A stretch of 64,000 bases of DNA. Origin: Parafrankia elaeagni (lineage in GTDB: Bacteria > Actinomycetota > Actinomycetes > Frankiales > Frankiaceae). The translations under genes were made by a program, and so were the position numbers. The notes under the pieces were generated by a model. The model was not told the DNA's origin. It did not search any database and worked only from the letters and a program-made list of their open reading frames with translations. The stretch is from the NCBI RefSeq assembly GCF_000374165.1, contig NZ_KB893671.1, positions 310,193 to 374,192 of the forward strand, read 5' to 3'. Shown piece after piece: positions 1 to 64,000 of this stretch; within the stretch, counting starts at the first letter, position 1; the number at the start of each line of letters is the position of its first letter.

Positions 1-1
1 C

Positions 2-688
2 CAGATCATCACGTCGCTGCGCGGGCCCGAGGGCGTGCGGGTGATCGCAGAGGTGAAGCGCAACAGCCCCGCGCGGGGCGCGCTGGCCCCGATCGCGGAT
101 CCGGCCGCGCTGGCGGCGGCTTATGCCGCGGGCGGAGCCGCCGCGATCAGCGTTCTGACCGAGCCGCGGTTCTTCGGCGGGACGCTCGACGATCTCGCGG
201 CTGTCCGGGAACGGGTCGGTGTCCCGGTGCTGCGCAAGGACTTCGTCGTGCATCCGTACCAGGTTGTGGAGGCCGCAGCGTATGGCGCGGATCTGGTGCT
301 GCTTATCGTCGCTGCGCTTGAGCCGCGCGAGCTGGCGGGCCTGCTGGACGAGGCGGCCGGCTGCGGCCTGGCGGCGCTGGTCGAGGTGCACTCGGAGGCG
401 GAGCTGGCCGTGGCGGTCGACGCCGGGGCACAGATCGTCGGCGTCAACGCCCGCGACCTGACCACGCTCGCCGTCGACCGCGACATCCTCTCGAGGCTGG
501 CACACGCGATCCCGGGCGACGTGGTCTGCGTCGCGGAGTCCGGTGTGCGGGGGCCCGACGACGTCCGGGCCTATGCCGCGGCAGGCGCGGACGCAGTCCT
601 GGTCGGTTCGTCGCTCGTCGTCCATGAGCAGCCCGCTGACGCGGTGGCCGCGCTGGTGGAGGCCGGCCGACGGGCGGTCCCGTGCTGA
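2..688 (+). CDS. trpC: Indole-3-glycerol phosphate synthase, 5' end outside window
   Basis: Converts carboxyphenylamino-deoxyribulose phosphate to indole-3-glycerol phosphate in cytoplasmic tryptophan synthesis. The frame is open from base 2, so the gene starts upstream of the window; the GTG at 35 is internal because the family has more sequence before the EVKRNSP motif. Visible TIM-barrel landmarks are [10 protein letters not shown] (substrate-binding Glu and catalytic Lys), LRKDF, VNARDL, AESGV and VLVGSSLV. About 50 N-terminal residues are missing from view. The stop overlaps the trpB start by 7 bp, which suggests coupled translation. Identity is certain; only the start is unknown. Confidence 0.96.
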
Positions 689-1965
689 CCGGGAATCCGA
701 TGCGCGGCGACGTCGACTACCTCGATGTGGTCGTCGAGGCGCTGGGTGCCCCCGCGGACGTCCTGCCGGACCGGGCGGGGCACTTCGGCCGGTTCGGCGG
801 CCAGTTCATGCCGGAGGCGCTGATGGCGACGCTCACGGAACTGACCCGGGCCTACCACGCCGCGCGCATGGATCCCGGATTCCTCGCCGACTTCGCCCGC
901 CTCCTGACGGGGTACGCGGGCCGGCCGAGCCTGCTCACCGAGGCCACCCGCCTCGCGGCCGGCACCCGGGCGCGCATTCTGCTCAAGCGCGAGGATCTCA
1001 ACCACACCGGATCACACAAGATCAACAATGTGCTCGGTCAGGCGCTGCTGGCCCGTTCCACGGGCAAAAGCCGGCTGATCGCCGAGACGGGGGCCGGCCA
1101 GCACGGCGTGGCCACCGCCACCGCGGCGGCGTTGCTCGGGCTGGAGTGCGTCGTCTACATGGGCGCTGAGGACACCCGCCGCCAGGCGCTCAACGTGGCC
1201 AGGATGGCCGTCCTCGGGGCGACCGTGGTACCGGTCAACACCGGCAGCCGTACGCTCAAGGACGCGATCAACGAGGCGCTACGCGACTGGGTGACGAACG
1301 CCGGCACCACCCACTACCTGCTCGGCACGGCGGCGGGCGCACATCCGTTCCCAGCGATGGTCCGGGACTTCCACCGTGTCATCGGAGTGGAGACCCGGCG
1401 GCAGATGCGCCTCGCCTACGGCGCGCTTCCGGACGCGATCGTGGCCTGCGTCGGCGGAGGGTCCAACGCAATCGGCGCGTTCCATCCCTTTCTGCAGGAC
1501 GAGTCCGTGCGGCTGTATGGCATGGAGGCCGGCGGCGCGGGCGACGGCTCCCTCCGCCATGCCGCGTCCATCACCGGAGGCTCGGTGGGAGTGCTCCACG
1601 GAGCACGCACCTACCTGCTCCAGGACGAGTTCGGGCAGACCCGGGAGAGCCACTCCATCTCCGCGGGGCTGGACTACCCGGGTGTCGGGCCTGAACACGC
1701 GATGCTGCACGACCAGGGGCGGGTGCACTACGAACGGGTGACCGACGACGAGGCCATGGCGGCCTTCCGGCTGTTGAGCCGAACCGAGGGCATCATCCCG
1801 GCGATCGAGTCCGCGCACGCGGTGGCCGGCGCGTTGCGGCTGACGCCCCGGCTCGCCGCCGAGCTGGGCCGGGAGCCGCTGGTGGTCATCTGCCTGTCCG
1901 GCCGGGGAGACAAGGACATGGGCACCGCGGCCGCCTACTTCGGACTGCAGGGGAGCGACGGGTGA
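682..1965 (+). CDS. trpB: Tryptophan synthase beta chain
   Basis: PLP enzyme joining indole and L-serine to make tryptophan; works as the alpha2-beta2 complex with TrpA. 427 residues from the GTG at 682. The PLP lysine lies in HTGSHKINN (Lys113), the phosphate-binding loop is GGGSNAIG, and the N-terminal [15 protein letters not shown] signature is present. The ATG at 700 is an alternative start, but the GTG overlaps the trpC stop as expected for a coupled operon. It ends in a GTGA overlap with trpA. Full length, with no missing key residue. Confidence 0.97.
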
Positions 1966-2807
1966 CCGGGCACGACGGCGAGACGGACCAACGCACCGGC
2001 GGCACGGAGCGGCTCACCGCTGCGCTGCGCGGAACCGGAGCCCAGGGGCACGCGGCACTGGTCGGATACCTGCCTGCGGGGTTCCCGTCCGTCCGCGCGA
2101 CAGTGGAGGCGGCGCGGGCCATGGCCGAGTCCGGTGTCGATATCATCGAGTTGGGCCTGCCTTACAGCGACCCGGTTATGGACGGCCCGGTGATCCAGCA
2201 GGCCACCGCGGCGGCCCTGGCCGCCGGCTTCACCACCGACGACCTGTTCGACATCGTCGCGGCTGTCACCCGCCAGAACGTCCCGGTCCTGTGCATGACC
2301 TACTGGAACCTGGTGGAACGCTATGGCGTCATGAGGTTCGCGAGCCGGCTTGCGCGGGCGGGTGGGCACGGGCTGGTGACCCCGGATCTCATCCCGGAGG
2401 AGGCCGGTACCAGCGGTTGGAACGCTGCCTCCACCGAGTTCGGGCTGCACCGCGTGTACCTGGTCGCGCCGTCCTCCACCCCGGAGCGGATCAGCCTGAC
2501 CGCGCAGGCCTCGACGGGTTTCGTGTATGCGGCATCCCTCATGGGGGTGACCGGGACGGGCGGGGCGCAGCCCGCCGTCGCCGCCGGGCTGGTGCGCAGG
2601 GTTCGCGCGGCGAGGGACATCCCGGTGTGCGTGGGGCTCGGAGTGTCCACTCCGAAGCAGGCCGCCGCCATCGCGCCCGAGTGCGACGGGGTGATCGTCG
2701 GAGCGGCCTTCGTGCGACAGCTGCTGGACGCGGACTCGGAGGCTGCGGGCATCCGGGCGGTGGGCCGCCTCGCGGCCGACCTGGCGCGAGGGGTCCGCGG
2801 GGCCTAG
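1962..2807 (+). CDS. trpA: Tryptophan synthase alpha chain
   Basis: Cleaves indole-3-glycerol phosphate to indole and glyceraldehyde 3-phosphate and channels indole to TrpB. 281 residues. The catalytic glutamate is in [10 protein letters not shown] and the aspartate in [24 protein letters not shown] and CVGLGVSTP are the phosphate-binding loops. The GTG start overlaps the trpB stop by 4 bp (GTGA). The stop TAG lies in a CTAG palindrome that also supplies the stop of the convergent trpD gene, so the two reading frames share four bases. Confidence 0.97.
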
Positions 2808-3937
2808 CCGGCGAGGGGCGGGTGTGGTGCGGTGGCGGCGGATGCTGCCGGCACATCGCCGGCCGGCCCCGTGCTGGCCAGCCTGGCGCTGACCGCGGCC
2901 CAGCGTTCCAGCAACCCCTGGGCATGGCCCTCGTCGATCGCCCGTTCGGCCCTGGCGAGCTGCGCCCCGATGCGTGCCGCCACCGGCTCGGCGCTGGACG
3001 CGGCGGCGGCCAGCCCGGCTGCGGCGGACAGCAGCACGGCGTCGCGGACGGGTCCGCGCGCGCCGGCGAACACCTCGCGGGCCACCGCCGCGTTGTGTAC
3101 CGGGTCGTCGCCCCGCAGTGCATCGGGTCCCGCTCGGCGGACGCCGACCGATCGGGGGTCGAACGCCTCCGCGCGAACCGTGCCGTCCTGCACCGTCCAC
3201 ACCTGCGAGGTGGTAGTCACGGTCAGCTCATCGAGACCATCGTCACCGCGGAACACCAGGGCGCGGGCGCCGCGCTCGGCCAGCACACCGGCCACCACGG
3301 GGATCATCCGGCGGTCGGCGACACCGACCGCGCAGGCGGCGGGTGCGGCTGGGTTGCTCAACGGGCCCAGCAGGTTGAAGGCGGTCGGGAGGCCCAGTGC
3401 GCGGCGGACGGGCGAGGCATGGCGCATCGCCGGATGGAACACCGGAGCGAAACAGAACGCTATTCCGACCTCGTCGAGCGATGCCGGCACGGCCGAGGCC
3501 GGCAGGTCGATCGCGACACCGAGCTGTTCGAGCAGGTCGGCGGAACCGCATCGTGAGGACGAGGAGCGGTTTCCGTGTTTGACAACACGGGCCCCGGCAG
3601 CCGCGGCGACGACCGCCGACATGGTGGAGACGTTCACCGTGCCGCCGTGGTCTCCACCCGTGCCGACGATGTCCAGAACCGGGCCGTCGACCTGGACGGG
3701 CACGGCGTGGCGGAGCATCGCGCGCAGCAGCGCGTCCAGCTCGGCGACCGTCTCGCCCTTGGCGCGCAGAGCGACCAGGAACCCGGCGAGCCGCGCATCG
3801 TCCGCCGCGCCCCGCATGACCTCGTTCATGACCCACTCGACGTCCGGCTCGGCGAGATCCTGGCCTTCCGTGAGCGCGGACAGGATCGAGGTCCAGCGGG
3901 CCGCGTCGGTGACAGGACGTCTCTCCCGGTCGGCCAT
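2804..3937 (-). CDS. trpD: Anthranilate phosphoribosyltransferase
   Basis: Transfers phosphoribose from PRPP to anthranilate, the second step of tryptophan synthesis. 377 residues starting at MADRERRP; the frame opens farther upstream, but this ATG follows a strong GGAGGGAG at good spacing. Signature motifs are GTGGDHGGTVNVST (PRPP/Mg binding), KHGNRSSSSRCGSADLLE (anthranilate/PRPP) and HPAMRHASPVRRALG. It is separated from trpCBA by strand and convergent to trpA, and divergent from the MocR regulator 149 bp away, an unusual split arrangement of trp genes. Confidence 0.96.
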   Translation of the reverse strand: MADRERRPVTDAARWTSILSALTEGQDLAEPDVEWVMNEVMRGAADDARLAGFLVALRAKGETVAELDALLRAMLRHAVPVQVDGPVLDIVGTGGDHGGTVNVSTMSAVVAAAAGARVVKHGNRSSSSRCGSADLLEQLGVAIDLPASAVPASLDEVGIAFCFAPVFHPAMRHASPVRRALGLPTAFNLLGPLSNPAAPAACAVGVADRRMIPVVAGVLAERGARALVFRGDDGLDELTVTTTSQVWTVQDGTVRAEAFDPRSVGVRRAGPDALRGDDPVHNAAVAREVFAGARGPVRDAVLLSAAAGLAAAASSAEPVAARIGAQLARAERAIDEGHAQGLLERWAAVSARLASTGPAGDVPAASAATAPHPPLAG

Positions 3938-3998
3938 TGCTGTCTCCCTCCGTCTGATGGAAGCCAGGCTGTCAGCGCCTGCGCCGGGGCACAAGACC

Positions 3999-4016
3999 GC
4001 CACGGGCCGGCGTGGC
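3999..4016. promoter_or_regulatory. Inverted repeat in trpD / MocR divergent promoter region
   Basis: Perfect 6-bp arms GCCACG and CGTGGC separated by GGCCGG, in the 149-bp gap between the divergent trpD and MocR-type genes. MocR/GntR regulators usually bind in their own divergent promoter, so this is a candidate operator. The arms are short and GC-rich, so chance is possible. Confidence 0.3.
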
Positions 4017-4086
4017 CGGTCCATTTCGGCAGCGCCGCCGGCGCGGCGATCAGCGGGCGAATCTCCTGGAACCTGGAAGAGAAGAA

Positions 4087-5484
4087 ATGTCGAGAATGCT
4101 TTCGATGGACGTCGACCGCGGTTCCGCGGTATCGATGTCCACGCAGATCAAGGCGGTTGTCCGGAGCCGTGTTATCGACGGCACCCTCCCCCCGGGGACC
4201 AGGCTGCCGTCGAGCAGGAGCCTGGCAGAGGACCTCGGGGTGTCCCGCAGCGTCGTGGTCCAGGCATACGAACAGCTGGTCGGGGAGGGCTACCTGCGCG
4301 CGGCCCAGGGCTCGGGTACCCGGGTCTCGTCCCATCTGCCGGTCGATGCGTTCCCCGACACCACCGCTGTCACGCCGCATCCGGTCCGGTTCGATCTGAG
4401 GGCGGGCGCGATGGGCGTGGCGTTGTTCCCCAGCAGGGAATGGCTGATCGCCTACGAAGGTGTCGTCCGGTCGATGGACCGTGGCCAGCGTCCGGCGCAC
4501 AACGCGCTGGGCGCCCCCGAGCTGCGCGCCGAGCTTGCCGGCTATCTCGGCCGGGTACGCGGCGTGACCGCGGCGCCGTCGGAGATCGCTGTCACCTCGG
4601 GGTTCACCCATGCCCTGACCGCGATGTGTGCTGTTCTGCGTGAGTTCGGCATCGACCGCCTGGCCGTGGAGGACCCGGGCGACCCGCGGCACCGGAGGGT
4701 GATCTCCAGGGCGGGCACCGAGGTGATCGGTGTCCCGGTCGACCACGCCGGCCTGGACGTGGCTGCCCTGGCCCGGTCCGGCGCCCGCGCGGTGCTCGTC
4801 AACCCGGTGAAGCAGCTACCGACCGGCGTCGCGCTCTCCGGGCCGCGGCGGGACGCGCTCGTGGGTTGGGCCGAACAGACGCGGGGGTGGGTGATCGAGT
4901 TCGATCCGGAAGGCCACCTCTGGTTCGGCGGCGGCAGTGCTCCGCTGGCTCTCCAGCGCCGCCTGCGTGACCGGATCGTGTATACCGGCTCGACCCGTAG
5001 CCTCCTCGGACCCGGCCCCCTGCTCGGCTGGTTGGTCGGGCCGCCCGCGGTGCTCGACGCGTTGCGCCGCGGCCAGGCCAGATGGTTGGGCACGCCGGAC
5101 ACGCTCACCCAGCTGGCCCTGGCCGACCTCGTCTCCAGGGGTCTGTTCGACCAGCACATCCGCAGGGTTCGGGAGGTGTACCGGGCGCGGCATGACGCAC
5201 TCAGGAGCGCGGTCGCCTCCTCCCTGCCGGGCGCGAGGGCCCTCGGCGTCGAGGCTGGCTCACACAGTTATGTGGCGCTGCCGGCCGGTGTCGACGACGC
5301 CCGCCTGGCTCTGGTCGCCGGCCGACGCCTCGTCCTCGCGCAGACGGGACGGGACTTCCGCGCCGACGGGCAGGCGGCCGAACCCGCGCTGGTGGTCGGA
5401 TACGGAGCCGTCGAGCGGGACCACATCGCCGAGGCGATCGCGCTGATCGGCCACCTGGACGAGCGCGGCGCCGGGCGCGGGTAG
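4087..5484 (+). CDS. MocR-type GntR regulator with degenerate aminotransferase domain
   Basis: Transcription factor with an N-terminal GntR winged helix (about residues 20-85; RLPSSRSLAEDLGVSRSVVV is typical) joined to a fold-type I aminotransferase-like domain (about 120-455). In MocR proteins the second domain normally binds PLP through a lysine in a GTFSK-like motif. Here the aligned segment reads YTGSTRSLLGP, with Ser305 at the lysine position, and the usual EDDYD-like segment reads IEFDPEG. PLP binding as an internal aldimine therefore looks impossible. The ATG at 4087 follows a purine-rich GGAAGAGAAG. Lying between trpD and trpEG, it may control the trp genes, but that is inference. Confidence 0.85.
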   Translation: MSRMLSMDVDRGSAVSMSTQIKAVVRSRVIDGTLPPGTRLPSSRSLAEDLGVSRSVVVQAYEQLVGEGYLRAAQGSGTRVSSHLPVDAFPDTTAVTPHPVRFDLRAGAMGVALFPSREWLIAYEGVVRSMDRGQRPAHNALGAPELRAELAGYLGRVRGVTAAPSEIAVTSGFTHALTAMCAVLREFGIDRLAVEDPGDPRHRRVISRAGTEVIGVPVDHAGLDVAALARSGARAVLVNPVKQLPTGVALSGPRRDALVGWAEQTRGWVIEFDPEGHLWFGGGSAPLALQRRLRDRIVYTGSTRSLLGPGPLLGWLVGPPAVLDALRRGQARWLGTPDTLTQLALADLVSRGLFDQHIRRVREVYRARHDALRSAVASSLPGARALGVEAGSHSYVALPAGVDDARLALVAGRRLVLAQTGRDFRADGQAAEPALVVGYGAVERDHIAEAIALIGHLDERGAGRG

Positions 5485-5497
5485 GCGCGCGCAGCGA

Positions 5498-6070
5498 TCA
5501 GGAGACCGCGGCGGCGAGGAAGTTCGCCAGCATGACCGAGCCGTCCGGCGTGGCGATGCTCTCCGGGTGGAACTGCAGGCCCTCGATCGGCAGATCGCGA
5601 TGACGCAGCCCCATGATGTGACCGTCGTCGGTCGACCGCGCGGTGGCCACCAGCCCCGCGGGCAGCGGCTCGGCGACCACGATCGAGTGGTAGCGGGTGA
5701 CCGTGAGCCGGTCGGACAGCCCGGCGAACACCCCGGCGCCGTCGTGGGAGATCGTGCTGGTTCGGCCGTGCATCAGATTGTCCGCCAGGTGTACCCCGCC
5801 GCCGAAGGCGAGTGCGATCGCCTGGTGGCCCAGGCATACCCCGAGCACCGGGAGCTCGCCGGCGAAGCGGTTGACGAGTTCCACGTGCCCGGAGTCGGCG
5901 GGGTGCCCGGGCCCGGGACCGAGTACGAGGGCACTGGGCCGCCGGGAGGCAAGCCCGTCCGGAGTGTGGGTCCCGGACCGGACCACCGCCGTGTCCGCGC
6001 CCAACGCCCCCAGGTACTCGACGATGATGTGGACGAAGCTGTCGTAGGCATCCACCACGAACACGGTCAT
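5498..6070 (-). CDS. trpG: Anthranilate synthase component II (glutamine amidotransferase)
   Basis: Class I glutamine amidotransferase that supplies ammonia to TrpE for anthranilate formation. 190 residues from the ATG at 6070, which overlaps the trpE stop by 4 bp (ATGA); frame upstream of this ATG belongs to trpE antisense context. Catalytic triad visible: Cys79 in GVCLGHQAI, His168 and Glu170 in QFHPES. GPGPGHP is the oxyanion-side loop. Convergent to the MocR gene with a 13-bp gap. A p-aminobenzoate synthase partner is possible for such subunits, but the trpE neighbour favours anthranilate synthase. Confidence 0.94.
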   Translation of the reverse strand: MTVFVVDAYDSFVHIIVEYLGALGADTAVVRSGTHTPDGLASRRPSALVLGPGPGHPADSGHVELVNRFAGELPVLGVCLGHQAIALAFGGGVHLADNLMHGRTSTISHDGAGVFAGLSDRLTVTRYHSIVVAEPLPAGLVATARSTDDGHIMGLRHRDLPIEGLQFHPESIATPDGSVMLANFLAAAVS

Positions 6071-7569
6071 GCCAGCTCGTTTCCGGTGACCGCCCAGTAG
6101 GTGGCGCTCATCTTCGCCAATGTCTCGTCCCATTCGCGTTTCGGCTCGGACAGAGCCACCACCCCTGCGCAGCTCTGCGTGGAGTAGTGGTGAACATCGC
6201 CGTCGGGCTCGGGAGAGCGTCGGTGGACGATCGTACGGATGCACAGCGCCAGTTCGCTCCAGCCACGGACGTCGAGCAGGCCGACGGCACCGGCGTACAT
6301 GCCGCGGCGCTCATGCTCGGTCTCGTCGATGATCTGCATCGCGCGGATCTTCGGCGCGCCGGTCACCGTGCCCGCCGGGAAGGTTGCCCGCAGGGTGTCC
6401 CACACGTCAGCCTGGGCCGTGAGCTGCCCGGACACCGTGGAGACGAGGTGAAAGACGTGGGAGAACTCCTCGACCGCCATCAGCGCGTCCACCGCCAGCG
6501 ACCCCGGCCGGCAGACTCTGCTGACGTCGTTGCGGGACAGGTCGACCAGCATGATGTGCTCGGCCTGCTCCTTCACGCTGCTCACCAGCTCCTCGACCCG
6601 GCGCTCGTTGTCGGTGCCGGTGGGATCCCGACGGGTGGTGCCCGCGATGGGCCGCATGACGACGCGGCCGTCCTGGATGCGGAACAACACCTCGGGGCTG
6701 GCGCCGATCAGTGTCACGCCGGCCTGGGTGACGAAGTACATGTAGGGCGACGGGTTGCGAGCCCGCAGTCGCTGGTAGACCCCGGCGGGGCCCAGCCTGG
6801 ACCGGATGTCGATCCGGTGGCCGACCTGGATCTGGTAGACGTCACCGACGCGGATGTGGTCGAGGCAGCGCTGCACCCAGCTGAGGAACTCGGCGCGGTC
6901 CACGGTGTCGTGCACCGACAGCGCGGCGGGCGCGTCGGGCACCGTGGCCGGGGCGAAGGAGACGTCCGTGTTCAGCTCGAGGAGGGGCGGGACGGGCAGG
7001 CCGGGCCCGGTGGCCGTGAGTACGACCGGGCCGCGCTGCTGCCGGTCGAACCAGATCGTCCGCTGGAACAGGGTGACCGTCAGGTCCGGGACATCGGGCT
7101 CGGCCTCCCGCGGGCGGAGGTCCTCGATCAGGGCGGCGGCGTCATAGGCGACCGAGGTGAGGAAACCGAACGCGAACCGGGATGTGGGGACCGCCGTGTG
7201 GACCCGGAACAGGTTCAGCGCGCCACGCAGGAGATCCCAGACGGCCGAGGGGCCGGTCAGTCGCGATCCGTCGTGGGTATACGACGCACAGTGAGAACGC
7301 AGTACGTCCGCGACGTGTCCTGTGCCCGTGGCGCGCACCTGCAGACCAGTGACCGTTATCTCGGCTAGTCGGCCGATGCCGACGACGCTCCCCTGCCACT
7401 GGCCGGCCTGGTCGCGGTGCAGATCCTCGAGCAGGAACACCTCCTCGTCCCCGAGCCGGTCGCGCAGCGCGAGAAACACCTCCAGCGCGTCCGCGTCGTC
7501 AGTCGGCAGCGTCGTGGCCTCGACCGCCACGTCCAGCGGCGTGTCGGCCCTTTCTGGGGTGGCAGACAT
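6067..7569 (-). CDS. trpE: Anthranilate synthase component I
   Basis: Makes anthranilate from chorismate with ammonia from TrpG. 500 residues. The chorismate-binding domain shows PIAGTTRRDP, MLVDLSRNDVSRV, GTVTGAPKIRAM and STQSCAGVV. In the N-terminal regulatory region the usual LLES tryptophan-binding motif reads LLED (residues 46-49), replacing the serine whose mutation relieves feedback inhibition in enteric enzymes; feedback control may therefore be weak. GGAGG stands six bases before the ATG and lies inside a strong hairpin (see leader). First gene of a two-gene trpE-trpG unit. Confidence 0.94.
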   Translation of the reverse strand: MSATPERADTPLDVAVEATTLPTDDADALEVFLALRDRLGDEEVFLLEDLHRDQAGQWQGSVVGIGRLAEITVTGLQVRATGTGHVADVLRSHCASYTHDGSRLTGPSAVWDLLRGALNLFRVHTAVPTSRFAFGFLTSVAYDAAALIEDLRPREAEPDVPDLTVTLFQRTIWFDRQQRGPVVLTATGPGLPVPPLLELNTDVSFAPATVPDAPAALSVHDTVDRAEFLSWVQRCLDHIRVGDVYQIQVGHRIDIRSRLGPAGVYQRLRARNPSPYMYFVTQAGVTLIGASPEVLFRIQDGRVVMRPIAGTTRRDPTGTDNERRVEELVSSVKEQAEHIMLVDLSRNDVSRVCRPGSLAVDALMAVEEFSHVFHLVSTVSGQLTAQADVWDTLRATFPAGTVTGAPKIRAMQIIDETEHERRGMYAGAVGLLDVRGWSELALCIRTIVHRRSPEPDGDVHHYSTQSCAGVVALSEPKREWDETLAKMSATYWAVTGNELA

Positions 7570-7575
7570 TCTTCT

Positions 7576-7630
7576 CCTCCGACGGTCACGACCGTGCGGA
7601 GGTCAGTGGAACATTTCCGCAGTGCGCGGA
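7576..7630 (-). promoter_or_regulatory. trpE leader: hairpin hiding the Shine-Dalgarno, with competing pairings
   Basis: In mRNA sense, CCTCCGCACGGT (7602-7591) pairs with ACCGTCGGAGG (7586-7576) around a CGTG loop, 11 bp with one bulged C; GGAGG is the trpE ribosome binding site. The 5' arm follows directly after the TGA of a small frame with two Trp codons. Upstream, TCCGC and GCGGA (7630-7616) form a small hairpin, and TGCGGA (7621-7616) can instead pair with TCCGCA (7600-7595) and free the binding site. This arrangement fits ribosome-mediated translational attenuation, known for actinobacterial amino-acid genes. Structure read by eye, not folded. Confidence 0.6.
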
Positions 7631-7731
7631 CCAGACCATCGGATGCGCCCTCGACCGGACCACTCGCCAATGCCGCGACGAATCCGGCCGGACCCGGGCA
7701 GAGCGCGATGTGGGTCAACGATCCGGGCCAT
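7603..7731 (-). CDS. Candidate trpE leader peptide (42 aa)
   Basis: Short frame whose Trp codons are at 7662-7660 and 7638-7636 (codons 24 and 32) and whose TGA touches the 5' arm of the hairpin hiding the trpE ribosome binding site. There is no clear Shine-Dalgarno for the ATG at 7731. A second, overlapping choice is a 17-codon frame at 7639-7586 (MVWSAHCGNVPLTSARS) with GAGGG eight bases before its ATG, one Trp at codon 3, and a stop in the hairpin loop. Neither has a run of Trp codons, so which one is translated is open. Confidence 0.35.
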   Translation of the reverse strand: MARIVDPHRALPGSGRIRRGIGEWSGRGRIRWSGPRTAEMFH

Positions 7732-7838
7732 TGTGGCGCGACACCGTGCGGTCGGGTGAGCCATAGTCGCATCAGGCGGTGACTGCTGTGGCTGCTCGAC
7801 CGGTGCGCGTATTGCCTGTCCGAGGCATTTCGTCCCGG

Positions 7839-8435
7839 CTACGTGGCCGATCGGCGGTAGGTGAGGAAGAGCGCACCGCTCCCGAGGGCGGTGTGGTCGG
7901 TCAGCTCCCAGGTTCTCGGGTCGAAGGCGGCGGTATGCGAGAACAGGGGGATGCCGGTGCCGAGCGTCAGCGGCCCCAGCTTGACGACGAGTTCGTCGAT
8001 CTCCCGGTAGAGCGTGCCGGCGAGCTCGCCGCCGCCGACAAGCCAGATGTCCCTGCCGTCCTGCCGCTTCAGCTCCCGGACCGTCGCGGACGGGTCGGTG
8101 GCGACCAGTTCCACGCCGCGATCCGGGCTGGTGGTCAGGGTTCGTGAGAAGACCAGGTGCCGCAGGTGGGGGAAGGCGTTCGTGAGGCCGGCCCGCAGCC
8201 CGATCTCGTAGCTGCGGCGGCCTTCCAGGACGGTGTCGAAACGGGTTCCCGGGGCGGTGATGCCGAGTGTGGCCCGAGCCGGGCCGGGTAGCGTCTCCGG
8301 GTACTCGGCGGTGAGGTGCTCGAGGTAGTCCTGCGGCACCGGCCAGAACCCGCCGGGGCCGGTCGGGTCGGCGCCATCCGGACCCGCGACGAACCCGTCG
8401 ACGGTGGACGCGACGAAGTAGACCAGACTGCGCAC
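7839..8435 (-). CDS. Dihydrofolate reductase / RibD C-terminal-like protein
   Basis: Predicted NADPH-binding reductase-fold protein of the RibD C-terminal (DHFR-like) family, cytoplasmic, substrate unknown. 198 residues from a GTG at 8435 preceded by GAGGAGGG; earlier in-frame codons lack such a site. Landmarks: LVYFVASTVDGFVAG at the N-terminus, VLEGRRSYE, DIWLVGGGELAGTLY (cofactor loop) and DELVVKLGPLTLGTGIPLF. Proteins like this are common in actinobacteria and mostly uncharacterised. Single gene, separated from trpE by the leader region and from the esterase by a repeat-rich gap. Confidence 0.8.
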   Translation of the reverse strand: MRSLVYFVASTVDGFVAGPDGADPTGPGGFWPVPQDYLEHLTAEYPETLPGPARATLGITAPGTRFDTVLEGRRSYEIGLRAGLTNAFPHLRHLVFSRTLTTSPDRGVELVATDPSATVRELKRQDGRDIWLVGGGELAGTLYREIDELVVKLGPLTLGTGIPLFSHTAAFDPRTWELTDHTALGSGALFLTYRRSAT

Positions 8436-8595
8436 GCGTCCCTCCTCGATGTTCGGCAGCCGACCGGCCGCCATCCGACGGCCGGACGCCTACCGGGCCA
8501 GTCCGGCTGGGGTCGCCGCGCAGCGGAAATGATCTGCACACTACCACTGGCCGGCCGGCCAGCCGGCCAGCCGGAGACCTGTGCCTCCGAGGCGA

Positions 8596-8631
8596 CTGCA
8601 CAGGCCTCCGTGTTGCCTGCACAGGCCTCCG
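8596..8631. repeat. 15-bp direct repeat pair
   Basis: CTGCACAGGCCTCCG occurs at 8596-8610 and again at 8617-8631, 21 bp apart, in the gap between two minus-strand genes; a shorter related TGCCTCCGAGG precedes them, as do CCGGCCAG repeats near 8550-8575. Spacing of two helical turns would suit a protein-binding site, but simple duplication is as likely. Confidence 0.5.
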
Positions 8632-8637
8632 ACGCGA

Positions 8638-9378
8638 CTACCCGGTCTGCCCGGCCGCTTCGACCAGGAGCGCGGTGAGCTCGTCGGGGTGCGTGAGCAT
8701 CGGCTCGTGGCAGGCGTCGACAAGCCGGCGATGGAAGTGCGGGTCGGACTCGGCACGCGCGCGTTGACGTGCCACCTCCACCGCGGGAAGCCGGCTGGGC
8801 GTGCACTCGATCATCGTGCCCGGGTGCGACCAGGCCCGGTCGGTGGGGCCGATCCGGTCGAGGTAGGTCCTCATCGGCTGCGGAGTCGTCTTGGAGTTGA
8901 CCCAGGCGATCTGGTCGGGATCGCTCAGACCCCACCAGCTGGCGTCGGAGGTCGGCACATACCAGCCCTCTCCGTTCTCGGCGGCCATCTTCTTCATCTG
9001 AATGGCGCGCTCCTCGCCGATCAGCTCGAAGATCGACTCGCCCTCGCGCGGAAGGTGCGCGTCGACCCAGACAACGGCGCGCACGCGGTCGAAGACCTTC
9101 TGCATCGCACCCGCCACCGGCATGCCGCCGTAGCTGTGGGCGACCAGGACGACGTCGCTCAGGTCCTCGTACTCGAAGACCCCGGCCAGGTCGTTGATGT
9201 GGGTCTCGAGGCCGATCTCCGGGCGTAGAAGATGTGCCCGCTCACCGAGGCCGGTCAGGGTCGGCGTGTACGTCGGGTGGCCGAGGGCGCGGAGTCGGGA
9301 GGCGACGTCACGCCACGCCCAGCCGCCGTGTCGGCCGCCGTGGACGAGGACGAATCCAACGTGCTGTGTGCTGGCCAT
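8638..9378 (-). CDS. Alpha/beta hydrolase (esterase-like)
   Basis: Predicted cytoplasmic esterase of the plant methylesterase / hydroxynitrile-lyase-like alpha/beta-hydrolase group. 246 residues. The HGG oxyanion motif is at about 13-15, the nucleophile is Ser82 in AHSYGGM, an acidic residue is in VVWVDAHLP and the likely histidine is in the C-terminal DACHEPMLTHPDE segment. Starts 15 bp after the MmgE/PrpD stop with GGAAG before the ATG, so both are probably one transcript. Substrate cannot be told from sequence. Confidence 0.85.
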   Translation of the reverse strand: MASTQHVGFVLVHGGRHGGWAWRDVASRLRALGHPTYTPTLTGLGERAHLLRPEIGLETHINDLAGVFEYEDLSDVVLVAHSYGGMPVAGAMQKVFDRVRAVVWVDAHLPREGESIFELIGEERAIQMKKMAAENGEGWYVPTSDASWWGLSDPDQIAWVNSKTTPQPMRTYLDRIGPTDRAWSHPGTMIECTPSRLPAVEVARQRARAESDPHFHRRLVDACHEPMLTHPDELTALLVEAAGQTG

Positions 9379-9393
9379 GGTTCTTCCTTCGCG

Positions 9394-10833
9394 TCAGGCG
9401 GTGTGCCGGGGCGGGTCGAAGATCTGGAGGAGTTCCTCGACGTCGTCCAGCTCGTCGACGGCCTGCGAGATCCGAACCAGGCGGTCGATGTCGACGGTGG
9501 GCAGGGCATCCGCCCACTTGTCACGCAGATCGTCCCAACCGATGGGATCTCCCGTGCTGTGGCCTTTGGGCTGGTTGACCCGCTCCGAAAGCCTCGAGCC
9601 ATCCCGCATCACGAAGGTCACCCGGGCCCCGCGGCCGTTCGGCTGCTCGGCGTCCAGCTCGGGGTCGGGCCGAAGATCGATGCGTCCCCTCATCGCCTGG
9701 AAGGCGGGGTCCGACAGAAGGAGCGGGAAGGGGCTTTCCCGCAACCGGTGCCCGCCCTGCACGATCGCCGCGCCAAGCATGTCCTGAAGGCAGATGTTGT
9801 GCATGGCGCGGTTGTCGACCACCCGGAGCGCATGGGTGGGCATTCCGACCTCGACCGCGTCGATCTCGGCCGGCTGGATTCGGTGGTCGTGCAGCACCGC
9901 CATCGCTGCCTCGACCGCCGCGTGGATCGGGTAGCCCGCGTTGATGAACTTGAAGTTCGCGCCCATCACGGCGTAGTCGTGGCCGAGCCCGTCGATCAGC
10001 GAACTCGCGGCGTCATCGAGACCCCACGCCGCGAGCAGGCCGTTCTCCGCGCCGAGCACATCCTCGCATCCTTCCAGCCCGGCATTCGCCATCAGCGCGG
10101 CCGAGACACCGGCGAAGGCGTACTGGCCGTTGCAGAACGACTTGCTGATGTGCCGCCGCTCCTGGAAGAGCGCGACCAGACCGTTGGCCTGGAAGGTCGC
10201 GAGCGCCATCGCGTCGGCGTATGCTTTCGGGCCGAGGTCGAGCACGCGGCACGCCGCGACGGTGGCGCCGATCGTGTGCAGGAAGTCCGCGTGCAGGTGA
10301 AGGCGTGACTTGACCCCGAAGACCCCGCCGCACGCGCGGATAAGCCGGTTGCCGATCTCGTAGCCGAGAACGACGGCATTGAGCAGCGCGTCGCCCGTCG
10401 CCCGTCGGTGCTCGGCAATCGCCGCCACGGCGTGGACGATTGTCGCCCCGGGATGCCCGCCGACGACGTGAGCGCCGTCGACCTCGTCGGCATGTCCGGC
10501 CGTGCCGTTCGCGAGAGCCGCGTAGGGCGCGGTTGTGCGGTGCTCGGTTCCGAGAACGCGACACGTCCCGACTCCGCCCATCGGGACCGCGTAGCCGGTG
10601 GCAAGCTTCCCCGGTGTGCGGGTCTGTCCGAAGGCCGCGCAGGCAAGCTCATCCATGATGATGAGACGCCCACGCTCCCGCACGTCGGCGGGTAATGCGT
10701 CGACCGACGTCGAGGCCGCGTACTCCGCGATGATTCCTGTGATGTTCACCGGGCCGGTGCCCCTGGTCCCGTTCGTCTCGAACCGGTCGGTCGCGCCCGG
10801 GCTCGCGGTGGCGCGGGTTCCGTCGGTCAGCAT
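9394..10833 (-). CDS. MmgE/PrpD family protein
   Basis: Member of the MmgE/PrpD family, which includes 2-methylcitrate dehydratase, cis-aconitate decarboxylase and iminodisuccinate epimerase; the reaction here is unknown. 479 residues with the family core: GTAGHADEVDGAHVVGGHPG (helical domain), YEIGNRLIRA, FLHTIGATVAACRVLDL, KSFCNGQYAFAGVSAALMA and NAGYPIHAAVEAA. The start at 10833 has AAGGAGT at good spacing. No prpC or prpB neighbour, so a methylcitrate-cycle role is not supported. Upstream gene of a pair with the alpha/beta hydrolase. Confidence 0.85.
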   Translation of the reverse strand: MLTDGTRATASPGATDRFETNGTRGTGPVNITGIIAEYAASTSVDALPADVRERGRLIIMDELACAAFGQTRTPGKLATGYAVPMGGVGTCRVLGTEHRTTAPYAALANGTAGHADEVDGAHVVGGHPGATIVHAVAAIAEHRRATGDALLNAVVLGYEIGNRLIRACGGVFGVKSRLHLHADFLHTIGATVAACRVLDLGPKAYADAMALATFQANGLVALFQERRHISKSFCNGQYAFAGVSAALMANAGLEGCEDVLGAENGLLAAWGLDDAASSLIDGLGHDYAVMGANFKFINAGYPIHAAVEAAMAVLHDHRIQPAEIDAVEVGMPTHALRVVDNRAMHNICLQDMLGAAIVQGGHRLRESPFPLLLSDPAFQAMRGRIDLRPDPELDAEQPNGRGARVTFVMRDGSRLSERVNQPKGHSTGDPIGWDDLRDKWADALPTVDIDRLVRISQAVDELDDVEELLQIFDPPRHTA

Positions 10834-11301
10834 GTAACTCCTTCGTTCTCGCTCGTGACTCGACTCTCGCGGTCGAGGTCAGAAGGCCTGGGCTCGTCAG
10901 GGGAGTACGAGTGCACTTGTCGATGTCAGGACGCACCTCGAACGCTGCGGAATGAGCGGTGGCAACAGCGGACCGCGCGTTCCGGTCGGGGCGTTCCAGC
11001 CGGGGAGGAGAGAACCGTCGAGGACAGGTGAATGGGATTTCTGCGCCGCGACGTGAACCGCGTTGGCGGGCCGGTCACGCGAAAGTAACCCGGGCCAGGC
11101 TGTGACCGGCCGGCCTGCTTCGAGGCGGGGAATGCGCTGCGCCACCACCACCACCACCGACTGCTGTTGGCCCCGGAAATCTCACCGATGTTGTCGCGAT
11201 GGCCGGGGCTCTGGGCGGGAGAAGCGGGCTGAGGCTGGGTGGCGAGCCGCTCCGGTTACCCGATCCTGGTGACGACGGTGCGGGTCTCCCTCCCTCCCGA
11301 C

Positions 11302-11328
11302 GTTCGTATATCCGATATGTAGTTCGTA
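11302..11328. promoter_or_regulatory. AT-rich palindrome flanked by GTTCGTA direct repeats
   Basis: ATATC-C-GATAT at 11308-11318 is a perfect palindrome with a one-base centre, flanked by GTTCGTA at 11302-11308 and 11322-11328, 20 bp apart. It is the only AT-rich stretch in a 783-bp gap (10834-11616) between the MmgE/PrpD start and the GNAT remnant; the rest of that gap shows no convincing gene. Candidate operator/promoter, target gene unclear. Confidence 0.4.
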
Positions 11329-11616
11329 ATCGGGACGCGGTGCGAGACGCTACCAAGGCCGTGGTGGGTGGTCAAGGGTTCCTGTGATCGCCGGGCGCCG
11401 TGTCGTCGATCTTTGTCCGCCCGTACTGCCAGGCGCTACGCGGAGTGCTGCGAAGGGCGTCGCCCTTCGCATCCCAGCCGCTCCACGGAGGGCTGGCGCG
11501 GAATCCGCTGCCGGTGGCTCGTTTCGCAAAAGTGCATGAAACGGGGCATGTCGAATGGGTGGGCCGGAGCGTCCTGGGTGATCAGGAACGGTCGGCGAGG
11601 AGATCCCGAAAACCGG

Positions 11617-12123
11617 ATGGTCAGGCCGGGGCCGTGGATCGGAGTATGGCGGGGTGAGCGAGCTGCAGACAGGCCGGTCACGGCAGAGCAGATCGCCGGG
11701 CTCGTGGGGGACAGCACCGCGGCGATGGCGGCGCACGGCTGGGGGTTGTGGGTTCTGCTCGAGCCATGGGGCGAGGGCGAGGACTCCGCCCGGCTGGTCG
11801 GAGCGGCCGGGCTGGTGGCGTGGTCCGGTGGTGCCGGGGTCGAGCTGTGGTGCAGCCTCGATCCGGCCCGCTGGGGGCAGGGGTTCGCCCGGGAGGCGGC
11901 CACCGCGATCCTCGACCACGCGTTCGGCCCGTTCGGCCCGTTCGGCCCGGTCGGGCTGGGCGAGGTGCTGGTGGAGGTCGACGAGGACAACGCCGCGTCG
12001 CTGCGGCTGGTGCACTGGCTCGGGGCGGCCGAGATCGGTGTCCGCCCGGGCGACCTCGGCCCGCTGCGGGTGTTCCGGCTGAGCCCCGGGCGCGGACGCC
12101 TGCACCCCGGCGGCCTGGTCTGA
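11617..12123 (+). CDS. GNAT acetyltransferase-like protein, probably N-terminally truncated
   Basis: The C-terminal two thirds of a GNAT N-acetyltransferase are clear: GWGLWVLLEPWG, AARLVGAAGLV-like strand, GVELWCSLDPARWGQGFAREA (the acetyl-CoA loop, here RWGQGFA) and VEVDEDNAASLRLVHWLGA. The usual first strand and helix (TERLxLRP followed by about 30 residues) is not recognisable upstream in any frame, and no good ribosome binding site precedes the ATG at 11617, so start and function are doubtful. The frame contains a triple TTCGGCCCG repeat (FGPFGPFGP). Possibly a decayed gene. Confidence 0.5.
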   Translation: MVRPGPWIGVWRGERAADRPVTAEQIAGLVGDSTAAMAAHGWGLWVLLEPWGEGEDSARLVGAAGLVAWSGGAGVELWCSLDPARWGQGFAREAATAILDHAFGPFGPFGPVGLGEVLVEVDEDNAASLRLVHWLGAAEIGVRPGDLGPLRVFRLSPGRGRLHPGGLV

Positions 12124-12166
12124 CCGCTCGGGTCAGGCGACCATTCGGGTCAGGCGACCGCTCGGG

Positions 12167-12841
12167 TCAGTTGGAGCTGGGGGTGATGCGGTTCAGTTCG
12201 CTGGAGCCCACGGTGGTGATTCGTTCGAGCAGGCCCAGTTCGCGGCGGAGAAGGGCGCGCTCGGCGCGCAGTCTGGTCGCCGCGTCCGGGGCGGCGAGCA
12301 GTTCCTGGCGTTCGGCGAGGTCGTTCGCCACCGCCGCCGCGATGAGGTAGGACAGCGCGATCGGGTCGGTCGGCATGTCGGGAAGCCTGATCTCGACGGT
12401 GCCGCTGGCGGTGAGGCGGTCGGTGTACTCGCGCATCAGCCGGGTGACGACCGCCGCGTGGTTCGCCGCGGCGGCCTCGTCCCCGGGGACGTCGTCCAGG
12501 AACTCGACGTCTCCGACGAGGTAGGGCTTGCTGCCGCTGTCGACGGAACCGATCCGGAACCGGGGCCCGCCGACGGTGACCATGGAGAACTTCCCGTCCG
12601 GCTGGGTCTCGATGCGGCGCACCAGTGCCGTGCAGCCGATGTCGTAGGTCTGGGGGACCGCCGGGCCGACCTCCCGCCCGCGCCGGATCGCGACCACCCC
12701 GAACCGGCGGGTCTCCGTCTCGGGGATTTCGAGCAGTTCGCGGACCAGGACCCGGTAGCGTTCCTCGAAGATCTGCAGTGGCATCAGCAGACCGGGCAGC
12801 AGGACAGTACCGAGCGGAAACAGGGGCAGGCGCTCACCCAT
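12167..12841 (-). CDS. LON substrate-binding domain protein
   Basis: Stand-alone protein with the N-terminal substrate-binding domain of Lon proteases but no ATPase or protease part; role unknown, probably cytoplasmic. 224 residues from the ATG at 12841 with GAGGGAG just upstream; an in-frame ATG farther upstream has poorer spacing. Typical features are LPLFPLGTVLLPG at the start, PLQIFEERYRVLVREL, FGVVAIRRGREVG and a helical C-terminal half with PTDPIALSYLIAAAVA. Such small LON proteins are widespread in actinobacteria, normally as single genes, as here. Confidence 0.88.
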   Translation of the reverse strand: MGERLPLFPLGTVLLPGLLMPLQIFEERYRVLVRELLEIPETETRRFGVVAIRRGREVGPAVPQTYDIGCTALVRRIETQPDGKFSMVTVGGPRFRIGSVDSGSKPYLVGDVEFLDDVPGDEAAAANHAAVVTRLMREYTDRLTASGTVEIRLPDMPTDPIALSYLIAAAVANDLAERQELLAAPDAATRLRAERALLRRELGLLERITTVGSSELNRITPSSN

Positions 12842-12990
12842 GATCTCCCTCACCCCCATAGACCGCGCATCACCGGCCCGTGGACGGGCCCGCATGGTCC
12901 CAGCCTGTCCTGTACCGGCCGCCGCGTCCATCCGCACTCGGACACGGCGGGTGTCGTGCCTGCTGCGGGCCGAGAACAGGAGGAAGTCCG

Positions 12991-13341
12991 GTGAGTGATC
13001 GGGGTCAGCAGGACGGCGGGTGGGGCCCGCCCCACGAACTGCTCGTCGTCCTGGACGGGGACACCACTGTGGCCTCGGCGGCGCTGGAGCGGGTGACCGG
13101 GTGGGGGCGGGTGACCTCGCGGCTGGAGCCGCGGCTCGCCCTGGTTCTGCTGCCCGCCGAGCGGGTCGGGGACGCCCGTGGTGTCCCCGGCGTCGCCGGT
13201 GTCTTCGAGGAGGAGGTGCCGGCGGCGCTGCTCGGCACGCTCCGCCCCGAGGAGCAGCTGTTCGTGGGTGGCTGGCAGGCTCGCGGACGCCCGAAGCCGT
13301 CCCGCCGCCGCGACGGCGAGCCCTGGGACGCCCCGACCTAG
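12991..13341 (+). CDS. Small protein with inhibitor-I9-like predicted fold
   Basis: 116 residues, GTG start with AGGAGGA 8-10 bases upstream. No family recognised with certainty. The order of predicted elements is strand (ELLVVLDG), helix (VASAALERVT), strand (GRVTSRLEPRLALVLLP), helix (ERVGDARGVPG), strand (VAGVFEEEVP), like the propeptide/inhibitor I9 fold of subtilisin-type proteases. It is convergent to, and 31 bp from, the end of the metalloprotease gene, so a functional link is possible but not shown. No signal peptide; the tail is basic then acidic. Confidence 0.65.
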   Translation: MSDRGQQDGGWGPPHELLVVLDGDTTVASAALERVTGWGRVTSRLEPRLALVLLPAERVGDARGVPGVAGVFEEEVPAALLGTLRPEEQLFVGGWQARGRPKPSRRRDGEPWDAPT

Positions 13342-13372
13342 GGAGGCTGGACGTCCCCGGCCTGAGAAGCTG

Positions 13373-15640
13373 TCAGAACACCCGTTGCGGTGCCGACCAG
13401 ACCGCTGCCGCGCCCGACCGGGTGAGCAGGTGGAGACGGTTGCCGACCCGGGCCAGCACCTCCAGGTTGCCGCTGTAGTTGCTCTGGATCAGCGAGACGG
13501 CGTCCACGTGGCCGAGCTGGGCGGCGAACGGGCGCGGGCCGCTCCAGACCGGCTGGGCCGGGTTGTTGTCCCGGAAGTAGTGGATCAGCCCGGTGCCGGC
13601 GGACGGCACGACCACCTCGAAGTTGCGTGCCCCGCAGTACTGGGCCTGGATCAGCGCCGGGTTGCCGGAGACGCCTTCGGCGAAGGTCTGGCCCGTGCGC
13701 CAGACGGCGTCCTGGCCGCGGGTGAGGTGGACCAGCCGGGTGCCGACCAGCGCGACGGCCTCGAGCAGGCCCGCGCCGCCGCCGAGCGTCCCGTGGATCA
13801 GGCTCACCGCGTCGACCCGCCCGAGGTTCGCCCCGAACAGCCGGGGCGTGCTCCACGGATAGCCCGCCACGTCGTGGTTGCGCCACAGGTGGAAGATGCC
13901 GACGTCCGCCGCGGGTGCCAGCAGCTCGAAGTTGCCTCTGGCCCCCAGCCGGCTCTGGACCAGAGACGGCACGCCGCCGACGCCCTGGGCGAGCTGGACG
14001 GGCGGGCGCCACTGGTAGGCGCCGGTGCTGTCCCGCCACAGGAAGAACAGCCGCGGGCCGACCCGGACGACCGTCTCCAGCGGCCCCGGGTTCGCCAGGG
14101 TGCTCTGGACCATGGTGACCGCGTCGACCCGGCCGAGGGCCTGCGCGGTCTGCCACGGGTCGCGCCAGGGCGCGCCGGTGGCGTCGTTGTCCCGCCAGAC
14201 GTGGGTGAGCCCGGAGAAGGCCGACGGCACGACGGCGTCGAAGTTGCCCCGGACGCCGAGCCCGCGGGACTGGATCAGCACCGGGTTGCCGCCGACCCCG
14301 TGGCCCCAGCCGAGGTGGGACGGCGTGTAGCGGCACAGCGCGAAGGTGTTGGCCCGCATCAGGCACTCGACCGGCGCCGGCGCGCAGCTGTCGCAGTTGC
14401 CGTTGGGGGTGCCGTAGCGGCCCCAGCTGCCGCCGCAGTCGCAGCCGGCGCCCGCGTACTCGTCCGGGGCGCCGAAGATGTGCCCGGTCTCGTGGGCGAA
14501 GACCCGGTCGATGTTGTCCGGCCCCCACCCGTCGGCGTCGGCGGCGAGCACCATGCGCGGGCCGCCGACCGACGCGTAGGCGAAGTGGCCGAGCGGGTAC
14601 TTGGTGACGAACGCGCAGTACGCCCACCGGGTGCCCAGCCGTGCGCGCAGCGCCTCGACGTAGTCGTAGACGCCGTCGAAGTTCGGTGCGTACCCCAGCC
14701 TGCTCATCGCCGGGTCGCGCCACACCGCCTCGAGGTCGGTGGCGCCCGGGTTGGCGGGGGTGGGGAGCTGGACGATCTGGATGTCGTAGCTGAACGTCAG
14801 CTCGGCGGCGGGGTTCTGGGTCGCGTACCAGGACAGCCCGTTCTGCACCTCGGCGACGATCTTGGTGCGTTCCGCGGCGGTCAGCCGCAGGGCGGGTGTC
14901 GGGCCCTCGACGAGGATCAGGCCGACGGCGACCGAGCCCTCCAGGTAGCCGCTGAGGGAACTGATCGGCAGGGTCGGCAGCGGCGCTGGGGCGGCGCCGG
15001 ACCCGTTGCCGTCCGCGTCCGCCAGCAGGCCGTTGGCCAGGGCACGGAGCGGTGTCGGTGTCGGGGTCGCGGTCTCGCCCGCGCCTCGCGGCGGTGCGAT
15101 GTCGGTGCAGGGGTGGGCCATGTCCCAGGGCGCCGCGTCCCGCGGGCGGGACCGCTTGCGGCGGCGGTAGCCCTCGCTGGCGCGCAGGCGGAACGCCTCC
15201 ACCCCCAGGGACTCGGTGCGGTTCAGGCCGCCGGGCAGGCTGTGCGTGGAGACGATCGTCCCGTCGCCGGGGGCGAGGTCGGCGGAGATCCCGCGCAGTG
15301 CCTGCGTCACCGCGGAGTCCACCGGGCGGCCCAGGACACGGACCCGGCCGTAGCGGTGGACGGTCCGCTCGCCGTGCTGGGCACGGGTCGGCGCCGGGGT
15401 CGCGGTGCTGCGGCGAACTCCCCAGACCGGCAGGTCGTCCGGCGCCAGGTCGATGACCTGCGGCTCGGGCTCGCTGCTCGGGACGGGCAGGTCCGCGGCG
15501 TCCGGAGTGCCGCCGCCGGGCTGCGCCTGCACCGCCGGCAGCTCGGGGGCACCGGGCGGACCGGGCCGGGCGTCCGTCTCGGGACCGAGATCATCGAGCG
15601 TGATGAGGATCCGTTCGTCGGCCGGTACGTCCCCCGCCAT
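13373..15640 (-). CDS. Metzincin-like metalloprotease with six-bladed lectin-like propeller
   Basis: 755 residues. Residues 1-200 are proline-rich and probably disordered, with no signal peptide. The catalytic domain (about 225-445) carries HETGHIFGAPD at 383-393, the HExxHxxGxxD form of the metzincin zinc site, a cysteine-rich insert (400-426) and a CLM sequence at 426-428 that could be the Met-turn. From about 448 to 755 six ~50-residue repeats alternate two types, with GNFDAVVPS, GLTHVWRDND and GRVDAVTMVQ motifs, resembling PLL-type fucose-binding propeller lectins of Photorhabdus. Ribosome binding site is weak (AAAGGA). Likely acts on a glycosylated target. Confidence 0.78.
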   Translation of the reverse strand: MAGDVPADERILITLDDLGPETDARPGPPGAPELPAVQAQPGGGTPDAADLPVPSSEPEPQVIDLAPDDLPVWGVRRSTATPAPTRAQHGERTVHRYGRVRVLGRPVDSAVTQALRGISADLAPGDGTIVSTHSLPGGLNRTESLGVEAFRLRASEGYRRRKRSRPRDAAPWDMAHPCTDIAPPRGAGETATPTPTPLRALANGLLADADGNGSGAAPAPLPTLPISSLSGYLEGSVAVGLILVEGPTPALRLTAAERTKIVAEVQNGLSWYATQNPAAELTFSYDIQIVQLPTPANPGATDLEAVWRDPAMSRLGYAPNFDGVYDYVEALRARLGTRWAYCAFVTKYPLGHFAYASVGGPRMVLAADADGWGPDNIDRVFAHETGHIFGAPDEYAGAGCDCGGSWGRYGTPNGNCDSCAPAPVECLMRANTFALCRYTPSHLGWGHGVGGNPVLIQSRGLGVRGNFDAVVPSAFSGLTHVWRDNDATGAPWRDPWQTAQALGRVDAVTMVQSTLANPGPLETVVRVGPRLFFLWRDSTGAYQWRPPVQLAQGVGGVPSLVQSRLGARGNFELLAPAADVGIFHLWRNHDVAGYPWSTPRLFGANLGRVDAVSLIHGTLGGGAGLLEAVALVGTRLVHLTRGQDAVWRTGQTFAEGVSGNPALIQAQYCGARNFEVVVPSAGTGLIHYFRDNNPAQPVWSGPRPFAAQLGHVDAVSLIQSNYSGNLEVLARVGNRLHLLTRSGAAAVWSAPQRVF

Positions 15641-15833
15641 GGGAAATCAGGTGTCCTTTCGTAGGGGATGCTTTGCGAGGTTGTATCGCGTTGCGCCGAC
15701 GTTGTTGTCGGATTTCGCCTTTTGGCAGCATTGACCGCCGGCCGGGCGACGGCCGGGCCCGCGGTGTCCGCTCTGTCGGTGGTGTTCGTTATGTCGGTGG
15801 TTGTGGTTGTGGCTGCGACGTTTGCCCGGGGCG

Positions 15834-16055
15834 CTACCGCGGCAGCTGCTGGCCCGGGTTGAAGGTCGGCGGTGCGGGCGGGGCGGGCGTCCCCTGCTGC
15901 CACGAGGTACCGACGGCGAGTCGCTCCGGTGCCGCCATGGCATCGGCGACCTTGCCCATCAGTGCCTCGACAAGCCGGACGGCCTGCGGCGTCGCCAGGT
16001 TCAGGACGATCTCCGAATCCCCGGCGATCTGAAACCGCACCGATACGTCAGCCAT
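15834..16055 (-). CDS. Small hypothetical protein upstream of the metalloprotease
   Basis: 73 residues, same strand as the metalloprotease and 193 bp upstream of it. It begins MADVSVRFQIAGDSEIVLNL and ends in a proline-rich tail. AAGGGG precedes the ATG. Pattern is strand, strand, then one helix (PQAVRLVEALMGKVADAMA). No family recognised. The gap to the protease gene (15641-15833) shows nothing clear. Possible partner, because short beta-helix proteins often lie beside protease genes in actinobacteria, but this is inference. Confidence 0.5.
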   Translation of the reverse strand: MADVSVRFQIAGDSEIVLNLATPQAVRLVEALMGKVADAMAAPERLAVGTSWQQGTPAPPAPPTFNPGQQLPR

Positions 16056-16218
16056 GCTCCGAACCCCTTCTCGTCGGGGTGGTAACCCCGTGCGGACGAC
16101 CTACGCCAGGGGTGACGTTACGGGTCAGGTCAGGACGAAGTGACGGCGCCTCGTCCGAGGGCAGCCGTGTGGTCACCGGTCGACACCGCCGCCCGGCCGC
16201 CCGGGTAAGGTCGCGGGG

Positions 16219-17190
16219 ATGACCTCCCTTGTGGCGACGGTCCGTGACTGCGTCTCCGTGCTCGAAGCCTGCTACCCGCCTGCGTGGGCGGAGTCGTGGG
16301 ACGCGGTGGGCCTGTCGGTCGGCGACCCGGACACTCCCGTGCGCGACGTGCTGTTCGCGGTCGACCCGACTCCCGACGTCGCCGCCGAGGCCGCGGCCGG
16401 GGCCCAGCTGCTGGTGACCCACCACCCGCTCTTCCTGCGCGGGGCCCACTCCGTCGCCGAGACGGCGGCCGGCGGGCGGGTTGTGGGCACGCTGGTTCGC
16501 GCCGGGGTGGCGCTGTTCACCGCGCACACGAACGCCGACGTGGCCGACCCGGGGGTCAGCGACGCCCTGGCGGCGGCGATCGGCCTGCGGGAGGTGCGGC
16601 CGCTGCCGCAGAACGTCGGGCGGGCCGAGGCCCGGGCCCGGGGCCGCACCGACGCCGGCACCGAGTGCCGCGGGCTCGGGCGGACAGGTGCCCTGCCGGC
16701 GCCCGAACCACTGTCGGTGTTCTGCGAGCGGGTGGCGCGGGCGCTGCCGGCGACCGCGGGCGGGGTACGCGCCACCGGCGACCCCGACACCCTGGTACAC
16801 CGCGTCGCCGTCTGCGGCGGATCGGGCGGCGAGCTCGCCGGCGCCGCCGCGGCGGCCGGGGCGGACGCCCTGCTCACCGCGGACGGCCGGCACCACCACA
16901 CCCTGGACGCCGTGGCGGACCATCGGCTGGTCATCGTCGACGTCGCCCACTGGGCCAGCGAGTGGCCCTGGCTCGCCGGCGCCGCCGACCGGCTGCGCGC
17001 GGGTCTCGCCGCCCGGGGACGTACCGTGAACACTCTGGTGTCGACCCGTGTCACCGACCCCTGGCGCCTGCACGTGAGCGCCACCACGACCAGCCCGGGT
17101 GCCGACGCGGAGTACGCCGACGCGGAGTACGCCGCGCGCCCGTCCGATCCGCCCCACGCGCCCGGCGCGCGTCCCGAAGAAAGGCTCTAG
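16219..17190 (+). CDS. NIF3-like dinuclear metal-centre protein
   Basis: Member of the NIF3 / type 2 GTP-cyclohydrolase-like family, a hexameric protein with a two-metal site; true role unsettled. 323 residues. Metal ligands are visible in LLVTHHPLF (His-His), TAHTNADVA and the late DVAHWASEWP. A central insert (about 145-175) is typical of actinobacterial members. It is followed 11 bp later by the zinc-ribbon gene and then the RNase H-phosphatase gene, the same order as Rv2230c-Rv2229c-Rv2228c in Mycobacterium tuberculosis. The C-terminal tail repeats ADAEYADAEYA. Confidence 0.9.
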   Translation: MTSLVATVRDCVSVLEACYPPAWAESWDAVGLSVGDPDTPVRDVLFAVDPTPDVAAEAAAGAQLLVTHHPLFLRGAHSVAETAAGGRVVGTLVRAGVALFTAHTNADVADPGVSDALAAAIGLREVRPLPQNVGRAEARARGRTDAGTECRGLGRTGALPAPEPLSVFCERVARALPATAGGVRATGDPDTLVHRVAVCGGSGGELAGAAAAAGADALLTADGRHHHTLDAVADHRLVIVDVAHWASEWPWLAGAADRLRAGLAARGRTVNTLVSTRVTDPWRLHVSATTTSPGADAEYADAEYAARPSDPPHAPGARPEERL

Positions 17191-17201
17191 GCACGGAGTC
17201 C

Positions 17202-17945
17202 ATGAAGGCTGACCCGGCAACACAGCTTCGCCTCCTCGACCTCCAGGCGCTGGACACGGCGCTTGACCGGCTCGCCGCGCGGCGGCGCTCCCTCCCGGAG
17301 CTCGCCATGATCGCCGAGCGGTCGGCGGCCCTGGAGAGCCTCGACACGGACATCGTCCGGGTACGGACGGAGATCGCCGACATCGCCCGTGCCCAGCAGA
17401 AGCTGGAGAACGAGATCGAGCTGGTCCGCTCCCGCGCCGAGCGCGACCGCGCCCGGCTCGAGTCCGGTCAGATCGGCAACCCGCGTGAGCTGGAGAACCT
17501 GCAGGCCGAGCTGGCGTCGCTGGCCCGCCGCCAGGGTGTGCTCGAGGACGACGCCCTGGAGCGCATGGAGGCCGTGGACGCGCTGGAGACCCGCCTGGCC
17601 GGCCTCGTCGGCGAGCAGGAGAAGATCGCCGGCGAGCGGCAGGCAGCCGAGGAGCGCCGGGACGAGCAGTTCGGCGAGATCGACGCCGAGGCGGTGAAGC
17701 GGCGCACCGAGCGGGAGGCGCTGGCGCCGGCCCTGCCCGAGCCGCTGGTCGTCCTGTACGAGCGGATCCGCGGCTCCTCCGGCGGGGTGGGCGCCGCGTC
17801 GCTGGTCCGGCGCCGCTGCCAGGGGTGCCATCTGGAGCTCTCCGGCGGCGACCTGCGCGCGGTCGCGGCCGCGCCCGCCGACGAGGTGGTGCGCTGCGAG
17901 GAGTGCCGCCGCATCCTGGTCCGGACGGCCGAGTCCGGCCTGTGA
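17202..17945 (+). CDS. Coiled-coil protein with C4 zinc ribbon
   Basis: 247 residues. Residues 1-170 form a long coiled-coil hairpin rich in Glu, Arg and Leu; the C-terminus has CQGCHLELSGGDL and CEECRRIL, a four-cysteine zinc ribbon (family with Rv2229c and Helicobacter HP0958). Suggested nucleic-acid or protein-binding adaptor; exact role unknown. Start ATG at 17202 lies 11 bp after the NIF3 stop and the RNase H gene follows after 112 bp, so the three are probably co-transcribed. Confidence 0.9.
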   Translation: MKADPATQLRLLDLQALDTALDRLAARRRSLPELAMIAERSAALESLDTDIVRVRTEIADIARAQQKLENEIELVRSRAERDRARLESGQIGNPRELENLQAELASLARRQGVLEDDALERMEAVDALETRLAGLVGEQEKIAGERQAAEERRDEQFGEIDAEAVKRRTEREALAPALPEPLVVLYERIRGSSGGVGAASLVRRRCQGCHLELSGGDLRAVAAAPADEVVRCEECRRILVRTAESGL

Positions 17946-18057
17946 CCGGGGGCCACACCCGCCCGCTGTCCACACCGCCGAACGGCCGGTAAAGTCACGC
18001 ATCCCCCCTGCGGAGGCGGGTACCTCTGCGGGCCGGACGAGCGAGGGGAGTGGCGGC

Positions 18058-19194
18058 ATGAGCGCTGGGCGCAGACTGGTCGTCGAGGCTGACGGAGGCT
18101 CCCGGGGTAATCCGGGGCCTGCCGGGTACGGCGCGCTCGTCCGGGACGCCGGCTCCGGCGAGGTGCTCGCGGAGCGCGCCGCCTCGATCGGCTCGGCCAC
18201 GAACAACGTCGCCGAGTACGAGGGCCTGCTCGCCGGCCTGCGCGCCGCGGCGGACGTCGATCCCGGAGCCGACGTCGAGGTCCGGATGGATTCGAAGCTC
18301 GTCGTCGAGCAGATGAGCGGGCGCTGGAAGGTGAAGCACCCGTCGATGCGGCCGCTGGTCGCGGAGGCGTCCGGGCTAGCGTCGCGGTTCGGCCGGGTCC
18401 GGTTCGTCTGGGTGCCGCGGGCCCGCAACGGGCACGCCGACCGGCTGGCGAACGAGGCCATGGACGCGGCCGCCGCCGGCCGCACCTGGGAGCCCAGCAT
18501 CCCGCAGTCGCCGGATCCGGCGCCGCACCAGGCGCCGACCACCAACCGGCTGTCCGGCTGGATGGCTCCGCCCGCGCCGCCGACCATGACCGTCCTGCTC
18601 CGCCACGGCCAGACCCCGATGTCGGTGGAGAAGCGGTTCAGCGGCAACGTCGAGGCGGCCCTCACCGACACCGGGCTGTACCAGGTGGCGGCCGCCGCCG
18701 ACCGGCTGCGCGAGGAGCCGTTCGACGCGGTCATCAGCTCGCCGCTCAAGCGCGCCCGGCAGACCGCCGACGCACTCGGCCGCGACTACCTCATCGACGA
18801 GGACCTGCGGGAGACCGACTTCGGCGCCTGGGAGGGTCTCACCTTCGCCGAGGTCCGGGAGCGCTTCCCGGACGAGCTCAACGCCTGGCTGGCCGACCCG
18901 GCGGTTCCCCCGCCGGGAGGTGAGAGCCTGCTGGGCACCGTCACCCGGGTCACCGCCGCCCGGGACCGCATCCTGGCCCGGTACCCCGCCGGGCGGGTCC
19001 TGATCGTCTCGCACGTCACGCCGATCAAGGCCCTCACCCAGCTGGCGCTCGCCGCGGAGCCGGCCGTTCTCTACCGCCTGCACCTCGACCTGGTGTCGAT
19101 CACCACCGTCGACTGGTACTCCGACGGCCCCGCGGTGCTGCGCGGCTTCAACGACACCCACCACGTGGCACACCTCGTCACCGCGGGCGAGTAG
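18058..19194 (+). CDS. Bifunctional RNase HI / histidine phosphatase
   Basis: Two-domain enzyme, 378 residues, as in Rv2228c. Residues 1-140 are an RNase HI-like domain (DGGSRGNPGPAGYG, AEYEGLLAGL, MDSKLVVEQMSGRWKVKH, NGHADRLANEAMD), degrading RNA in RNA-DNA hybrids. After a proline-rich linker, residues about 180-375 are a histidine phosphatase (LLRHGQTPMS with the catalytic His, ISSPLKRARQTAD, GGESLLGTV and SHVTPIKAL), related to alpha-ribazole/acid phosphatases. GAGGGGAG precedes the ATG. Last gene of the conserved block, followed by a strong terminator. Confidence 0.95.
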   Translation: MSAGRRLVVEADGGSRGNPGPAGYGALVRDAGSGEVLAERAASIGSATNNVAEYEGLLAGLRAAADVDPGADVEVRMDSKLVVEQMSGRWKVKHPSMRPLVAEASGLASRFGRVRFVWVPRARNGHADRLANEAMDAAAAGRTWEPSIPQSPDPAPHQAPTTNRLSGWMAPPAPPTMTVLLRHGQTPMSVEKRFSGNVEAALTDTGLYQVAAAADRLREEPFDAVISSPLKRARQTADALGRDYLIDEDLRETDFGAWEGLTFAEVRERFPDELNAWLADPAVPPPGGESLLGTVTRVTAARDRILARYPAGRVLIVSHVTPIKALTQLALAAEPAVLYRLHLDLVSITTVDWYSDGPAVLRGFNDTHHVAHLVTAGE

Positions 19195-19239
19195 CCCGCC
19201 ACCAGCCCCTCCCGCCACCAGCCCCTCCCGCCCCCAGCG
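19195..19239. repeat. 16-bp tandem repeat
   Basis: CCCGCCACCAGCCCCT occurs at 19195-19210 and 19211-19226, followed by a partial third copy, directly after the RNase H/phosphatase stop. No function evident. Confidence 0.8.
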
Positions 19240-19289
19240 ACGCAGCTCGCATGTTGCGCGTCGATTGTTTTTGCGTGGTGGAAAACGGG

Positions 19290-19323
19290 CCGCAGGCGGG
19301 GTGAACGGACACCCTGCCTGCGG
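19290..19323 (+). terminator. Strong hairpin after the RNase H-phosphatase gene
   Basis: Arms 19290-19303 (CCGCAGGCGGGGTG) and 19310-19323 (CACCCTGCCTGCGG) pair over 14 bp with one G-U, around a 6-base loop. No T-run follows, as is common for actinobacterial terminators. It lies 96 bp after the stop and before the TPR gene. Confidence 0.7.
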
Positions 19324-19482
19324 AAACCGTCGCCGGCTCGTGTCCGGCAGTGGCATCGGAGGGTGACGGGGCCGTCCCGGTGGCCCCAGGATCCGGGACA
19401 TGCGCGGAGTACGGGGCCGGTCGACGGCGCCACCTCGAAGGCAGCTGCCACCCTCCGCTGTGCCACGCGGAGGACACCGGAC

Positions 19483-20517
19483 ATGGACGCCAGTTCCCGG
19501 CGCCGGCTGCTGGCCGCCGGTGCCCTGCTCCCCCTCGACCTTCTCGGCGCGGGTGAGCTGCCGGGCCGGGCGGGCCGGGGCAGCGGCGCGGTGAGCCCGT
19601 CACCGGATCTTCTCGGCCACCTCGACGACCGGGTGGCGCGGATCACCGCCGACTACGAGCGCACCCCGATCGCCGTCACCGCCGCCCGGCTGCGGCGCCA
19701 GCTGCCCGTGGTGCGCTCCCTGCTGGCACGGGACTCCCTGCCGCCCGCCACCCGGCTGCGGCTGCACCAGGTGGTCGGCCGGCTCGCGGCCCTGTGGGCC
19801 ACGACCCGTCACGACACCGGGGACACCACCGGTGCCGCGGCCGCGTTCGGCGAGGCCTACCAGCACGCCGCCGAGGCCGGCGACGCGACGCTGATGTGCT
19901 GGATCCGGCTGTGGCAGTCGTCCCTGGCCCGCAAGGCCGGACGTCCGGCGGACGCGGTCGGGCTCGCCGCCGCCGGGCGCGCACTCGTCGGCCCCGGGAC
20001 CCCCGCGGCGGCGCGGGCGGCGGCCATCGAGGCACGCGCCCACGGTGCGCTCGGCGCCCGCTGGAAAGTCCACGAAGCCGTCGGCCGGGCCTGGAGCATC
20101 GTCGGTTCGCTGACCGCGGACCAGCACGGCGAGCCCGGCTTCTCGATCGACACACTGCACGTGCTGACCCTCTCCGAGCTGTCAGCAGCCGCCTATGTCG
20201 AGCTCGGGATGCCGGGGGCGGCGAGTGTCTACACCGACGCGGCCATCCACCAGCTCGACCTGGCGGGCGCCACCGGCCTGCGGTCCATGGCCCGGATCGC
20301 GGCGGCCACCGCCGCCGCCGGACGCAGGGATCTGGACCATGCGGTCCACCTCGTCGACGCGGCCCTCACCATCTCCCGCGACCGGCCGAGCTCCGTCATC
20401 GCCGGGCGGGCCCGGCGCTTCGTCGGCGAGGCCCGCGGCTACGTCGGCTGGCACGCCGCCCTGGACGACCTCGACGACCGCCTCCGTACCTGGCACGCCC
20501 CGCGCCTCACCCCGTGA
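19483..20517 (+). CDS. TPR-rich protein resembling regulator C-terminal domains
   Basis: 344 residues. The N-terminus SRRRLLAAGALLPLDLLG resembles either a twin-arginine signal or the linker that in many actinobacterial XRE-type regulators joins the HTH to a TPR domain. The rest is helical repeats (GAAAAFGEAYQHAAEAGDA, LSELSAAAYVELGMPGAA) like those regulators, but no DNA-binding domain is present. GGAGG lies nine bases before the ATG. Its last 336 bp overlap, antisense, the open frame of the convergent phosphatase gene. Exported or cytoplasmic status is unresolved. Confidence 0.7.
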   Translation: MDASSRRRLLAAGALLPLDLLGAGELPGRAGRGSGAVSPSPDLLGHLDDRVARITADYERTPIAVTAARLRRQLPVVRSLLARDSLPPATRLRLHQVVGRLAALWATTRHDTGDTTGAAAAFGEAYQHAAEAGDATLMCWIRLWQSSLARKAGRPADAVGLAAAGRALVGPGTPAAARAAAIEARAHGALGARWKVHEAVGRAWSIVGSLTADQHGEPGFSIDTLHVLTLSELSAAAYVELGMPGAASVYTDAAIHQLDLAGATGLRSMARIAAATAAAGRRDLDHAVHLVDAALTISRDRPSSVIAGRARRFVGEARGYVGWHAALDDLDDRLRTWHAPRLTP

Positions 20518-21726
20518 CCCGCCCAGACCGCCCGGCACCGGGCTGCCGCGGCCGACACGCTCCACGGCCACCATCGCGACATCGTCGTCGAGCGAACCCT
20601 CCGTCCAGTCCGCGAGCGCGTCGACCAGGACCGCCAGCGACTCGGGCAGCTCCCTGTCGGCGGCGAACGCGGCCTGCACCGCCGGGCGGAGCGGGAAGAA
20701 CTGCCGGGTCGCCGGGTGGCGGGCCTCGGCGAGGCCGTCGGTGTAGAACAGCACCCGGTCGGACCGGTCGAGCCGCACCCGGGCCGGGTCCGGGCGGCAA
20801 CCCAGACCCAGGGGGAGGTCCCGGGCGGGAGGGGACAGGGCTTCCACCCGCCCCCGGCGCACCCGCAGCGGATCGGGATGGCCGGCGTTGAACAGCTGCA
20901 TGCACCCGGCGTCGTCGATCTGGGCGACGACCGCCGTGACGAAGTCCGCCACACCGCAGTCCGGCTCCTCGCCCTCGAACCCGGCGACCTCGCAGTCCAG
21001 GGCCACGACCAGGGACCTCGGGTCGTCCAGCCGCCCGGCCAGCGCGCGGAAGGTACCCAGCACACGACTGGTGAGCCGGACCGCCCCCAGGCCCTTGCCC
21101 CGTACGTCCCCCACGATCAACCGCACCCCCCGCGGGCCGTCCACCACCTCGTAGAGGTCTCCGCCGACCCGCGCCTCCACCGCCGCGCTCCGGTAGGCGG
21201 CCGCGAAACGCAGGCCGTGCACGGTCTCGGGGACGGTGCCGAGAATCGCGCGCTGGGCGACCTCCGAGACCCGCACGATCTCGGTCATCCGGCGGTCGCG
21301 GGCCTGCCGGGCCCGGCTGACGCCGACCGCGACGACCCCCGCGAGCGCGATGCCGACGAGTCGGATGAGCCTGGCGCTCTGCCCGCCGCCCGCCCCCGGG
21401 TCCGTCACCCCGTCCGAGACTGCCAGCGCACCCGCTCCAGCCAGGGCGGCGACGGCGTAGATCCCGGTCAGCCGCGGACCGGCGAAGCTGGCGGCCAGCA
21501 GCGGAGCTCCCATGACCAGGGCGATGATGACGAACCCGGGCCCGCCCACGGCATCGACCACGCACACCACAAGAATGATCATGAGTGGCGCGATCGCCGT
21601 GGCCGAGCGGGCGCACCGCCCGGGGGATGCCCGGCCCCTGCCACGGCGGCGCGGCGCGCTCCCGCGGTGCGCCCGGAACATGCGTTGGCGGCACCACTGC
21701 CCGTCCGGCACCCGGCGTTGACCCAC
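20182..21726 (-). CDS. Membrane PP2C/SpoIIE-type serine phosphatase
   Basis: 514 residues. Several hydrophobic segments at about 45-135, then a SpoIIE-type phosphatase domain (about 150-400): GGDLYEVVD, LIVGDVRGKGLGA, FNAGHPDPL, VLFYTDGLAEAR and SLDDDVAMVAVER, with metal-binding aspartates present. Such proteins dephosphorylate anti-anti-sigma factors. The domain ends near residue 400; the remaining ~115 residues are Gly/Pro-rich and antisense to the TPR gene, so the real stop may have been lost. GTG start at 21726 with GGGGGA close upstream; an ATG at 21681 is the alternative. Confidence 0.82.
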   Translation of the reverse strand: MGQRRVPDGQWCRQRMFRAHRGSAPRRRGRGRASPGRCARSATAIAPLMIILVVCVVDAVGGPGFVIIALVMGAPLLAASFAGPRLTGIYAVAALAGAGALAVSDGVTDPGAGGGQSARLIRLVGIALAGVVAVGVSRARQARDRRMTEIVRVSEVAQRAILGTVPETVHGLRFAAAYRSAAVEARVGGDLYEVVDGPRGVRLIVGDVRGKGLGAVRLTSRVLGTFRALAGRLDDPRSLVVALDCEVAGFEGEEPDCGVADFVTAVVAQIDDAGCMQLFNAGHPDPLRVRRGRVEALSPPARDLPLGLGCRPDPARVRLDRSDRVLFYTDGLAEARHPATRQFFPLRPAVQAAFAADRELPESLAVLVDALADWTEGSLDDDVAMVAVERVGRGSPVPGGLGGSRGEARGVPGTEAVVEVVQGGVPADVAAGLADEAPGPPGDDGARPVAGDGEGRVDEVDRMVQIPASGGGGGRRDPGHGPQAGGARQVELVDGRVGVDTRRPRHPELDIGGC

Positions 21727-21861
21727 ATGTCCCCCATACCCAACGCCACGGGAGCGAGGCAGCGCGTCACAGGACGGAGGCCGTCCGGAGCAGTTCGGAC
21801 AGGTGCGGCGAAAGACTGTCGGTGGTGGCGGGCACCATCCCGTCCCATGGGAGGCGACGGG

Positions 21862-22563
21862 ATGGCGGGCGGGGCGGTCGATGGCCGGCTGGTGGCGGCG
21901 GTGCGGGGAGCGCTCGCCGATGCCGCCGACCCGGCGAAGGCGCCGGCGATGCAGGCGTACATGAAGTCCGCCATGCCGTACCGCGGTGTGCCGAAGCCCG
22001 TGCGGGAGCGGGTGTTACGTCCCGTCCTCGCCGCGCGGACCCTGCCCGACCAGGCCGCCTGGGCCGCGACCGTCCTGGAGCTGTGGCGGGGGGCGGCCTA
22101 CCGCGAGGAGCGGTACGCGGCGGTCGACCTGACCGGCCACCGCGCCTACCGCGCCTACCAGCGAGCGGAGACGCTGGAGCTCTACGAGGAGATGATCACG
22201 ACCGGTGCCTGGTGGGACCACGTCGACGAGATCGCCTCCCGTCGGGTCGGGCCGCTGCTCGCCACCGACCCCGCTGTGATCCGCCCCGTGATGCTGCGCT
22301 GGAGCCGCGACGGTGACCGGTGGCGGCGGCGGGCGTCGATCATCTGCCAGCTGTCCTTCAAGGCGGCGACAGACCTCGAGCTGCTGTACGCCTGCATCGA
22401 CGCCAACCTCGACGACCGGGACTTCTTCCTCCGCAAGGCCATCGGCTGGGCCCTGCGCCAGTACGCCCGGACTGACCCGGCGGAGGTTCGCCGCTTCGTC
22501 GCCGCTCGCGGCGGCGCCCTGTCGCCCCTGTCCCGCCGCGAGGCGCTGAAGCACCTCGCCTGA
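21862..22563 (+). CDS. DNA alkylation repair enzyme (AlkC/AlkD-like HEAT fold)
   Basis: 233 residues made of HEAT-like helices, family of the DNA glycosylase AlkD, which removes bulky cationic alkylated bases. Visible landmarks are AYMKSAMPYRGVPKPVRE, REERYAAVDLTGH, TGAWWDHVDEIASRRVG (the conserved Trp-Trp-Asp helix), RWSRDGDRWRRRASIICQ and FFLRKAIGWALRQYAR. The ATG at 21862 has GGGAGG eight bases upstream; an ATG 15 bases earlier is possible. Single gene, divergent from the phosphatase. Activity not proven by sequence. Confidence 0.88.
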   Translation: MAGGAVDGRLVAAVRGALADAADPAKAPAMQAYMKSAMPYRGVPKPVRERVLRPVLAARTLPDQAAWAATVLELWRGAAYREERYAAVDLTGHRAYRAYQRAETLELYEEMITTGAWWDHVDEIASRRVGPLLATDPAVIRPVMLRWSRDGDRWRRRASIICQLSFKAATDLELLYACIDANLDDRDFFLRKAIGWALRQYARTDPAEVRRFVAARGGALSPLSRREALKHLA

Positions 22564-22734
22564 CGTTCCTCACCAGCGGAAAGTGAGCAGTACGTCCGGT
22601 ATGTTCTTGCCAGCCAGTTCCCCGGCCGGAAGGACCCAGGTGCCCGACCTCCGCCGTGCGCCGGTCCGGCCGGTCGATTCGGTCCTGCCGGTCCTGCCGG
22701 TCCTGCCGGACCACAGCGGCGAGGTCCTGGTCCG

Positions 22735-23241
22735 GTGACCACACTTGAGCTGGCGGTCGTGCCCCGCGACGTCCGCGCCGCCTCCCTCGGGCTGCTGCTC
22801 GGAGCTTCGAGCCCGGCCTCGCTGGCCAGCGTCGAGCTGCACGCGCCGCACGGCACGCTGACCCTCGCCGTCCTGGGCGCCTCGCATGCGGTGAGCGCCT
22901 CGGCGGGCACCCGCCGGCTGACCGAGGAGGTATCCTGCGACGCCGTCGCGGCCGGCGGCTGCCCGCTGCCGTCACGAGCGGAGGAGGACGGCTACACCCT
23001 GCGAGCGCAGGTGCGCACCGTCGATCGGCGCGAACTCGACTCGCTCGCGGAAAGTCTGCGGGCCCGGGCGGCCGGAAGGTCCGACTGGCTGTGCGCCGCC
23101 TTCCCCGGCGACGAGTGGGCGGTGACCGCCCTGACCGGCGCGCCGACGCCGCACGGCTGGCAGTGGCGCACCTGGCATCTCTACCCGGGCTCGCGCACGC
23201 ACGAGATCGTGACCACGCACAGCCGCTGGGAGCCGCGATGA
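22735..23241 (+). CDS. DUF2617 family protein
   Basis: 168 residues, GTG start. Shows the DUF2617 pattern: N-terminal VPRDVRAASLGLLLG, ELHAPHGTLTLAVLGASHAV, LRAQVRTVDRRELDSLAE and the C-terminal WQWRTWHLYPGSRTHEIV. Function unknown; probably soluble. First of four closely packed genes (DUF2617, DUF4247 lipoprotein, DUF350 membrane protein, spermidine-synthase-like protein) that recur together in actinobacteria, pointing to one shared function at the membrane. Confidence 0.85.
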   Translation: MTTLELAVVPRDVRAASLGLLLGASSPASLASVELHAPHGTLTLAVLGASHAVSASAGTRRLTEEVSCDAVAAGGCPLPSRAEEDGYTLRAQVRTVDRRELDSLAESLRARAAGRSDWLCAAFPGDEWAVTALTGAPTPHGWQWRTWHLYPGSRTHEIVTTHSRWEPR

Positions 23242-23687
23242 CCGCCGCCCGTGTCGCCCGTGTCGCCGGGACCACCCGCGCCGCGTTCGGCCTCCCCCTC
23301 GCCCTCCCCGTCGCGCTCGTCGTCGCGGTCCTCCCCGCCTGCGGGAGCGACAACGACGCCCGGAGCTGGGTCGCCGACCACTACCGCCGCACCGGCGCGC
23401 AGGGCGACACCGTGCGCTACACCTCCTCCGACCCGGTCGGGCGGACCGCCGCGGCCATCGCCGCCGGGGCGGCGCCGGCCGCCCGAGCCACCGACCGGGG
23501 CAACGAGTACCTCCGCTACGCCGACGACATCGTGATCGTCAGCGCGGCGGCCGCCGGCGCCGGCAGCACCGTGCGGGTGGAGGACCTCGACGACCAGTTC
23601 AACCGGGGCCAGTACGCGTTCCTCGGCAGCGGATTCGGCCCCGGCTCGCCGGCCGACGGCGACGGCGGTCCCGGCGATGGGAAGTGA
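23238..23687 (+). CDS. DUF4247 putative lipoprotein
   Basis: 149 residues. N-terminal signal with hydrophobic LPLALPVALVVAVLPAC followed by GSDND: an LPAC lipobox, so likely lipid-anchored outside the cytoplasmic membrane. The mature part has WVADHYRR, GNEYLRYADDIVIVS and FNRGQYAFLGSGFG, matching DUF4247. The ATG overlaps the DUF2617 stop by 4 bp (ATGA). Function unknown. Confidence 0.85.
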   Translation: MTAARVARVAGTTRAAFGLPLALPVALVVAVLPACGSDNDARSWVADHYRRTGAQGDTVRYTSSDPVGRTAAAIAAGAAPAARATDRGNEYLRYADDIVIVSAAAAGAGSTVRVEDLDDQFNRGQYAFLGSGFGPGSPADGDGGPGDGK

Positions 23688-23762
23688 CCCGGGGCGGGAG
23701 CGCCGTCACCCGGCCGGTCAGCAGCGTCCCCCCGTCCCCCCGCACCTCACCGGGAGAGCCTT

Positions 23763-24206
23763 GTGAACTTCGGCAGCCTGGACGCCGGTGACCTCGGCGA
23801 AGGCATCGTCGCCACCCTGCTCTACTTCGTGGTCGGCGCCGGCGTCCTCGCGCTGGGCTTTCTGGTCCTCGACATGCTCACCCCCGGCAGCCTGCGCCAG
23901 CAGGTCTATGTCGACCACCGTCCGAACGCCACCGTCCTGCTGGTGGGGAACCATCTCTCGCTGACGCTCATCGTGGCCACGGCCATCGTGACCAGCTCGG
24001 ACTCGCTGGCCCAGGGCCTCGTCGACTCGGCGGTCTACGGCCTCGTCGGCGTCGCGCTGCACGCGCTCGCGCTCCGGGTGCTCGACGCCGTCGTGCCCGG
24101 GCACCTGCGCGCGATCGTCAACGAGCCGACCCTGAGCCCGGCGGCGTGGGCGGTCGCCGCCAGCCTGCTCGCGATCGGCGCGGTCAACGCCGCCGCGCTC
24201 TCCTGA
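23763..24206 (+). CDS. DUF350 integral membrane protein
   Basis: 147 residues with four hydrophobic segments (about 15-40, 58-78, 85-108, 125-146), the layout of DUF350 proteins. GTG start at 23763 with GGGAGAG upstream. Short loops between segments include the DHRPNATVLL stretch. It precedes the spermidine-synthase-like membrane protein by 30 bp, and DUF350 and that family often co-occur. Function unknown. Confidence 0.85.
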   Translation: MNFGSLDAGDLGEGIVATLLYFVVGAGVLALGFLVLDMLTPGSLRQQVYVDHRPNATVLLVGNHLSLTLIVATAIVTSSDSLAQGLVDSAVYGLVGVALHALALRVLDAVVPGHLRAIVNEPTLSPAAWAVAASLLAIGAVNAAALS

Positions 24207-24236
24207 CACCGCGCTCTCCTGACATCGAGGCCGCCC

Positions 24237-25778
24237 GTGGCACCCGGCCCGCTGCCCGCCCGGGCCCGCCCGCTCCTGCTGGCCGCGGTCGCGGTCTGCG
24301 CCGCCTGCGGCCTGGTGTACGAGCTGGTCCTGCTCACCCTGTCGGCCAGCCTCGCCGGCGGCGGTATCACCCAGACGTCGCTGATCGTCGCCGGTTTCGT
24401 CGCCGCCCTCGGCGCCGGTGCGCTGCTGGTCAAACCCTTCCTCGGCAGCGCGGCCGCCGCCTTCGTCGCCGTCGAGACCCTCCTCGGCGTCCTCGGCGGG
24501 CTCAGCGCCGTCACCCTCTACGTGGCCTTCAGCTTCTACGCGACCAGCGGGCCGGTGCTCGTCCTCGGCACCGCGCTGCTCGGCATGCTCGTCGGCGCCG
24601 AACTGCCGCTGCTCGTCACCCTCCTGCAGACCGGCCGGACGGACATGGACGCCCAGGGCAGCGGCCGGCTGCTCGCCGACCTCAACGCGGCCGACTACGC
24701 CGGCGCCCTCGTCGGCGGGCTGGTCTGGCCGTTCGTCCTGCTCCCCGCCGCCGGCATGATCCGCGGAGCCGCGCTGACCGGGCTGGTCAACCTGGCCGCC
24801 GCGAGCGTGGTCGCCGCGCTGCTGCTGCGGCGGTGGCTGACCCGGCGCGCGCTCGTCACCGCGCTCGTCGCGCTCCTGTCCGCCGCCACGCTGCTCGGCA
24901 CGCTGCTGGTGCGCGCCCGGGACATCGAGACCGACGCCCGCCAGCGGCTCTACGCGGACCCGATCATCGTCGCCACCCGGTCGGACTACCAGGAGATCGT
25001 CGTGACCCGCCGCGGCAGCGACCTGCGCCTCTACCTCGATGGTGACCTGCAGTTCTCCAGCGCCGACGAACACCGCTACACCGAGTCGCTCGTCGCCCCC
25101 GCGCTCGCCCGTGACCCGGCACGTGTCCTCGTCCTCGGCGGTGGCGACGGGCTCGCCGCCCGCGAACTGCTGCGCCACCGGACCGTCCGCCAGGTGGTGC
25201 AGGTCGAGCTGGACCCGCAGGTGATCACAGTCGCCCGGACGACCTTCGCCCGGCTCAACCGCGGCGCGCTCGACGACCCCCGGGTCCAGGTGGTGGTGGC
25301 CGACGCCTTCCGCTGGCTGCGCGACCCGCCGCCGCGGCCGTTCGACGCCGTGGTCGTGGACATGCCCGACCCGGACACCCCGGCGCTCGGCCGGCTCTAC
25401 TCCCAGGAGTTCTACGGCCTGGTCCGGGCGGTCCTCGCCCCCGGCGGCCTGCTCACCGTGCAGGCCGGCAGCCCGTACGCGACCCCGGATGCCTACTGGC
25501 GCACGGTGAGCACGGCCGCGGCCGCGGGCCTGGCCACCACGCCGTACCACGTGGACGTCCCGAGCTTCGGGGACTGGGGTTTCCTGCTCGCGACGACGGG
25601 AGGGCCGCCCCCGCCGCTCGTGCTCTCCGAGCGCGCCGCCCAGGCCCGCTTTCTCAGCCAGGCGGTACTCACCGCCGCCGGCGTCTTCCCCCCGGACCGG
25701 GCTCCCCGCGCCCTCGCCCCCTCCACGCTCGACCACCCGAGGATCGTCGACGACCTGCGAACCGGCTACCAGCGTTAG
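24237..25778 (+). CDS. Membrane-bound spermidine-synthase-like protein
   Basis: 513 residues. The first ~230 residues hold seven or so membrane segments; the C-terminal ~270 form a polyamine aminopropyltransferase-type fold with VLVLGGGDGLAARE (nucleotide loop), VVQVELDPQVI, VQVVVADAFRWL, VVVDMPDPDTPALGRLY and LTVQAGSPYATP. In true spermidine synthases the acidic D-x-D/E region binds the amine; here MPDPDTPALG keeps the family form, but the substrate is unknown. GTG start. Last gene of the DUF2617-DUF4247-DUF350 cluster, followed by a hairpin. Confidence 0.85.
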   Translation: MAPGPLPARARPLLLAAVAVCAACGLVYELVLLTLSASLAGGGITQTSLIVAGFVAALGAGALLVKPFLGSAAAAFVAVETLLGVLGGLSAVTLYVAFSFYATSGPVLVLGTALLGMLVGAELPLLVTLLQTGRTDMDAQGSGRLLADLNAADYAGALVGGLVWPFVLLPAAGMIRGAALTGLVNLAAASVVAALLLRRWLTRRALVTALVALLSAATLLGTLLVRARDIETDARQRLYADPIIVATRSDYQEIVVTRRGSDLRLYLDGDLQFSSADEHRYTESLVAPALARDPARVLVLGGGDGLAARELLRHRTVRQVVQVELDPQVITVARTTFARLNRGALDDPRVQVVVADAFRWLRDPPPRPFDAVVVDMPDPDTPALGRLYSQEFYGLVRAVLAPGGLLTVQAGSPYATPDAYWRTVSTAAAAGLATTPYHVDVPSFGDWGFLLATTGGPPPPLVLSERAAQARFLSQAVLTAAGVFPPDRAPRALAPSTLDHPRIVDDLRTGYQR

Positions 25779-25790
25779 CGGATGGAGGGA

Positions 25791-25852
25791 GGGCCGGCCG
25801 GGTGGAGAGCCGGGCAGAGCTTCTCGCGCTCTCCGGCTCCCACGGCCGGCCC
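25791..25852. terminator. Large imperfect hairpin between convergent genes
   Basis: GGGCCGGCC (25791-25799) pairs with GGCCGGCCC (25844-25852), and inside it GAGCCGG pairs with CCGGCTC. It sits between the spermidine-synthase-like gene and the convergent solute-binding protein gene, so it could stop transcription from both sides. Confidence 0.5.
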
Positions 25853-25936
25853 GGGTCCGGTGATCTGACACGGCGGCCGGTTCCTCGCCGCGAGGTCGGG
25901 TTCAGCGTCGGAGTGTGGACCATGGCGGTCCGGCTG

Positions 25937-27499
25937 TCAGTCGTCCATCCACAGCTGGTCGGGCAGCAGGGACCCGAGACCGTACTGCTCGAAGCCGGAG
26001 ACCCTGGCGTTCGCGACGACCCCGGGGGTCGTGCGCATGAGGAAGACCGCCGGAACCAGATCGGCCAGCCGCTTCTGCACAGTTCCGTAGGCAGCCCGAC
26101 GGTCCGCCTCGGAGCTGGCGGACCCACCGGTCCGCAGGGCCCGGTCCAGTTCCGGGTCGGCGACGCCGGACAGGTTCGCCAGGGAGTTTCCGGCGAAGAC
26201 GGTCGCCAGCCGCGGCTCGGGATCGATGAAGATCGCGGTCGAGGTGGCCGCGTCGAAGTCATGGGTCGTGCGTAGCGCGGCGAGCTCGGCGACCTGGATC
26301 GTACGGATCTCGACCTTCACGTTCCGGAATCTGCTGAGCTGGGCCTGGACGTTCTCCGCGGTCAGCCGGTTCTCCGAGGTCGGAACGTTGGTGTAGGTGA
26401 AGGTGAGCGGTTTTCCCGCGGCGGCCAGCTCGTCGAACAGGCGCTGGGCGGCAGGCCGGTCCGTCCTGCGCAGCGGAGTGTCCGAGTAGAAGGGTGAGCT
26501 CTTCGTGAACAGTGTGGTGGCCGGCTCCGCGGCGCCGTTGTAGACCGCGAGGTTCAGGTCGTCCATGTCGAGGGCGAGGGCGAGGGCCCGCCGGGCGCGG
26601 ATGTCGTCGAACGGTGGCCGGCGGCTGTTGAGCGCGATGAGCGTTCCGCCGGACAGGGGCATGACGGCGGTGGCCAGGCCGGCGTCCGTGGCCTTGCCGA
26701 GGTTGGCCGGGCTCGACTCGATGGCCAGGTCAGCGCCGCCGGTGACCACCGTGTTCAGCCGCTGCGTGGCGTCGGGCACCGCGCGCAGCGTGAGACTGGC
26801 CAGGTACGGTCGGGGCTGGTCCCAGTAGCGGGAGTTTCTGGTCAGCTCCAGGGTGCTGTTGCGCGTCCAGCTGCGCAGGGTGAACGGCCCCGCGCCGATC
26901 GGCCTGGCGTCGAAGGCCTCCCGCCCCTGCCGCAGGGCGGCCGGCGAGGCGATCCAGTTCAGTGTCGAGGTCAGAATCGACTCGGCATACCTCGGTGACG
27001 GGGACGCCAGACTGACGCTCAGCGTCGTGGCGTCCACCACCGCGGAGGATGTGATCACCGAGGCCTCCGCGCGCGCGGTGGAGCCGGTGGTCGGGTCCTT
27101 GGCGCGGTCCCAGTTGAACCGCACGGCCTCGGCGTTCAGCGGGGTGCCGTCCGAGAACACCAGACCGGGCCGCAGCTTCAGGGTGAACGTGGCGCCGCCG
27201 TCGGTGGTCGTGAACGACTCGGCCATCGAGGATCGCACCACACCGGTCTCGTCGGCTCGCAGCAGAGTTCCGTACAGCGCATTGCCCACGAGGGCGCCGA
27301 CCGTGAAGGCGTTGCCGAGGACGACCGGGTCCAGGGTGCGTACGTCGTTGATGAGGATGATCCGTGCGTGGCCACCGGACACCGGTGCTCCGGAGGGCGA
27401 GGCGGAGTCGGAGGCCGGGCTGGAACTGCCACCGCAGGCGCCGAGGAGGAGAGCGGTGGCGCAGACGGTGGCAGCGACGAGTAATCGCATTCTGTGCAT
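25937..27499 (-). CDS. Extracellular solute-binding lipoprotein (peptide/nickel family 5)
   Basis: ABC-importer substrate-binding protein of family 5 (oligopeptide, nickel, opine types), 520 residues. Lipoprotein signal MRLLVAATVCATALLLGACG with lipobox LGAC; Ser-rich linker; then ILINDVRTLDPVVLGN, GLVFSDGTPLNAEAVRFNWDRA, IGAGPFTLRSWTRNSTLELTRN-type motifs and RARRALALALD. GGAG is five bases before the ATG. No permease or ATPase gene is near, so it must work with a transporter elsewhere or as a sensor. Possibly co-transcribed with the AraC gene 45 bp upstream. Confidence 0.92.
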   Translation of the reverse strand: MHRMRLLVAATVCATALLLGACGGSSSPASDSASPSGAPVSGGHARIILINDVRTLDPVVLGNAFTVGALVGNALYGTLLRADETGVVRSSMAESFTTTDGGATFTLKLRPGLVFSDGTPLNAEAVRFNWDRAKDPTTGSTARAEASVITSSAVVDATTLSVSLASPSPRYAESILTSTLNWIASPAALRQGREAFDARPIGAGPFTLRSWTRNSTLELTRNSRYWDQPRPYLASLTLRAVPDATQRLNTVVTGGADLAIESSPANLGKATDAGLATAVMPLSGGTLIALNSRRPPFDDIRARRALALALDMDDLNLAVYNGAAEPATTLFTKSSPFYSDTPLRRTDRPAAQRLFDELAAAGKPLTFTYTNVPTSENRLTAENVQAQLSRFRNVKVEIRTIQVAELAALRTTHDFDAATSTAIFIDPEPRLATVFAGNSLANLSGVADPELDRALRTGGSASSEADRRAAYGTVQKRLADLVPAVFLMRTTPGVVANARVSGFEQYGLGSLLPDQLWMDD

Positions 27500-27544
27500 G
27501 AGGACTCCGAGAGCTTCGTGGGGCCGGCCGAGGCGCGTCCGAGC

Positions 27545-28378
27545 TCAGTGGATACGGGTGCGAACGCGCTGACGATAGGTGCTGGGCGCCTCACCCGCGT
27601 AGCGGGTGAACGCCCGGGTGAAGGCGCTGACGCTCTGGAAGCCGACGGCGACGGCGATGTCGATCACGTTCAGTTTGTCGCCGTCCTGCGCGAGCATGGC
27701 CATGGCCCTCAGGAGGCGGCTCTCCAGGAGGTACTGCCGCCAGGACATTCCGGTCGCGGTGTGGAACGCCCGGCGCAGCGACCGTTCCGAGGTGCCCACC
27801 GCGGCACACAACCTGGGCAGGGTGACCTCGGCGAGGTGTTTGTCGGTGTAGTCCATGGCCGCGGCCACCAGCGAATCGCTGGCGGTCGGCAGACACAGCG
27901 GGGTCTCGTGTTCGAGCCATTCGACGACGAGAGAGGCGAGGACATCGAAGAAGGAATCGGCCATGGGATCCCGTTGGGTCCGGTTGATCGGCCACCTTTT
28001 GCCGTACAGAATCATCTCACGGATCACCGGCGCGGCGGCCAGCACACGTACCCGGTCGCCTCCCGGCACGTTCATCGCCGGGTCGAAGAAGACCGAGACG
28101 GCCTTGACGTTCGTCCAGGTGCTCGAATGTGACGTGCCGGCGGGAATCCAGACGGCCTGCTGGGGAGGCAGCAGGTAACGGGTGGTCGCGGTCTCGACCT
28201 GGATGACGCCCTCCAGCGCGTATTCCAGCTGGTGCAGGTCGTGCAGATGCCACCCGGTGACGACTTCGTCTCCCACCTCCTTGGCCCAGGTACCGGCCCG
28301 GACGGCGTGAGCGTCTCCACCGTGGGTCCTGGCGCTCCAGACGGGTAAATTCCGGTCGGGACTTTCTGCGGGGATCAT
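27545..28378 (-). CDS. AraC-family transcriptional regulator
   Basis: 277 residues: N-terminal cupin-like sensor domain (about 15-110; HDLHQLEYALEGVIQVET, QQAVWIPAGTSHSS) and C-terminal double-HTH domain (about 175-275; VTLPRLCAAVGTSERSLRRAFH, GMSWRQYLLESRL, VIDIAVAVGFQSVSAFTRAF). Belongs to the AraC group that binds small effectors. It lies at the end of the catabolic region whose four units carry a direct-repeat element with 20-bp period, the pattern AraC proteins bind, so it is the best candidate regulator. No clear Shine-Dalgarno before the ATG. Confidence 0.92.
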   Translation of the reverse strand: MIPAESPDRNLPVWSARTHGGDAHAVRAGTWAKEVGDEVVTGWHLHDLHQLEYALEGVIQVETATTRYLLPPQQAVWIPAGTSHSSTWTNVKAVSVFFDPAMNVPGGDRVRVLAAAPVIREMILYGKRWPINRTQRDPMADSFFDVLASLVVEWLEHETPLCLPTASDSLVAAAMDYTDKHLAEVTLPRLCAAVGTSERSLRRAFHTATGMSWRQYLLESRLLRAMAMLAQDGDKLNVIDIAVAVGFQSVSAFTRAFTRYAGEAPSTYRQRVRTRIH

Positions 28379-28471
28379 GATGTGACGTTAGTGCAGATCC
28401 TCACCTCGGCAAAGTCTTGACATGAGCCCGGTGGGTGGACTGTGTGCCGGCCGGGCGGTGCGAACCCGGCA

Positions 28472-29659
28472 TCAGCGCCCGGCCGTCTCCCACCACGACG
28501 CCGGCGGCCTCTCAATTCGGTAGAGCTTCTCGGCGTTGTCCCACAGGATTTTGCGGCGGGCGCCCGGGTCGAGGTGGCCGAGACCGGAGGAAATGGTCTC
28601 CTGGATGTTCTCGAACAGGCAGGTGACGTGCGGGAAATCAGTTTCGAACATCACGTTGTCGATCGGCACGAGATCGAGGAAGTGCTTCGGCGCGACGGAT
28701 TCGAACCAGTAGGTGACGTAGACACTCTGGCGGAACAGCTCCGACGGCAGCACATCCCCCTTCTGGCGTTCCCGGCCGGGCCTGAACGCGCCCAGCCAGC
28801 TGTAATCGGTGGCTTCCAGCATGAACGGCAGCCAGCCGATTCCGCTTTCGACCGAGACGAACTTCAGTTCGGGGTGGCGGGAGAGCACGCCGGAGGTGAT
28901 GAGGTCGGAGCACTGGACGCCGTTCTTCATGAACAGGCTGACCGCGGTGTAGGCCTGGGCGCCTTCGGCCCGGTGCGTCGCGTAGCGTTCCGGCGTGGAC
29001 AGTTCGAGGGTGTCACCGGCACTGCCGATGTGGAAGTGGATGGGCAGCCCCGTCTCGCGGGCCACCTCCCACAGCGGGTCCCAGTGTGCCGCGCCGAGCA
29101 CCGGCAGCCCGTAGCGCTGTGGCTCTCCGGTGAACAGGATGCCGCGTGCGCCCAGCGGAGCGCACCGCTCGATCTCCCGGACGGTCTGTCGGATGTCCCA
29201 GAAGGGGGTGGCGACCACCGGCAGCAGCCGGCGCGAGTCAGCCGCGGACCATTCCAGCAGGAAGTCGTTGTAGGCCGAGACGCACAGCAGTTTCAGGCTG
29301 TCGTCCTTCAGCTTCAGGAAGTTCTCGCTGCCGAATCCACCGACGTTCGGATAGAGGACCTGTGCCCAGATTCCGGCCGCATCCATGTAGCGGAGTCGGG
29401 CGTCGGCCTGGTAGGCCGCCGGGTGGCAGTCCTCGTAGGTCTGCGGATAGTCGGGCGGGAAGGTCGGCCAGCCGGCGACCGCCGTCGCGCCGACCGGCGC
29501 CAGTCTTTCACCGCCCAGCACCCAGGTGTCGGCCGTTCCCTGCCGCACCACGAACGGAACTTCCTCACGGTATTTCCGCGGTACCCGGGCGGTCCACACG
29601 TCCGGCGGTTCGGTGATGTGACTGTCCGCATCGATGATCAGTTCTGGGGTGGGTGTCAA
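28472..29659 (-). CDS. Amidohydrolase-2 family protein (decarboxylase-like)
   Basis: 395 residues of the amidohydrolase 2 family, which includes ACMSD- and gamma-resorcylate-type metal-dependent decarboxylases and hydrolases. The metal site starts with DADSHITEP (Asp-x-His), continues with LPIHFHIGS and ends with MFETDFPHVTCL (Asp). Homologous in layout to the second amidohydrolase at 38.7 kb. Its own promoter region holds one copy of the 27-bp element shared by the catabolic units. Reaction unknown; a C-C cleavage step on a ring-derived acid is plausible. Confidence 0.85.
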   Translation of the reverse strand: MTPTPELIIDADSHITEPPDVWTARVPRKYREEVPFVVRQGTADTWVLGGERLAPVGATAVAGWPTFPPDYPQTYEDCHPAAYQADARLRYMDAAGIWAQVLYPNVGGFGSENFLKLKDDSLKLLCVSAYNDFLLEWSAADSRRLLPVVATPFWDIRQTVREIERCAPLGARGILFTGEPQRYGLPVLGAAHWDPLWEVARETGLPIHFHIGSAGDTLELSTPERYATHRAEGAQAYTAVSLFMKNGVQCSDLITSGVLSRHPELKFVSVESGIGWLPFMLEATDYSWLGAFRPGRERQKGDVLPSELFRQSVYVTYWFESVAPKHFLDLVPIDNVMFETDFPHVTCLFENIQETISSGLGHLDPGARRKILWDNAEKLYRIERPPASWWETAGR

Positions 29660-29725
29660 TTTTCCCTCCTCGGTCCGGGGGCTGTTCGCTCCCGTTTCAT
29701 CATCGGTGCCCGGGAGGCCGATCGT

Positions 29726-29752
29726 CTTTGCGTTATCGGTCAGTTTCTTGCC
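29726..29752 (-). promoter_or_regulatory. 27-bp direct-repeat element, copy A
   Basis: On the minus strand: GGCAAGAAACTGACCG, five variable bases, GCAAAG. It lies 67 bp before the start of the amidohydrolase gene and points toward it. The GCAAG and GCAAAG repeats are 20 bp apart. About 21 bases downstream a GATGAT motif recurs, as in the other copies. Confidence 0.75.
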
Positions 29753-29760
29753 CGTGGCGG

Positions 29761-30216
29761 CTACGGTTTTTCCGCCGCGCGCCCGGTTTCCGGCGGGTCG
29801 GCGGCCGTTCCGGTCGCCGTCGGTTCGTCCGTCGTCGGTTTGTTCGCCGGCGGCAGGTGCACGGTCGTGAGCCGGCGCACGCCCTTCTTCAGCACGGTGA
29901 CCCGGCCGGTGGCCCCCGCCCGGCAGGCGAGCCGCACGCGGGTGAGGTCCCGCCGGGCCGCGCCGGGGAGGCGGTTCGCCAGGACGTCCCGCTCGTCCGC
30001 CCCGACGGGGGTGAGGTGCTCCGCCCCGCCGAGCACCTCCACCCGGCAGATCATGCAGGTGGCCTGGCCGTGGCAGGTGGTCGGCCAGTGGTAGCCGTGC
30101 CGCCAGGCCGCCTCGATGATCGTCTCACCGGGAGCGACCTGGAGGTCGGCGCCGACGGGCTCGACCCGCACCACCACCACCACCGTCTGCTGCCGTTCGC
30201 CGTTCCGGTCGGTCAT
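29761..30216 (-). CDS. 2Fe-2S ferredoxin
   Basis: 151 residues; electron carrier, probably for the Rieske oxygenase or flavoprotein upstream. The cluster ligands are C-x5-C-x2-C in CHGQATCMIC and a distant Cys in RLACRAG, the adrenodoxin-type spacing. TTVEVAPGETIIEAA-like N-terminal strand pattern (LQVAPGETIIEAAWRHGY) fits. A low-complexity Thr/Pro/Ala tail (last ~35 residues) is unusual. ATG at 30216 overlaps the flavoprotein stop by 4 bp (ATGA). No ferredoxin reductase gene is nearby. Confidence 0.9.
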   Translation of the reverse strand: MTDRNGERQQTVVVVVRVEPVGADLQVAPGETIIEAAWRHGYHWPTTCHGQATCMICRVEVLGGAEHLTPVGADERDVLANRLPGAARRDLTRVRLACRAGATGRVTVLKKGVRRLTTVHLPPANKPTTDEPTATGTAADPPETGRAAEKP

Positions 30217-31901
30217 GCCTGCGCCCGGTCCGCGGCCGTCGCGGCGAGCCGGGCGACATGCTTCATACCGATGTAGGAGAAGACGAAGCTCGCACCGATG
30301 CTCGCTCCCGCACCGGGATAGGTCCGCCCCATCACCGACGCGGTGCAGTTCCCGGCCGCGTACAGGCCGGGAATCGGCGCGTGGTCGGCGTCGAGTACCC
30401 GCGCGTACTCGTCGCACAGCAGCCCACCGCTGGTACCGACATCGCTCGGATAGATCTCGACGGCGTAGAACGGTGGTTTCGTCAGGGGTGCGAGCGAGGC
30501 ATTCGGCTTGTTTCCATAGTCACCCTGGTATCTCTCGTGGGCGCCGTCACCGCGATGGAAGTCGGGGTCCGTACCCTGTTCGGCGAAGTGATTGAAACGG
30601 GAGACCGTCCCGGCCAGCCCGGTCGGGTCCACGCCGCAGAGCCGGGCCAGCTCCTCCAGTGTGTCCGCCTTCTTCATGAAGCCGCTGGAGAGCCAGTCGT
30701 CGGGTGTTTTCAGGCGCAGCGAGAAGAGATACCGGCTTCGATTGTGGGAGTCCATGACGAGCCAGCTCGGAATGGACTCGCCGGTGGCGTTGTGGGCGTA
30801 CATCTGCCGCCCGGCCTCCATGTAGGCCACGGACTCGTTGAAGTACCGCCGGCCGGCGCGGTCGACGATGATCGAGCCCGGCTTGCTGCGCTCGCCGTTG
30901 AGCATGCTCGGCCGGCCGTCAGGCCGGATCCCGGCCGGGATCCACCACGCCTCGTCCATGAGATCGACCGCCGCGCCGATCCGCATGGCCGCTTCGATCG
31001 CCTCCCCGGTGTCCCCGGGGCTGGCGCTGGTCCACGTCGCGTCGTTCGGCTGCCTGGAGTACCGCCGGCGCATGCCGGGGTTGCGGGCGAACCCGCCCGA
31101 GCTCAGCAGCACGGCGTGCCGGGCGCGGATGCGGATGGTCTCGCCGTCCCGGATGGCGACAACCCCGGTGACCCGGCCGTCCTCCACGATCAGGTCGGTC
31201 AGGCCGGTGCCCGTCCACACGGTCGCCCCCGCCTCGAGGGTGGCCTTCAGGGCCTGGGCGACCAGCGCGCCTCCGTTCGCCAGCCGTGCCTGGCGCAGGA
31301 GCCTGCCGGCGGCGGTCCGCAGCCCGACCCGCGCGGCGGTCACCATGGCCCTCGGTCGGCGTTTGACCAGCTGGAGGATGGCCGCCTCCCGGGTGAGGAC
31401 GACGATGCCGAGCCCCACCGTCATCCCGGGCATGAGCCTGTCGTACCACGGCCCCAGCTCCCTGCCGTCGGTCACGACCGGCTCGAGGGAACGCCCGCGC
31501 GAGCAGCCGCCGCGCACGCCGGCCATCTCCGCGTAGTAGTCGCTGTACCCCTCGCACCGCTGGAACCGCATCCCCCTGCCCACCAGGAAGTCGACCATGG
31601 CGGAGCCCTCGACGATGTAGGCCCGCCGGCGTTCGGGGGAGGACGCCGCGGTGGGCTCACCGACGACCGAGTCGAAGTAGGCCAGCCCGTCGGCCAGCGA
31701 GTCGGGGATCTTCGCGGCCCGCATGAGCGGGTTGTCCGGCAGCCACAGCACGCCGCCGGACATGGCTGTCGCACCGCCGATCAGGGGCTGTTTCTCGATC
31801 ACCAACGTCTGCAGCCCGGCGGCCGCCGCGGTCACGGCCCCGCTGAGCCCGCCTCCTGATCCGACGACGACGACGTCGGTGGTGTGGTCCGGTTCGGACA
31901 T
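30213..31901 (-). CDS. FAD-dependent dehydrogenase, KstD / fumarate-reductase type
   Basis: 562 residues, cytoplasmic. FAD-binding Rossmann motif VVVGSGGGLSGAVTAAAAG at the N-terminus, GGATAMSGGVLWLP and, near the C-terminus, GLYAAGNCTASVMG and TYPGAGASIGASF. This layout is that of 3-ketosteroid delta-1-dehydrogenases and related flavin-linked dehydrogenases that form C=C bonds beside a carbonyl. GAGGG precedes the ATG. Between the Rieske oxygenase and the ferredoxin in one operon. A steroid substrate is possible but not shown; any cyclic ketone acid would fit. Confidence 0.88.
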   Translation of the reverse strand: MSEPDHTTDVVVVGSGGGLSGAVTAAAAGLQTLVIEKQPLIGGATAMSGGVLWLPDNPLMRAAKIPDSLADGLAYFDSVVGEPTAASSPERRRAYIVEGSAMVDFLVGRGMRFQRCEGYSDYYAEMAGVRGGCSRGRSLEPVVTDGRELGPWYDRLMPGMTVGLGIVVLTREAAILQLVKRRPRAMVTAARVGLRTAAGRLLRQARLANGGALVAQALKATLEAGATVWTGTGLTDLIVEDGRVTGVVAIRDGETIRIRARHAVLLSSGGFARNPGMRRRYSRQPNDATWTSASPGDTGEAIEAAMRIGAAVDLMDEAWWIPAGIRPDGRPSMLNGERSKPGSIIVDRAGRRYFNESVAYMEAGRQMYAHNATGESIPSWLVMDSHNRSRYLFSLRLKTPDDWLSSGFMKKADTLEELARLCGVDPTGLAGTVSRFNHFAEQGTDPDFHRGDGAHERYQGDYGNKPNASLAPLTKPPFYAVEIYPSDVGTSGGLLCDEYARVLDADHAPIPGLYAAGNCTASVMGRTYPGAGASIGASFVFSYIGMKHVARLAATAADRAQA

Positions 31902-31956
31902 GGTGAATCCCTCGGCTGCGCTGGATGGTTGTGCACTGGATGGTCGGGCCGGACCG

Positions 31957-33300
31957 TCAGCCGGCCAGATACCGGTCGAGCTCGATGTGCATGTTGCTGA
32001 TGATCTGTTCCATCTCGGTGGCGAGACGGTGCTGCTCGTAGCTGCGGGAGCGCAGGCCGCGCTGCTGGCGCTCGATGTTGCCGAAGTCCTGGCGCGGAAT
32101 CAGGCCCCAGTTCTCGGTGTCGTCCGGGGCGAAGCGGCCCTTCAGCGATGCCCGGCCGGGCTCCTCGGCCTCGGGATAGGTGGTCAGCGACCACACCTCG
32201 AAGCGGCACCACTCGGGGTCGTCCCGGTACGGACGGGCCCGGTAGGAGAGCGCGTTGCCGAACTGGGGCAGGAGCATGAAGTTCGGGAAGACGAACACCT
32301 GCCCGCCCCACAGCCGCAGGCCCTCCGGCGTCGGCCGCATCGGGATACCCGCGCCCTCGGCGTAGTCGATCAGCGCCCGCACGGCGGCCGTCGCGAAGTC
32401 CTCGCCGGGCTGCAGCCGGTTGCGTACCGACCGGAAGACATGGAGATCGCGTTCGAGGGTCATGGCGTCCTGGCCCTCCCAGAGGACCCGTGACCGCTCC
32501 AGGAAGGTCTCTCCGCCGCGCCCCTGGGAGATGCCCCCCGCGGTCGGGTCGAAACGGCCCTGGAAGCGCCCGTGGCCGTTCTCGAAGCCGGCGTACTCGA
32601 CGTTCCCGAACGGGTAGTCCTCGCCCATGTCGAAGGTCAGCTGCGGGTGGGTGGCCATCACGTGGTAGCCCTCGTGGAAGGCCTCCTGGGCCACCTTCCA
32701 GTTGGCGTTGAGAATCGTCTCCTTCCACCACCAGACCCGTAGGTTCTCGGCACGTACCGAGTCGAGCAGCCGGGCCACCGGGGACAGGAACTCCCGCAGC
32801 GGGCGGGCGTCGGGGTCCAGGTTGACCCAGGCGCAGCCGGCGAAGGTGTCGACCCTGCACTCCTGCAGCCGGATGTCCTCCGGGCGCAGGCACTCGGGGG
32901 CAAAGCCCTCGGCGCCGTAGACGAACGAGCTGGTCCCGTCGAGATTCCAGCGCCAGCCGTGGAACGGGCAGACGATCTGCCCGCCGGGCAGCCGCCCGGA
33001 ACCGTTGCAGAGCTGGGTGGCCCGATGGCGGCAGGCGTTGTGGAAGGCCTTCACGGATCCGTCGTGCTGGCGGATCAGGAGAACGGACTGGTCGCAGATC
33101 TCGTATTCGACGAAGTCCCCGGTGCGGGGAATCTCCTCCAGCCGGCACGCCATCTGCCAGACGCGTGGCCAGAGAAATTCCTTCTCCAGCTCGAAGAAGG
33201 CACGGTCGTAGTAGCGTTCGCGGGGGACGTGCAGCGTGTCCCGCATCGCGAACGGGACGTCCCGGCTGTGTGCCGGCCTGCGGTCGTCGGTCATCGCCAT
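31957..33300 (-). CDS. Rieske-type ring-hydroxylating oxygenase alpha subunit
   Basis: 447 residues. Rieske [2Fe-2S] ligands Cys90-x-His92 and Cys111-x2-His114 (ACRHRAT, VCPFHGW), and a non-heme iron site in NWKVAQEAFHEGYHVMATHP (His209, His213). It adds oxygen to an aromatic or alicyclic ring using electrons from a ferredoxin. No small beta subunit is encoded nearby, suggesting an alpha-only enzyme. Sits 55 bp downstream-strand of the lipoyl gene and before the flavoprotein in the same run of genes. Substrate unknown. Confidence 0.92.
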   Translation of the reverse strand: MAMTDDRRPAHSRDVPFAMRDTLHVPRERYYDRAFFELEKEFLWPRVWQMACRLEEIPRTGDFVEYEICDQSVLLIRQHDGSVKAFHNACRHRATQLCNGSGRLPGGQIVCPFHGWRWNLDGTSSFVYGAEGFAPECLRPEDIRLQECRVDTFAGCAWVNLDPDARPLREFLSPVARLLDSVRAENLRVWWWKETILNANWKVAQEAFHEGYHVMATHPQLTFDMGEDYPFGNVEYAGFENGHGRFQGRFDPTAGGISQGRGGETFLERSRVLWEGQDAMTLERDLHVFRSVRNRLQPGEDFATAAVRALIDYAEGAGIPMRPTPEGLRLWGGQVFVFPNFMLLPQFGNALSYRARPYRDDPEWCRFEVWSLTTYPEAEEPGRASLKGRFAPDDTENWGLIPRQDFGNIERQQRGLRSRSYEQHRLATEMEQIISNMHIELDRYLAG

Positions 33301-33329
33301 TGTTCGCAGCCTTTCCTTCTCCGCAGGGT

Positions 33330-33572
33330 TCAGCCGGTCGCCTCGATCTTCCCGATCTCCTCCCCGATCTCGTAGACCGTGCCGATCGAGCCGCTCCAGC
33401 GGACGACGCCGGAGCCACCGGCGGAGATCTCGGACTCGACCTTGTCCGTGGCGATGACGAACAGGGGTTCGCCCTCGGTGACGGACGAGCCGTCCGCCAC
33501 CAGGAGATCGACGAGTTCCGCCTCGGAGATCGCCACCGATACCCGGGGGATGCGGACGATGAAGTCAGCCAC
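33330..33572 (-). CDS. Stand-alone lipoyl carrier domain
   Basis: 80 residues, a single biotinyl/lipoyl attachment domain: VDLLVADGSSVTEGEPLFVI then ATDKVESEI, with Lys44 in the DKVE turn as the lipoylation site, and IGTVYEIGEEIGKIE at the end. There is no peripheral-subunit-binding or acyltransferase domain, so it is not a complete E2. GTG start overlaps the E1beta stop by 8 bp, showing tight coupling. It probably accepts an acyl group from the E1 pair; the next acceptor is unknown. Confidence 0.85.
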   Translation of the reverse strand: MADFIVRIPRVSVAISEAELVDLLVADGSSVTEGEPLFVIATDKVESEISAGGSGVVRWSGSIGTVYEIGEEIGKIEATG

Positions 33573-34596
33573 GGATTCCTGCCTTTGCCGGGTCCGTGTG
33601 TGCCGGGTCCGGGCGCAGGGTCTGGCGGACCGCCGCGACGATGCGCTCCACACTGGGATAGATGGATGACTCGAGTGCCGCGGGCGCCGGATTGGGAACG
33701 AACCGCGCGCCCACCCGCTCGATCGGGGCCAGCAGCGTGCCGAACAGCTCACGCTGGACGATCGCGGTGATCTCCGCGCCGGGCCCGGCGAAGCCCACCG
33801 CGTCGTGCACGACGACGGCCCGGCGGGTACGCCCCACGGACCGGACCATCGCGGCGACGTCGAGGGGGACGAGGGTGCGCAGGTCGAGTACTTCGGCGCT
33901 GATCCCGTCGGTGGCGAGCCGGTCGGCCGCCTTCAGCACCTCGACCACCGCCCGGCCGTAGCTGATCAGGGTCACGTCCGTGCCCGGCCGCTTCACCTCG
34001 GCCTCGCCGAGCGGAATGGCGAAGGCCGGATCGAGCGGGACCATCCCGCGCTGGCCGCGCAGCCGGATCGGCTCCAGGAAGATGCAGGGGTCGTCGTCGA
34101 AGATGGCCGTGGTGAGCAGGCCCTTGGCGTCCCGCGGGGTCGCGGGCGTGATCACCTTCAGCCCCGGGATGTGCATGAACCACGCCTCCAGCGACTGGGA
34201 ATGCGTCGCTCCGGTGCTCAGCCCGCCGTAGACCTGCGTCCGGACGGTGATCGGGGCGCCTGTCCGGCCGCCGGTCATGAACCGCAGCTTCGCCGCGTTG
34301 TTGATGATCTGGTCGGCGGCGATGCCGATGAAATCCATGATCATTATTTCGGCGACCGGGCGGAAACCCGCCATCGCGGCACCGATGGCCGCGCCCACGA
34401 TCGCCGCTTCGGAGATCGGTGTGTCGAGCACGCGCTGCGCGCCGTACCTGGTCGACAGGCCGGCCGTCGGACCTGACGCCCCGGGGTCGGCGATGTCCTC
34501 GCCCAGCAGGAAGACGCGCTCGTCGCGCTCGAGTGCCTGGTCCAGAGCGAGATGCAGCGCCTCGGTCATGGTCATCCGTCGTTCGTCCACGTCCAC
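33565..34596 (-). CDS. 2-oxo acid dehydrogenase E1 beta subunit
   Basis: 343 residues, transketolase-like beta subunit of a thiamine-diphosphate dehydrogenase. Features: VFLLGEDIADPG, RVLDTPISEAAIVGAAIGAA (the Glu that activates thiamine), GLSTGATHSQSLEAWFMHIPG, FLEPIRLRGQRG and VTLISYGRAV. GTG start at 34596; an ATG seven codons later is an alternative. It pairs with the E1alpha gene upstream. Closest functional types by layout are branched-chain, acetoin or pyruvate dehydrogenases, which cannot be separated by eye. Confidence 0.92.
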   Translation of the reverse strand: MDVDERRMTMTEALHLALDQALERDERVFLLGEDIADPGASGPTAGLSTRYGAQRVLDTPISEAAIVGAAIGAAMAGFRPVAEIMIMDFIGIAADQIINNAAKLRFMTGGRTGAPITVRTQVYGGLSTGATHSQSLEAWFMHIPGLKVITPATPRDAKGLLTTAIFDDDPCIFLEPIRLRGQRGMVPLDPAFAIPLGEAEVKRPGTDVTLISYGRAVVEVLKAADRLATDGISAEVLDLRTLVPLDVAAMVRSVGRTRRAVVVHDAVGFAGPGAEITAIVQRELFGTLLAPIERVGARFVPNPAPAALESSIYPSVERIVAAVRQTLRPDPAHTDPAKAGIRG

Positions 34597-34666
34597 CTCA
34601 CTGCGGGCAGGTCGTCCCGGCGGGCCGCGGCCCTCGGAACGCCCTCGGAACGGGTGTGGGTGCCGG

Positions 34667-34692
34667 GGCCGGGCCTGGGCTCAGGCCCGGCC
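34667..34692. terminator. Intra-operon hairpin between E1alpha and E1beta
   Basis: GGCCGGGCCT and AGGCCCGGCC pair perfectly (10 bp) around a 6-base loop in the 106-bp gap between the two E1 genes. Could be an attenuator, a partial terminator or an RNA-stability element that sets the ratio of the subunits. No T-run. Confidence 0.5.
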
Positions 34693-34702
34693 GGGCCGGT
34701 GG

Positions 34703-35788
34703 TCAGGCCGGGCAGTTGCGGGCGTCGGCATACACGTCACGGTCGATCTCCGCCAGCGCCGTGGGCGGCGCCGCCTGCGCGGCGGCCAGCGCCTCCTCCA
34801 CCGACGCGGCCGCGGCCGCGTCGATCGTGTCGAGGTCGCCCGCGGTGCAGGCGCCCGAGCCCACCAGACGTGCCCGGAACCGCGGGACCGGGTCGGCTTC
34901 GGCCGCGGCGGCCAGCCGCTCGGCCGGAATGTAGGCCATCGGGTCGCCGAAGTAGTGGCCGCGCAGCCGGAACGTCACACATTCCAGCAGCGTCGGGCCG
35001 CGCCCCGAGCGTGCCCGCTCGACCGCCTCCGCCACGGCCGACACGAGGGCGACCGGATCGTTGCCGTCGACCCGCGTGCCCGGCATGCCGTACCCGGCAG
35101 CCCGGTCGGCGACATGTTCGATCCTCATCGTGTGCTCGGTCGGGGTCATCTCGGCGTAGAGGTTGTTCTGGCAGAGCAGCACCAGCGGCAGATCCCACAG
35201 CGCGGCCATGTTGGCCGCCTCGTGGAACGAACCGGTGTTCGTCGCCCCGTCCCCGAAACTCGCCACCACCACCCGGTCGAGCCCCAGGCGCTGCGCGGCC
35301 ATCGCCAGGCCCACCGCGACCGGCGGCCCGGCCCCGACGATCCCGGTCGAGAGCATGACTCCGACCTCGGGGCTGGCGATGTGCATCGTCCCGCCCTTGC
35401 CCCGGCCGGCCCCGACCTGCCGGCCCAGCATCTCGCCGTAGATCTCCACCAGCCCGACGCCCTTGCCGATGAGGTCGTGCAGGCCCCGGTAGGTGGTGAC
35501 GAGCTGGTCGTCGGACCGCAGGCACACCCCCATCGCCGCGGCGATCGCCTCCTGGCCCCGGGAGGGCCAGTACACGGTGAGCAGCTCACCCGAGGAGATG
35601 CCCCGGCTCAGCCGGTCGTCGGCCGCCTTCATGAGCGTCATCAGTTCGTACAGCCGCCGCCCCGTCGCCGGCGCCAGCGACGCCAGGTCGTCGCGGTCGT
35701 CGCGGTCGTCGCGGTCGTCCGGATCGCCGCCGCCGGGCAGGCCGGGCCGGTCGGTCAGGTCGGTCGAGTCGTGCGGAGTACCTGCCAT
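34703..35788 (-). CDS. 2-oxo acid dehydrogenase E1 alpha subunit
   Basis: 361 residues. The thiamine-diphosphate motif is ASFGDGATNTGSFHEAANMA with LCQNNLYA, and GRGKGGTMHIA is the phosphorylation-loop-like region of E1alpha. An acidic low-complexity stretch DDRDDRDDRDD (three copies of a 9-bp repeat) precedes the domain. ATG overlaps the FAH stop by one base (TGATG). Together with E1beta it decarboxylates a 2-oxo acid, or cleaves a beta-dicarbonyl or acetoin-like compound, and passes the acyl group to a lipoyl arm. Confidence 0.92.
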   Translation of the reverse strand: MAGTPHDSTDLTDRPGLPGGGDPDDRDDRDDRDDLASLAPATGRRLYELMTLMKAADDRLSRGISSGELLTVYWPSRGQEAIAAAMGVCLRSDDQLVTTYRGLHDLIGKGVGLVEIYGEMLGRQVGAGRGKGGTMHIASPEVGVMLSTGIVGAGPPVAVGLAMAAQRLGLDRVVVASFGDGATNTGSFHEAANMAALWDLPLVLLCQNNLYAEMTPTEHTMRIEHVADRAAGYGMPGTRVDGNDPVALVSAVAEAVERARSGRGPTLLECVTFRLRGHYFGDPMAYIPAERLAAAAEADPVPRFRARLVGSGACTAGDLDTIDAAAAASVEEALAAAQAAPPTALAEIDRDVYADARNCPA

Positions 35789-36600
35789 CAGGCGTCGCCA
35801 CCTTCTGTCACGCGCCCCGACACGGCCCCGGCGAGATCATCCGCGACCAGCTGGTTGGCCAGCACGCCCACCTCCTCGACCGTGGACGTGTAGTGGTCGC
35901 CGACGTCGACATCCGCGGCCGGCGGCGGGGTCCCCAGCGTCACGACGTCGCCCGGGAGGAGGCTCATGTGGCGGCTGACGTGACTCAGAATCTCCCCGGG
36001 CGTGAACCGGTAGTACCGGGTGCTTCCCGACTGCACCCGGACGCCGTTGCGGGCGCCGGTAATCGAGAGTCCGTCCATCACGCGCTCCTCGGTGAGGTCC
36101 CGACGGATCCACGGGCCCCAGGAGGCGAATCCGTCGATGGACTTGGCCGTCGCCCACAGCCCGGGGCGGACGTACTCGGCTGCGGTGACATCGTTGAAAA
36201 CGGTCCAGCCGAAGATTCCCTCGGAGGCCTCGTCGGGCGACGCGGCGCGCAGCCGGCGCCCGACGACGACCGCGAGCTCCGCCTCCATCTGCACCGGGCC
36301 GGTCAGCACGGCCGGGGCCCGGATCCGTCCGCCGTCGCCGCTGGCGTGGCGGCACGCCTTGGGCACCCACACCGGCGAGACTCCCGCGGGGCGGGTCGTT
36401 CCCGGTTCCAGAAACCCCCCCATCACGGCGATGAACCGGACGTCGCGCAACGGCGGCCCCAGGGTCACCTCCGAAAGGGGCAGGGACTTTCCGGTGCGTC
36501 GGGTGTCGCCGAACACGTCGCCGTCCAGGACGTGGAAGCGACCGTCCGCCACCTCCCCAAAACATGACGTCCGGTCGATGACGGTTCGGCCGAGTAACAT
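35788..36600 (-). CDS. Fumarylacetoacetate hydrolase family protein
   Basis: 270 residues from the ATG at 36600 after GGAGGCG; the frame is open farther up but without a site. FAH-superfamily features: PVQMEAELAVVVGRRLR (acidic metal ligands), GWTVFNDVTAAEYV, LTEERVMDGLSITGARNG and LLPGDVVTLGTPPPA. The superfamily includes C-C hydrolases and 2-oxo acid decarboxylases in ring-cleavage pathways. First gene of the seven-gene unit running to the ferredoxin, with the 27-bp element 116 bp upstream. Confidence 0.9.
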   Translation of the reverse strand: MLLGRTVIDRTSCFGEVADGRFHVLDGDVFGDTRRTGKSLPLSEVTLGPPLRDVRFIAVMGGFLEPGTTRPAGVSPVWVPKACRHASGDGGRIRAPAVLTGPVQMEAELAVVVGRRLRAASPDEASEGIFGWTVFNDVTAAEYVRPGLWATAKSIDGFASWGPWIRRDLTEERVMDGLSITGARNGVRVQSGSTRYYRFTPGEILSHVSRHMSLLPGDVVTLGTPPPAADVDVGDHYTSTVEEVGVLANQLVADDLAGAVSGRVTEGGDA

Positions 36601-36715
36601 GACGGGCGCCTCCACGAACGGGAATCGTGTGCACTGGCATCGTCTGGGAGCCATCCGGTTCGGAGAGACCGGCGGTGGCCCGTCCGTTCATCATCTTCGG
36701 TGCCGCGGTGACATT

Positions 36716-36742
36716 CTTTGCAAAAGCGGTCAGGTCCTTGCC
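36716..36742 (-). promoter_or_regulatory. 27-bp direct-repeat element, copy B
   Basis: On the minus strand: GGCAAGGACCTGACCG, five variable bases, GCAAAG, in the gap before the FAH gene and oriented toward it. GATGAT follows about 20 bases later. Same internal spacing as the other copies. Confidence 0.75.
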
Positions 36743-36769
36743 TGTTTCGGCCGGCTCCGGGCCGGGGTG

Positions 36770-37954
36770 TCACCGGTCGTTGGTGAACAGGAAAGCCTGG
36801 GCGAGCGGACCGCCGCCGCCGGTGACGAGGCCGACCCGCGGGCCCGTGACCTGGCGCGCGCCGGCCTGGCCGCGCAGCTGGAGAAAGGTCTCGTAGGCCA
36901 GGCCGAAACCGAGGAAACGCCCTTCCGACAGCTGGCCGCCGGAGGTGTTCAGCGCGATGCCGCCGTCGCGGGCGAGGCGCTCTCCCCCTTCCACGAACGC
37001 ACCGGCCTCGCCGGGGGCGCAGAAGCCGAGTGCCTCCAGCCAGAGCGGGACGAAGATGCTGAAGCCGTCGTAGATGCCGGTGACGTCGACGTCCTCGGGG
37101 CGCAGCGCCGTGCGTGACCACAGCTGTTCCGCGGCCGCGGTGGCGGCCATGTGGTCGAGGTCCGGCCAGAACTCCCAGCTCGACGTGCTGGGCCGTCCAC
37201 CGCCGACGGCTTCGAAGAACACCGGCCGCTCGACGTCCCGGCGGTGGGTGACGTGGGAGACGACGAAGGCGATCGCACCGTCGGACGGGACGTCACAGTC
37301 GTAGAGGCACAGCGGATCGCTGATCATCCGGCTGCTCAGATAGTCGTCGAGGGTCAGCGGCTCGCGGTACACGGCGGCCGGGTTGTCGGCGGCGTTGCGG
37401 CGGTTGTTCACGGCGATCCAGCCGAGCTGCTCGCGGGTGGTGCCGTACCGGTCGAAGTGGCGGCGGGCCCACAGGGCTGCGAACTGCACGGGGGAGCCGA
37501 CTCCGTAGGTGGTCTTCCACGGCGCCACCGCGGAGCCGGACAGGACGGCGGGGCGTCCCCCTCCGTTCTGGGCGGTCGCCTCGGTGACGGTCCGGTAGAC
37601 GAGCACGTGTCGGGCCAGCCCGGCGGCCACCGCGTGGGCGGCGATCCCGAGAACACCGATGACGTTGGCACCGTCGCCGCCGCCGAGGATCCACGACAGG
37701 TCCAGCCGCAGCAGGGAGTGCAGGTCGCCGGCGCGCGGGCCGCCGAAGCCGTGCGGGGCGGCGCTGTCGGGCCAGGTGGTCAGTCCGTCGATGTCACGGG
37801 GTGTCAGGCCCGCGTCGGCGATGGCGGCCAGGCAGGCGTCCAGGGTCAGGTCGATCGCGGGCCGGCCGAGCCGGCGGCCGGTCCGCGAGCGACCGATGCC
37901 GGAGACGATCGCCTGGCGCTCGATGTTCGCGGGGGTCGCGGGGGCCGCGCTCAT
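36770..37954 (-). CDS. Thiolase-like (Ltp/SCP-x type) protein, no obvious nucleophilic Cys
   Basis: 394 residues of the thiolase-like lipid-transfer-protein group. The helix that carries the nucleophilic Cys in true thiolases reads GGGDGANVIGVLGIAAHAV and has no Cys. VTGIYDGFSIFVPLWLEALGF resembles the YDxF motif of Ltp2-type retro-aldolases, and NTSGGQLSEGRFLGFGLAYE follows, with Arg where SEGY is usual. It overlaps the DUF35 stop by 4 bp; Ltp2 needs a DUF35 partner for C-C bond cleavage in steroid side-chain breakdown. A C-C lyase role is therefore more likely than thiolysis. Confidence 0.85.
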   Translation of the reverse strand: MSAAPATPANIERQAIVSGIGRSRTGRRLGRPAIDLTLDACLAAIADAGLTPRDIDGLTTWPDSAAPHGFGGPRAGDLHSLLRLDLSWILGGGDGANVIGVLGIAAHAVAAGLARHVLVYRTVTEATAQNGGGRPAVLSGSAVAPWKTTYGVGSPVQFAALWARRHFDRYGTTREQLGWIAVNNRRNAADNPAAVYREPLTLDDYLSSRMISDPLCLYDCDVPSDGAIAFVVSHVTHRRDVERPVFFEAVGGGRPSTSSWEFWPDLDHMAATAAAEQLWSRTALRPEDVDVTGIYDGFSIFVPLWLEALGFCAPGEAGAFVEGGERLARDGGIALNTSGGQLSEGRFLGFGLAYETFLQLRGQAGARQVTGPRVGLVTGGGGPLAQAFLFTNDR

Positions 37955-38400
37955 GCGGCCGATGTCCGTCGGGCCGGCCGGAACACCGGGACGTAGACCT
38001 CGCCGCGCTGGTCGAAGGTCACCTCGACCGGGAGTCCGGTGACGACCGCCTCGATCTCGCAGTCCACGATGTTGGTCAGCAGATGCAGGTCGGGCTGCTC
38101 GTCGAGCACCACCCGCGCCACGACGTAGGGGGGCGGGAAACCCGGCACCCACCCACGTCGCACCACCGTGTGGGACAGGACCGTCGCCCGGCCGGACACC
38201 GGCCGTGAGGTGACCGAGCGGGCGAAGCAGTGCGGGCAGACGGGTGCGGGCGGATGGAACAGCCGGTCGCACGCCGTGCACGCTCTGATCAGGAGCTGTC
38301 CCTGCGCGCCACCGAGCCAGAAGTCGCGACTGTCGTCGTCGACCGCCGGCACGGGTCGGTCGTCGCCCGCCACCGGATCGCCTCCCGTCGTTCGGGTCAC
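37951..38400 (-). CDS. DUF35 / OB-fold protein with zinc ribbon
   Basis: 149 residues. GTG start with GGAGGGG upstream. Rubredoxin-like zinc ribbon CTACDRLFHPPAPVCPHC (C-x2-C-x10-C-x2-C), then an OB-fold with TVLSHTVVRRGW, PPYVVARVVLDEQP and VTFDQRGEVYVPVF. DUF35 proteins bind acyl-CoA and pair with thiolase-like enzymes. Stop overlaps the start of the thiolase-like gene (ATGA), so the two are translated together and probably form a complex. Confidence 0.9.
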   Translation of the reverse strand: MTRTTGGDPVAGDDRPVPAVDDDSRDFWLGGAQGQLLIRACTACDRLFHPPAPVCPHCFARSVTSRPVSGRATVLSHTVVRRGWVPGFPPPYVVARVVLDEQPDLHLLTNIVDCEIEAVVTGLPVEVTFDQRGEVYVPVFRPARRTSAA

Positions 38401-38526
38401 CCGCCCCCTCCGCCATCCATGGCCGTCGGCACGGGGATCAGCTGCTGGAAGGGCGTTGTCTCCGCTCGAAGGAGAGCACCGGTTGTCCCGTCCCCGGATC
38501 ATCCTCGGTGACCGGACGCCGGCCGT

Positions 38527-38553
38527 CTTTGCGCGCCCGGCCAGGTCCTTGCC
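38527..38553 (-). promoter_or_regulatory. 27-bp direct-repeat element, copy C
   Basis: On the minus strand: GGCAAGGACCTGGCCG, five variable bases, GCAAAG, directed toward the DUF35-thiolase-like unit. A GATGAT lies about 23 bases downstream. It is back-to-back with copy D, 82 bp away. Confidence 0.75.
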
Positions 38554-38634
38554 CGGTTCGGCCACCGGACGCGGCCGGATCCGGCCGGATGCGGCGTGCG
38601 CCCGACGGAGGCGCGACGATCCACGGCCGCAACA

Positions 38635-38661
38635 GGCAAGGATCTGGCCGGTGATGCAAAG
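38635..38661 (+). promoter_or_regulatory. 27-bp direct-repeat element, copy D
   Basis: On the plus strand: GGCAAGGATCTGGCCG, five variable bases, GCAAAG, directed toward the amidohydrolase-CoA transferase unit. GATCATGATG follows about 20 bases later and lies only a few bases before the ATG at 38694, so a transcript starting there would be leaderless or nearly so. Confidence 0.75.
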
Positions 38662-38693
38662 ACGGTCAGGCGCCGCCGGTCGATCATGATGCC

Positions 38694-39989
38694 ATGCGCA
38701 GGAATGATTTCATTCTCGTCAGCGTGGACGATCACGTGATCGAACCCCCGGACATGTTCGACGGCTTCATCCCGGCCGCGTACGCCGACCGCGCGCCACG
38801 GCTGGTCTCGGACGAACGAAGCGACAAGTGGGTGTTCGGTGCGGGTGAGGCCCGCAGCTCGGGGCTGAACGCGGTGGCGGGCCGGCCCCCGGAGGAGTAC
38901 GGCGTCGAGCCGATGCGACTGTCCGAGCTGCGCCGCGGGTGTTACGACGTCCACGAGCGGGTGAAGGACATGAACGCGAACGGCGTTCTCGCGCAGCTCA
39001 ACTTCCCCTCGATGGCCCGGTTCTGCGGCCAGTTCTTCGCCAGCCGCGTCGACCAGGACCCCGAGCTCGCCCTGGCGGTGCTGCGGGCCTACAACGACTG
39101 GCACATCGACGCCTGGTGCGGCTCCTATCCCGGCCGGTTCATCCCCTGCTCCATTCCGCCGATCTGGGATCCGCAGCTGATGGCCGCGGAGATCCACCGG
39201 ACCGCCGCCAAGGGCTCGCACGCCGTCAGTTTCTCCATGAATCCGCACGCTCTCGGCCTCGGTCTCCCGTCCCTGCACAGCGACCACTGGGACCCGTTCT
39301 GGGCGGCGTGCGAGGACACCGGGACGGTCGTGTGCATGCACATCGGGTCCGGTGCCGTCGGTGTCGTCACCTCCCCGGACGCCCCGATGAACGTCGAGAT
39401 CACCTGCGCGGGCTTCAAGAGCTTCCCGACCGCGGCCGACCTCGTCTGGTCGCCCGTCTTCCAGAAGTTCCGCGGGCTCCGGGTGGCACTGTCCGAGGGC
39501 GGAATCGGCTGGATCCCGTACTTCCTGGAGCGCGCGGACTACACCTACCGGCGCCACAGGGCCTGGACCCGGCCCCGGCTCGGCGGCCGGCTGCCCAGCG
39601 AGATCTTTCTCGAGCACATCCTGACCTGCTTCATCGTCGACGACTTCGGGGTGGCCAACATCGACCGGCTCAACGAGGACATGGTGAGCTGGGAATGCGA
39701 CTACCCGCATTCCGACAGCACCTGGCCGAACTCGCCCGAGGTCGTCGAGGAGGCGGTGCGCGGGCTGACCGACAGGCAGATCGACAAGGTCACCCATCTC
39801 AACGCGATGCGGGCCTTCTCGTTCGACCCGTTCTCGATCCGGCCGCGTGAGCGGTGCACCGTCGGGGCGCTGCGGCAGGAGGCGGTCGGCCACGACATCT
39901 CGATCGTGTCGCACGGCGTTCGTGGGGACGGCGCCGCGGTCGACCTCGGGCAGTTCGCGCAGTCCCACCAGCCCGCCCCGTCGGCATGA
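38694..39989 (+). CDS. Second amidohydrolase-2 family protein
   Basis: 431 residues. Metal-site motifs VSVDDHVIEPPDMF (Asp-x-His), VVCMHIGSGAVG, ALSEGGIGWIPYFLERADY and SWECDYPHSDSTWPNSP (Asp). Homologous in layout to the gene at 28.5 kb but about 35 residues longer, so the two may act on successive intermediates or two substrates of the same pathway. No Shine-Dalgarno is visible before the ATG, consistent with a leaderless transcript from copy D. Overlaps the CoA-transferase gene by ATGA. Confidence 0.86.
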   Translation: MRRNDFILVSVDDHVIEPPDMFDGFIPAAYADRAPRLVSDERSDKWVFGAGEARSSGLNAVAGRPPEEYGVEPMRLSELRRGCYDVHERVKDMNANGVLAQLNFPSMARFCGQFFASRVDQDPELALAVLRAYNDWHIDAWCGSYPGRFIPCSIPPIWDPQLMAAEIHRTAAKGSHAVSFSMNPHALGLGLPSLHSDHWDPFWAACEDTGTVVCMHIGSGAVGVVTSPDAPMNVEITCAGFKSFPTAADLVWSPVFQKFRGLRVALSEGGIGWIPYFLERADYTYRRHRAWTRPRLGGRLPSEIFLEHILTCFIVDDFGVANIDRLNEDMVSWECDYPHSDSTWPNSPEVVEEAVRGLTDRQIDKVTHLNAMRAFSFDPFSIRPRERCTVGALRQEAVGHDISIVSHGVRGDGAAVDLGQFAQSHQPAPSA

Positions 39990-41221
39990 GCGCCGCACCG
40001 CTGGCCGCCGCACCGCTGGCCGGAGTGCGTGTCCTGGAGGTCGCCTCCCACGTGTTCGTCCCGATGGCGGGGGCCGTGCTCGCGGAATGGGGCGCCGACG
40101 TCGTCAAGATCGAGCACCCCACCACCGGAGATCCCTACCGGGGGCTGGTCACCGCCGGCCTGCACAAGCTGTGGAACGGCGTGGACGTGCAGTTCCAGGC
40201 CACCAACCGGGGAAAGCGCTCCGTCGGCCTGGACCTGAAGCATCCCGAGGGTCGGCGCCTGCTGTCCCGCCTGATCGCCGCCAGCGACGTGTTCGTGACG
40301 AACCTGCGCGCCGACACCCGCGCCCGGCTGAAACTCGACGTCCCCGACGTGCGCGCCGACAACCCCTCGGTGATCTACGTGCGGGGCACCGCGTTCGGCG
40401 CCCGCGGGCCCGACGCCGGCCGGGGCGGCTACGACGCCGGTGCCTACTGGGCGCGCAGCGGGATGCAGCAGGTCCTCACCGCCCCGGACGCGACGTGGCC
40501 GGCGATGCCGCGCCCGGCATTCGGTGACGTCGTCGGCGGCCTGACCATCGCCGGCGCCGTCAGCACCGCCCTGTTCCGCCGGCTGGCGACCGGTGCGCCG
40601 TCGGTGGTCGACGCCTCGCTGCTCGCGTCCGGTATGTGGCAGGTCCAGATGGACCTCATGAACGCCGCCCTGGACGGGGCGGCGACGCCGGTGCGCCCCC
40701 GCAGCCGCTATGAGGCCCCGAACCCGCTGATGCTGCCCTACCGGACCGCCGACGGCCGCATCCTCGTCCTGCAGATGCTCGCCCCGGACCGCCACTGGCC
40801 CGGCCTCTGCAAGGTTCTCGGCCAGCCCGAGATGGCCACGGACCCGCGTTTCGCCGACATCGACGCCCGCCGCCACAACTCGCGGGCCTGCATCGAACGG
40901 CTCGAAGGCATCTTCGTCGAACGGACCCTCGACGAGTGGCGGCGGATCCTCGCCGAGTTCGACGGCGAGTGGGTGCCCAGCCAGCTGCCCCACGAACTCG
41001 CCGCCGATCCGCAGGTCCGGGCCAACAGCTACCTCGCCCACATCGACGTGGGTGCGGGCGAGGCCCTGCCGTTGGTGACGACGCCCGTGCAGTTCGACGA
41101 GCAGCCCGGCGCGCCGGTGCGGGCCCCCGAGCACGGTGAGCACACCGAGGCCGTGCTGCTCGAACTCGGTCTCGGCTGGGACGAGATCACCGCCCTGAAG
41201 GACAGCTCGGCCATCCTCTGA
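39986..41221 (+). CDS. Family III CoA transferase (CaiB/BaiF type)
   Basis: 411 residues; transfers CoA between organic acids. Family landmarks: PLAGVRVLEVASHVFVPMAG, LAEWGADVVKIEHPTTGDPYR, NRGKRSVGLDLKHPEGR, ASDVFVTNLR and VVDASLLASG. The catalytic Asp of this family is expected in the segment GGYDAGAYWARSGM. It probably supplies the CoA ester used by the thiolase-like/DUF35 pair. Second gene of the plus-strand unit; the region ends 57 bp later with a convergent TPR gene. Confidence 0.9.
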   Translation: MSAAPLAAAPLAGVRVLEVASHVFVPMAGAVLAEWGADVVKIEHPTTGDPYRGLVTAGLHKLWNGVDVQFQATNRGKRSVGLDLKHPEGRRLLSRLIAASDVFVTNLRADTRARLKLDVPDVRADNPSVIYVRGTAFGARGPDAGRGGYDAGAYWARSGMQQVLTAPDATWPAMPRPAFGDVVGGLTIAGAVSTALFRRLATGAPSVVDASLLASGMWQVQMDLMNAALDGAATPVRPRSRYEAPNPLMLPYRTADGRILVLQMLAPDRHWPGLCKVLGQPEMATDPRFADIDARRHNSRACIERLEGIFVERTLDEWRRILAEFDGEWVPSQLPHELAADPQVRANSYLAHIDVGAGEALPLVTTPVQFDEQPGAPVRAPEHGEHTEAVLLELGLGWDEITALKDSSAIL

Positions 41222-41278
41222 CCGGCCGCGGCGTTCCGCGGTGCAGTGCGGGTGGGTCTGGCACGGAGCCCGAGAGCC

Positions 41279-41614
41279 TTAGAGCACGAGTGGCTCGCCG
41301 CCCGTCAGCGCGGCGGCCTGGCGCCGGTGCGTGCCCGCCTCCTCCGGCCGGTTCTGCCGCTCCAGGGTCCGGGCGAGCAGCAGGTGCGCGTAGGGCTCGA
41401 CCGGGTCCTGCGCGAGGACGGTGCGCAGCTCGGTCTCGGCGTGACGCAGCTGGGCGGAGTGGAAGTAGGCGCGGGCGAGCAGCAGCCGGGCCGACAGGTG
41501 GCGGGGCTCCTCGGCGACGACACCGGCCAGAATGCGGGCCGCGCCGGCGAAGTCCTGGGCGTCGAAGAACAGCTGCCCGCGCCGGTACTCCTCGGCCAGA
41601 TCGATGTGTGTCAT
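41279..41614 (-). CDS. Tetratricopeptide-repeat protein
   Basis: 111 residues, two to three TPR units (YRRGQLFFDAQDFAGAARIL, SARLLLARAYFHSAQLRHAE, PYAHLLLARTLERQNRPEEA). Small cytoplasmic binding protein of unknown partner. GGAGGA lies at good distance from the ATG. Located 67 bp downstream of the pirin gene on the same strand, so the two may form an operon. Similar short TPR proteins next to pirin genes occur in other actinobacteria. Confidence 0.85.
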   Translation of the reverse strand: MTHIDLAEEYRRGQLFFDAQDFAGAARILAGVVAEEPRHLSARLLLARAYFHSAQLRHAETELRTVLAQDPVEPYAHLLLARTLERQNRPEEAGTHRRQAAALTGGEPLVL

Positions 41615-41680
41615 GACGGTTCCTCCGTCCCTTCCCGGCTCGTCCGGTGATCGTCGTCAGAGGGTCGTGGCCGTGCTCGC

Positions 41681-42646
41681 TCAGTGGCTGCGTTCGACGG
41701 CGGGGACGCGTCCCATCCGTCCTGCGTTGTAGTCCTCGATCGCCTCCATGATCTGCTCGCGGCTGTTCATCAGGAACGGTCCGTAGTGGGCGATCGGCTC
41801 GCGCAGCGGAAGCCCGCCCAGCAGCAGGATCTCCAGGTTCGGGGAGTCCTCCGGCTGCCGGTCCGCGGCGCCGACGGTGACGGCGTCGCCCGGGCCGAAC
41901 ACGACGAGCTGGTGCGCCTCGACCGGCCGGCGCTCCGCCCCGGCATAGCCGCGGCCGGTGAGCACGTAGGCCAGCGCGTTGAAGTCCCGGTTCCAGGGGA
42001 CGTCGAGGCGCGCACCCGGGCTCACACTGGCGTGGGCGTAGGTGATCGGGGTGTGCGTGACACCGGGACCACGGTGGTCGCCCAGCTCCCCGGCGATGAG
42101 CCGGACCAGCGTCGCGCCGTCCGCGCTGCTCAGCAGTGTCAGTTCACCTCCTGGGATGGCCTGGTAGCGCGGCGGGGCGAACTTCGACGCCGCCGGCAGG
42201 TTCACCCACAGCTGGACCCCGTGCGAACGGCCCCCCTCGCGGGCGAAGGACGTCGTCGGCACCTCGTCGTGCAGGATGCCCGCCCCGGCGGTCATCCACT
42301 GGGTGTCACCCTCCCCGATGACCCCGCCGCCGCCGTTCGAGTCGTGGTGCTCGACGACGCCGTCGAGCAGGTAGGTCACCGTCTCCAGGCCCCGGTGCGG
42401 ATGCCAGGGGGCGCCGACCGCCTGCAGCGGGCCGTAGTCGACCGGGCCCAGCTGGTCGAGCAGGAAGAACGGATCGGCGAGGTGCGCGTCCACCCCGCCC
42501 GGGAACGGCCGCCACACCTCGAACCCCGCCCCCTCGACCGCGTGATGGGCGTCGACGACCCGCGCCACCGGCCGCTCCACGGCCTCCACCGACGGATGGT
42601 CGATGCGCGGCAGAACCAGCGAGTTCTCCACAGTGATCGCGGGCAT
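41681..42646 (-). CDS. Pirin family protein
   Basis: 321 residues, two cupin domains. The N-terminal metal site is in APWHPHRGLETVTYLLDG and EHHDSNGG (His, His, His, Glu ligands of pirins); ISSGDTQWMTAG-like segment present as IGEGDTQWMTAGAGILHDE. Some pirins show quercetin dioxygenase activity, others act as redox cofactors; function here is unknown. GAGAGG precedes the ATG. A decayed copy of its middle part lies at 42950-43206. Confidence 0.92.
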   Translation of the reverse strand: MPAITVENSLVLPRIDHPSVEAVERPVARVVDAHHAVEGAGFEVWRPFPGGVDAHLADPFFLLDQLGPVDYGPLQAVGAPWHPHRGLETVTYLLDGVVEHHDSNGGGGVIGEGDTQWMTAGAGILHDEVPTTSFAREGGRSHGVQLWVNLPAASKFAPPRYQAIPGGELTLLSSADGATLVRLIAGELGDHRGPGVTHTPITYAHASVSPGARLDVPWNRDFNALAYVLTGRGYAGAERRPVEAHQLVVFGPGDAVTVGAADRQPEDSPNLEILLLGGLPLREPIAHYGPFLMNSREQIMEAIEDYNAGRMGRVPAVERSH

Positions 42647-42747
42647 CGGAACCTCTCAGTAGCCGGATCCACGTCTGGTTGACGTGTCATGTACCCGCTC
42701 CGAACCTGCTGGCGACCCCAGACATTCCCCGCCGCCGGCCGGCCCGG

Positions 42748-42840
42748 GTGGCCGTCGCGGTGTTGGAGCGTGAGATCTACTCGGTGGGTGAGGCTGCCCG
42801 CCTGCTCGCTGTGCGGCCGGCCCGGCTGACTGAAGCCACT
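42748..42840 (+). pseudogene. Fragment of an HTH/DUF433-like gene
   Basis: In one frame this stretch reads VLEREIYSVGEAARLLAVRP, which matches the start of MerR-like / DUF433 antitoxin-type HTH proteins (YSVGEAARLL is typical). The frame does not continue into the rest of such a protein. Probably a remnant in a decayed region between the pirin gene and the HigBA pair. Confidence 0.45.
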
Positions 42841-42949
42841 GCTTCGTCGTGCAAGTTCACGGGCATCTCCGCGCCACCTCTCGATCTCCAGTCTCCCGAC
42901 ATCGTCCTGATGGCGGGAAAGGTCGCTACCCGACGTGGGCGGCCAGGCC

Positions 42950-43206
42950 CTCCACCGCCCTCGACCGCGCCGACCACGTGGACGGCCGCGACCGGTCGGC
43001 GCTCCGCCCCGGCGTAGCCGGTTGCCGGTGAGCACGTACGTCAGCGCGTTGACGTCCCGGTTCCCAGGGGACGTCCAGCTGCGCACCCTGCTCACACTGG
43101 CGTGGGCGTGGGCGTGGGCGTGGGCGTAGTGATCGGGGTGTAGGTGGCGCCGGGACCGCTGTGCGCGCCGAGCTCACCGGCGGTGAGTCGGACGAGCGCT
43201 CCGGTG
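42950..43206 (-). pseudogene. Decayed duplicate of the pirin gene middle section
   Basis: The sequence matches the neighbouring pirin gene at about 41890-42117 over some 200 bp with many substitutions, for example GGTGAGCACGTA, GCGTTGACGTCCCGG and CACACTGGCGTGGGCGT shared blocks. It has frameshifts and a (CGTGGG)x4 expansion at 43101-43124 not in the intact gene. Clearly non-coding remnant of a partial tandem duplication or of a second pirin gene. Confidence 0.8.
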
Positions 43207-43256
43207 TAGTGGCTCGACGAGGTGGGAGCCGATACCACAGGTGCTATCGTTGGCTG

Positions 43257-43582
43257 GTGACCTGGCAGGTGCTGATCCTTCCCGCCGCCGCGGATGAACT
43301 CGACAAGCTCCCCGCGAAGGAAGCAGATGCGCCAAGGCCGTCGAGAAGCTGAAGGCGTCCGGTCCAAAGCTCGGCTACCCACACACCAGCGCCATGAAGG
43401 GGGCCCGCAAGCTACGGGAGCTTCGCCCGCGCCAGGGCAACTGTCCCTGGCGGGCCTTCTACCGGCAGATCGGGCAGATACTCGTCATCGCGGCCATCGG
43501 CCCCGAGGCCAGAGTTGACGTACAGGAGTTCCAGCGGGCTCTGGCTGCGGCAGAACAACGCCTCGAAGACCTGGAGGACTGA
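43257..43582 (+). pseudogene. HigB-like toxin, frameshifted
   Basis: Reads VTWQVLILPAAADELDKLPA from the GTG at 43257, then the frame breaks near 43328-43334 (GCAGATGCGCCAAGG): the continuation KAVEKLKASGPKLGYPHTSA with KLRELRPRQGNCPWRAFYRQ and VLVIAAIGPEARV-like end lies in the next frame to 43582. One missing base (GCGCC for GCGGCC) explains it. A phage Gp49/HigB-type RNA-cleaving toxin, now probably inactive unless rescued by frameshifting. Its stop touches the antitoxin start. Confidence 0.82.
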
Positions 43583-43989
43583 TGAAGCTCTCGGATCTCA
43601 AGACTTTTGATCAGGTCATTGAAGATCGCCGCGGCAGCGACGAGGAGTTTCGCCGATTGTGGGACAGCACAGCATTCGCCCGCGAGGTCGCGAACCGGGT
43701 CGTCGCCTACCGCACCGACAACGGCCTGTCGCAGCGCGGCCTGGCCAAGCTGGTCGGCATGACGCAGCCAGCGATCGCCCGCCTGGAGTTGGCTGAACAT
43801 GAGCCGTCCCTCGCCACGCTGGCGAAGCTGAGCAGGGCGACGGGCCTCACGTTCCTGATGACGGTCTCAAACGGTGGTGTCGAACTGGCCGCGGGGACGC
43901 CGGACCCCTCGCAGATCGCCGCTCTCGCGGCCACGGCGGGCCACAGCTTCGGCGTGGTTGGAGCACCTACCAGTCGGCTACGCGCTTAG
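43582..43989 (+). CDS. higA: HigA-like XRE antitoxin
   Basis: 135 residues with an XRE-type helix-turn-helix (LSQRGLAKLVGMTQPAIARLE, about 52-75) preceded by a helical region and followed by a toxin-binding tail. ATG at 43582 shares one base with the toxin stop (TGATG) and has GGAGG just upstream. Toxin-first gene order fits the higBA type. The antitoxin is intact while the toxin is frameshifted, the expected direction of decay because the antitoxin alone is harmless. Function: neutralises the toxin and represses its own operon. Confidence 0.82.
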   Translation: MKLSDLKTFDQVIEDRRGSDEEFRRLWDSTAFAREVANRVVAYRTDNGLSQRGLAKLVGMTQPAIARLELAEHEPSLATLAKLSRATGLTFLMTVSNGGVELAAGTPDPSQIAALAATAGHSFGVVGAPTSRLRA

Positions 43990-44127
43990 CCCGACCACCC
44001 ACGTGGGTTGGTTGTTCGGCGCCGGCCCTCCAAACCCGTGCGGTGCCCCGGCCGTACGGCGATGAGCGGGAACGTCAGGTCAGGGAAGGCGCCAGCCGAC
44101 GGGTTTGGCGCCCCCGGATCGCCGGGG

Positions 44128-44250
44128 CGGTCTGCCCGCCGCCCGCACCCGGTTCGGTCAGCACGTCCTGGATGGCCACCGCCCCGCCCCGGTCAACGCG
44201 GCGAGGGCGTAGATCCCGGCCAGCCGGGGACCGGCGAGGCCAGCATTGGA
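44128..44250 (-). pseudogene. Fragment of a SpoIIE-type phosphatase gene
   Basis: Matches the membrane-region coding of the phosphatase gene at about 21378-21495: shared blocks include TCTGCCCGCCGCCCGC, GCGTAGATCCCGG and GGGGACCGGCGA-like sequence. In protein terms it keeps DVLTEPGAGGGQTA against DGVTDPGAGGGQSA. It has no start, stop or catalytic domain. A partial copy from this or a related gene; it is the only recognisable content of the 43990-44381 gap. Confidence 0.7.
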
Positions 44251-44381
44251 ACAGGAGCGAGCCGCTTGCTGACGTCACCGGCCCATCAATGGCCTCCGGA
44301 GGGGACTGTCGCCTTCAGGTGACGAGGGAATCCGGTACGGACCGTAACTGTTAGACTGGCCACGTTGGTATAGTCGGTGGT

Positions 44382-44804
44382 GTGGGACGGCAGGTGACCG
44401 CGGGAGGGGGCGGGGTCTACGACCTCGGCTACCACGTCGTGTGGTGCCCGAAGTACCGCCGTCCCGTACTCGTCGGCCCGGTCCGTGACCGGCTGGAAGA
44501 ACTGCTGCGCGCGAAGTGCGCCGAGCATGACTGGCCGATCGTCGCGCTGGAGATCGAGCCCGACCATGTGCACCTGTTCGTGAAGGCTCATCCGAAGCAC
44601 CCGCCGTCGTACATCGCCAACCAGCTGAAGGGCTTCACCAGCCACGAACTGCGCGGCGAGTTCGGCCACCTGCGGTCCCGGCTACCCACGCTGTGGTCGC
44701 GGTCGTACTTCATGGCCACCGTCGGCGCGGTGTCGGCCGAGGCGGTGCGGCGGTACATCGACACGCAGAACGAACGCCCGTGGCGCAGGGGCGTGACCCG
44801 GTGA
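44382..44804 (+). CDS. tnpA: IS200-type Y1 transposase TnpA
   Basis: 140 residues. HUH motif in EPDHVHLFV (His62, His64), catalytic Tyr125 in VRRYIDTQ, and the family start YDLGYHVVWCPKYRRPVL. It cuts and joins single-stranded DNA at the element ends. GTG start at 44382; a GTG four codons later is an alternative and no clear Shine-Dalgarno is seen. Length and motifs are intact, so the element may still be mobile if the ends are functional. Confidence 0.92.
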   Translation: MGRQVTAGGGGVYDLGYHVVWCPKYRRPVLVGPVRDRLEELLRAKCAEHDWPIVALEIEPDHVHLFVKAHPKHPPSYIANQLKGFTSHELRGEFGHLRSRLPTLWSRSYFMATVGAVSAEAVRRYIDTQNERPWRRGVTR

Positions 44805-46000
44805 GACGGACCTTCATGTTCCTGCTGCGTCCCACGGCCCGGCAGGCAGCCGCGCTGACCATGATGCTCGACGACCACCGGGTCCTCTACAACGCCGCCC
44901 TCCAGGAGCGGCGCGACGCCTACCGGCATCCGTCCCACACGACGGTCCGCTACGTCGCGCAGGCCGGGCAGCTTTCCGGGATCCGTGCCTATGACCCCGA
45001 CCAGGCTCGCTGGTCGTACTCCTCGCAGCAGGCCACGCTGCGCCGGCTCGACAGGGCGTTCGCTGCGTTCTTCCGCCGCGTCAAGGCCGGCGAGGCCCCG
45101 GGCTATCCCCGGTTCAAGGGCCGGAACTGGTTCGACACCGTCGACTGGCCCAAGGATGGCGACGGCTGCCGCTGGGACTCCCAGCCGGACAATCCTGCCC
45201 AGATGTTCGTCCGTCTCCAGGGCGTCGGCCACGTGAAGGTCAACCAGCACCGGCCGGTGCGTGGCACGGTCAAGACGGTTTCGGTCAAGCGGGAGGGTCG
45301 TCGCTGGTACGTGGTCCTGTCCTGCGACGGTGTGCCCGCCGAGCCGCTGGCGCCGACCGGAGCGGTGGTCGGCATCGACCTCGGGATCGCCTCGCTGGCC
45401 ACGACCAGCGACGGCCGGCACTACGGCAACCCCCGGTTCCTGGAGCGCACCGCCGGCCGGCTCGCCGGCGCGTAACGCGACCTTGCCCGCAGGAAGCGTC
45501 ACTCGAAGCGGCGAGGCAAGGCAGTCGCCCGCGTTGCCGGGCTGCACCGCACAGTCGCCCGGCAGCGGGCCGACCTCGCGCACAAGACGGCGCTCGGGCT
45601 GGTTCGCGACCACGACCTGATCGTTGTCGAGGCCCTCAACATCAAGGGCATGGCCCGCCGGGCCAAGGCCAGGCCCGACCCCGGCAACCCCGGCACCTTC
45701 CTGCCGAACGGGCAGGCCGCCAAGTCGGGGCTGAACCGGTCGATCCACGACGCGGGATGGGGGGTGTTCCTGGGAATCCTGCACGCCAAGGCTGAAAGCG
45801 CCGGACGGACCGTGGTCCCAGTTCCCGCCCCCCACACGTCCCGCACCTGCGCCGCATGCGGCCACTGCACCGCCGAGAACCGCAGAACGCAGGCCGAGTT
45901 CGCCTGCGTCGCCTGCGGGCACACGGCGCACGCCGACGTCAACGCGGCGGTCAACATCCTGCGGGCCGGGCTGGCCCGTCAGGCCGCGCAAGCGGCCTGA
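44801..46000 (+). pseudogene. tnpB: TnpB (OrfB) interrupted by an in-frame TAA
   Basis: TnpB is the RNA-guided nuclease relative of Cas12. The frame is continuous from GTG 44801 to TGA 46000 (399 residues) except for TAA at 45473-45475, codon 225. The three RuvC acidic residues are present: Asp193 in GIDLGIASL, Glu in VVEALNIKG, Asp in ADVNAAVNIL, plus the zinc finger CAACGHC and CVACGHT. The interrupted place, LAGA*RDLARRK, normally reads QRDLARRK, so CAA to TAA would explain it. Broken unless read through. Confidence 0.88.
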
Positions 46001-46033
46001 GAAGCCAGCGGCTTCAGCCGCCGGAGTAGTCAC
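46001..46033 (+). ncRNA. Right-end hairpin and probable 3' end of the omega RNA
   Basis: GAAGCC/GGCTTC hairpin immediately after the tnpB stop, then a GTAGTCAC terminus. In IS605 elements the TnpB guide RNA covers the end of tnpB and the right end, and its guide comes from the flanking DNA, here starting at 46034. Inferred by analogy; no RNA data. Confidence 0.4.
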
Positions 46034-46052
46034 GGTTTGCTTCTCCTGGTGG

Positions 46053-46105
46053 CAGGGGCGGTGCGTGGCGTGGGCGGCGTGCGTGGCGTGCGTGGCGTGG
46101 GCGGT
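46053..46105. repeat. Low-complexity GTGGCG repeat tract
   Basis: Irregular array of GCGTGG / GCGTGC / GGGCG units between the IS right end and the convergent sensor gene. No reading frame or fold of note. The rest of 46106-46324 shows nothing I can name. Confidence 0.7.
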
Positions 46106-46324
46106 ACACGGTGTGGACGGTGTGCCCAGAGGATGGTGACGACCACCCGTGGTCCGGCGCCAACCCCGGAGATCCAGGATGTCGGCTCCGCCTCCCGGAC
46201 GCGAACGGCCCCGCGGCCGCAGGCCCGGATGATCGACCGGGCGGGTTCGTGCCGGGCATCCGGGTATCCGGGTGCTGGAGGTGGGCAGCGGCGCCGCGGG
46301 TCGTCGAGGGGATGGTCTGGAGCG

Positions 46325-48745
46325 TCAATCTGCCGGGCGTTCCCGAGCCGGCCGCGTCCGCCGCGGCGGGAGGTCGAGGTCGAGGGAGTCACCGAGAGCG
46401 AGGTGGCATCCGTGTTCCCTGAGCCGTCGGATCGTGGCCGGGTGGTTGTGGTTGACGCCGTCGGCGATGACAGTGATGCCCGGGCCGAGCAGAGCGGCGA
46501 GGACGTCGTGGGTGAGCGCGACGGCGGGGCTGCTGTGCCGGGGGGCGGTCCAGCGGGCGGTGAGGTCGGGGTGGAGGGTGACCAGCTCGACGGGGGCCCG
46601 TCCAAGGGTGTCGATCGTGGCGTCGAAGGTGTTGTCGGGCGCTCCCAGCTCGGCGAGGCCGATCCGTACTCCCGTGGAGTGCAGACGGGTGAGGGCGGTC
46701 AGATCGACACTGCGCCGGGTCGGACGAATCTGGAGGACGAGGTCGGCGGGGGCGAGGTGCGCGGTGCGCAGGGCGGTGGTGACGTCCTCGACCAGGGTCG
46801 CCTGCCCGGCGTCGTCGGCGGAGATCGTGATGTGGATGGGCAGCGGATGGCCGGGGTCGCCGGTGGCGTCGAGGCGGTCGGTGGTGTCGGTGGCGTCAGG
46901 CGGTATCTGGCCGAGTGCGGGCAGGCCGTCGGTGAGTAGTGACCGCGGGGCGCCGCTGCCGGGATGGGGCCCGGCGAGTCGGGCCTCGTAGGCCACCGGG
47001 CTGCCGGTGGCGAGGTCGATGACGGGCCGGTAGGCGATGACAGGCCGGCAGGCGACAGGGAGGTGCCCCCTGGCGGTGTCCTCGCGGGGGGTGGTGGCGG
47101 GTGTGGCGTTTCCCGCTGGTGAGATCCGGGGGGCTGCGAGGTCGGGGGTGTAGGTGGTCAGGTCGCCTGTCCGCCGTGTCTTCGCGGCGTACATCGCGAG
47201 GTCGGCGCGGTGCAGGAGTGCCTCGACGGTGACGGGTTCGCGGGCTGGCTCGATGACGACGAGGCCGGTGCTGGCGGCGACGGTGCAGGTGGCGCGGCCG
47301 AGGCGGATCGGGGATCGTAGCGACGCGGTGATGCGCCGCCCGACCGTCTCGGGGTTCTGCGTGTCGGCATGGAGGAGGATCGCGAACTCGTCGCCGCCGA
47401 GTCGGGCGACGGTGTCTGTCTGCCGGACGCAGTTGGTGAGGCGGCGGGCCGTGACCCGCAGCAGGTCGTCGCCGGCGGCGTGGCCGTAGGTGTCGTTGAC
47501 GCTTTTGAAGTCGTCGAGATCGCAGAACAGCACGGCAAGCTGCCCGGTGTGGCGCAGCGCCCGGTCGAGCCGGTCGGTGAACAGCGCACGGTTCGCCAGG
47601 CCGGTGAGCGGGTCGTGGAACGCCTGATAGCGCAGCAGGCGCTGCTTTTCCTCCACCTTCCCGAGGAGGCGGATGTTGTCGGCCATCGTGGTCATCTGCC
47701 GGATCAGTGCGAGCAGCAGCAGGGCGAGCAGTGCCCAGAGCTCCTCCGAGTGGGAGAGGTTCTCGCCGGAGATCTCGATCAGTGTCACGATGGCTGCCGC
47801 GGTCAGCGGCAGGTAGGGCAGGACCGCATGCCACCAGCGGCGCCGCGGTGCCACGACCCGGCTGTCCGCCTCGGCGCCGGCGGGGCGCGTGGGCTGCGAG
47901 GTGTCAGGTGCCAGTGCCGCGAGCCCGATCAGCAACGGACCCGTGAGCTGGAGAACGTCGACCAGCCGCGGGACGTCACGCAGACCGCGGACAACCACGG
48001 ACGTGTACCACATGATGGACGCGCTCACGGCGAGCAGGCCGAGAATCAGCAGGCCCAGCCCGCTCCCGGCCCGCGGCTGGCGAAACACGGCCATCAGGAT
48101 CACGCCGACCATGACGACCAGAATCGTCGCCGCGAGGAGGATCGAGTAGATGGGTCCGTTCGCGAGCGGACTCCTCTCTTCGAGGGCGTCCTCGAGAACG
48201 GCGACCCAGACCAGCAGCACGGCCGCACCGACCATGATCATCCCATCCAGGATGGTGATCACGTACCAGCGGCGATCCCGGCCCCGCCCCGGCTCCCGCA
48301 GTATCAGGTCGAACGGATCCGAAGGGTAGCTCAGCACGCCGGCCAGCCCGAACGCCTGCGGGACGAGATAGGCCAGCGACGCCGCGCCCTGCGGCGGAAC
48401 CGGCGGCCCTCCTGCGGCCATCTCCGGAAACATCGCGACCGCGCCGGCGAAGATGGCCAGTACCAGCACCGAGACCAGGAGCCGCCAGGCCCGTTCCGCC
48501 CCGTGACGCCGCAGCCCTGTCACCACACAGGTGAGGCCGCCCAGCAACAGACAGAAGATCATGGCCAGGCGGACGGTGAGCAGCGCCGCCCGGTCGGGGA
48601 GCGCCACCGCGGCGACCGCCGAACCCGCGACCAGCAGCAGACTCGTCAGCCCCGCCCACCAGAAGCCGCGGCCGGCCAGAGGGTGGTGCGCCGGCGCTGT
48701 CGCCGTCCGCGAGCGCTCGGCCGGCGGCGTAGCCGTAGGGCCCAT
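46325..48745 (-). CDS. Membrane GGDEF protein with degenerate EAL domain
   Basis: 806 residues from the ATG at 48745; the frame opens to 48922 but the first 60 residues look non-coding. About ten hydrophobic segments (residues 25-330), a coiled linker, then a GGDEF domain with RLGGDEFAIL and HDPLTGLANRALF, an active diguanylate cyclase signature. The C-terminal EAL-like domain has lost most catalytic residues (YEARLAG, LQIRPTRR, LAELGAPDN, ADGVNHN), so c-di-GMP hydrolysis is unlikely. Likely makes c-di-GMP in response to a membrane signal. Confidence 0.88.
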   Translation of the reverse strand: MGPTATPPAERSRTATAPAHHPLAGRGFWWAGLTSLLLVAGSAVAAVALPDRAALLTVRLAMIFCLLLGGLTCVVTGLRRHGAERAWRLLVSVLVLAIFAGAVAMFPEMAAGGPPVPPQGAASLAYLVPQAFGLAGVLSYPSDPFDLILREPGRGRDRRWYVITILDGMIMVGAAVLLVWVAVLEDALEERSPLANGPIYSILLAATILVVMVGVILMAVFRQPRAGSGLGLLILGLLAVSASIMWYTSVVVRGLRDVPRLVDVLQLTGPLLIGLAALAPDTSQPTRPAGAEADSRVVAPRRRWWHAVLPYLPLTAAAIVTLIEISGENLSHSEELWALLALLLLALIRQMTTMADNIRLLGKVEEKQRLLRYQAFHDPLTGLANRALFTDRLDRALRHTGQLAVLFCDLDDFKSVNDTYGHAAGDDLLRVTARRLTNCVRQTDTVARLGGDEFAILLHADTQNPETVGRRITASLRSPIRLGRATCTVAASTGLVVIEPAREPVTVEALLHRADLAMYAAKTRRTGDLTTYTPDLAAPRISPAGNATPATTPREDTARGHLPVACRPVIAYRPVIDLATGSPVAYEARLAGPHPGSGAPRSLLTDGLPALGQIPPDATDTTDRLDATGDPGHPLPIHITISADDAGQATLVEDVTTALRTAHLAPADLVLQIRPTRRSVDLTALTRLHSTGVRIGLAELGAPDNTFDATIDTLGRAPVELVTLHPDLTARWTAPRHSSPAVALTHDVLAALLGPGITVIADGVNHNHPATIRRLREHGCHLALGDSLDLDLPPRRTRPARERPAD

Positions 48746-48992
48746 CGCGCTCACCGCCTCCGCGCTCACCGCCTCCGCCTCCGCGTCCGCGTCCGCAGGC
48801 CCGACGTCCTGGCCGGACCGCAGAGCCCCGCATCCCCTTCCTCTGCCCCAGGATGACTGGTAGTACTCGGATCGACACGAATGGTTACCGAGCGCAGGAG
48901 GCTTCCGGAAAGGAGTAGCCACAGCCAGACCTGCGGGGCGGACGAGTCGGCCTGTACGCCGGAGGTCGTCTGGTGCGACGTCTGGTGCGACG

Positions 48993-49850
48993 TCAACGCG
49001 TGGCGCGAACGACGTCCAGGGCGAAGTCGACGTACTGGCCGGCGATCAGCTCGGGGGAGTAGCGGCCGGCGGGCGACCACCACTGCGGCAGCGCCGTGCA
49101 CAGGGTGACGACGGCGCGCGCGGCCTCCCGGGGCAGCGGGGTCGCCATCAGCCCACGCCGGCATCCCTCGACCACCTCGTCGTCGACCATGTGCTGCACG
49201 TCCTGGCGGGCGGCGGCGATGCGGGTGCGGTCCGGCTCCGCGAGGCTGCGCATCTCGCTGGAGCCGATGAAGCCCAGCTGTCGACGGTGGGTGTGGTAGA
49301 GGCTCAGGCACTCGACGAGCATGGTGAGCCGCTCGACCGGGCCGTCGCCCTCGGCCCTTGCGGCGCGGCTGCGCTCCAGCAGGTCGTCCATGGTCAGGTC
49401 GAGCAGGGCGACGAGGAGATGCTGTTTCGTCGGCCAGTGGTGGTAGACGCCGGGGGCCGAAAGCCCGGCACGTTGGGCGATGTCCCGAATGCTCGCGCCG
49501 TGGTAGCCGAGCTCGACGAAGGCGTCGAGCGCGCCGGCCAGCGGCGGGGCCAGTTCCAACGGCGGGAAGTCCCGCCAGCTTCGGGCCGGGGCCTGCGCCG
49601 GGACGACGGTGTGCGGCGCGCGCAGCTGTCTCGGATCCGCGCCGAAGAGGTGGGCCGCCGCGCCGAGCCGATCGTCGCCGGTTCTCGTGTGGCCGTTCTC
49701 GACGGCGCTCCAGGTGCCGATGCTGACTCCGAGCGCCTGCGCGGTCTCGCGCAGGGTGAGGCCGGCGGCGCGTCGTGCCGCCCGGAGCCGTCCGCCGAGC
49801 GCCTCTCGTTCGAGGCGGTCCTCGGGTGTCTTCTCGGGTACTGGTGCCAC
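48993..49850 (-). CDS. XRE-TetR fusion transcriptional regulator
   Basis: 285 residues with two DNA-binding domains: an XRE helix-turn-helix (about 18-75; RAARRAAGLTLRETAQALGVS, WSAVENGHTR) and a TetR helix-turn-helix (about 102-150; GASIRDIAQRAGLSAPGVYHHW) followed by a TetR effector domain. Most TetR proteins lack the first. GTG start at 49850. Divergent from the phosphotransferase-SDR-ligase genes with 129 bp between, so it probably represses them in response to an acyl-CoA or related ligand. Confidence 0.9.
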   Translation of the reverse strand: MAPVPEKTPEDRLEREALGGRLRAARRAAGLTLRETAQALGVSIGTWSAVENGHTRTGDDRLGAAAHLFGADPRQLRAPHTVVPAQAPARSWRDFPPLELAPPLAGALDAFVELGYHGASIRDIAQRAGLSAPGVYHHWPTKQHLLVALLDLTMDDLLERSRAARAEGDGPVERLTMLVECLSLYHTHRRQLGFIGSSEMRSLAEPDRTRIAAARQDVQHMVDDEVVEGCRRGLMATPLPREAARAVVTLCTALPQWWSPAGRYSPELIAGQYVDFALDVVRATR

Positions 49851-49930
49851 GATCGCCCTCCTGGGGCCCCGACCCTACTGCCTTGACACCGCTCGCCGGC
49901 TGGGCACATAGTACCGAAATCTGTTCAGGG

Positions 49931-49953
49931 CGAACGTTCGATCGGTCGGTTTC
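49931..49953. promoter_or_regulatory. Candidate operator of the XRE-TetR regulator
   Basis: CGAACGTTCG (49931-49940) is a perfect 10-bp palindrome followed by ATCGGTCGGTTT, whose ACCGACCGAT-type core resembles operators of TetR repressors. It lies in the divergent gap between the regulator and the phosphotransferase gene. Confidence 0.5.
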
Positions 49954-49979
49954 AGGTTGTGGCGTTTCAGGAGATGGCG

Positions 49980-51044
49980 ATGACGGGGTCGAGAGCGGCG
50001 CTGGACGGCAGTCCGCCGCCGGACGGCGGTCCGCCGGGGCTGTCCGTCCCCGCGCTCGAGGACTTCCTGCGGCGGACGCTCCCGGACCCACCTCGGGGTC
50101 CGCTGCACGTCGAGCTGCTCTCGGGCGGACGGTCCAACCTGACCTACCTGCTCAGGGACGGTCACGACCGGTGGGTGCTGCGCCGGCCCCCCCTGGGGCA
50201 CGTGCTCGCCACCGCCCACGACATGGACCGTGAGTACCGCATGCTCGAGGCGCTGCAGCACACCGACGTCCCGGTGCCGAGGCCACGACTGCGCGCCGGA
50301 CCTGAGATCATCGGAGCGCCCTTCTACGTCATGGACTTCAGCGACGGTGTCGTGCTCCGGGAACGGCGGCAGCTCGACGCGCTCGCGGGTCAGGTGCCGG
50401 CGGCCCTGGCGGAAGCCCTCGTCGACGTCCTGGCGCGGTTGCACCGCACGGATTTCGTGGCGGTGGGGCTCGCCGACCTCGGTCGCCCGGACGGCTATCT
50501 CGGACGGCAGCTGCGCCGCTGGGCCGCACAGCTCGCGGCCTCACACAGCCGCGACCTGCCCGAGCTCAGCCGACTGGGCGGGCGGCTGGGGCAGCGGTTG
50601 CCGACCCCGCAGCCGGCGGCGATCGTCCACGGGGACTACCGCCTGGACAACGCCACCGTCGATCCGGCCGGCGGGCGCGTGCTCGCGGTACTCGACTGGG
50701 AGATGGCCACACTGGGCGACCCGCTCACGGATCTCGCCTCCACGGTGCTCTGGTGGGACGGCATCCGAGGCCTGGACAGCCCGGTGGCGGCAGTGCCGGG
50801 AGATGTGCCCGGCTTCCCGGACAGCCGGGTGATCGTCGATTCCTACGCCCGAAGGACCAGCCGGGATCTGTCCGACCTTCCCTGGTACCTGGGCTTCGCC
50901 TTCTACAAGATCGCGACGATTTTCGAGGGCATCCACTACCGCTCCCAGCAGGGGCTGACCGTCGGCGACGGGTTCGAGCGGCTGGGAGTCATGGTTCCCG
51001 CGCTGGTCGAGCGCGGACACGCCGCGCTCGACGCGTGGACCTAG
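49980..51044 (+). CDS. APH-type phosphotransferase family protein
   Basis: 354 residues of the aminoglycoside-phosphotransferase/ACAD10-11 kinase-like group that in actinobacteria accompanies acyl-CoA genes. Motifs: LLSGGRSNLTYLL, WVLRRPPLGHVL, IVHGDYRLDN (catalytic loop) and VLAVLDWEMATLGDPLTDLA (metal-binding Asp). The ATG at 49980 has AGGAGA at good spacing; earlier GTG/ATG codons are less likely. In ACAD11 a domain of this type phosphorylates 4-hydroxyacyl-CoAs; here a similar role is a guess from context. Confidence 0.88.
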   Translation: MTGSRAALDGSPPPDGGPPGLSVPALEDFLRRTLPDPPRGPLHVELLSGGRSNLTYLLRDGHDRWVLRRPPLGHVLATAHDMDREYRMLEALQHTDVPVPRPRLRAGPEIIGAPFYVMDFSDGVVLRERRQLDALAGQVPAALAEALVDVLARLHRTDFVAVGLADLGRPDGYLGRQLRRWAAQLAASHSRDLPELSRLGGRLGQRLPTPQPAAIVHGDYRLDNATVDPAGGRVLAVLDWEMATLGDPLTDLASTVLWWDGIRGLDSPVAAVPGDVPGFPDSRVIVDSYARRTSRDLSDLPWYLGFAFYKIATIFEGIHYRSQQGLTVGDGFERLGVMVPALVERGHAALDAWT

Positions 51045-51120
51045 TGCGTCCGCGTCGCCGTCGACGCGACACCAGGAGATCACGGCCGTTCACGGCCGGA
51101 CACACAGGAAAAGGTGGACG

Positions 51121-51885
51121 ATGGATATCAAGGGCGCCTCGGCCGTCGTGACCGGTGGGGCCAGTGGGCTGGGGCTGGCGACGGCCCGGCGGCTGGCCGA
51201 GGCCGGAGCACAGGTCGTCCTGATCGACCTGCCTGGTCCCCGGGGTGAGGAGGCCGCCGCCGCCCTGGACGGCGCGGCTGTCTTCGTCGGGGCCGACGTC
51301 GCCGACGAGACGGCCGTCGCCGCCGCGTTCGACGCCGCCGAGAGCCTCGGCCCGGTCCGGGTGGTCGTCAACTGCGCGGGCATCGGCCCCCCCGCACGGG
51401 TGCTGACCCGTGAGGGCAGGGCCGCGCCCCTCGCCGACTACCGGAAGATCGTCGAGGTCAACCTCGTCGGTTCCTTCAACGTCCTTCGGCTCGGCGCCGA
51501 GCGGATGCTCAGGGCGGAGCCGGTCGGGGAGGAACGCGGCGTCATCGTCAACACGGCGAGCGTGGCGGCCTTCGACGGCCAGATCGGCCAGGTGGCCTAC
51601 TCCTCGAGCAAGGGCGGCATCGTCGCCATGACGCTTCCCGCCGCTCGGGACCTGGCACAGCACCTGATCAGAGTGGTGACGATCGCCCCCGGCCTGTTCG
51701 ACACCCCCCTGCTCGCCACCCTGCCAGAGGAGGCGAGGGCGTCGCTCGGGAGGCAGGTGCCACACCCGAGCCGGCTGGCCCAGCCGGACGAGTACGCCGC
51801 CCTCGTGCAGCACATCATCGCCAACCCGATGCTCAACGGCGAGGTCATCCGGCTCGACGGAGCGATCCGCATGGCCCCCCGCTGA
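51121..51885 (+). CDS. Short-chain dehydrogenase (3-hydroxyacyl-CoA type 2-like)
   Basis: 254 residues. NAD-binding [27 protein letters not shown], catalytic YSSSKGG (Tyr-x3-Lys) and Ser in [11 protein letters not shown]. Closest in pattern to HSD17B10-like 3-hydroxyacyl-CoA dehydrogenases (ending in [18 protein letters not shown] and [15 protein letters not shown]). It would oxidise a 3-hydroxyacyl-CoA to a ketoacyl-CoA. 76 bp after the phosphotransferase gene, same strand, so likely one operon with it and the ligase. Confidence 0.9.
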
Positions 51886-51894
51886 GTCGACCGG

Positions 51895-51939
51895 ACCAGG
51901 GACCAGGCCGAACCAGGGACCAGGCCGAACCAGGGACCA
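51895..51939. repeat. 17-bp tandem repeat
   Basis: Unit ACCAGGGACCAGGCCGA occurs twice in direct tandem (51895-51911, 51912-51928) and partly a third time, between the SDR stop and the ligase start. Replication slippage is the simplest reading. Confidence 0.85.
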
Positions 51940-51957
51940 CGGGGAATGGAGGACACG

Positions 51958-53511
51958 ATGTATCCAGGTGTACACGCTGCCCGGACACCCGACCAACCGG
52001 CCGTCATCATGGCGGCGAGCGGTGCCCGGCTCACCTTCGGTGAGCTGGAGGAGAACTCGCTCCGCCTCGCGCATCGGCTGCGGGAGCAGGGATTACGGCG
52101 GGGCGACGTCATCGCGTTGTTCTCGGGCAACGATCCGCGTGTTTTCGAGGTGTACTGGGCGGCGCAGCGCACCGGTCTCTACGTGACCGCCGTGAACAAG
52201 CTCCTCGGGCCCGACGAGCTGCGGTACATCCTGGCGGACAGCGGCGCGCAGGCCCTCTTCGTCGGACCGGGCGTCACCGCCTCCGCGGCGGGCCTGAGCG
52301 CTCATGCCCGCGTGCGCTACGCGGTGGCCATGGACTCGGCGCCCGCGGACGGTGGGGAATGGCACGACTATGCTGCCGAGCTCGCCGCCGGGCTGACCGA
52401 CTCTCTGGACGACCAGCCGCGCGGCGGTGACATGCTCTACTCCTCCGGTACCACCGGGCGTCCGAAGGGCATCCAACCGCCGCTTCCGGACCGGCAGGTG
52501 AGTGACCCCGGAGACAGCATGGTCGCGTTGTTCGGTGACAGGCTCGGGCTCGGGCCGGACACCGTCTTCCTCTCACCGGCACCCCTGTATCACGCCGCGT
52601 CGCTGCGCCTGTGCGCGACGGTGCAGGCCCTGGGCGGGACTGTCGTGGCCATGGAGAGGTTCGACGCCGAGGCAGCGCTCCGTGCCGTCGAGACCTACCA
52701 GGTGACGCACAGCCAGTGGGTGCCGACGATGTTCGTCCGCATGCTCCGACTGCCGGCCGAGGCCCGCGACCGCTACGACCTGTCGAGCCTGCGCGTCGCC
52801 GTGCACGCGGCCGCTCCCTGCCCGGCGGAGATCAAGCAGCAGATGATGGCCTGGTGGGGGCCGATCCTGTACGAGTACTACTCCTCCACCGAGGTGGCCG
52901 GGGTGACGTGGATCGGTCCGCAGGAGTGGGCCGCCCACCAGGGCTCGGTCGGTCGGGCGATCCTCGGCGTTCCGCACATCTGCGACGACGGCGGCCGTGA
53001 CCTGCCCACCGGCACGGCCGGGGCGGTGTACTTCGAACGCGACGCGCGCCCGTTCGAGTACCACAACGACCCGGAGAGGACCCGGGCCGCCGAGCACCCC
53101 GACCACCCGAACTGGGTGACCGTCGGAGACATCGGCTTCCTCGACGAGGAGGGTTACCTGTATCTCACCGACCGACGAGCATTCATGATCATATCTGGTG
53201 GCGTCAACATCTATCCCCAGGAGATCGAGGACGCCCTCACGGTGCATCCCGCGGTCGCGGACGTCGCGGTCATCGGTGTCCCGGACCCCGAGATGGGCGA
53301 GCAGGTCAAGGCGGTCGTGCAGGTTGCCCCCGGCCACCTGCCGGGTGAGGAGCTCGCCGCCGAACTGACCGTTCACGTCCGGTCCCGGCTGGCCGGGTAC
53401 AAGGTGCCGCGAAGCATCGACTTCGTCGACGAGCTGCCGCGCACTCCCACGGGAAAACTCCTGAAGGGCGATCTGCGCGATCGCTACCGGGCGAGCGTCG
53501 CGCGCTCGTGA
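51958..53511 (+). CDS. Acyl-CoA synthetase (AMP-forming)
   Basis: 517 residues. ANL-superfamily ligase: LYSSGTTGRPKGIQPPLP (P-loop), VHAAAPCPAEIKQQM, YEYYSSTEVAGVTWIG (A5), VTVGDIGFLDEEGYLYLTDR (A7-A8), ISGGVNIYPQEIEDAL and PRTPTGKLLKGDLRDR with the catalytic Lys. It activates a carboxylic acid to its CoA ester. The ATG at 51958 follows GGAGG; starts MYPGVHAART as in related ligases. Followed by a convergent TetR repressor. Substrate unknown. Confidence 0.92.
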   Translation: MYPGVHAARTPDQPAVIMAASGARLTFGELEENSLRLAHRLREQGLRRGDVIALFSGNDPRVFEVYWAAQRTGLYVTAVNKLLGPDELRYILADSGAQALFVGPGVTASAAGLSAHARVRYAVAMDSAPADGGEWHDYAAELAAGLTDSLDDQPRGGDMLYSSGTTGRPKGIQPPLPDRQVSDPGDSMVALFGDRLGLGPDTVFLSPAPLYHAASLRLCATVQALGGTVVAMERFDAEAALRAVETYQVTHSQWVPTMFVRMLRLPAEARDRYDLSSLRVAVHAAAPCPAEIKQQMMAWWGPILYEYYSSTEVAGVTWIGPQEWAAHQGSVGRAILGVPHICDDGGRDLPTGTAGAVYFERDARPFEYHNDPERTRAAEHPDHPNWVTVGDIGFLDEEGYLYLTDRRAFMIISGGVNIYPQEIEDALTVHPAVADVAVIGVPDPEMGEQVKAVVQVAPGHLPGEELAAELTVHVRSRLAGYKVPRSIDFVDELPRTPTGKLLKGDLRDRYRASVARS

Positions 53512-53562
53512 CAGCCGCGGTGCTCGACAGGACGGCGGCGGCGTGCGGAGCCCGGACCGAGG

Positions 53563-54291
53563 TCAGGACCCTGAAACCGCCGCCACGGGCAGCTCCGCCT
53601 GGACGTTCTGGGGCGCCGGCGCCATCCGCACCACGGGGGCGGCGCCCTCGACGCCGACCGTGCGTGCCCACAGCAGGGTCAGCGTGTCCAGCAGCGGTTC
53701 CTCGTCGAAGTCGACACCCAGGCTGTGCCACAGATAGCAGAGGTGGTCGAGCATCGACCCGAGGGCTTCGGCGGTGAGCCGCAGGTTGATCGTGGTGTCG
53801 GCGATTCCCTCCTGCTGCCAGCGGGTGATGCCGCGGACGGTGCGCTGCACGAACTCCTCGCGCATCGCCAGCCGCATCGCCTTGACGTCGGGCCGGATCG
53901 TGCCGACCTGCTCGACGAGGGCGATGATCGACGCGGCGGGCCGGTAGGCGTCGAGGAAGCGCTTGAGCGCCGCGCGGATCCGCTCGACCGGCTCTGACGG
54001 CACCTCGTCGCTGTGCAACTGGTCGAGAACCTCCCTGATGGCGCGTTCGGCGACCTCGTAGAAGACCGTTTCCTTGGACTCGAAGTACGTGTAGAACGTG
54101 CCCTGGGAGGCGCCCGCCTCGTCGGTGATGTCGACGACGCGCGTCTCGAGGTAGCCGTCGCGTTCGAAGACGCGGCGCGCGGCGGCGAGCAGCTCGTCCC
54201 TGCGTGCACGCCCCCTGCGGGTGAGCGGGCCGGTGTCCCGGCGCTCGCTCTGCGCGTCGGCCCGTCGATCGACGGGCTCCACCTCGGTCAT
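53563..54291 (-). CDS. TetR-family repressor
   Basis: 242 residues from the ATG at 54291. TetR DNA-binding domain at about 30-75 (TRVVDITDEAGASQGTFYTYF) and a helical effector domain. Divergent from the ABC-importer operon; two TTGA-N8-TCAA sites lie in the gap, one over a TTGACA -35 box, so it probably represses the importer and its own gene. The ligand may be the acyl-CoA made from the imported compound. Convergent with the acyl-CoA synthetase gene. Confidence 0.9.
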   Translation of the reverse strand: MTEVEPVDRRADAQSERRDTGPLTRRGRARRDELLAAARRVFERDGYLETRVVDITDEAGASQGTFYTYFESKETVFYEVAERAIREVLDQLHSDEVPSEPVERIRAALKRFLDAYRPAASIIALVEQVGTIRPDVKAMRLAMREEFVQRTVRGITRWQQEGIADTTINLRLTAEALGSMLDHLCYLWHSLGVDFDEEPLLDTLTLLWARTVGVEGAAPVVRMAPAPQNVQAELPVAAVSGS

Positions 54292-54355
54292 CCCCGTTTC
54301 CCTCCCATGCAGTCGTCTCCGCAGGGTGCCCCAGTGTCGCGACCTTCGGCAAGAG

Positions 54356-54394
54356 TTGAGCTGCATCTCAAGTTTTTCTTGACACGCATCTCAA
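54356..54394. promoter_or_regulatory. Tandem TTGA-N8-TCAA operators over an importer promoter
   Basis: Two inverted repeats, 54356-54371 and 54379-54394, both TTGA-8 bases-TCAA and both containing GCATCTCAAG, 23 bp apart. The second includes TTGACA (54379-54384), a perfect -35 box for the plus-strand importer operon. The -10 region would lie near 54402-54407. The importer ATG is at 54578, so a leader of about 165 bases is expected. Confidence 0.6.
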
Positions 54395-54577
54395 GTTGCT
54401 GTGTTGTGAGGCACCTCGGCGCCTTCGGTCCCTTGTGCGCCACCTCGTCGTAACTCACCGGCAGTGCCGTCGTGACTCGCCGCCAGCTCAGGCGCGACTG
54501 CGGACGGTTGCCGTGGTCCTGGAGCTACCAGTCCGACGCACGTCGTCGCGTGCACACATCGAGGAGTCGCAAACGCC

Positions 54578-55792
54578 ATGAAGAGGTCCCGCACGCTCAC
54601 CCTCGTGTTAACCAGCACCGTCGGCGCGCTGCTGCTCGCGGCCTGCGGCTCTGACAGCTCGTCTTCGGACAGCGTGTCGGACGGCGGCAGGCCCACCGTC
54701 CGCATCGGTGTCGTCGGGCCCGAGAGCGGCAGCGCACCGCAGTTCTGGACCGACGCGATCCGGCCGGTCGAGCTGGCAGCCGACGAACTCGGCGAGAAGT
54801 ACGGCATCAACGTCGAGATCGTCGAGGCGGACGACGGGGGCACCCCGGAAGGCGCCTCCCAGGCCATCCAGACGCTGCTGAACTCCGAGGACGTCGACGC
54901 GCTGTTCGGCCCGCCGCAGTCGGGTAACGCGCTCCAGGTCGCCGAGGTCGTGCAGCGCACCGGGCGGCCGTGGCTGCTGCCCGCGCAGGCGCCTGCGCTG
55001 ATCAACCCCGAGGCCGACCCCAACTGGGCCTTCCGGACCAACTACGCCAGCGACGACCTGGCCACGATCGTCGGCGACCTGCTGTTCGCGGGCGGCAACC
55101 GGGTCGGGGTCGTGCACTCGACGGACGCCTACGGCCAGACCTCGCTCGAGGCGGTCCAGGCCTATGCCGAGGCGAACGGCCTCGAGATCGCCGCGGAGGA
55201 GGCCATCCAGCCCGGGAGTACGGACTTCGCGCCGAGTGTGCGTCGCCTGGAGGAGGCCGGCGTCACCGCGGTCTTCATGGGAATCACCGCCGGCGCGGAT
55301 ACCGCCACCGTGACGCGGGCGATGGTCCAGGAGGGCTTCCGCCCCGAGCTCAAGGTCACGAACGCGACGATCCTGGCCGACTTCGAGCAGCTCGCCGAGC
55401 CGGCTCAGTGGGAGAACCTGGTCTTCGTCGACACCCGCAGGCTCGCCGAGGGCGCGATGGCCGAGATCAGCGCCGACTACGAGAAGCGCTACGGCGAGGC
55501 CCCGATTCTGCCCACGAACGTCTACAGCTTCTTCGCCGGCATGGACGCCTACCTGCAGGCCGTGGCCCAGGTCGGTGACGCGGACGACTACGACGCAGTC
55601 CGGGAAGCCATGGAGTCGGTTCCGGCAGTGAGCGTGCGCGGCGAGTCGATCGCCTCGCCGTTCAGCGCCGACGACCACGAGCTGTACGAGGCCGAGGACC
55701 AGGCGGCCTGGTACGTGTACGGGTTCGACGCCCAGGGTTCGCTCAGTCTGCAGGGCACGGTGGCTGACTGCCTCGGCGCAGCCGGCTGCTGA
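54578..55792 (+). CDS. ABC-importer solute-binding lipoprotein (branched-chain type)
   Basis: 404 residues of the LivJ/LivK-type periplasmic-binding-protein family. Signal LTLVLTSTVGALLLAACGSD has lipobox LAAC, then a Ser-rich linker. The mature part has RIGVVGPESGSAP, LAADELGEKYGI-type helix, GPPQSGNALQVAEVVQR, WAFRTNYASDDLATIV, GNRVGVVHSTDAYGQTSLE. These proteins bind amino acids, aromatic acids or other small acids outside the membrane. First gene of a four-gene importer operon. Confidence 0.92.
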   Translation: MKRSRTLTLVLTSTVGALLLAACGSDSSSSDSVSDGGRPTVRIGVVGPESGSAPQFWTDAIRPVELAADELGEKYGINVEIVEADDGGTPEGASQAIQTLLNSEDVDALFGPPQSGNALQVAEVVQRTGRPWLLPAQAPALINPEADPNWAFRTNYASDDLATIVGDLLFAGGNRVGVVHSTDAYGQTSLEAVQAYAEANGLEIAAEEAIQPGSTDFAPSVRRLEEAGVTAVFMGITAGADTATVTRAMVQEGFRPELKVTNATILADFEQLAEPAQWENLVFVDTRRLAEGAMAEISADYEKRYGEAPILPTNVYSFFAGMDAYLQAVAQVGDADDYDAVREAMESVPAVSVRGESIASPFSADDHELYEAEDQAAWYVYGFDAQGSLSLQGTVADCLGAAGC

Positions 55793-55811
55793 CCGGGCGA
55801 CGGAGACGCTC

Positions 55812-56681
55812 ATGGACGTCGTCATCGGCGGGCTGGTCTCGGGGGGCCTGTTCGCGCTCGTCGCGCAGAGTTTTGTCCTGACCTTCCTGACCACCCGGAC
55901 CCTGAACTTCGCCGTCGGCGAGTTCATGGCGCTCGCCGCGTTCATCGCGCTGGCGCTGGCCGGGTGGGGGTGGCTGCCCGGACCGCTCAGGATCGCCGTC
56001 ACGGTGGTCGTGCTCGGGGTGCTCGGGGCGGTCGTCTACCGCCTGCTCGTAGTGCCCTTCACCGTGGGGGGCCCACATGACGTGCGCTGGCTGCTCAGCA
56101 CCGTGGGGATGTCGTATGTGCTGCTCAACCTGCTGACAAACGCTGAGGGAGCCAATCCGCAGAACCTGGGCTTCGGGCGGGTGAAGGCGGTCCCGACCGT
56201 CCTCGGCGTGCGTCTCAGCGGCCAGTCGCTGCTGCTCGCCGGGATCGCGATCGGGGTGACTGTCGGCCTCGTGCTCCTGACGACGCGGACACCGCTGGGC
56301 CTGTACATGCGGGCGGTGTCGGCCGACCCGCGTACCGCCTCGCTCATGGGTGTCTCACCGCGGGCGGTCGGCATGCTGGCCTACGGCCTCGCGACGGCGA
56401 TCGCGGCGCTGGCCGGCACGCTGTGGGCGGCCGAGGTCGGGGTCACTCCCGGTCTCGGATCGCCACTGCTCGTCGGCGCCCTGGCCGTCGGCGTGATCGG
56501 CGGCCTGACCAGTTTCTGGGGTCCGTTGCTCGGCGGCGCTGTCTACGGCGTCACCACCCAGTTCGTGGGCTACCACATCGACGCCCTGTGGGGGCAGGTC
56601 GCCGGCCTGCTGCTGGTGGTGGCGGTGCTGGTGCTGCGGCCCGAAGGCATCGTCGGACGGCGCGTGGAGGCGAAGCTGTGA
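55812..56681 (+). CDS. ABC-importer permease, LivH type
   Basis: 289 residues, eight or so membrane segments. LivH-family motifs include LVSGGLFALVAQSFVLTFL, TRTLNFAVGEFMALAAF, TRTPLGLYMRAVSADPRTAS (the EAA-like coupling helix) and GGLTSFWGPLLGGAVYG. ATG at 55812, 19 bp after the binding-protein stop with GGAGA upstream. Its stop overlaps the LivM-LivG start by GTGA. Substrate as for the binding protein, unknown. Confidence 0.92.
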   Translation: MDVVIGGLVSGGLFALVAQSFVLTFLTTRTLNFAVGEFMALAAFIALALAGWGWLPGPLRIAVTVVVLGVLGAVVYRLLVVPFTVGGPHDVRWLLSTVGMSYVLLNLLTNAEGANPQNLGFGRVKAVPTVLGVRLSGQSLLLAGIAIGVTVGLVLLTTRTPLGLYMRAVSADPRTASLMGVSPRAVGMLAYGLATAIAALAGTLWAAEVGVTPGLGSPLLVGALAVGVIGGLTSFWGPLLGGAVYGVTTQFVGYHIDALWGQVAGLLLVVAVLVLRPEGIVGRRVEAKL

Positions 56682-58855
56682 CCGCGACGACCAGATCCAC
56701 CGGTACGGATGCCGGCGTCGCCGGCTCCCCTGGGACCAAGGCCGCTGATGCCGCCGAGGCCGGTTCGAGCGAAGCCGAGGCGATGTCGTCCCCGGGATCC
56801 GCGCCGAGGACGGCGACGCGGACGGCGACGCGGACGACCTGGTGGCACCGGCTGCCGGCCCCCGCGAAAGACGCCGGGTTCGCCCTCGTCGTGCTGGCTC
56901 TGGCGGTAGGCGTCACCCTCCCCGGCCTCGCCGGTGACGGGCCGCGGCTGGCGACGATGCAGATGGTCGGTGTTGCCTTCGCGACGGTCCTCGCCGCGCT
57001 CGGGCTGAACCTGCTCACCGGCTTCGCGAAGCTGGTGTCCCTGGGCCAGGGGGCCTTCTACGCGCTCGGTGCCTACGCGAGCGCCTGGCTGATCCTCGAC
57101 GGGGGATGGCCGTGGCCCGTGGCGATCATCGCTGCCGTGCTGCTCTCGTCGGGTGTCGGTGCGCTCGTCGCGCTCGGCTCGATGCGGCTGCGTGGCCCGC
57201 AGTTCGCCATGATCACGCTGGTGTTCGCGGTGTTGACGGAGCGGGTGCTCGCCGAGTGGAGCGTCTTCGGGCGGTTGTCCGGCTACCCGAACCCGGTCGA
57301 GCACGGATCCGGACTGCTGGACCCGGTGAGCATCGGAGGCTTCGCTCTGGAGCCGCCGCTGTTCGCGGGTGTCGAGGGCACCCTGCTGCCGGTCCTCGCG
57401 GTGGTGCTCGCAGTCGTTGTTGTGCTGTACCGGAACGTGGCCCGCTCGCCGTGGGGCCGGTCGTTGCGGGCACTCGGTGAGAGCGAGCACCTCGCCGCGC
57501 ACCTCGGCGTGAACCTCACCGCACGAAAGATCGCGGTGTTCACCGTCTCGGCCGGCCTGGGTGCCCTCGGCGGGGTGTTCTACACCCAGGCCTACGGCCA
57601 CCTGCAGCCGGAGAGTTTCGGGATCTACCTGTCCCTCACGCTGCTGCTCGCCGTGATCCTCGGCGGCGGCGGCACCGTGCTCGGCCCGGTGGTCGGAACG
57701 GTGATCCTCGTTCTGCTGCAGCACGGTGACGCGCTCGACGGCCTGGTCGACCTGCAGCAGGACCTGATCTCCGACCGCTGGTACCTCTCCGTCCCGGGTC
57801 TGGTGGGCCTGCTGCTCGTGGTCGTGCTCTACCTGCTGCCCGCCGGCCTGGTGGGCACGGCGAGCCGCGTCGTGCCCGCCCTGGCCGCCCTGGCCGGTGC
57901 GAGGAGGCGACGGGATACCGCGGAGGCCGACCCGCGGTATCCGGCGGACCGGGACGCGCCGCTGCCACCCGACGGAGCGGCGAGCCGGGCGGTCGAGTCG
58001 GTGGCGGCGCCGCCGCGGCCACCGGCCGGCGATGAGGTGGTTCTCGCAGTGAACGCCGTGAGCAAGCGTTTCGGTGGGTTGCAGGCGGTTCGGGAGATGA
58101 GCCTGACCGTGCGCGCCGGCTCCGTGCATGCGGTCATCGGCCCGAACGGAGCCGGCAAGACGACGCTGGCCAACCTGATCACAGGGGTGTACGCCCCCGA
58201 CGAGGGAAGCATCACGCTGGCCGGACGCCCCATCAGCGGGCGGCGGGTGCACGACGTGGCCCGGTCAGGCGTCGTCCGTACCTTTCAGACCCCGATGCTG
58301 TTCCCCGGGGAGACGGTGCGGGAGAACGTGCTGTCCGGCTTCGCCGACACCGGGCGGATGCCACTCTGGCGCGCGGCGCTCAAGCCGCCGTCGGCCTACC
58401 GGCGGGAGACGGCGCTCGAGCACGCCACCACGGCGCTGCTCGCCCGGGTCGGCCTCGTGGACCTGGCCGACGCGCGGGCGGGCAACCTGTCCTACGGCCG
58501 TCAGCGGGCACTGGAGATCGCCCGCGCGCTGGCCGGCGAACCTCGGCTGCTCGTGCTCGACGAGCCCGCGGCCGGCCTCAATCCCACCGAAGCCGCCGAA
58601 CTGGGCGAGCTGCTGCTGAGCCTGCGCGCCCAGGGCCTGGCCATGATCCTCGTGGAGCACCACATGGACCTGGTCGGCCAGGTCGCCGACGAGGTCAGCT
58701 GCATGGACCAGGGCGGGCTGCTCTCCGCCGGTCCGGTGGGCGACGTGCTCTCCGACCCCGCCGTCGTCGCGGCATACCTGGGCGTTACCGAGCCCGACCC
58801 GGACACCACGCCCGACTCGCCTGAGCACGATCACGCAGGAGCGCCTGATGCCTGA
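56678..58855 (+). CDS. LivM-LivG fusion: ABC permease joined to its ATPase
   Basis: 725 residues. After a Ser/Thr/Ala-rich start (~55 residues) comes a LivM-type permease (about 60-400; LGLNLLTGFAKLVSLGQGAFYALGAYAS), a Pro/Arg-rich linker, and a LivG ATPase (about 450-710) with Walker A GPNGAGKTT, signature LSYGRQRALEIARALA and Walker B LLVLDEPAAGL, plus the LivG NPTEAAEL and EHHMDLV motifs. Elsewhere these are usually separate proteins. GTG start overlaps the LivH stop. Confidence 0.93.
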   Translation: MTATTRSTGTDAGVAGSPGTKAADAAEAGSSEAEAMSSPGSAPRTATRTATRTTWWHRLPAPAKDAGFALVVLALAVGVTLPGLAGDGPRLATMQMVGVAFATVLAALGLNLLTGFAKLVSLGQGAFYALGAYASAWLILDGGWPWPVAIIAAVLLSSGVGALVALGSMRLRGPQFAMITLVFAVLTERVLAEWSVFGRLSGYPNPVEHGSGLLDPVSIGGFALEPPLFAGVEGTLLPVLAVVLAVVVVLYRNVARSPWGRSLRALGESEHLAAHLGVNLTARKIAVFTVSAGLGALGGVFYTQAYGHLQPESFGIYLSLTLLLAVILGGGGTVLGPVVGTVILVLLQHGDALDGLVDLQQDLISDRWYLSVPGLVGLLLVVVLYLLPAGLVGTASRVVPALAALAGARRRRDTAEADPRYPADRDAPLPPDGAASRAVESVAAPPRPPAGDEVVLAVNAVSKRFGGLQAVREMSLTVRAGSVHAVIGPNGAGKTTLANLITGVYAPDEGSITLAGRPISGRRVHDVARSGVVRTFQTPMLFPGETVRENVLSGFADTGRMPLWRAALKPPSAYRRETALEHATTALLARVGLVDLADARAGNLSYGRQRALEIARALAGEPRLLVLDEPAAGLNPTEAAELGELLLSLRAQGLAMILVEHHMDLVGQVADEVSCMDQGGLLSAGPVGDVLSDPAVVAAYLGVTEPDPDTTPDSPEHDHAGAPDA

Positions 58856-59612
58856 CACCGCAGCACGGTCGGCGACGGGCCGCAGTGCCGCCGGACCGGC
58901 GGCGACTGCACTGGAGGTCCGTGACCTGCATGCCGGGTACGGACGGGCCACCGTCCTGCACGGTGTGTCCCTGCAGGTCGCCCGGGGCGAGATCGTCTCC
59001 GTCATCGGTTCGAACGGAGCCGGCAAGTCGACGTTGGTCCAGACGGTCGCCGGCCTGTTGCCGGCCCGCGCCGGAGAGATTCTGCTCGACGGCGAGGGGG
59101 TCACCGGCGCCACCGCGCAGATGCGCGCCCGGCGCGGGGTCGTGCTGGTGCCCGAGGGCCGCCGCCTGTTCGGCGAGCTCACCGTGGGGGAGAACATCCG
59201 GCTCGGCCGCCGCGCGGCCCGCGGCCGCTCCGACGACGACCCGGTGGCGGACCTGCTCGACGCGTTCCCGGTGGTGCGCGAACGCTGGAACCAGCAGTCC
59301 GGACTGCTCTCCGGCGGCCAGCAGCAGATGGTGGCCCTGACCCGGGCCGCCGCGTCACGCCCGCGCTACCTGCTGCTCGATGAACCCTCGCTCGGTCTGA
59401 GTCCCGCTCTGACGCTCGAGGTGTTCCGACTCGTCCGGCTCGTCGCCGAGCGCACCGGCGCGGGCGTCGTGCTGGTCGAACAGATGGCCGACCAGGCACT
59501 GCGCCTGGCCAGCCGCGCGTACGTGCTCGAACAGGGCCGGGTCGTCGCGTCCGGGGAGGCCGGGGAGCTCCGCCGTTCCGACGCTGTGCGGAAGGCGTAT
59601 CTGGGTGGCTGA
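58848..59612 (+). CDS. ABC-importer ATPase, LivF type
   Basis: 254 residues. Walker A GSNGAGKSTLVQTVAG, LSGGQQQMVALTRAA signature, Walker B YLLLDEPSLGLSPAL, and LivF-type VLVPEGRRLFGELTV and VVLVEQMADQAL. Second ATPase of the importer. It starts 8 bp before the end of the LivM-LivG gene. The short N-terminal tail is Ala-rich. Confidence 0.93.
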   Translation: MPDTAARSATGRSAAGPAATALEVRDLHAGYGRATVLHGVSLQVARGEIVSVIGSNGAGKSTLVQTVAGLLPARAGEILLDGEGVTGATAQMRARRGVVLVPEGRRLFGELTVGENIRLGRRAARGRSDDDPVADLLDAFPVVRERWNQQSGLLSGGQQQMVALTRAAASRPRYLLLDEPSLGLSPALTLEVFRLVRLVAERTGAGVVLVEQMADQALRLASRAYVLEQGRVVASGEAGELRRSDAVRKAYLGG

Positions 59613-59635
59613 GCGCGGGCGCGCGGGGCACGGGC

Positions 59636-59713
59636 GTGGCCACCGCGATCCGCCGGGGTCCCACCGAGATCATGAAGAAGATCGTTGATCGTGACGTCCT
59701 GGAGGCGCGTTGA
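59636..59713 (+). pseudogene. C-terminal remnant of an acyl-CoA dehydrogenase
   Basis: One frame reads RRGPTEIMKKIVDRDVLEAR then stop, very like the GGTNEIMKQIIGRSLVG end of acyl-CoA dehydrogenases such as the one at 60.6 kb. Only about 25 codons remain and no domain precedes it. The stop overlaps the hydratase start region (TTGATG). Most simply the 3' scar of a deleted dehydrogenase gene. Confidence 0.6.
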
Positions 59714-60525
59714 TGGGCACCACGCAGAACATGCCGGCGGCACTGTACGAGGTGCGTGACAACGCAGCCGTTGTCACGCTGAACCGGCCGGACGCCCTCA
59801 ACGCCGTCAACGCCGACCTCGCCACTGCTGTCGGAGAGGGACTCGAAGCGGCCGCGGCCGACCGCGACGTGCGGGTTGTGGTGATCACCGGCAGCGGCCG
59901 GGCCTTCTGTGCCGGAGCGGATCTCAAGGAGATCGCCCAGCAGAGGTCGGTCGCCGCACACGGCCATCCCGAGTGGGGCTTCGCCGGGATTGTCCAGCAC
60001 TGGATCGACAAGCCGGTCATCGCCGCCGTCAACGGGTTTGCGATGGGCGGCGGCACCGAGATCGCCCTGGCCTGCGACCTCGTCGTCGCCGCTGACACCG
60101 CCACGTTCGGACTGCCCGAGGTCAAGCGTGGCCTGCTCGCCGCGGCCGGCGGCGTCGTACGCCTCCAGCGGCAGCTCCCTCTCAAGCTCGCCCTCGAGCT
60201 GGCACTGACCGGCGACGCGGTCGACGCCGCCACCGCGCACGCCTGGGGGCTGGTCAACCAGGTCGTCCCGGCCGGCGATGTGCTCGACGCGGCGCTGAGC
60301 CTGGCCGGCCGCATCGCCGTCAACGCGCCGCTGTCCCTTCAGCACACCAAGCGGATGATCCACCGCACGCTGACCGGCGCCTCGGACTGGGACGCCTCCT
60401 GGGTAGGTGAGGATCCGTGGCTGCTCAACGCGGAGGCCATGAAGATCGTCTTCGGTAGTCGGGACGCCCTTGAGGGCTCGCAGGCCTTTGCGCAGAAGCG
60501 TCCACCGAGCTGGCAGGGCCGGTGA
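59713..60525 (+). CDS. Enoyl-CoA hydratase/isomerase family protein
   Basis: 270 residues, crotonase fold. Motifs: VVTLNRPDALNAVNADL, ITGSGRAFCAGADLKEIAQ (oxyanion hole), FAMGGGTEIALACDLVVAADTA and FGLPEVKRGLLAAAGG (the catalytic-loop Glu). Hydrates a 2-enoyl-CoA or isomerises a double bond. GGAGG precedes the ATG at good spacing; a TTG one codon earlier is less likely. It stands in a run with the acyl-CoA dehydrogenase and thiolase, giving a beta-oxidation set. Confidence 0.92.
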   Translation: MGTTQNMPAALYEVRDNAAVVTLNRPDALNAVNADLATAVGEGLEAAAADRDVRVVVITGSGRAFCAGADLKEIAQQRSVAAHGHPEWGFAGIVQHWIDKPVIAAVNGFAMGGGTEIALACDLVVAADTATFGLPEVKRGLLAAAGGVVRLQRQLPLKLALELALTGDAVDAATAHAWGLVNQVVPAGDVLDAALSLAGRIAVNAPLSLQHTKRMIHRTLTGASDWDASWVGEDPWLLNAEAMKIVFGSRDALEGSQAFAQKRPPSWQGR

Positions 60526-60562
60526 CCGGCGGGCCTGCCCGACGTCCTCACCGGTCTGCTTG

Positions 60563-60592
60563 CCCGGGCCCGGGCCCGGGCCCGGGCCCGGG
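60563..60592. repeat. (CCCGGG)x5 hexanucleotide repeat
   Basis: Five perfect tandem copies in the gap between hydratase and dehydrogenase, followed by GGCTTC repeats at about 60596-60613. The repeat is self-complementary and could form a hairpin in DNA or RNA; copy number is likely to vary. Confidence 0.9.
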
Positions 60593-60642
60593 TCTGGCTT
60601 CGGCTTCGGCTTCGGTCCGGCAATGACGATCCGAGGGGCTTT

Positions 60643-61797
60643 ATGAAGCGAGACCTGTACGACGATGATCATGAGGCTTTCCGGTCGGTTGTCGCCGAGT
60701 TCGTGGATCGTGAGGTCGTTCCCCATCTGGAGCGGTGGGACGAACGGTGCCTTATTGACCGCGAGACCTGGCTTGCCGCCGGCAGGCAGGGCATCGTTGG
60801 CCTGGCGGCTCCGGAGGGTTATGGCGGTGGTGGGGGTGTGGACTACCGGTTCCGTGCTGTCGTCATGGAGGAGTTCGCCCGTGCGCACGCCACCGCACTG
60901 GCTTCCGGCTTCTCGCTGCAGGACGACATCGCGATCCCCTACATCGTCGAGATCGGTACCGAGGAGCAGCGTCGGCGCTGGCTGCCGGGGATGGCCGCCG
61001 GTGAGCTGATCGGCGCGATCGCGATGACCGAACCCGGGGCCGGCAGCGACCTGAAGGGCATTCGTACCTCGGCGCGCCGGGTGGACGGCGGCTGGGTGGT
61101 CAACGGCACCAAGACGTTCGTTACCAGCGGTATCCAGAGTGATCTGGTCATCACGGTTGCCCGTACCGATCCTGAGGGCGGCGCTCGTGCCCTCAGCCTG
61201 TTCGTGGTCGAGCGGGACATGCCGGGTTTCGGCCGCGGCCGCAGGCTGAAGAAGATCGGTCTGCGCGCGCAGGACACCGCGGAGCTGGTCTACGACGATG
61301 TGTTCGTCCCGGCCGAAAACGTGCTCGGTGAGATCGGAGGCGGCTTCGGGCAGCTCAGGGCGATGCTGCCGCTGGAGCGGCTGAGCATCGCGGTGCATGC
61401 GTTGGCGGTCAGTGAGGTGATCCTCGCGGACACCGTCCAGTACGTGCGTGACCGGCGGGCTTTCGGTCAACGGGTGGCGGACTTCCAGAACACCCAGTTC
61501 GAGCTCGCGGAGATGCACACGGAGGTGGGTATCGGCCGGGTCTTCGTGGATCGCGCGGTTCTTGCTCTCAACGCCGGTGAGCTCACCGAGGTCGACGCCG
61601 CGCAGGCGAAGTGGTGGGCGGCGGATCTGCAGAACAGGGTCATCGACCGCTGCCTCCAGTTGTACGGCGGCTACGGTTTCATGTTGGAGTATCCGGTTGG
61701 CCGGGCCTACCAGGACGCCAGGATCCAGCGAATCTTCGGTGGCACCAACGAAATCATGAAGCAGATCATCGGTCGTAGCCTGGTAGGTCGCCCGTGA
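60643..61797 (+). CDS. Acyl-CoA dehydrogenase
   Basis: 384 residues, FAD enzyme forming a 2-enoyl-CoA. Motifs: IAMTEPGAGSDLKGIRTSAR, GTKTFVTSGIQSDLVI, QNTQFELAEMHTEV, CLQLYGGYGFMLEYPVGRAYQDARIQ (split across the catalytic-Glu region) and IFGGTNEIMKQIIGR. In most members the catalytic base is a Glu or near the YGGYG motif; here the GGYGFMLEYPV form is the long-chain/isovaleryl-like layout. GAGGGG lies four bases before the ATG. Confidence 0.93.
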   Translation: MKRDLYDDDHEAFRSVVAEFVDREVVPHLERWDERCLIDRETWLAAGRQGIVGLAAPEGYGGGGGVDYRFRAVVMEEFARAHATALASGFSLQDDIAIPYIVEIGTEEQRRRWLPGMAAGELIGAIAMTEPGAGSDLKGIRTSARRVDGGWVVNGTKTFVTSGIQSDLVITVARTDPEGGARALSLFVVERDMPGFGRGRRLKKIGLRAQDTAELVYDDVFVPAENVLGEIGGGFGQLRAMLPLERLSIAVHALAVSEVILADTVQYVRDRRAFGQRVADFQNTQFELAEMHTEVGIGRVFVDRAVLALNAGELTEVDAAQAKWWAADLQNRVIDRCLQLYGGYGFMLEYPVGRAYQDARIQRIFGGTNEIMKQIIGRSLVGRP

Positions 61798-61973
61798 CCA
61801 TCGGAAGGTGCCGCCACACATGGCAGGCGCTGTAGGAAAACTCTTCACTCCGGTAGCGGATCAGCGCCACTCATGCTCGCGAAGTATTTACCGGGACCAT
61901 GTCCTTCCACACATGGCATCGACCGTCCACCGCTGCTCGTCAGCGGACCCGACCATCAACCAAGGAGAAGGCC

Positions 61974-63122
61974 ATGCCGGACGCAGTGATCGTGGAGGCG
62001 ATACGCACCCCGCTCGGCAGAAGAAACGGGGCCCTGTCCGGAGTGCACCCCGTGGACCTGTCAGCGCACGTGCTGCGCGCGCTCGCCGACCGGACCGGGA
62101 TCGATCCGGTGATCGTCGACGACGTGATCTGGGGTTGCGTGTCGCAGGTCGGCGAGCAGACTCTCGACATCGCCCGCAACGCCCCGCTGGCCGCGGGCTG
62201 GCCCGAGTCGGTCACCGGGGTCACGGTGGACCGGCAGTGCGGCTCGTCCCAGCAGGCCGTCCATTTCGCCGCGGCCGGGCTGGTGGCAGGCCACTACGAC
62301 GTCGTCGTGGCCGGCGGAGTGGAGTCCATGAGCAGGGTCCCGATGGGTAGCGCCATGCAGGGAGAGGACCCACTGGGCCCGAGGTTCCACGCCCGGTACG
62401 GTGGCGTCGCCCCGAACCAGGGGATCGGCGCGGAGATGATCGCCGAACGCTGGGGGTTTACCCGTACCCAGCTCGACGAGTTCTCTCTCGGCTCGCACGA
62501 GAAGGCAGCCGCGGCGCAGGGCGAGGGCCGATTCGACGCGCAGATCGCCCCGGTGACCCTGGAGGACGGCACCGTGGTGGGCAGCGACGAGGGCATCCGC
62601 CGCGGCGGCACGCTGGAGACCCTGGCCGGGCTGAAGACCGTGTTCAGGCCGGAGGGCGGAGTGATTACCGCGGGAAACAGCTCGCAGATCTCCGACGGGT
62701 CGGCGGCGCTGTTGCTGACCACCGGTGAGAAGGCCCGCGAGCTGGGTCTGACCCCGATCGTGCGGGTTCACACCGCGGTGCTGGCCGGCACCGATCCCGT
62801 AATCATGCTGACGGCCCCGATCCCGGCGACCCAGAAGGCACTGCGGAAATCTGGTCTGAATATCGCCGAGATCGGCGCGTTCGAGGTCAACGAGGCGTTC
62901 GCGCCGGTACCGCTGGCCTGGCTGGCCGACCTCGGCGCCGATCCCAAGGCCCTCAACCCGAACGGCGGGGCGATCGCGCTCGGGCACCCGCTGGGCGGCT
63001 CCGGGGCGCGCCTTACGACGACGCTGGTGCACCACATGCGGGACAACGGGATCCGCTACGGGCTACAGACCATGTGTGAGGGCGGGGGCCAGGCCAACGC
63101 CACCATCTTCGAGCTGCTCTGA
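61974..63122 (+). CDS. Acetyl-CoA acyltransferase (thiolase)
   Basis: 382 residues. Full thiolase active site: nucleophilic Cys in VDRQCGSSQQAVHFAA, NEAFAPVPLAW, His in GHPLGGSGARL and Cys in MCEGGGQANATIFELL. It cleaves a 3-ketoacyl-CoA or condenses acetyl-CoA. ATG at 61974 after AAGGAGAAGG; an ATG 25 codons earlier lacks a site. In contrast to the thiolase-like gene at 36.8 kb it is catalytically complete. Separated from the dehydrogenase by 176 bp holding a 12-bp direct repeat. Confidence 0.94.
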   Translation: MPDAVIVEAIRTPLGRRNGALSGVHPVDLSAHVLRALADRTGIDPVIVDDVIWGCVSQVGEQTLDIARNAPLAAGWPESVTGVTVDRQCGSSQQAVHFAAAGLVAGHYDVVVAGGVESMSRVPMGSAMQGEDPLGPRFHARYGGVAPNQGIGAEMIAERWGFTRTQLDEFSLGSHEKAAAAQGEGRFDAQIAPVTLEDGTVVGSDEGIRRGGTLETLAGLKTVFRPEGGVITAGNSSQISDGSAALLLTTGEKARELGLTPIVRVHTAVLAGTDPVIMLTAPIPATQKALRKSGLNIAEIGAFEVNEAFAPVPLAWLADLGADPKALNPNGGAIALGHPLGGSGARLTTTLVHHMRDNGIRYGLQTMCEGGGQANATIFELL

Positions 63123-63209
63123 ACCGGCGCCGCGACACTGCCCTGGTCCACGAAAGGCAGCCGGCCCGGACCAGGGCCACCCGCGCTTCTGGTTCTGGCC
63201 CGGGCGCGT

Positions 63210-63261
63210 GAACAGGCTGAGGTCGGCCCGTGAACAGGAACGGGCCGACCTCAGCCTGTTC
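63210..63261. terminator. Perfect 22-bp hairpin between convergent genes
   Basis: Left arm 63210-63231 and right arm 63240-63261 are exact reverse complements (22 bp), loop GAACAGGA. It lies between the thiolase stop and the stop of the opposite acyl-CoA dehydrogenase, one base from the latter. Very stable; works as a two-way terminator. Confidence 0.88.
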
Positions 63262-63262
63262 C

Positions 63263-64000
63263 TCAGGCCGTTTTCGGTATGAGTTCCCTGGTCAGGTGCC
63301 GACCGATGACCATGCGCTGGATCTGGTTGGTGCCCTCGAAGATCTGCATGACCTTGGCCTCGCGCATGTAGCGCTCAGCCGGAAAGTCCCGGGTGTAGCC
63401 GGCTCCGCCGAGCACCTGGACGGCGTCGGTGGTCACCTTCATCGCCGCGTCCGTGGCGACCAGTTTGGCGATGCTGGCCTGCCTGGCGTAGGGCTTGCCG
63501 GAGTCCTTGCGGCGGGCGGCGACGAGGTAGGTGGCGCGGGCGGACTCCACCGCGGCCGCCATGTCGGCAAGCAGGAAGGAAAGACCTTGGTGGTCGGCGA
63601 TGCGCTTGCCGAAGGTCTCGCGCTCGCGGGCGTAGGCGACAGCGACGTCGAGGGCCGACTGGGCCAGACCGACGGCGACCGCGCTGACGCCGAGCCGACC
63701 GGAGTCGAGCGCGGCGAGTGCGATGCTCAGGCCGCGGCCCGGACCGCCGACGAGGCGGTCACGCGGGACATGGACGCCGTCGAGGCGGATGGCTGCTGTG
63801 GTCGAGCCGGTCAGGCCCATCTTGTCTTCCGGCTGCGCGGGGCTGAAGCCGGCAAGGCTCGGGGTGAGGTGGAAGCACGATATGGCGCGCGGGCCGTCGT
63901 CAGGGGTGCGGAGAAAAGTCGAGTAGAAGTCGGCGTGCCCACCGTGGGTGACCCACGCCTTCTCTCCCACCGCGATCCAGCCTTCGTCGGTCGCCCTGGC
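63263..64000 (-). CDS. Acyl-CoA dehydrogenase, start outside window
   Basis: C-terminal 245 residues of a second acyl-CoA dehydrogenase; the frame is open to the window edge, where it reads ATDEGWIAVGEKAWVTHG. Motifs: LDGVHVPRDRLVGGPGRG, ESARATYLVAARRKDSG, VTTDAVQVLGGAGYTRDFPAERYMREAKVMQ (with the YTRDFPVER-type core) and IFEGTNQIQRMVIGRHL. This is the short-chain/butyryl-type C-terminus, unlike the dehydrogenase at 60.6 kb. Transcribed toward the thiolase, with the 22-bp terminator between. Confidence 0.93.
   Translation of the reverse strand, partial: ARATDEGWIAVGEKAWVTHGGHADFYSTFLRTPDDGPRAISCFHLTPSLAGFSPAQPEDKMGLTGSTTAAIRLDGVHVPRDRLVGGPGRGLSIALAALDSGRLGVSAVAVGLAQSALDVAVAYARERETFGKRIADHQGLSFLLADMAAAVESARATYLVAARRKDSGKPYARQASIAKLVATDAAMKVTTDAVQVLGGAGYTRDFPAERYMREAKVMQIFEGTNQIQRMVIGRHLTRELIPKTA

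Follow-up and report, generated by a model that had tools for sequence, protein, structure and literature searches.

The window, a 64,000-nucleotide stretch of the Parafrankia elaeagni genome, carries a probable catabolic gene cluster in four predicted transcription units together with the gene for an AraC-family protein, the proposed activator. Unit 1 consists of AmhA, an Amidohydro_2 protein of 395 aa (28472-29659, minus strand). Unit 2, also on the minus strand, begins with a FAH-family hydrolase (35788-36600; its start was placed by a GGAGG before the ATG at 36600, other starts being possible) and continues through the E1 alpha (34703-35788) and E1 beta (33565-34596) subunits of a 2-oxoacid dehydrogenase-like enzyme, a stand-alone lipoyl domain of 80 aa (33330-33572), a Rieske ring-hydroxylating oxygenase alpha subunit of 447 aa (31957-33300), a 3-ketosteroid-delta-1-dehydrogenase-like flavoprotein of 562 aa (30213-31901; NF009478, 860 bits, cut-off 789) and a 2Fe-2S ferredoxin (29761-30216, scanned as ORF 29761-30417). 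Unit 3, on the same strand, encodes a DUF35/ChsH2 OB-fold and zinc-ribbon protein (37951-38400, start uncertain) and a thiolase-like or lipid-transfer protein (36770-37957), and unit 4, on the plus strand, AmhB (Amidohydro_2, 431 aa, 38694-39989) and a family III CoA-transferase (39986-41221, scanned as ORF 39854-41221). Both amidohydrolases resemble DitZ (PDB 8UYR) and PtmU3 (PDB 6OMP), with E values of 5.4e-97 and 2.5e-45 for AmhB and of 9.6e-37 and 9e-35 for AmhA; DitZ and PtmU3 are amidohydrolase-superfamily enzymes, and the likeness is to the regulated enzymes and not to the switch.

The regulator gene (27545-28378, minus strand) is an intact frame for a protein of 277 aa. An AraC-type C-terminal double HTH is present (HTH_18, E 1.9e-24, 86.2 bits against a cut-off of 33.6, residues 190-271), and a weak AraC_binding match (21.8 bits, barely above the cut-off of 21.1) points to an N-terminal cupin-like effector domain, the Cupin_2 match staying below its threshold (21.4 bits, cut-off 27.2). 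Downstream lies a solute-binding protein of family 5 (25937-27499, minus strand), and in a related genome (G002:C121) a separate site stands 230 bp before its 63% homologue. Terminator-like sites are rarer in the region than in its shuffles; none was found on the minus strand between 25800 and 29700, where read-through from site 1 into araC is possible, and the AmhA unit may extend through araC as far as the solute-binding (transport) gene. One such site does occur in unit 2 (33200-33180, minus strand), inside the Rieske gene, and counts against the four-unit reading.

A direct repeat before each unit

Each of these units is preceded by a copy of GGCAAGRANCTGRCCGNNNNNGCAAAG. The four copies (29726-29752, 36716-36742 and 38527-38553 on the minus strand, 38635-38661 on the plus strand) show 0 mismatches each and stand, as the earlier note had described, before four different units. 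They remain the only four in the window when up to three mismatches are allowed (0.01 expected), and four copies arose in 0 of 100 shuffles of it. Random occurrence across the genome, named in advance as a ground for doubt, was checked in 7,589,313 bases on 135 contigs: no exact copy lies elsewhere, up to three mismatches yield seven places (the four exact ones and three with 2, 3 and 3 mismatches), and a reversed control pattern has 0 matches at the same tolerance.

The 27-bp element first picked out is thus exact in all four copies, but the true site is larger, a pair of direct repeats 45 bp in full and 20-21 bp apart, TGGCCG-N6-GCAAG followed by TGRCCG-N5-GCAAAG. A consensus drawn from 32 distinct sites of six genomes spaces GGCCG/GRCCG at 21 bp and GCAA at 20 bp, the latter as read originally and likened to AraC/XylS sites; direct repeats with a spacing of about 20-21 bp are the pattern of a class II site of that family. 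Part of the agreement inside the 27 bp reflects how the sites were chosen: the 32 (one locus, L104, left out) were picked by at most three mismatches and a required GCAAAG, GAAAAG or GCGAAG. Beyond the picked stretch, the outer GGCCG is conserved in 25-30 of 32 sites per position and ACGGCC in 23-32 of 32.

A 45-position profile (R1) was built from 23 of 28 distinct 45-mers, the window's own sites among others, after two poor or out-of-register and three near-duplicate sequences had been dropped. Run on this genome and its relatives, as had been proposed, it places the four window sites at the top (E 7.3e-12 to 1.8e-9): operator 1 before AmhA (29719-29763, minus strand, 53.8 bits), operator 2 before the FAH-to-ferredoxin unit (36709-36753, minus strand, 54.9 bits), operator 3 before the DUF35-thiolase-like unit (38520-38564, minus strand, 54.8 bits) and operator 4 before AmhB and the CoA transferase (38624-38668, plus strand, 55.0 bits). 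The next-best place, on contig C114, matches at E 8e-4 over positions 12-42 only, among the 150 of 5,479 first-look candidates that were scored. This two-mismatch place was rejected as a site: a long open frame that we take to be glyceraldehyde-3-phosphate dehydrogenase contains it, which makes it coding sequence, and nearly identical letters turn up in genomes that lack this AraC. Another near match, on C48, has a paralogue-type repeat of 19.7 bits about 0.3 kb away.

Downstream of the sites a second feature recurs. GATGAT, with at most one mismatch, follows 20-23 bp after 32 of 32 sites in six genomes, where shuffled controls at the set distance gave a mean of 0.35 and a maximum of 4. The window's GAT(G/C)AT boxes, likewise already noticed, follow at offsets of 21, 20, 23 and 20, and they are putative -10 elements: GATGAT at 29699-29704, 36690-36695 and 38498-38503 on the minus strand, with predicted start sites near 29692, 36683 and 38491, and GATCAT at 38682-38687 on the plus strand, whose predicted start coincides with the AmhB ATG and would make that message leaderless. 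A sigma-70 promoter scan of 25800-42000 found none, which says little because only 0.6 would be expected in shuffles of such GC-rich DNA.

The window's araC, unlike most homologues, has no repeat at one mismatch or fewer in about 410 bp before the gene (best, 2 mismatches). The weak half-site that had been proposed there (28408-28422) did not hold up: its GGCAAAG (28408-28414) does not rank among the 12 best profile places of the window and so is no profile match, it is oriented away from araC, and it coincides in part with the apparent araC -35 (TTGCCG-N16-TAACGT, read by eye).

The operator and its proposed regulator across genomes

Across the order, 35 strong profile matches (E at most 1.2e-5) all fall in 6 of 36 genomes, 150 of thousands of candidates being scored in each, so that weaker sites may escape. 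The six are the same six that carry an AraC of at least 71% and an AmhA of at least 87% identity, a co-occurrence that cannot separate sites, AraC and enzymes, since these were inherited together. In four of the relatives (G002, G004, G031 and G033), and for a second copy in the sister species G001, araC lies between two divergent sites. Further site-linked genes there include a solute-binding protein (G002) and AMP-binding ligases and a periplasmic binding protein (G031, G033 and G004).

More distant homologues speak to the regulator itself. Beside araC and on the divergent strand, TGRCCG-N15-TGRCCG with at most one mismatch is found for 31 of 34 homologues of 48-63% identity, not independent events in that many of the loci are related, against 0.09 expected per 500-bp region; the 34 are the rows at or below 63% identity among 43, and the remaining nine comprise the window clade, duplicates included, and L030. 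At 14 of the 34 loci an AmhB-like gene (43-48%) is the divergent neighbour of araC, and the site there may go with either AmhB or AraC; no such gene is adjacent in 17 of the 31 repeat-bearing loci. There are exceptions: at one mismatch or fewer the repeat is missing in three of the 34 loci (L078-L080), its start falls within the araC match for two of the 31 (L034, L071), it is poor on the full profile in L061 and L062 (-8.6), the zero-mismatch place in L075 differs from its best profile site (one mismatch), and the L030 site lies downstream of araC.

A control comes from three paralogous Rieske-KstD-E1 clusters without an AraC match (Rieske about 82%), which have no site; their best scores are -9.3, -1.7 and 3.1 bits, against at least 48.6 for 30 of the 32 training sites. 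Two of these clusters (L121, L122) have a GntR/FCD gene nearby, whereas the three L120 proteins that were scanned include none. Given that the repeat tracks the AraC lineage across genera and is missing from the three AraC-less clusters, the regulator link, originally an inference from position, gains comparative support.

Nine GCAAAG-clade rows (seven distinct proteins) were compared with 29 others, leaving out L030, L061, L062 and L078-L080. Leu 190, Gln 248 and an insertion at 234-235 still separate the clades after the dropped rows are restored; positions 204 and 219 were rejected as markers, Ala 204 being shared by L061 and L062 and Glu 219 by L030. It is a tentative proposal, somewhat short of an even chance, that these proteins form an undescribed AraC-activator subfamily with a shared operator code, TGGCCG-N15-TGGCCG-N5-GCRRAG, controlling clusters across Frankiaceae, Nocardia, Rhodococcus and Actinomadura, many of them around DitZ/PtmU3-like amidohydrolase-fold oxygenases, and that one Parafrankia/Pseudofrankia branch shifted to GCAAAG together with residues in its DNA-binding region, Gln 248 above all, so that a multi-unit regulon runs apart from same-cell paralogues.

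Proposed control of the cluster and its alternatives

Very probably the four elements serve a single AraC/XylS-type activator as its operators; the likeliest candidate is the 27545-28378 product, which would switch on the four units together. A dimer would occupy two 17-bp direct repeats 20-21 bp apart, the promoter-proximal one abutting the -35 region, with the -10-like box 20-23 bp on, a class II layout. The inducer may be an acid of terpenoid or steroid-like kind, or the corresponding CoA ester; in its presence transcription of AmhA, possibly with araC and the solute-binding protein, would rise together with that of the other three units. Such switches are well known. At XylS/Pm of the TOL plasmid, as in class II AraC-family activation generally, tandem direct repeats lie against the -35 at a spacing of about 21 bp, with a half-site that differs from the present one. 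A closer parallel is CphR of Rhodococcus sp. YH-5B, an AraC-type activator of cphA2A1 that binds two 15-bp imperfect direct repeats from -35 to -69, of which the nearer to the promoter overlaps the -35 hexamer; the same paper also cites the AraC/XylS consensus (PMC6205950). Both cases join an AraC-type protein, an actinobacterium, a catabolic target (a probable one here) and two direct repeats, placed here by a putative -35, whereas the CphR half-site is TGCA-N6-GGNTA, against TGRCCG-N5/6-GCAAR, and the portion of that paper covered gives one target promoter, against four (PMC6205950).

The same protein at the same sites might instead repress, or repress until the inducer arrives. Direct repeats against the -35 could also block polymerase, and some AraC proteins both activate and repress; site position and orientation, however, fit class II activator sites, with CphR as precedent in the part of its description covered (PMC6205950), and GATGAT is poor against the common -10 consensus, which fits a promoter that depends on an activator. 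Repression is accordingly an unlikely reading.

Quite unlikely, too, is that the sites are real operators of a different regulator. The second AraC of G001, 72% identical to the window's, lies between sites 3 and 4, where the window lacks about 1 kb between flanks 98-99% identical to G001 and this genome has no second araC; sites 3 and 4 could have belonged to that second protein, leaving some or all sites orphaned or read by one of three other AraC homologues in this genome (45-56%). Yet the window's araC is intact and differs from G001's copy by a dN of about 0.036 and a dS of about 0.093 (rough values, one G001 codon holding an N), its product falls among the GCAAAG-clade AraCs with a support of 99/99, sites 3 and 4 are still exact, and the only paralogue operator of this genome that was compared (L084, G000:C65) has GCCGCG in place of GCAAAG.

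An alternative sigma factor promoter, with GCAAAG as -35, CGATGATGA as -10 and no AraC operator, would account for some 70 bp of conservation that includes GATGAT and for boxes 20-23 bp apart. It is very improbable, as the upstream repeats are conserved too and AraC homologues of other genera keep the repeats with different -10-like letters (TACAAC, for example, read by eye) at a similar distance. A dispersed mobile repeat or chance, which has the similarity of the four stretches in its favor and nothing more, is scarcely credible against the lack of any other exact copy in the genome, the fixed place before the units and the conservation in six genomes.

A single AraC-family protein encoded next to the cluster very probably switches on all of these presumed degradation genes. 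Switches of this kind are familiar, and this example seems undescribed: among the papers listed from the PMC library, judged by title and abstract opening, none appeared to describe the regulon. For an unnamed Frankia-type cluster there is now a regulon open to testing and a named candidate for its regulator, and the search pattern finds further members in relatives. Likewise, the related AraC proteins with their matched operators provide a set for mapping specificity, and the sister species with two AraC copies, set beside this genome with one, offers a natural comparison.

Candidate operators in the window and its genome

The four 27-bp elements claimed in the earlier note were all found exactly, at 29726-29752 (-), 36716-36742 (-), 38527-38553 (-) and 38635-38661 (+) (sites 1 to 4), and they alone match in a scan of the 64-kb window at up to 3 mismatches, where 0.01 matches are expected. 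At the same tolerance, the whole 7.59-Mb genome holds no further exact copy and three places with near copies (2, 3 and 3 mismatches), and a reversed control pattern gave 0 matches. Scored with a 45-position operator profile (150 candidates), the four sites rank on top at E-values of 7.3e-12 to 1.8e-9, followed at 8e-4 by a place inside a GAPDH-like frame. Another repeat operator of the paralogue type (19.7 bits) stands in this genome on contig C48 at ~91.2 kb (L006, 1807-1851).

Thirty-two distinct stretches, gathered from six genomes and picked on the inner 27 bp, give the consensus tGGCCGnaAcgGGCAAGgActTGRCCGaangCGCAAAGACgGCC, ~13 bases, CGATGATGa, with GGCCG repeated at 21 bp and GCAA at the 20 bp earlier claimed. 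Because selection used only the inner 27 bp, the outer GGCCG, ACGGCC and GATGAT are independent of site choice. GATGAT (at most 1 mismatch) follows 20-23 bases past the element in 32 of 32 stretches against a shuffled mean of 0.35, although several of the sites belong to genomes that are close relatives. For the four window sites, the GAT(G/C)AT previously reported at this distance lies at offsets of 21, 20, 23 and 20. Given the offset of 20 at site 4, transcription of AmhB is predicted to begin on the AmhB ATG, a start codon backed by an alignment to DitZ beginning at residue 1.

AraC as the proposed regulator

Among named records, the closest to carry this AraC (277 aa; 27545-28378, -) include Parafrankia colletiae Cc1.17 (92%), Pseudofrankia sp. 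BMG5.36 (74%) and P. soli NRRL B-16219 (71%). Of the 36 genomes from the order, 26 carry homologues at E <= 1e-50, but copies of at least 71% occur only in the window's genome (G000) and in G001, G002, G004, G031 and G033, exactly the six with AmhA at 87% or above. The 35 strong profile matches (E <= 1.2e-5; 150 candidates scored per genome) fall in these same genomes (4, 4, 4, 8, 5 and 10, respectively), five further genomes giving matches only at E 0.0017-0.0069. Since the cluster was inherited as a block, co-occurrence in six genomes alone cannot single out AraC.

Two further comparisons do point to AraC. Beside araC, on the divergent strand, TGRCCG-N15-TGRCCG (at most 1 mismatch) is present in 31 of 34 loci whose AraC homologue has 48-63% identity. 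In a 112-kb control, the rate was 0.09 per 500-bp region, with no exact copies. Of the 34 loci, 14 have an AmhB-like gene (43-48%) in the divergent position; the other 17 site-bearing loci have no adjacent AmhB match. In a typical form, that of locus L074, TGGCCGTTTCTGCAGGGTTCCTGGCCGAACGTGCGGAGACGGACA, TACAAC lies 20 bases after GCGGAG and looks like a -10, at the position that GATGAT occupies in the window. Second, no sites were found in three paralogous clusters of the same enzyme make-up (Rieske ~82%, E1, KstD, ferredoxin) that lack an AraC hit, the best score being 3.1 bits; a GntR/FCD gene lies near two of the three. The regulator link, initially an inference, is by these sequence comparisons well supported.

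G001 has one more AraC (72%), placed between its sites 3 and 4, and G002, G004, G031 and G033 have a single close AraC between two divergent sites. At that spot the flanks of window and G001 are identical at 180 of 181 positions on one side and 121 of 123 on the other, with ~1 kb including this extra araC missing in the window. Because araC between sites is the common arrangement, the window's line more probably lost this copy than G001 gained it; the remaining AraC would act at all four sites. Its frame is intact, and with dN ~0.036 and dS ~0.093 against G001's copy it looks conserved. Read by eye, TTGCCG-N16-TAACGT (28379-28425), six bases before the araC ATG and kept in G001, looks like araC's own promoter, and the message is possibly leaderless.

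In a tree, the window's AraC and seven others form one clade (support 99/99), comprising GCAAAG users and L030 (GCATTG). Three features of the DNA-binding region, namely Leu 190, Gln 248 and an insertion of two residues at 234-235, set nine GCAAAG-clade rows (seven distinct) apart from all others compared. Compared with MarA, position 248 falls where the second recognition helix begins. As these rows are one clade, the residue-operator correlation is weak evidence. Ala 204 and Glu 219 were rejected as separating residues once six left-out rows were restored. In L030, a MAG locus with an AraC of 69%, a clear repeat at 21 bp, GTCAATGAC/GCATTGACC, precedes a Rieske gene at 10868-10912, a putative third operator variant. 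The record of L041, titled Rhodococcus sp. JCM 9791 but assigned by the tree taxonomy to a family of cyanobacteria, is probably mislabelled.

Proposed controlled units and possible substrate

Unit 1 consists of AmhA (28472-29659, -), with transcription perhaps continuing through araC and a solute-binding protein gene; no terminator-like site was found on the minus strand from 25800 to 29700, and in G002 a 63% homologue of the solute-binding protein has a site of its own. Unit 2 comprises FAH, E1 alpha, E1 beta, a stand-alone lipoyl domain, a Rieske oxygenase, a KstD-like enzyme and a ferredoxin. Its Rieske gene contains a terminator-like site, which is at chance level. Unit 3 holds the DUF35 and thiolase-like genes, and unit 4 AmhB (38694-39989, +) and a CoA transferase. 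The lipoyl domain (80 aa; 33330-33572) lies between the E1 beta and Rieske genes, and L120 and L121 have an 80-aa ORF in the equivalent place; no E2 or E3 was found among the scanned cluster proteins.

AmhA and AmhB, both Amidohydro_2 proteins, have DitZ and PtmU3 as their best solved-structure matches. In PMC10811679, PtmU3 is placed among amidohydrolase-related dinuclear oxygenases. Given these resemblances, AmhA and AmhB may be dinuclear oxygenases rather than hydrolases. A terpenoid or steroid-like substrate is a guess, suggested by the DitZ/PtmU3-like proteins, the PtmU3 grouping and the KstD-like gene.

The proposed regulon in relatives

Sites stand before AMP-binding ligase genes in L100, L102 and L106 and before a Peripla_BP_6 protein gene in L100 and L102 (L100 9059 and 10278; L102 6326 and 8589; L106 3557), and the regulon consequently looks wider in relatives than in the window. 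At ~7761-8422 of L104 (G033, contig C223), AmhA and AraC fragments accompany two operators, of which one scores well (53.3 bits) and the other has decayed (27.1 bits), in what looks like a relic of this regulon. This type of switch is already well known from CphR and XylS; what makes this case interesting is the occurrence of the operator across the lineage and its shift within a single branch.
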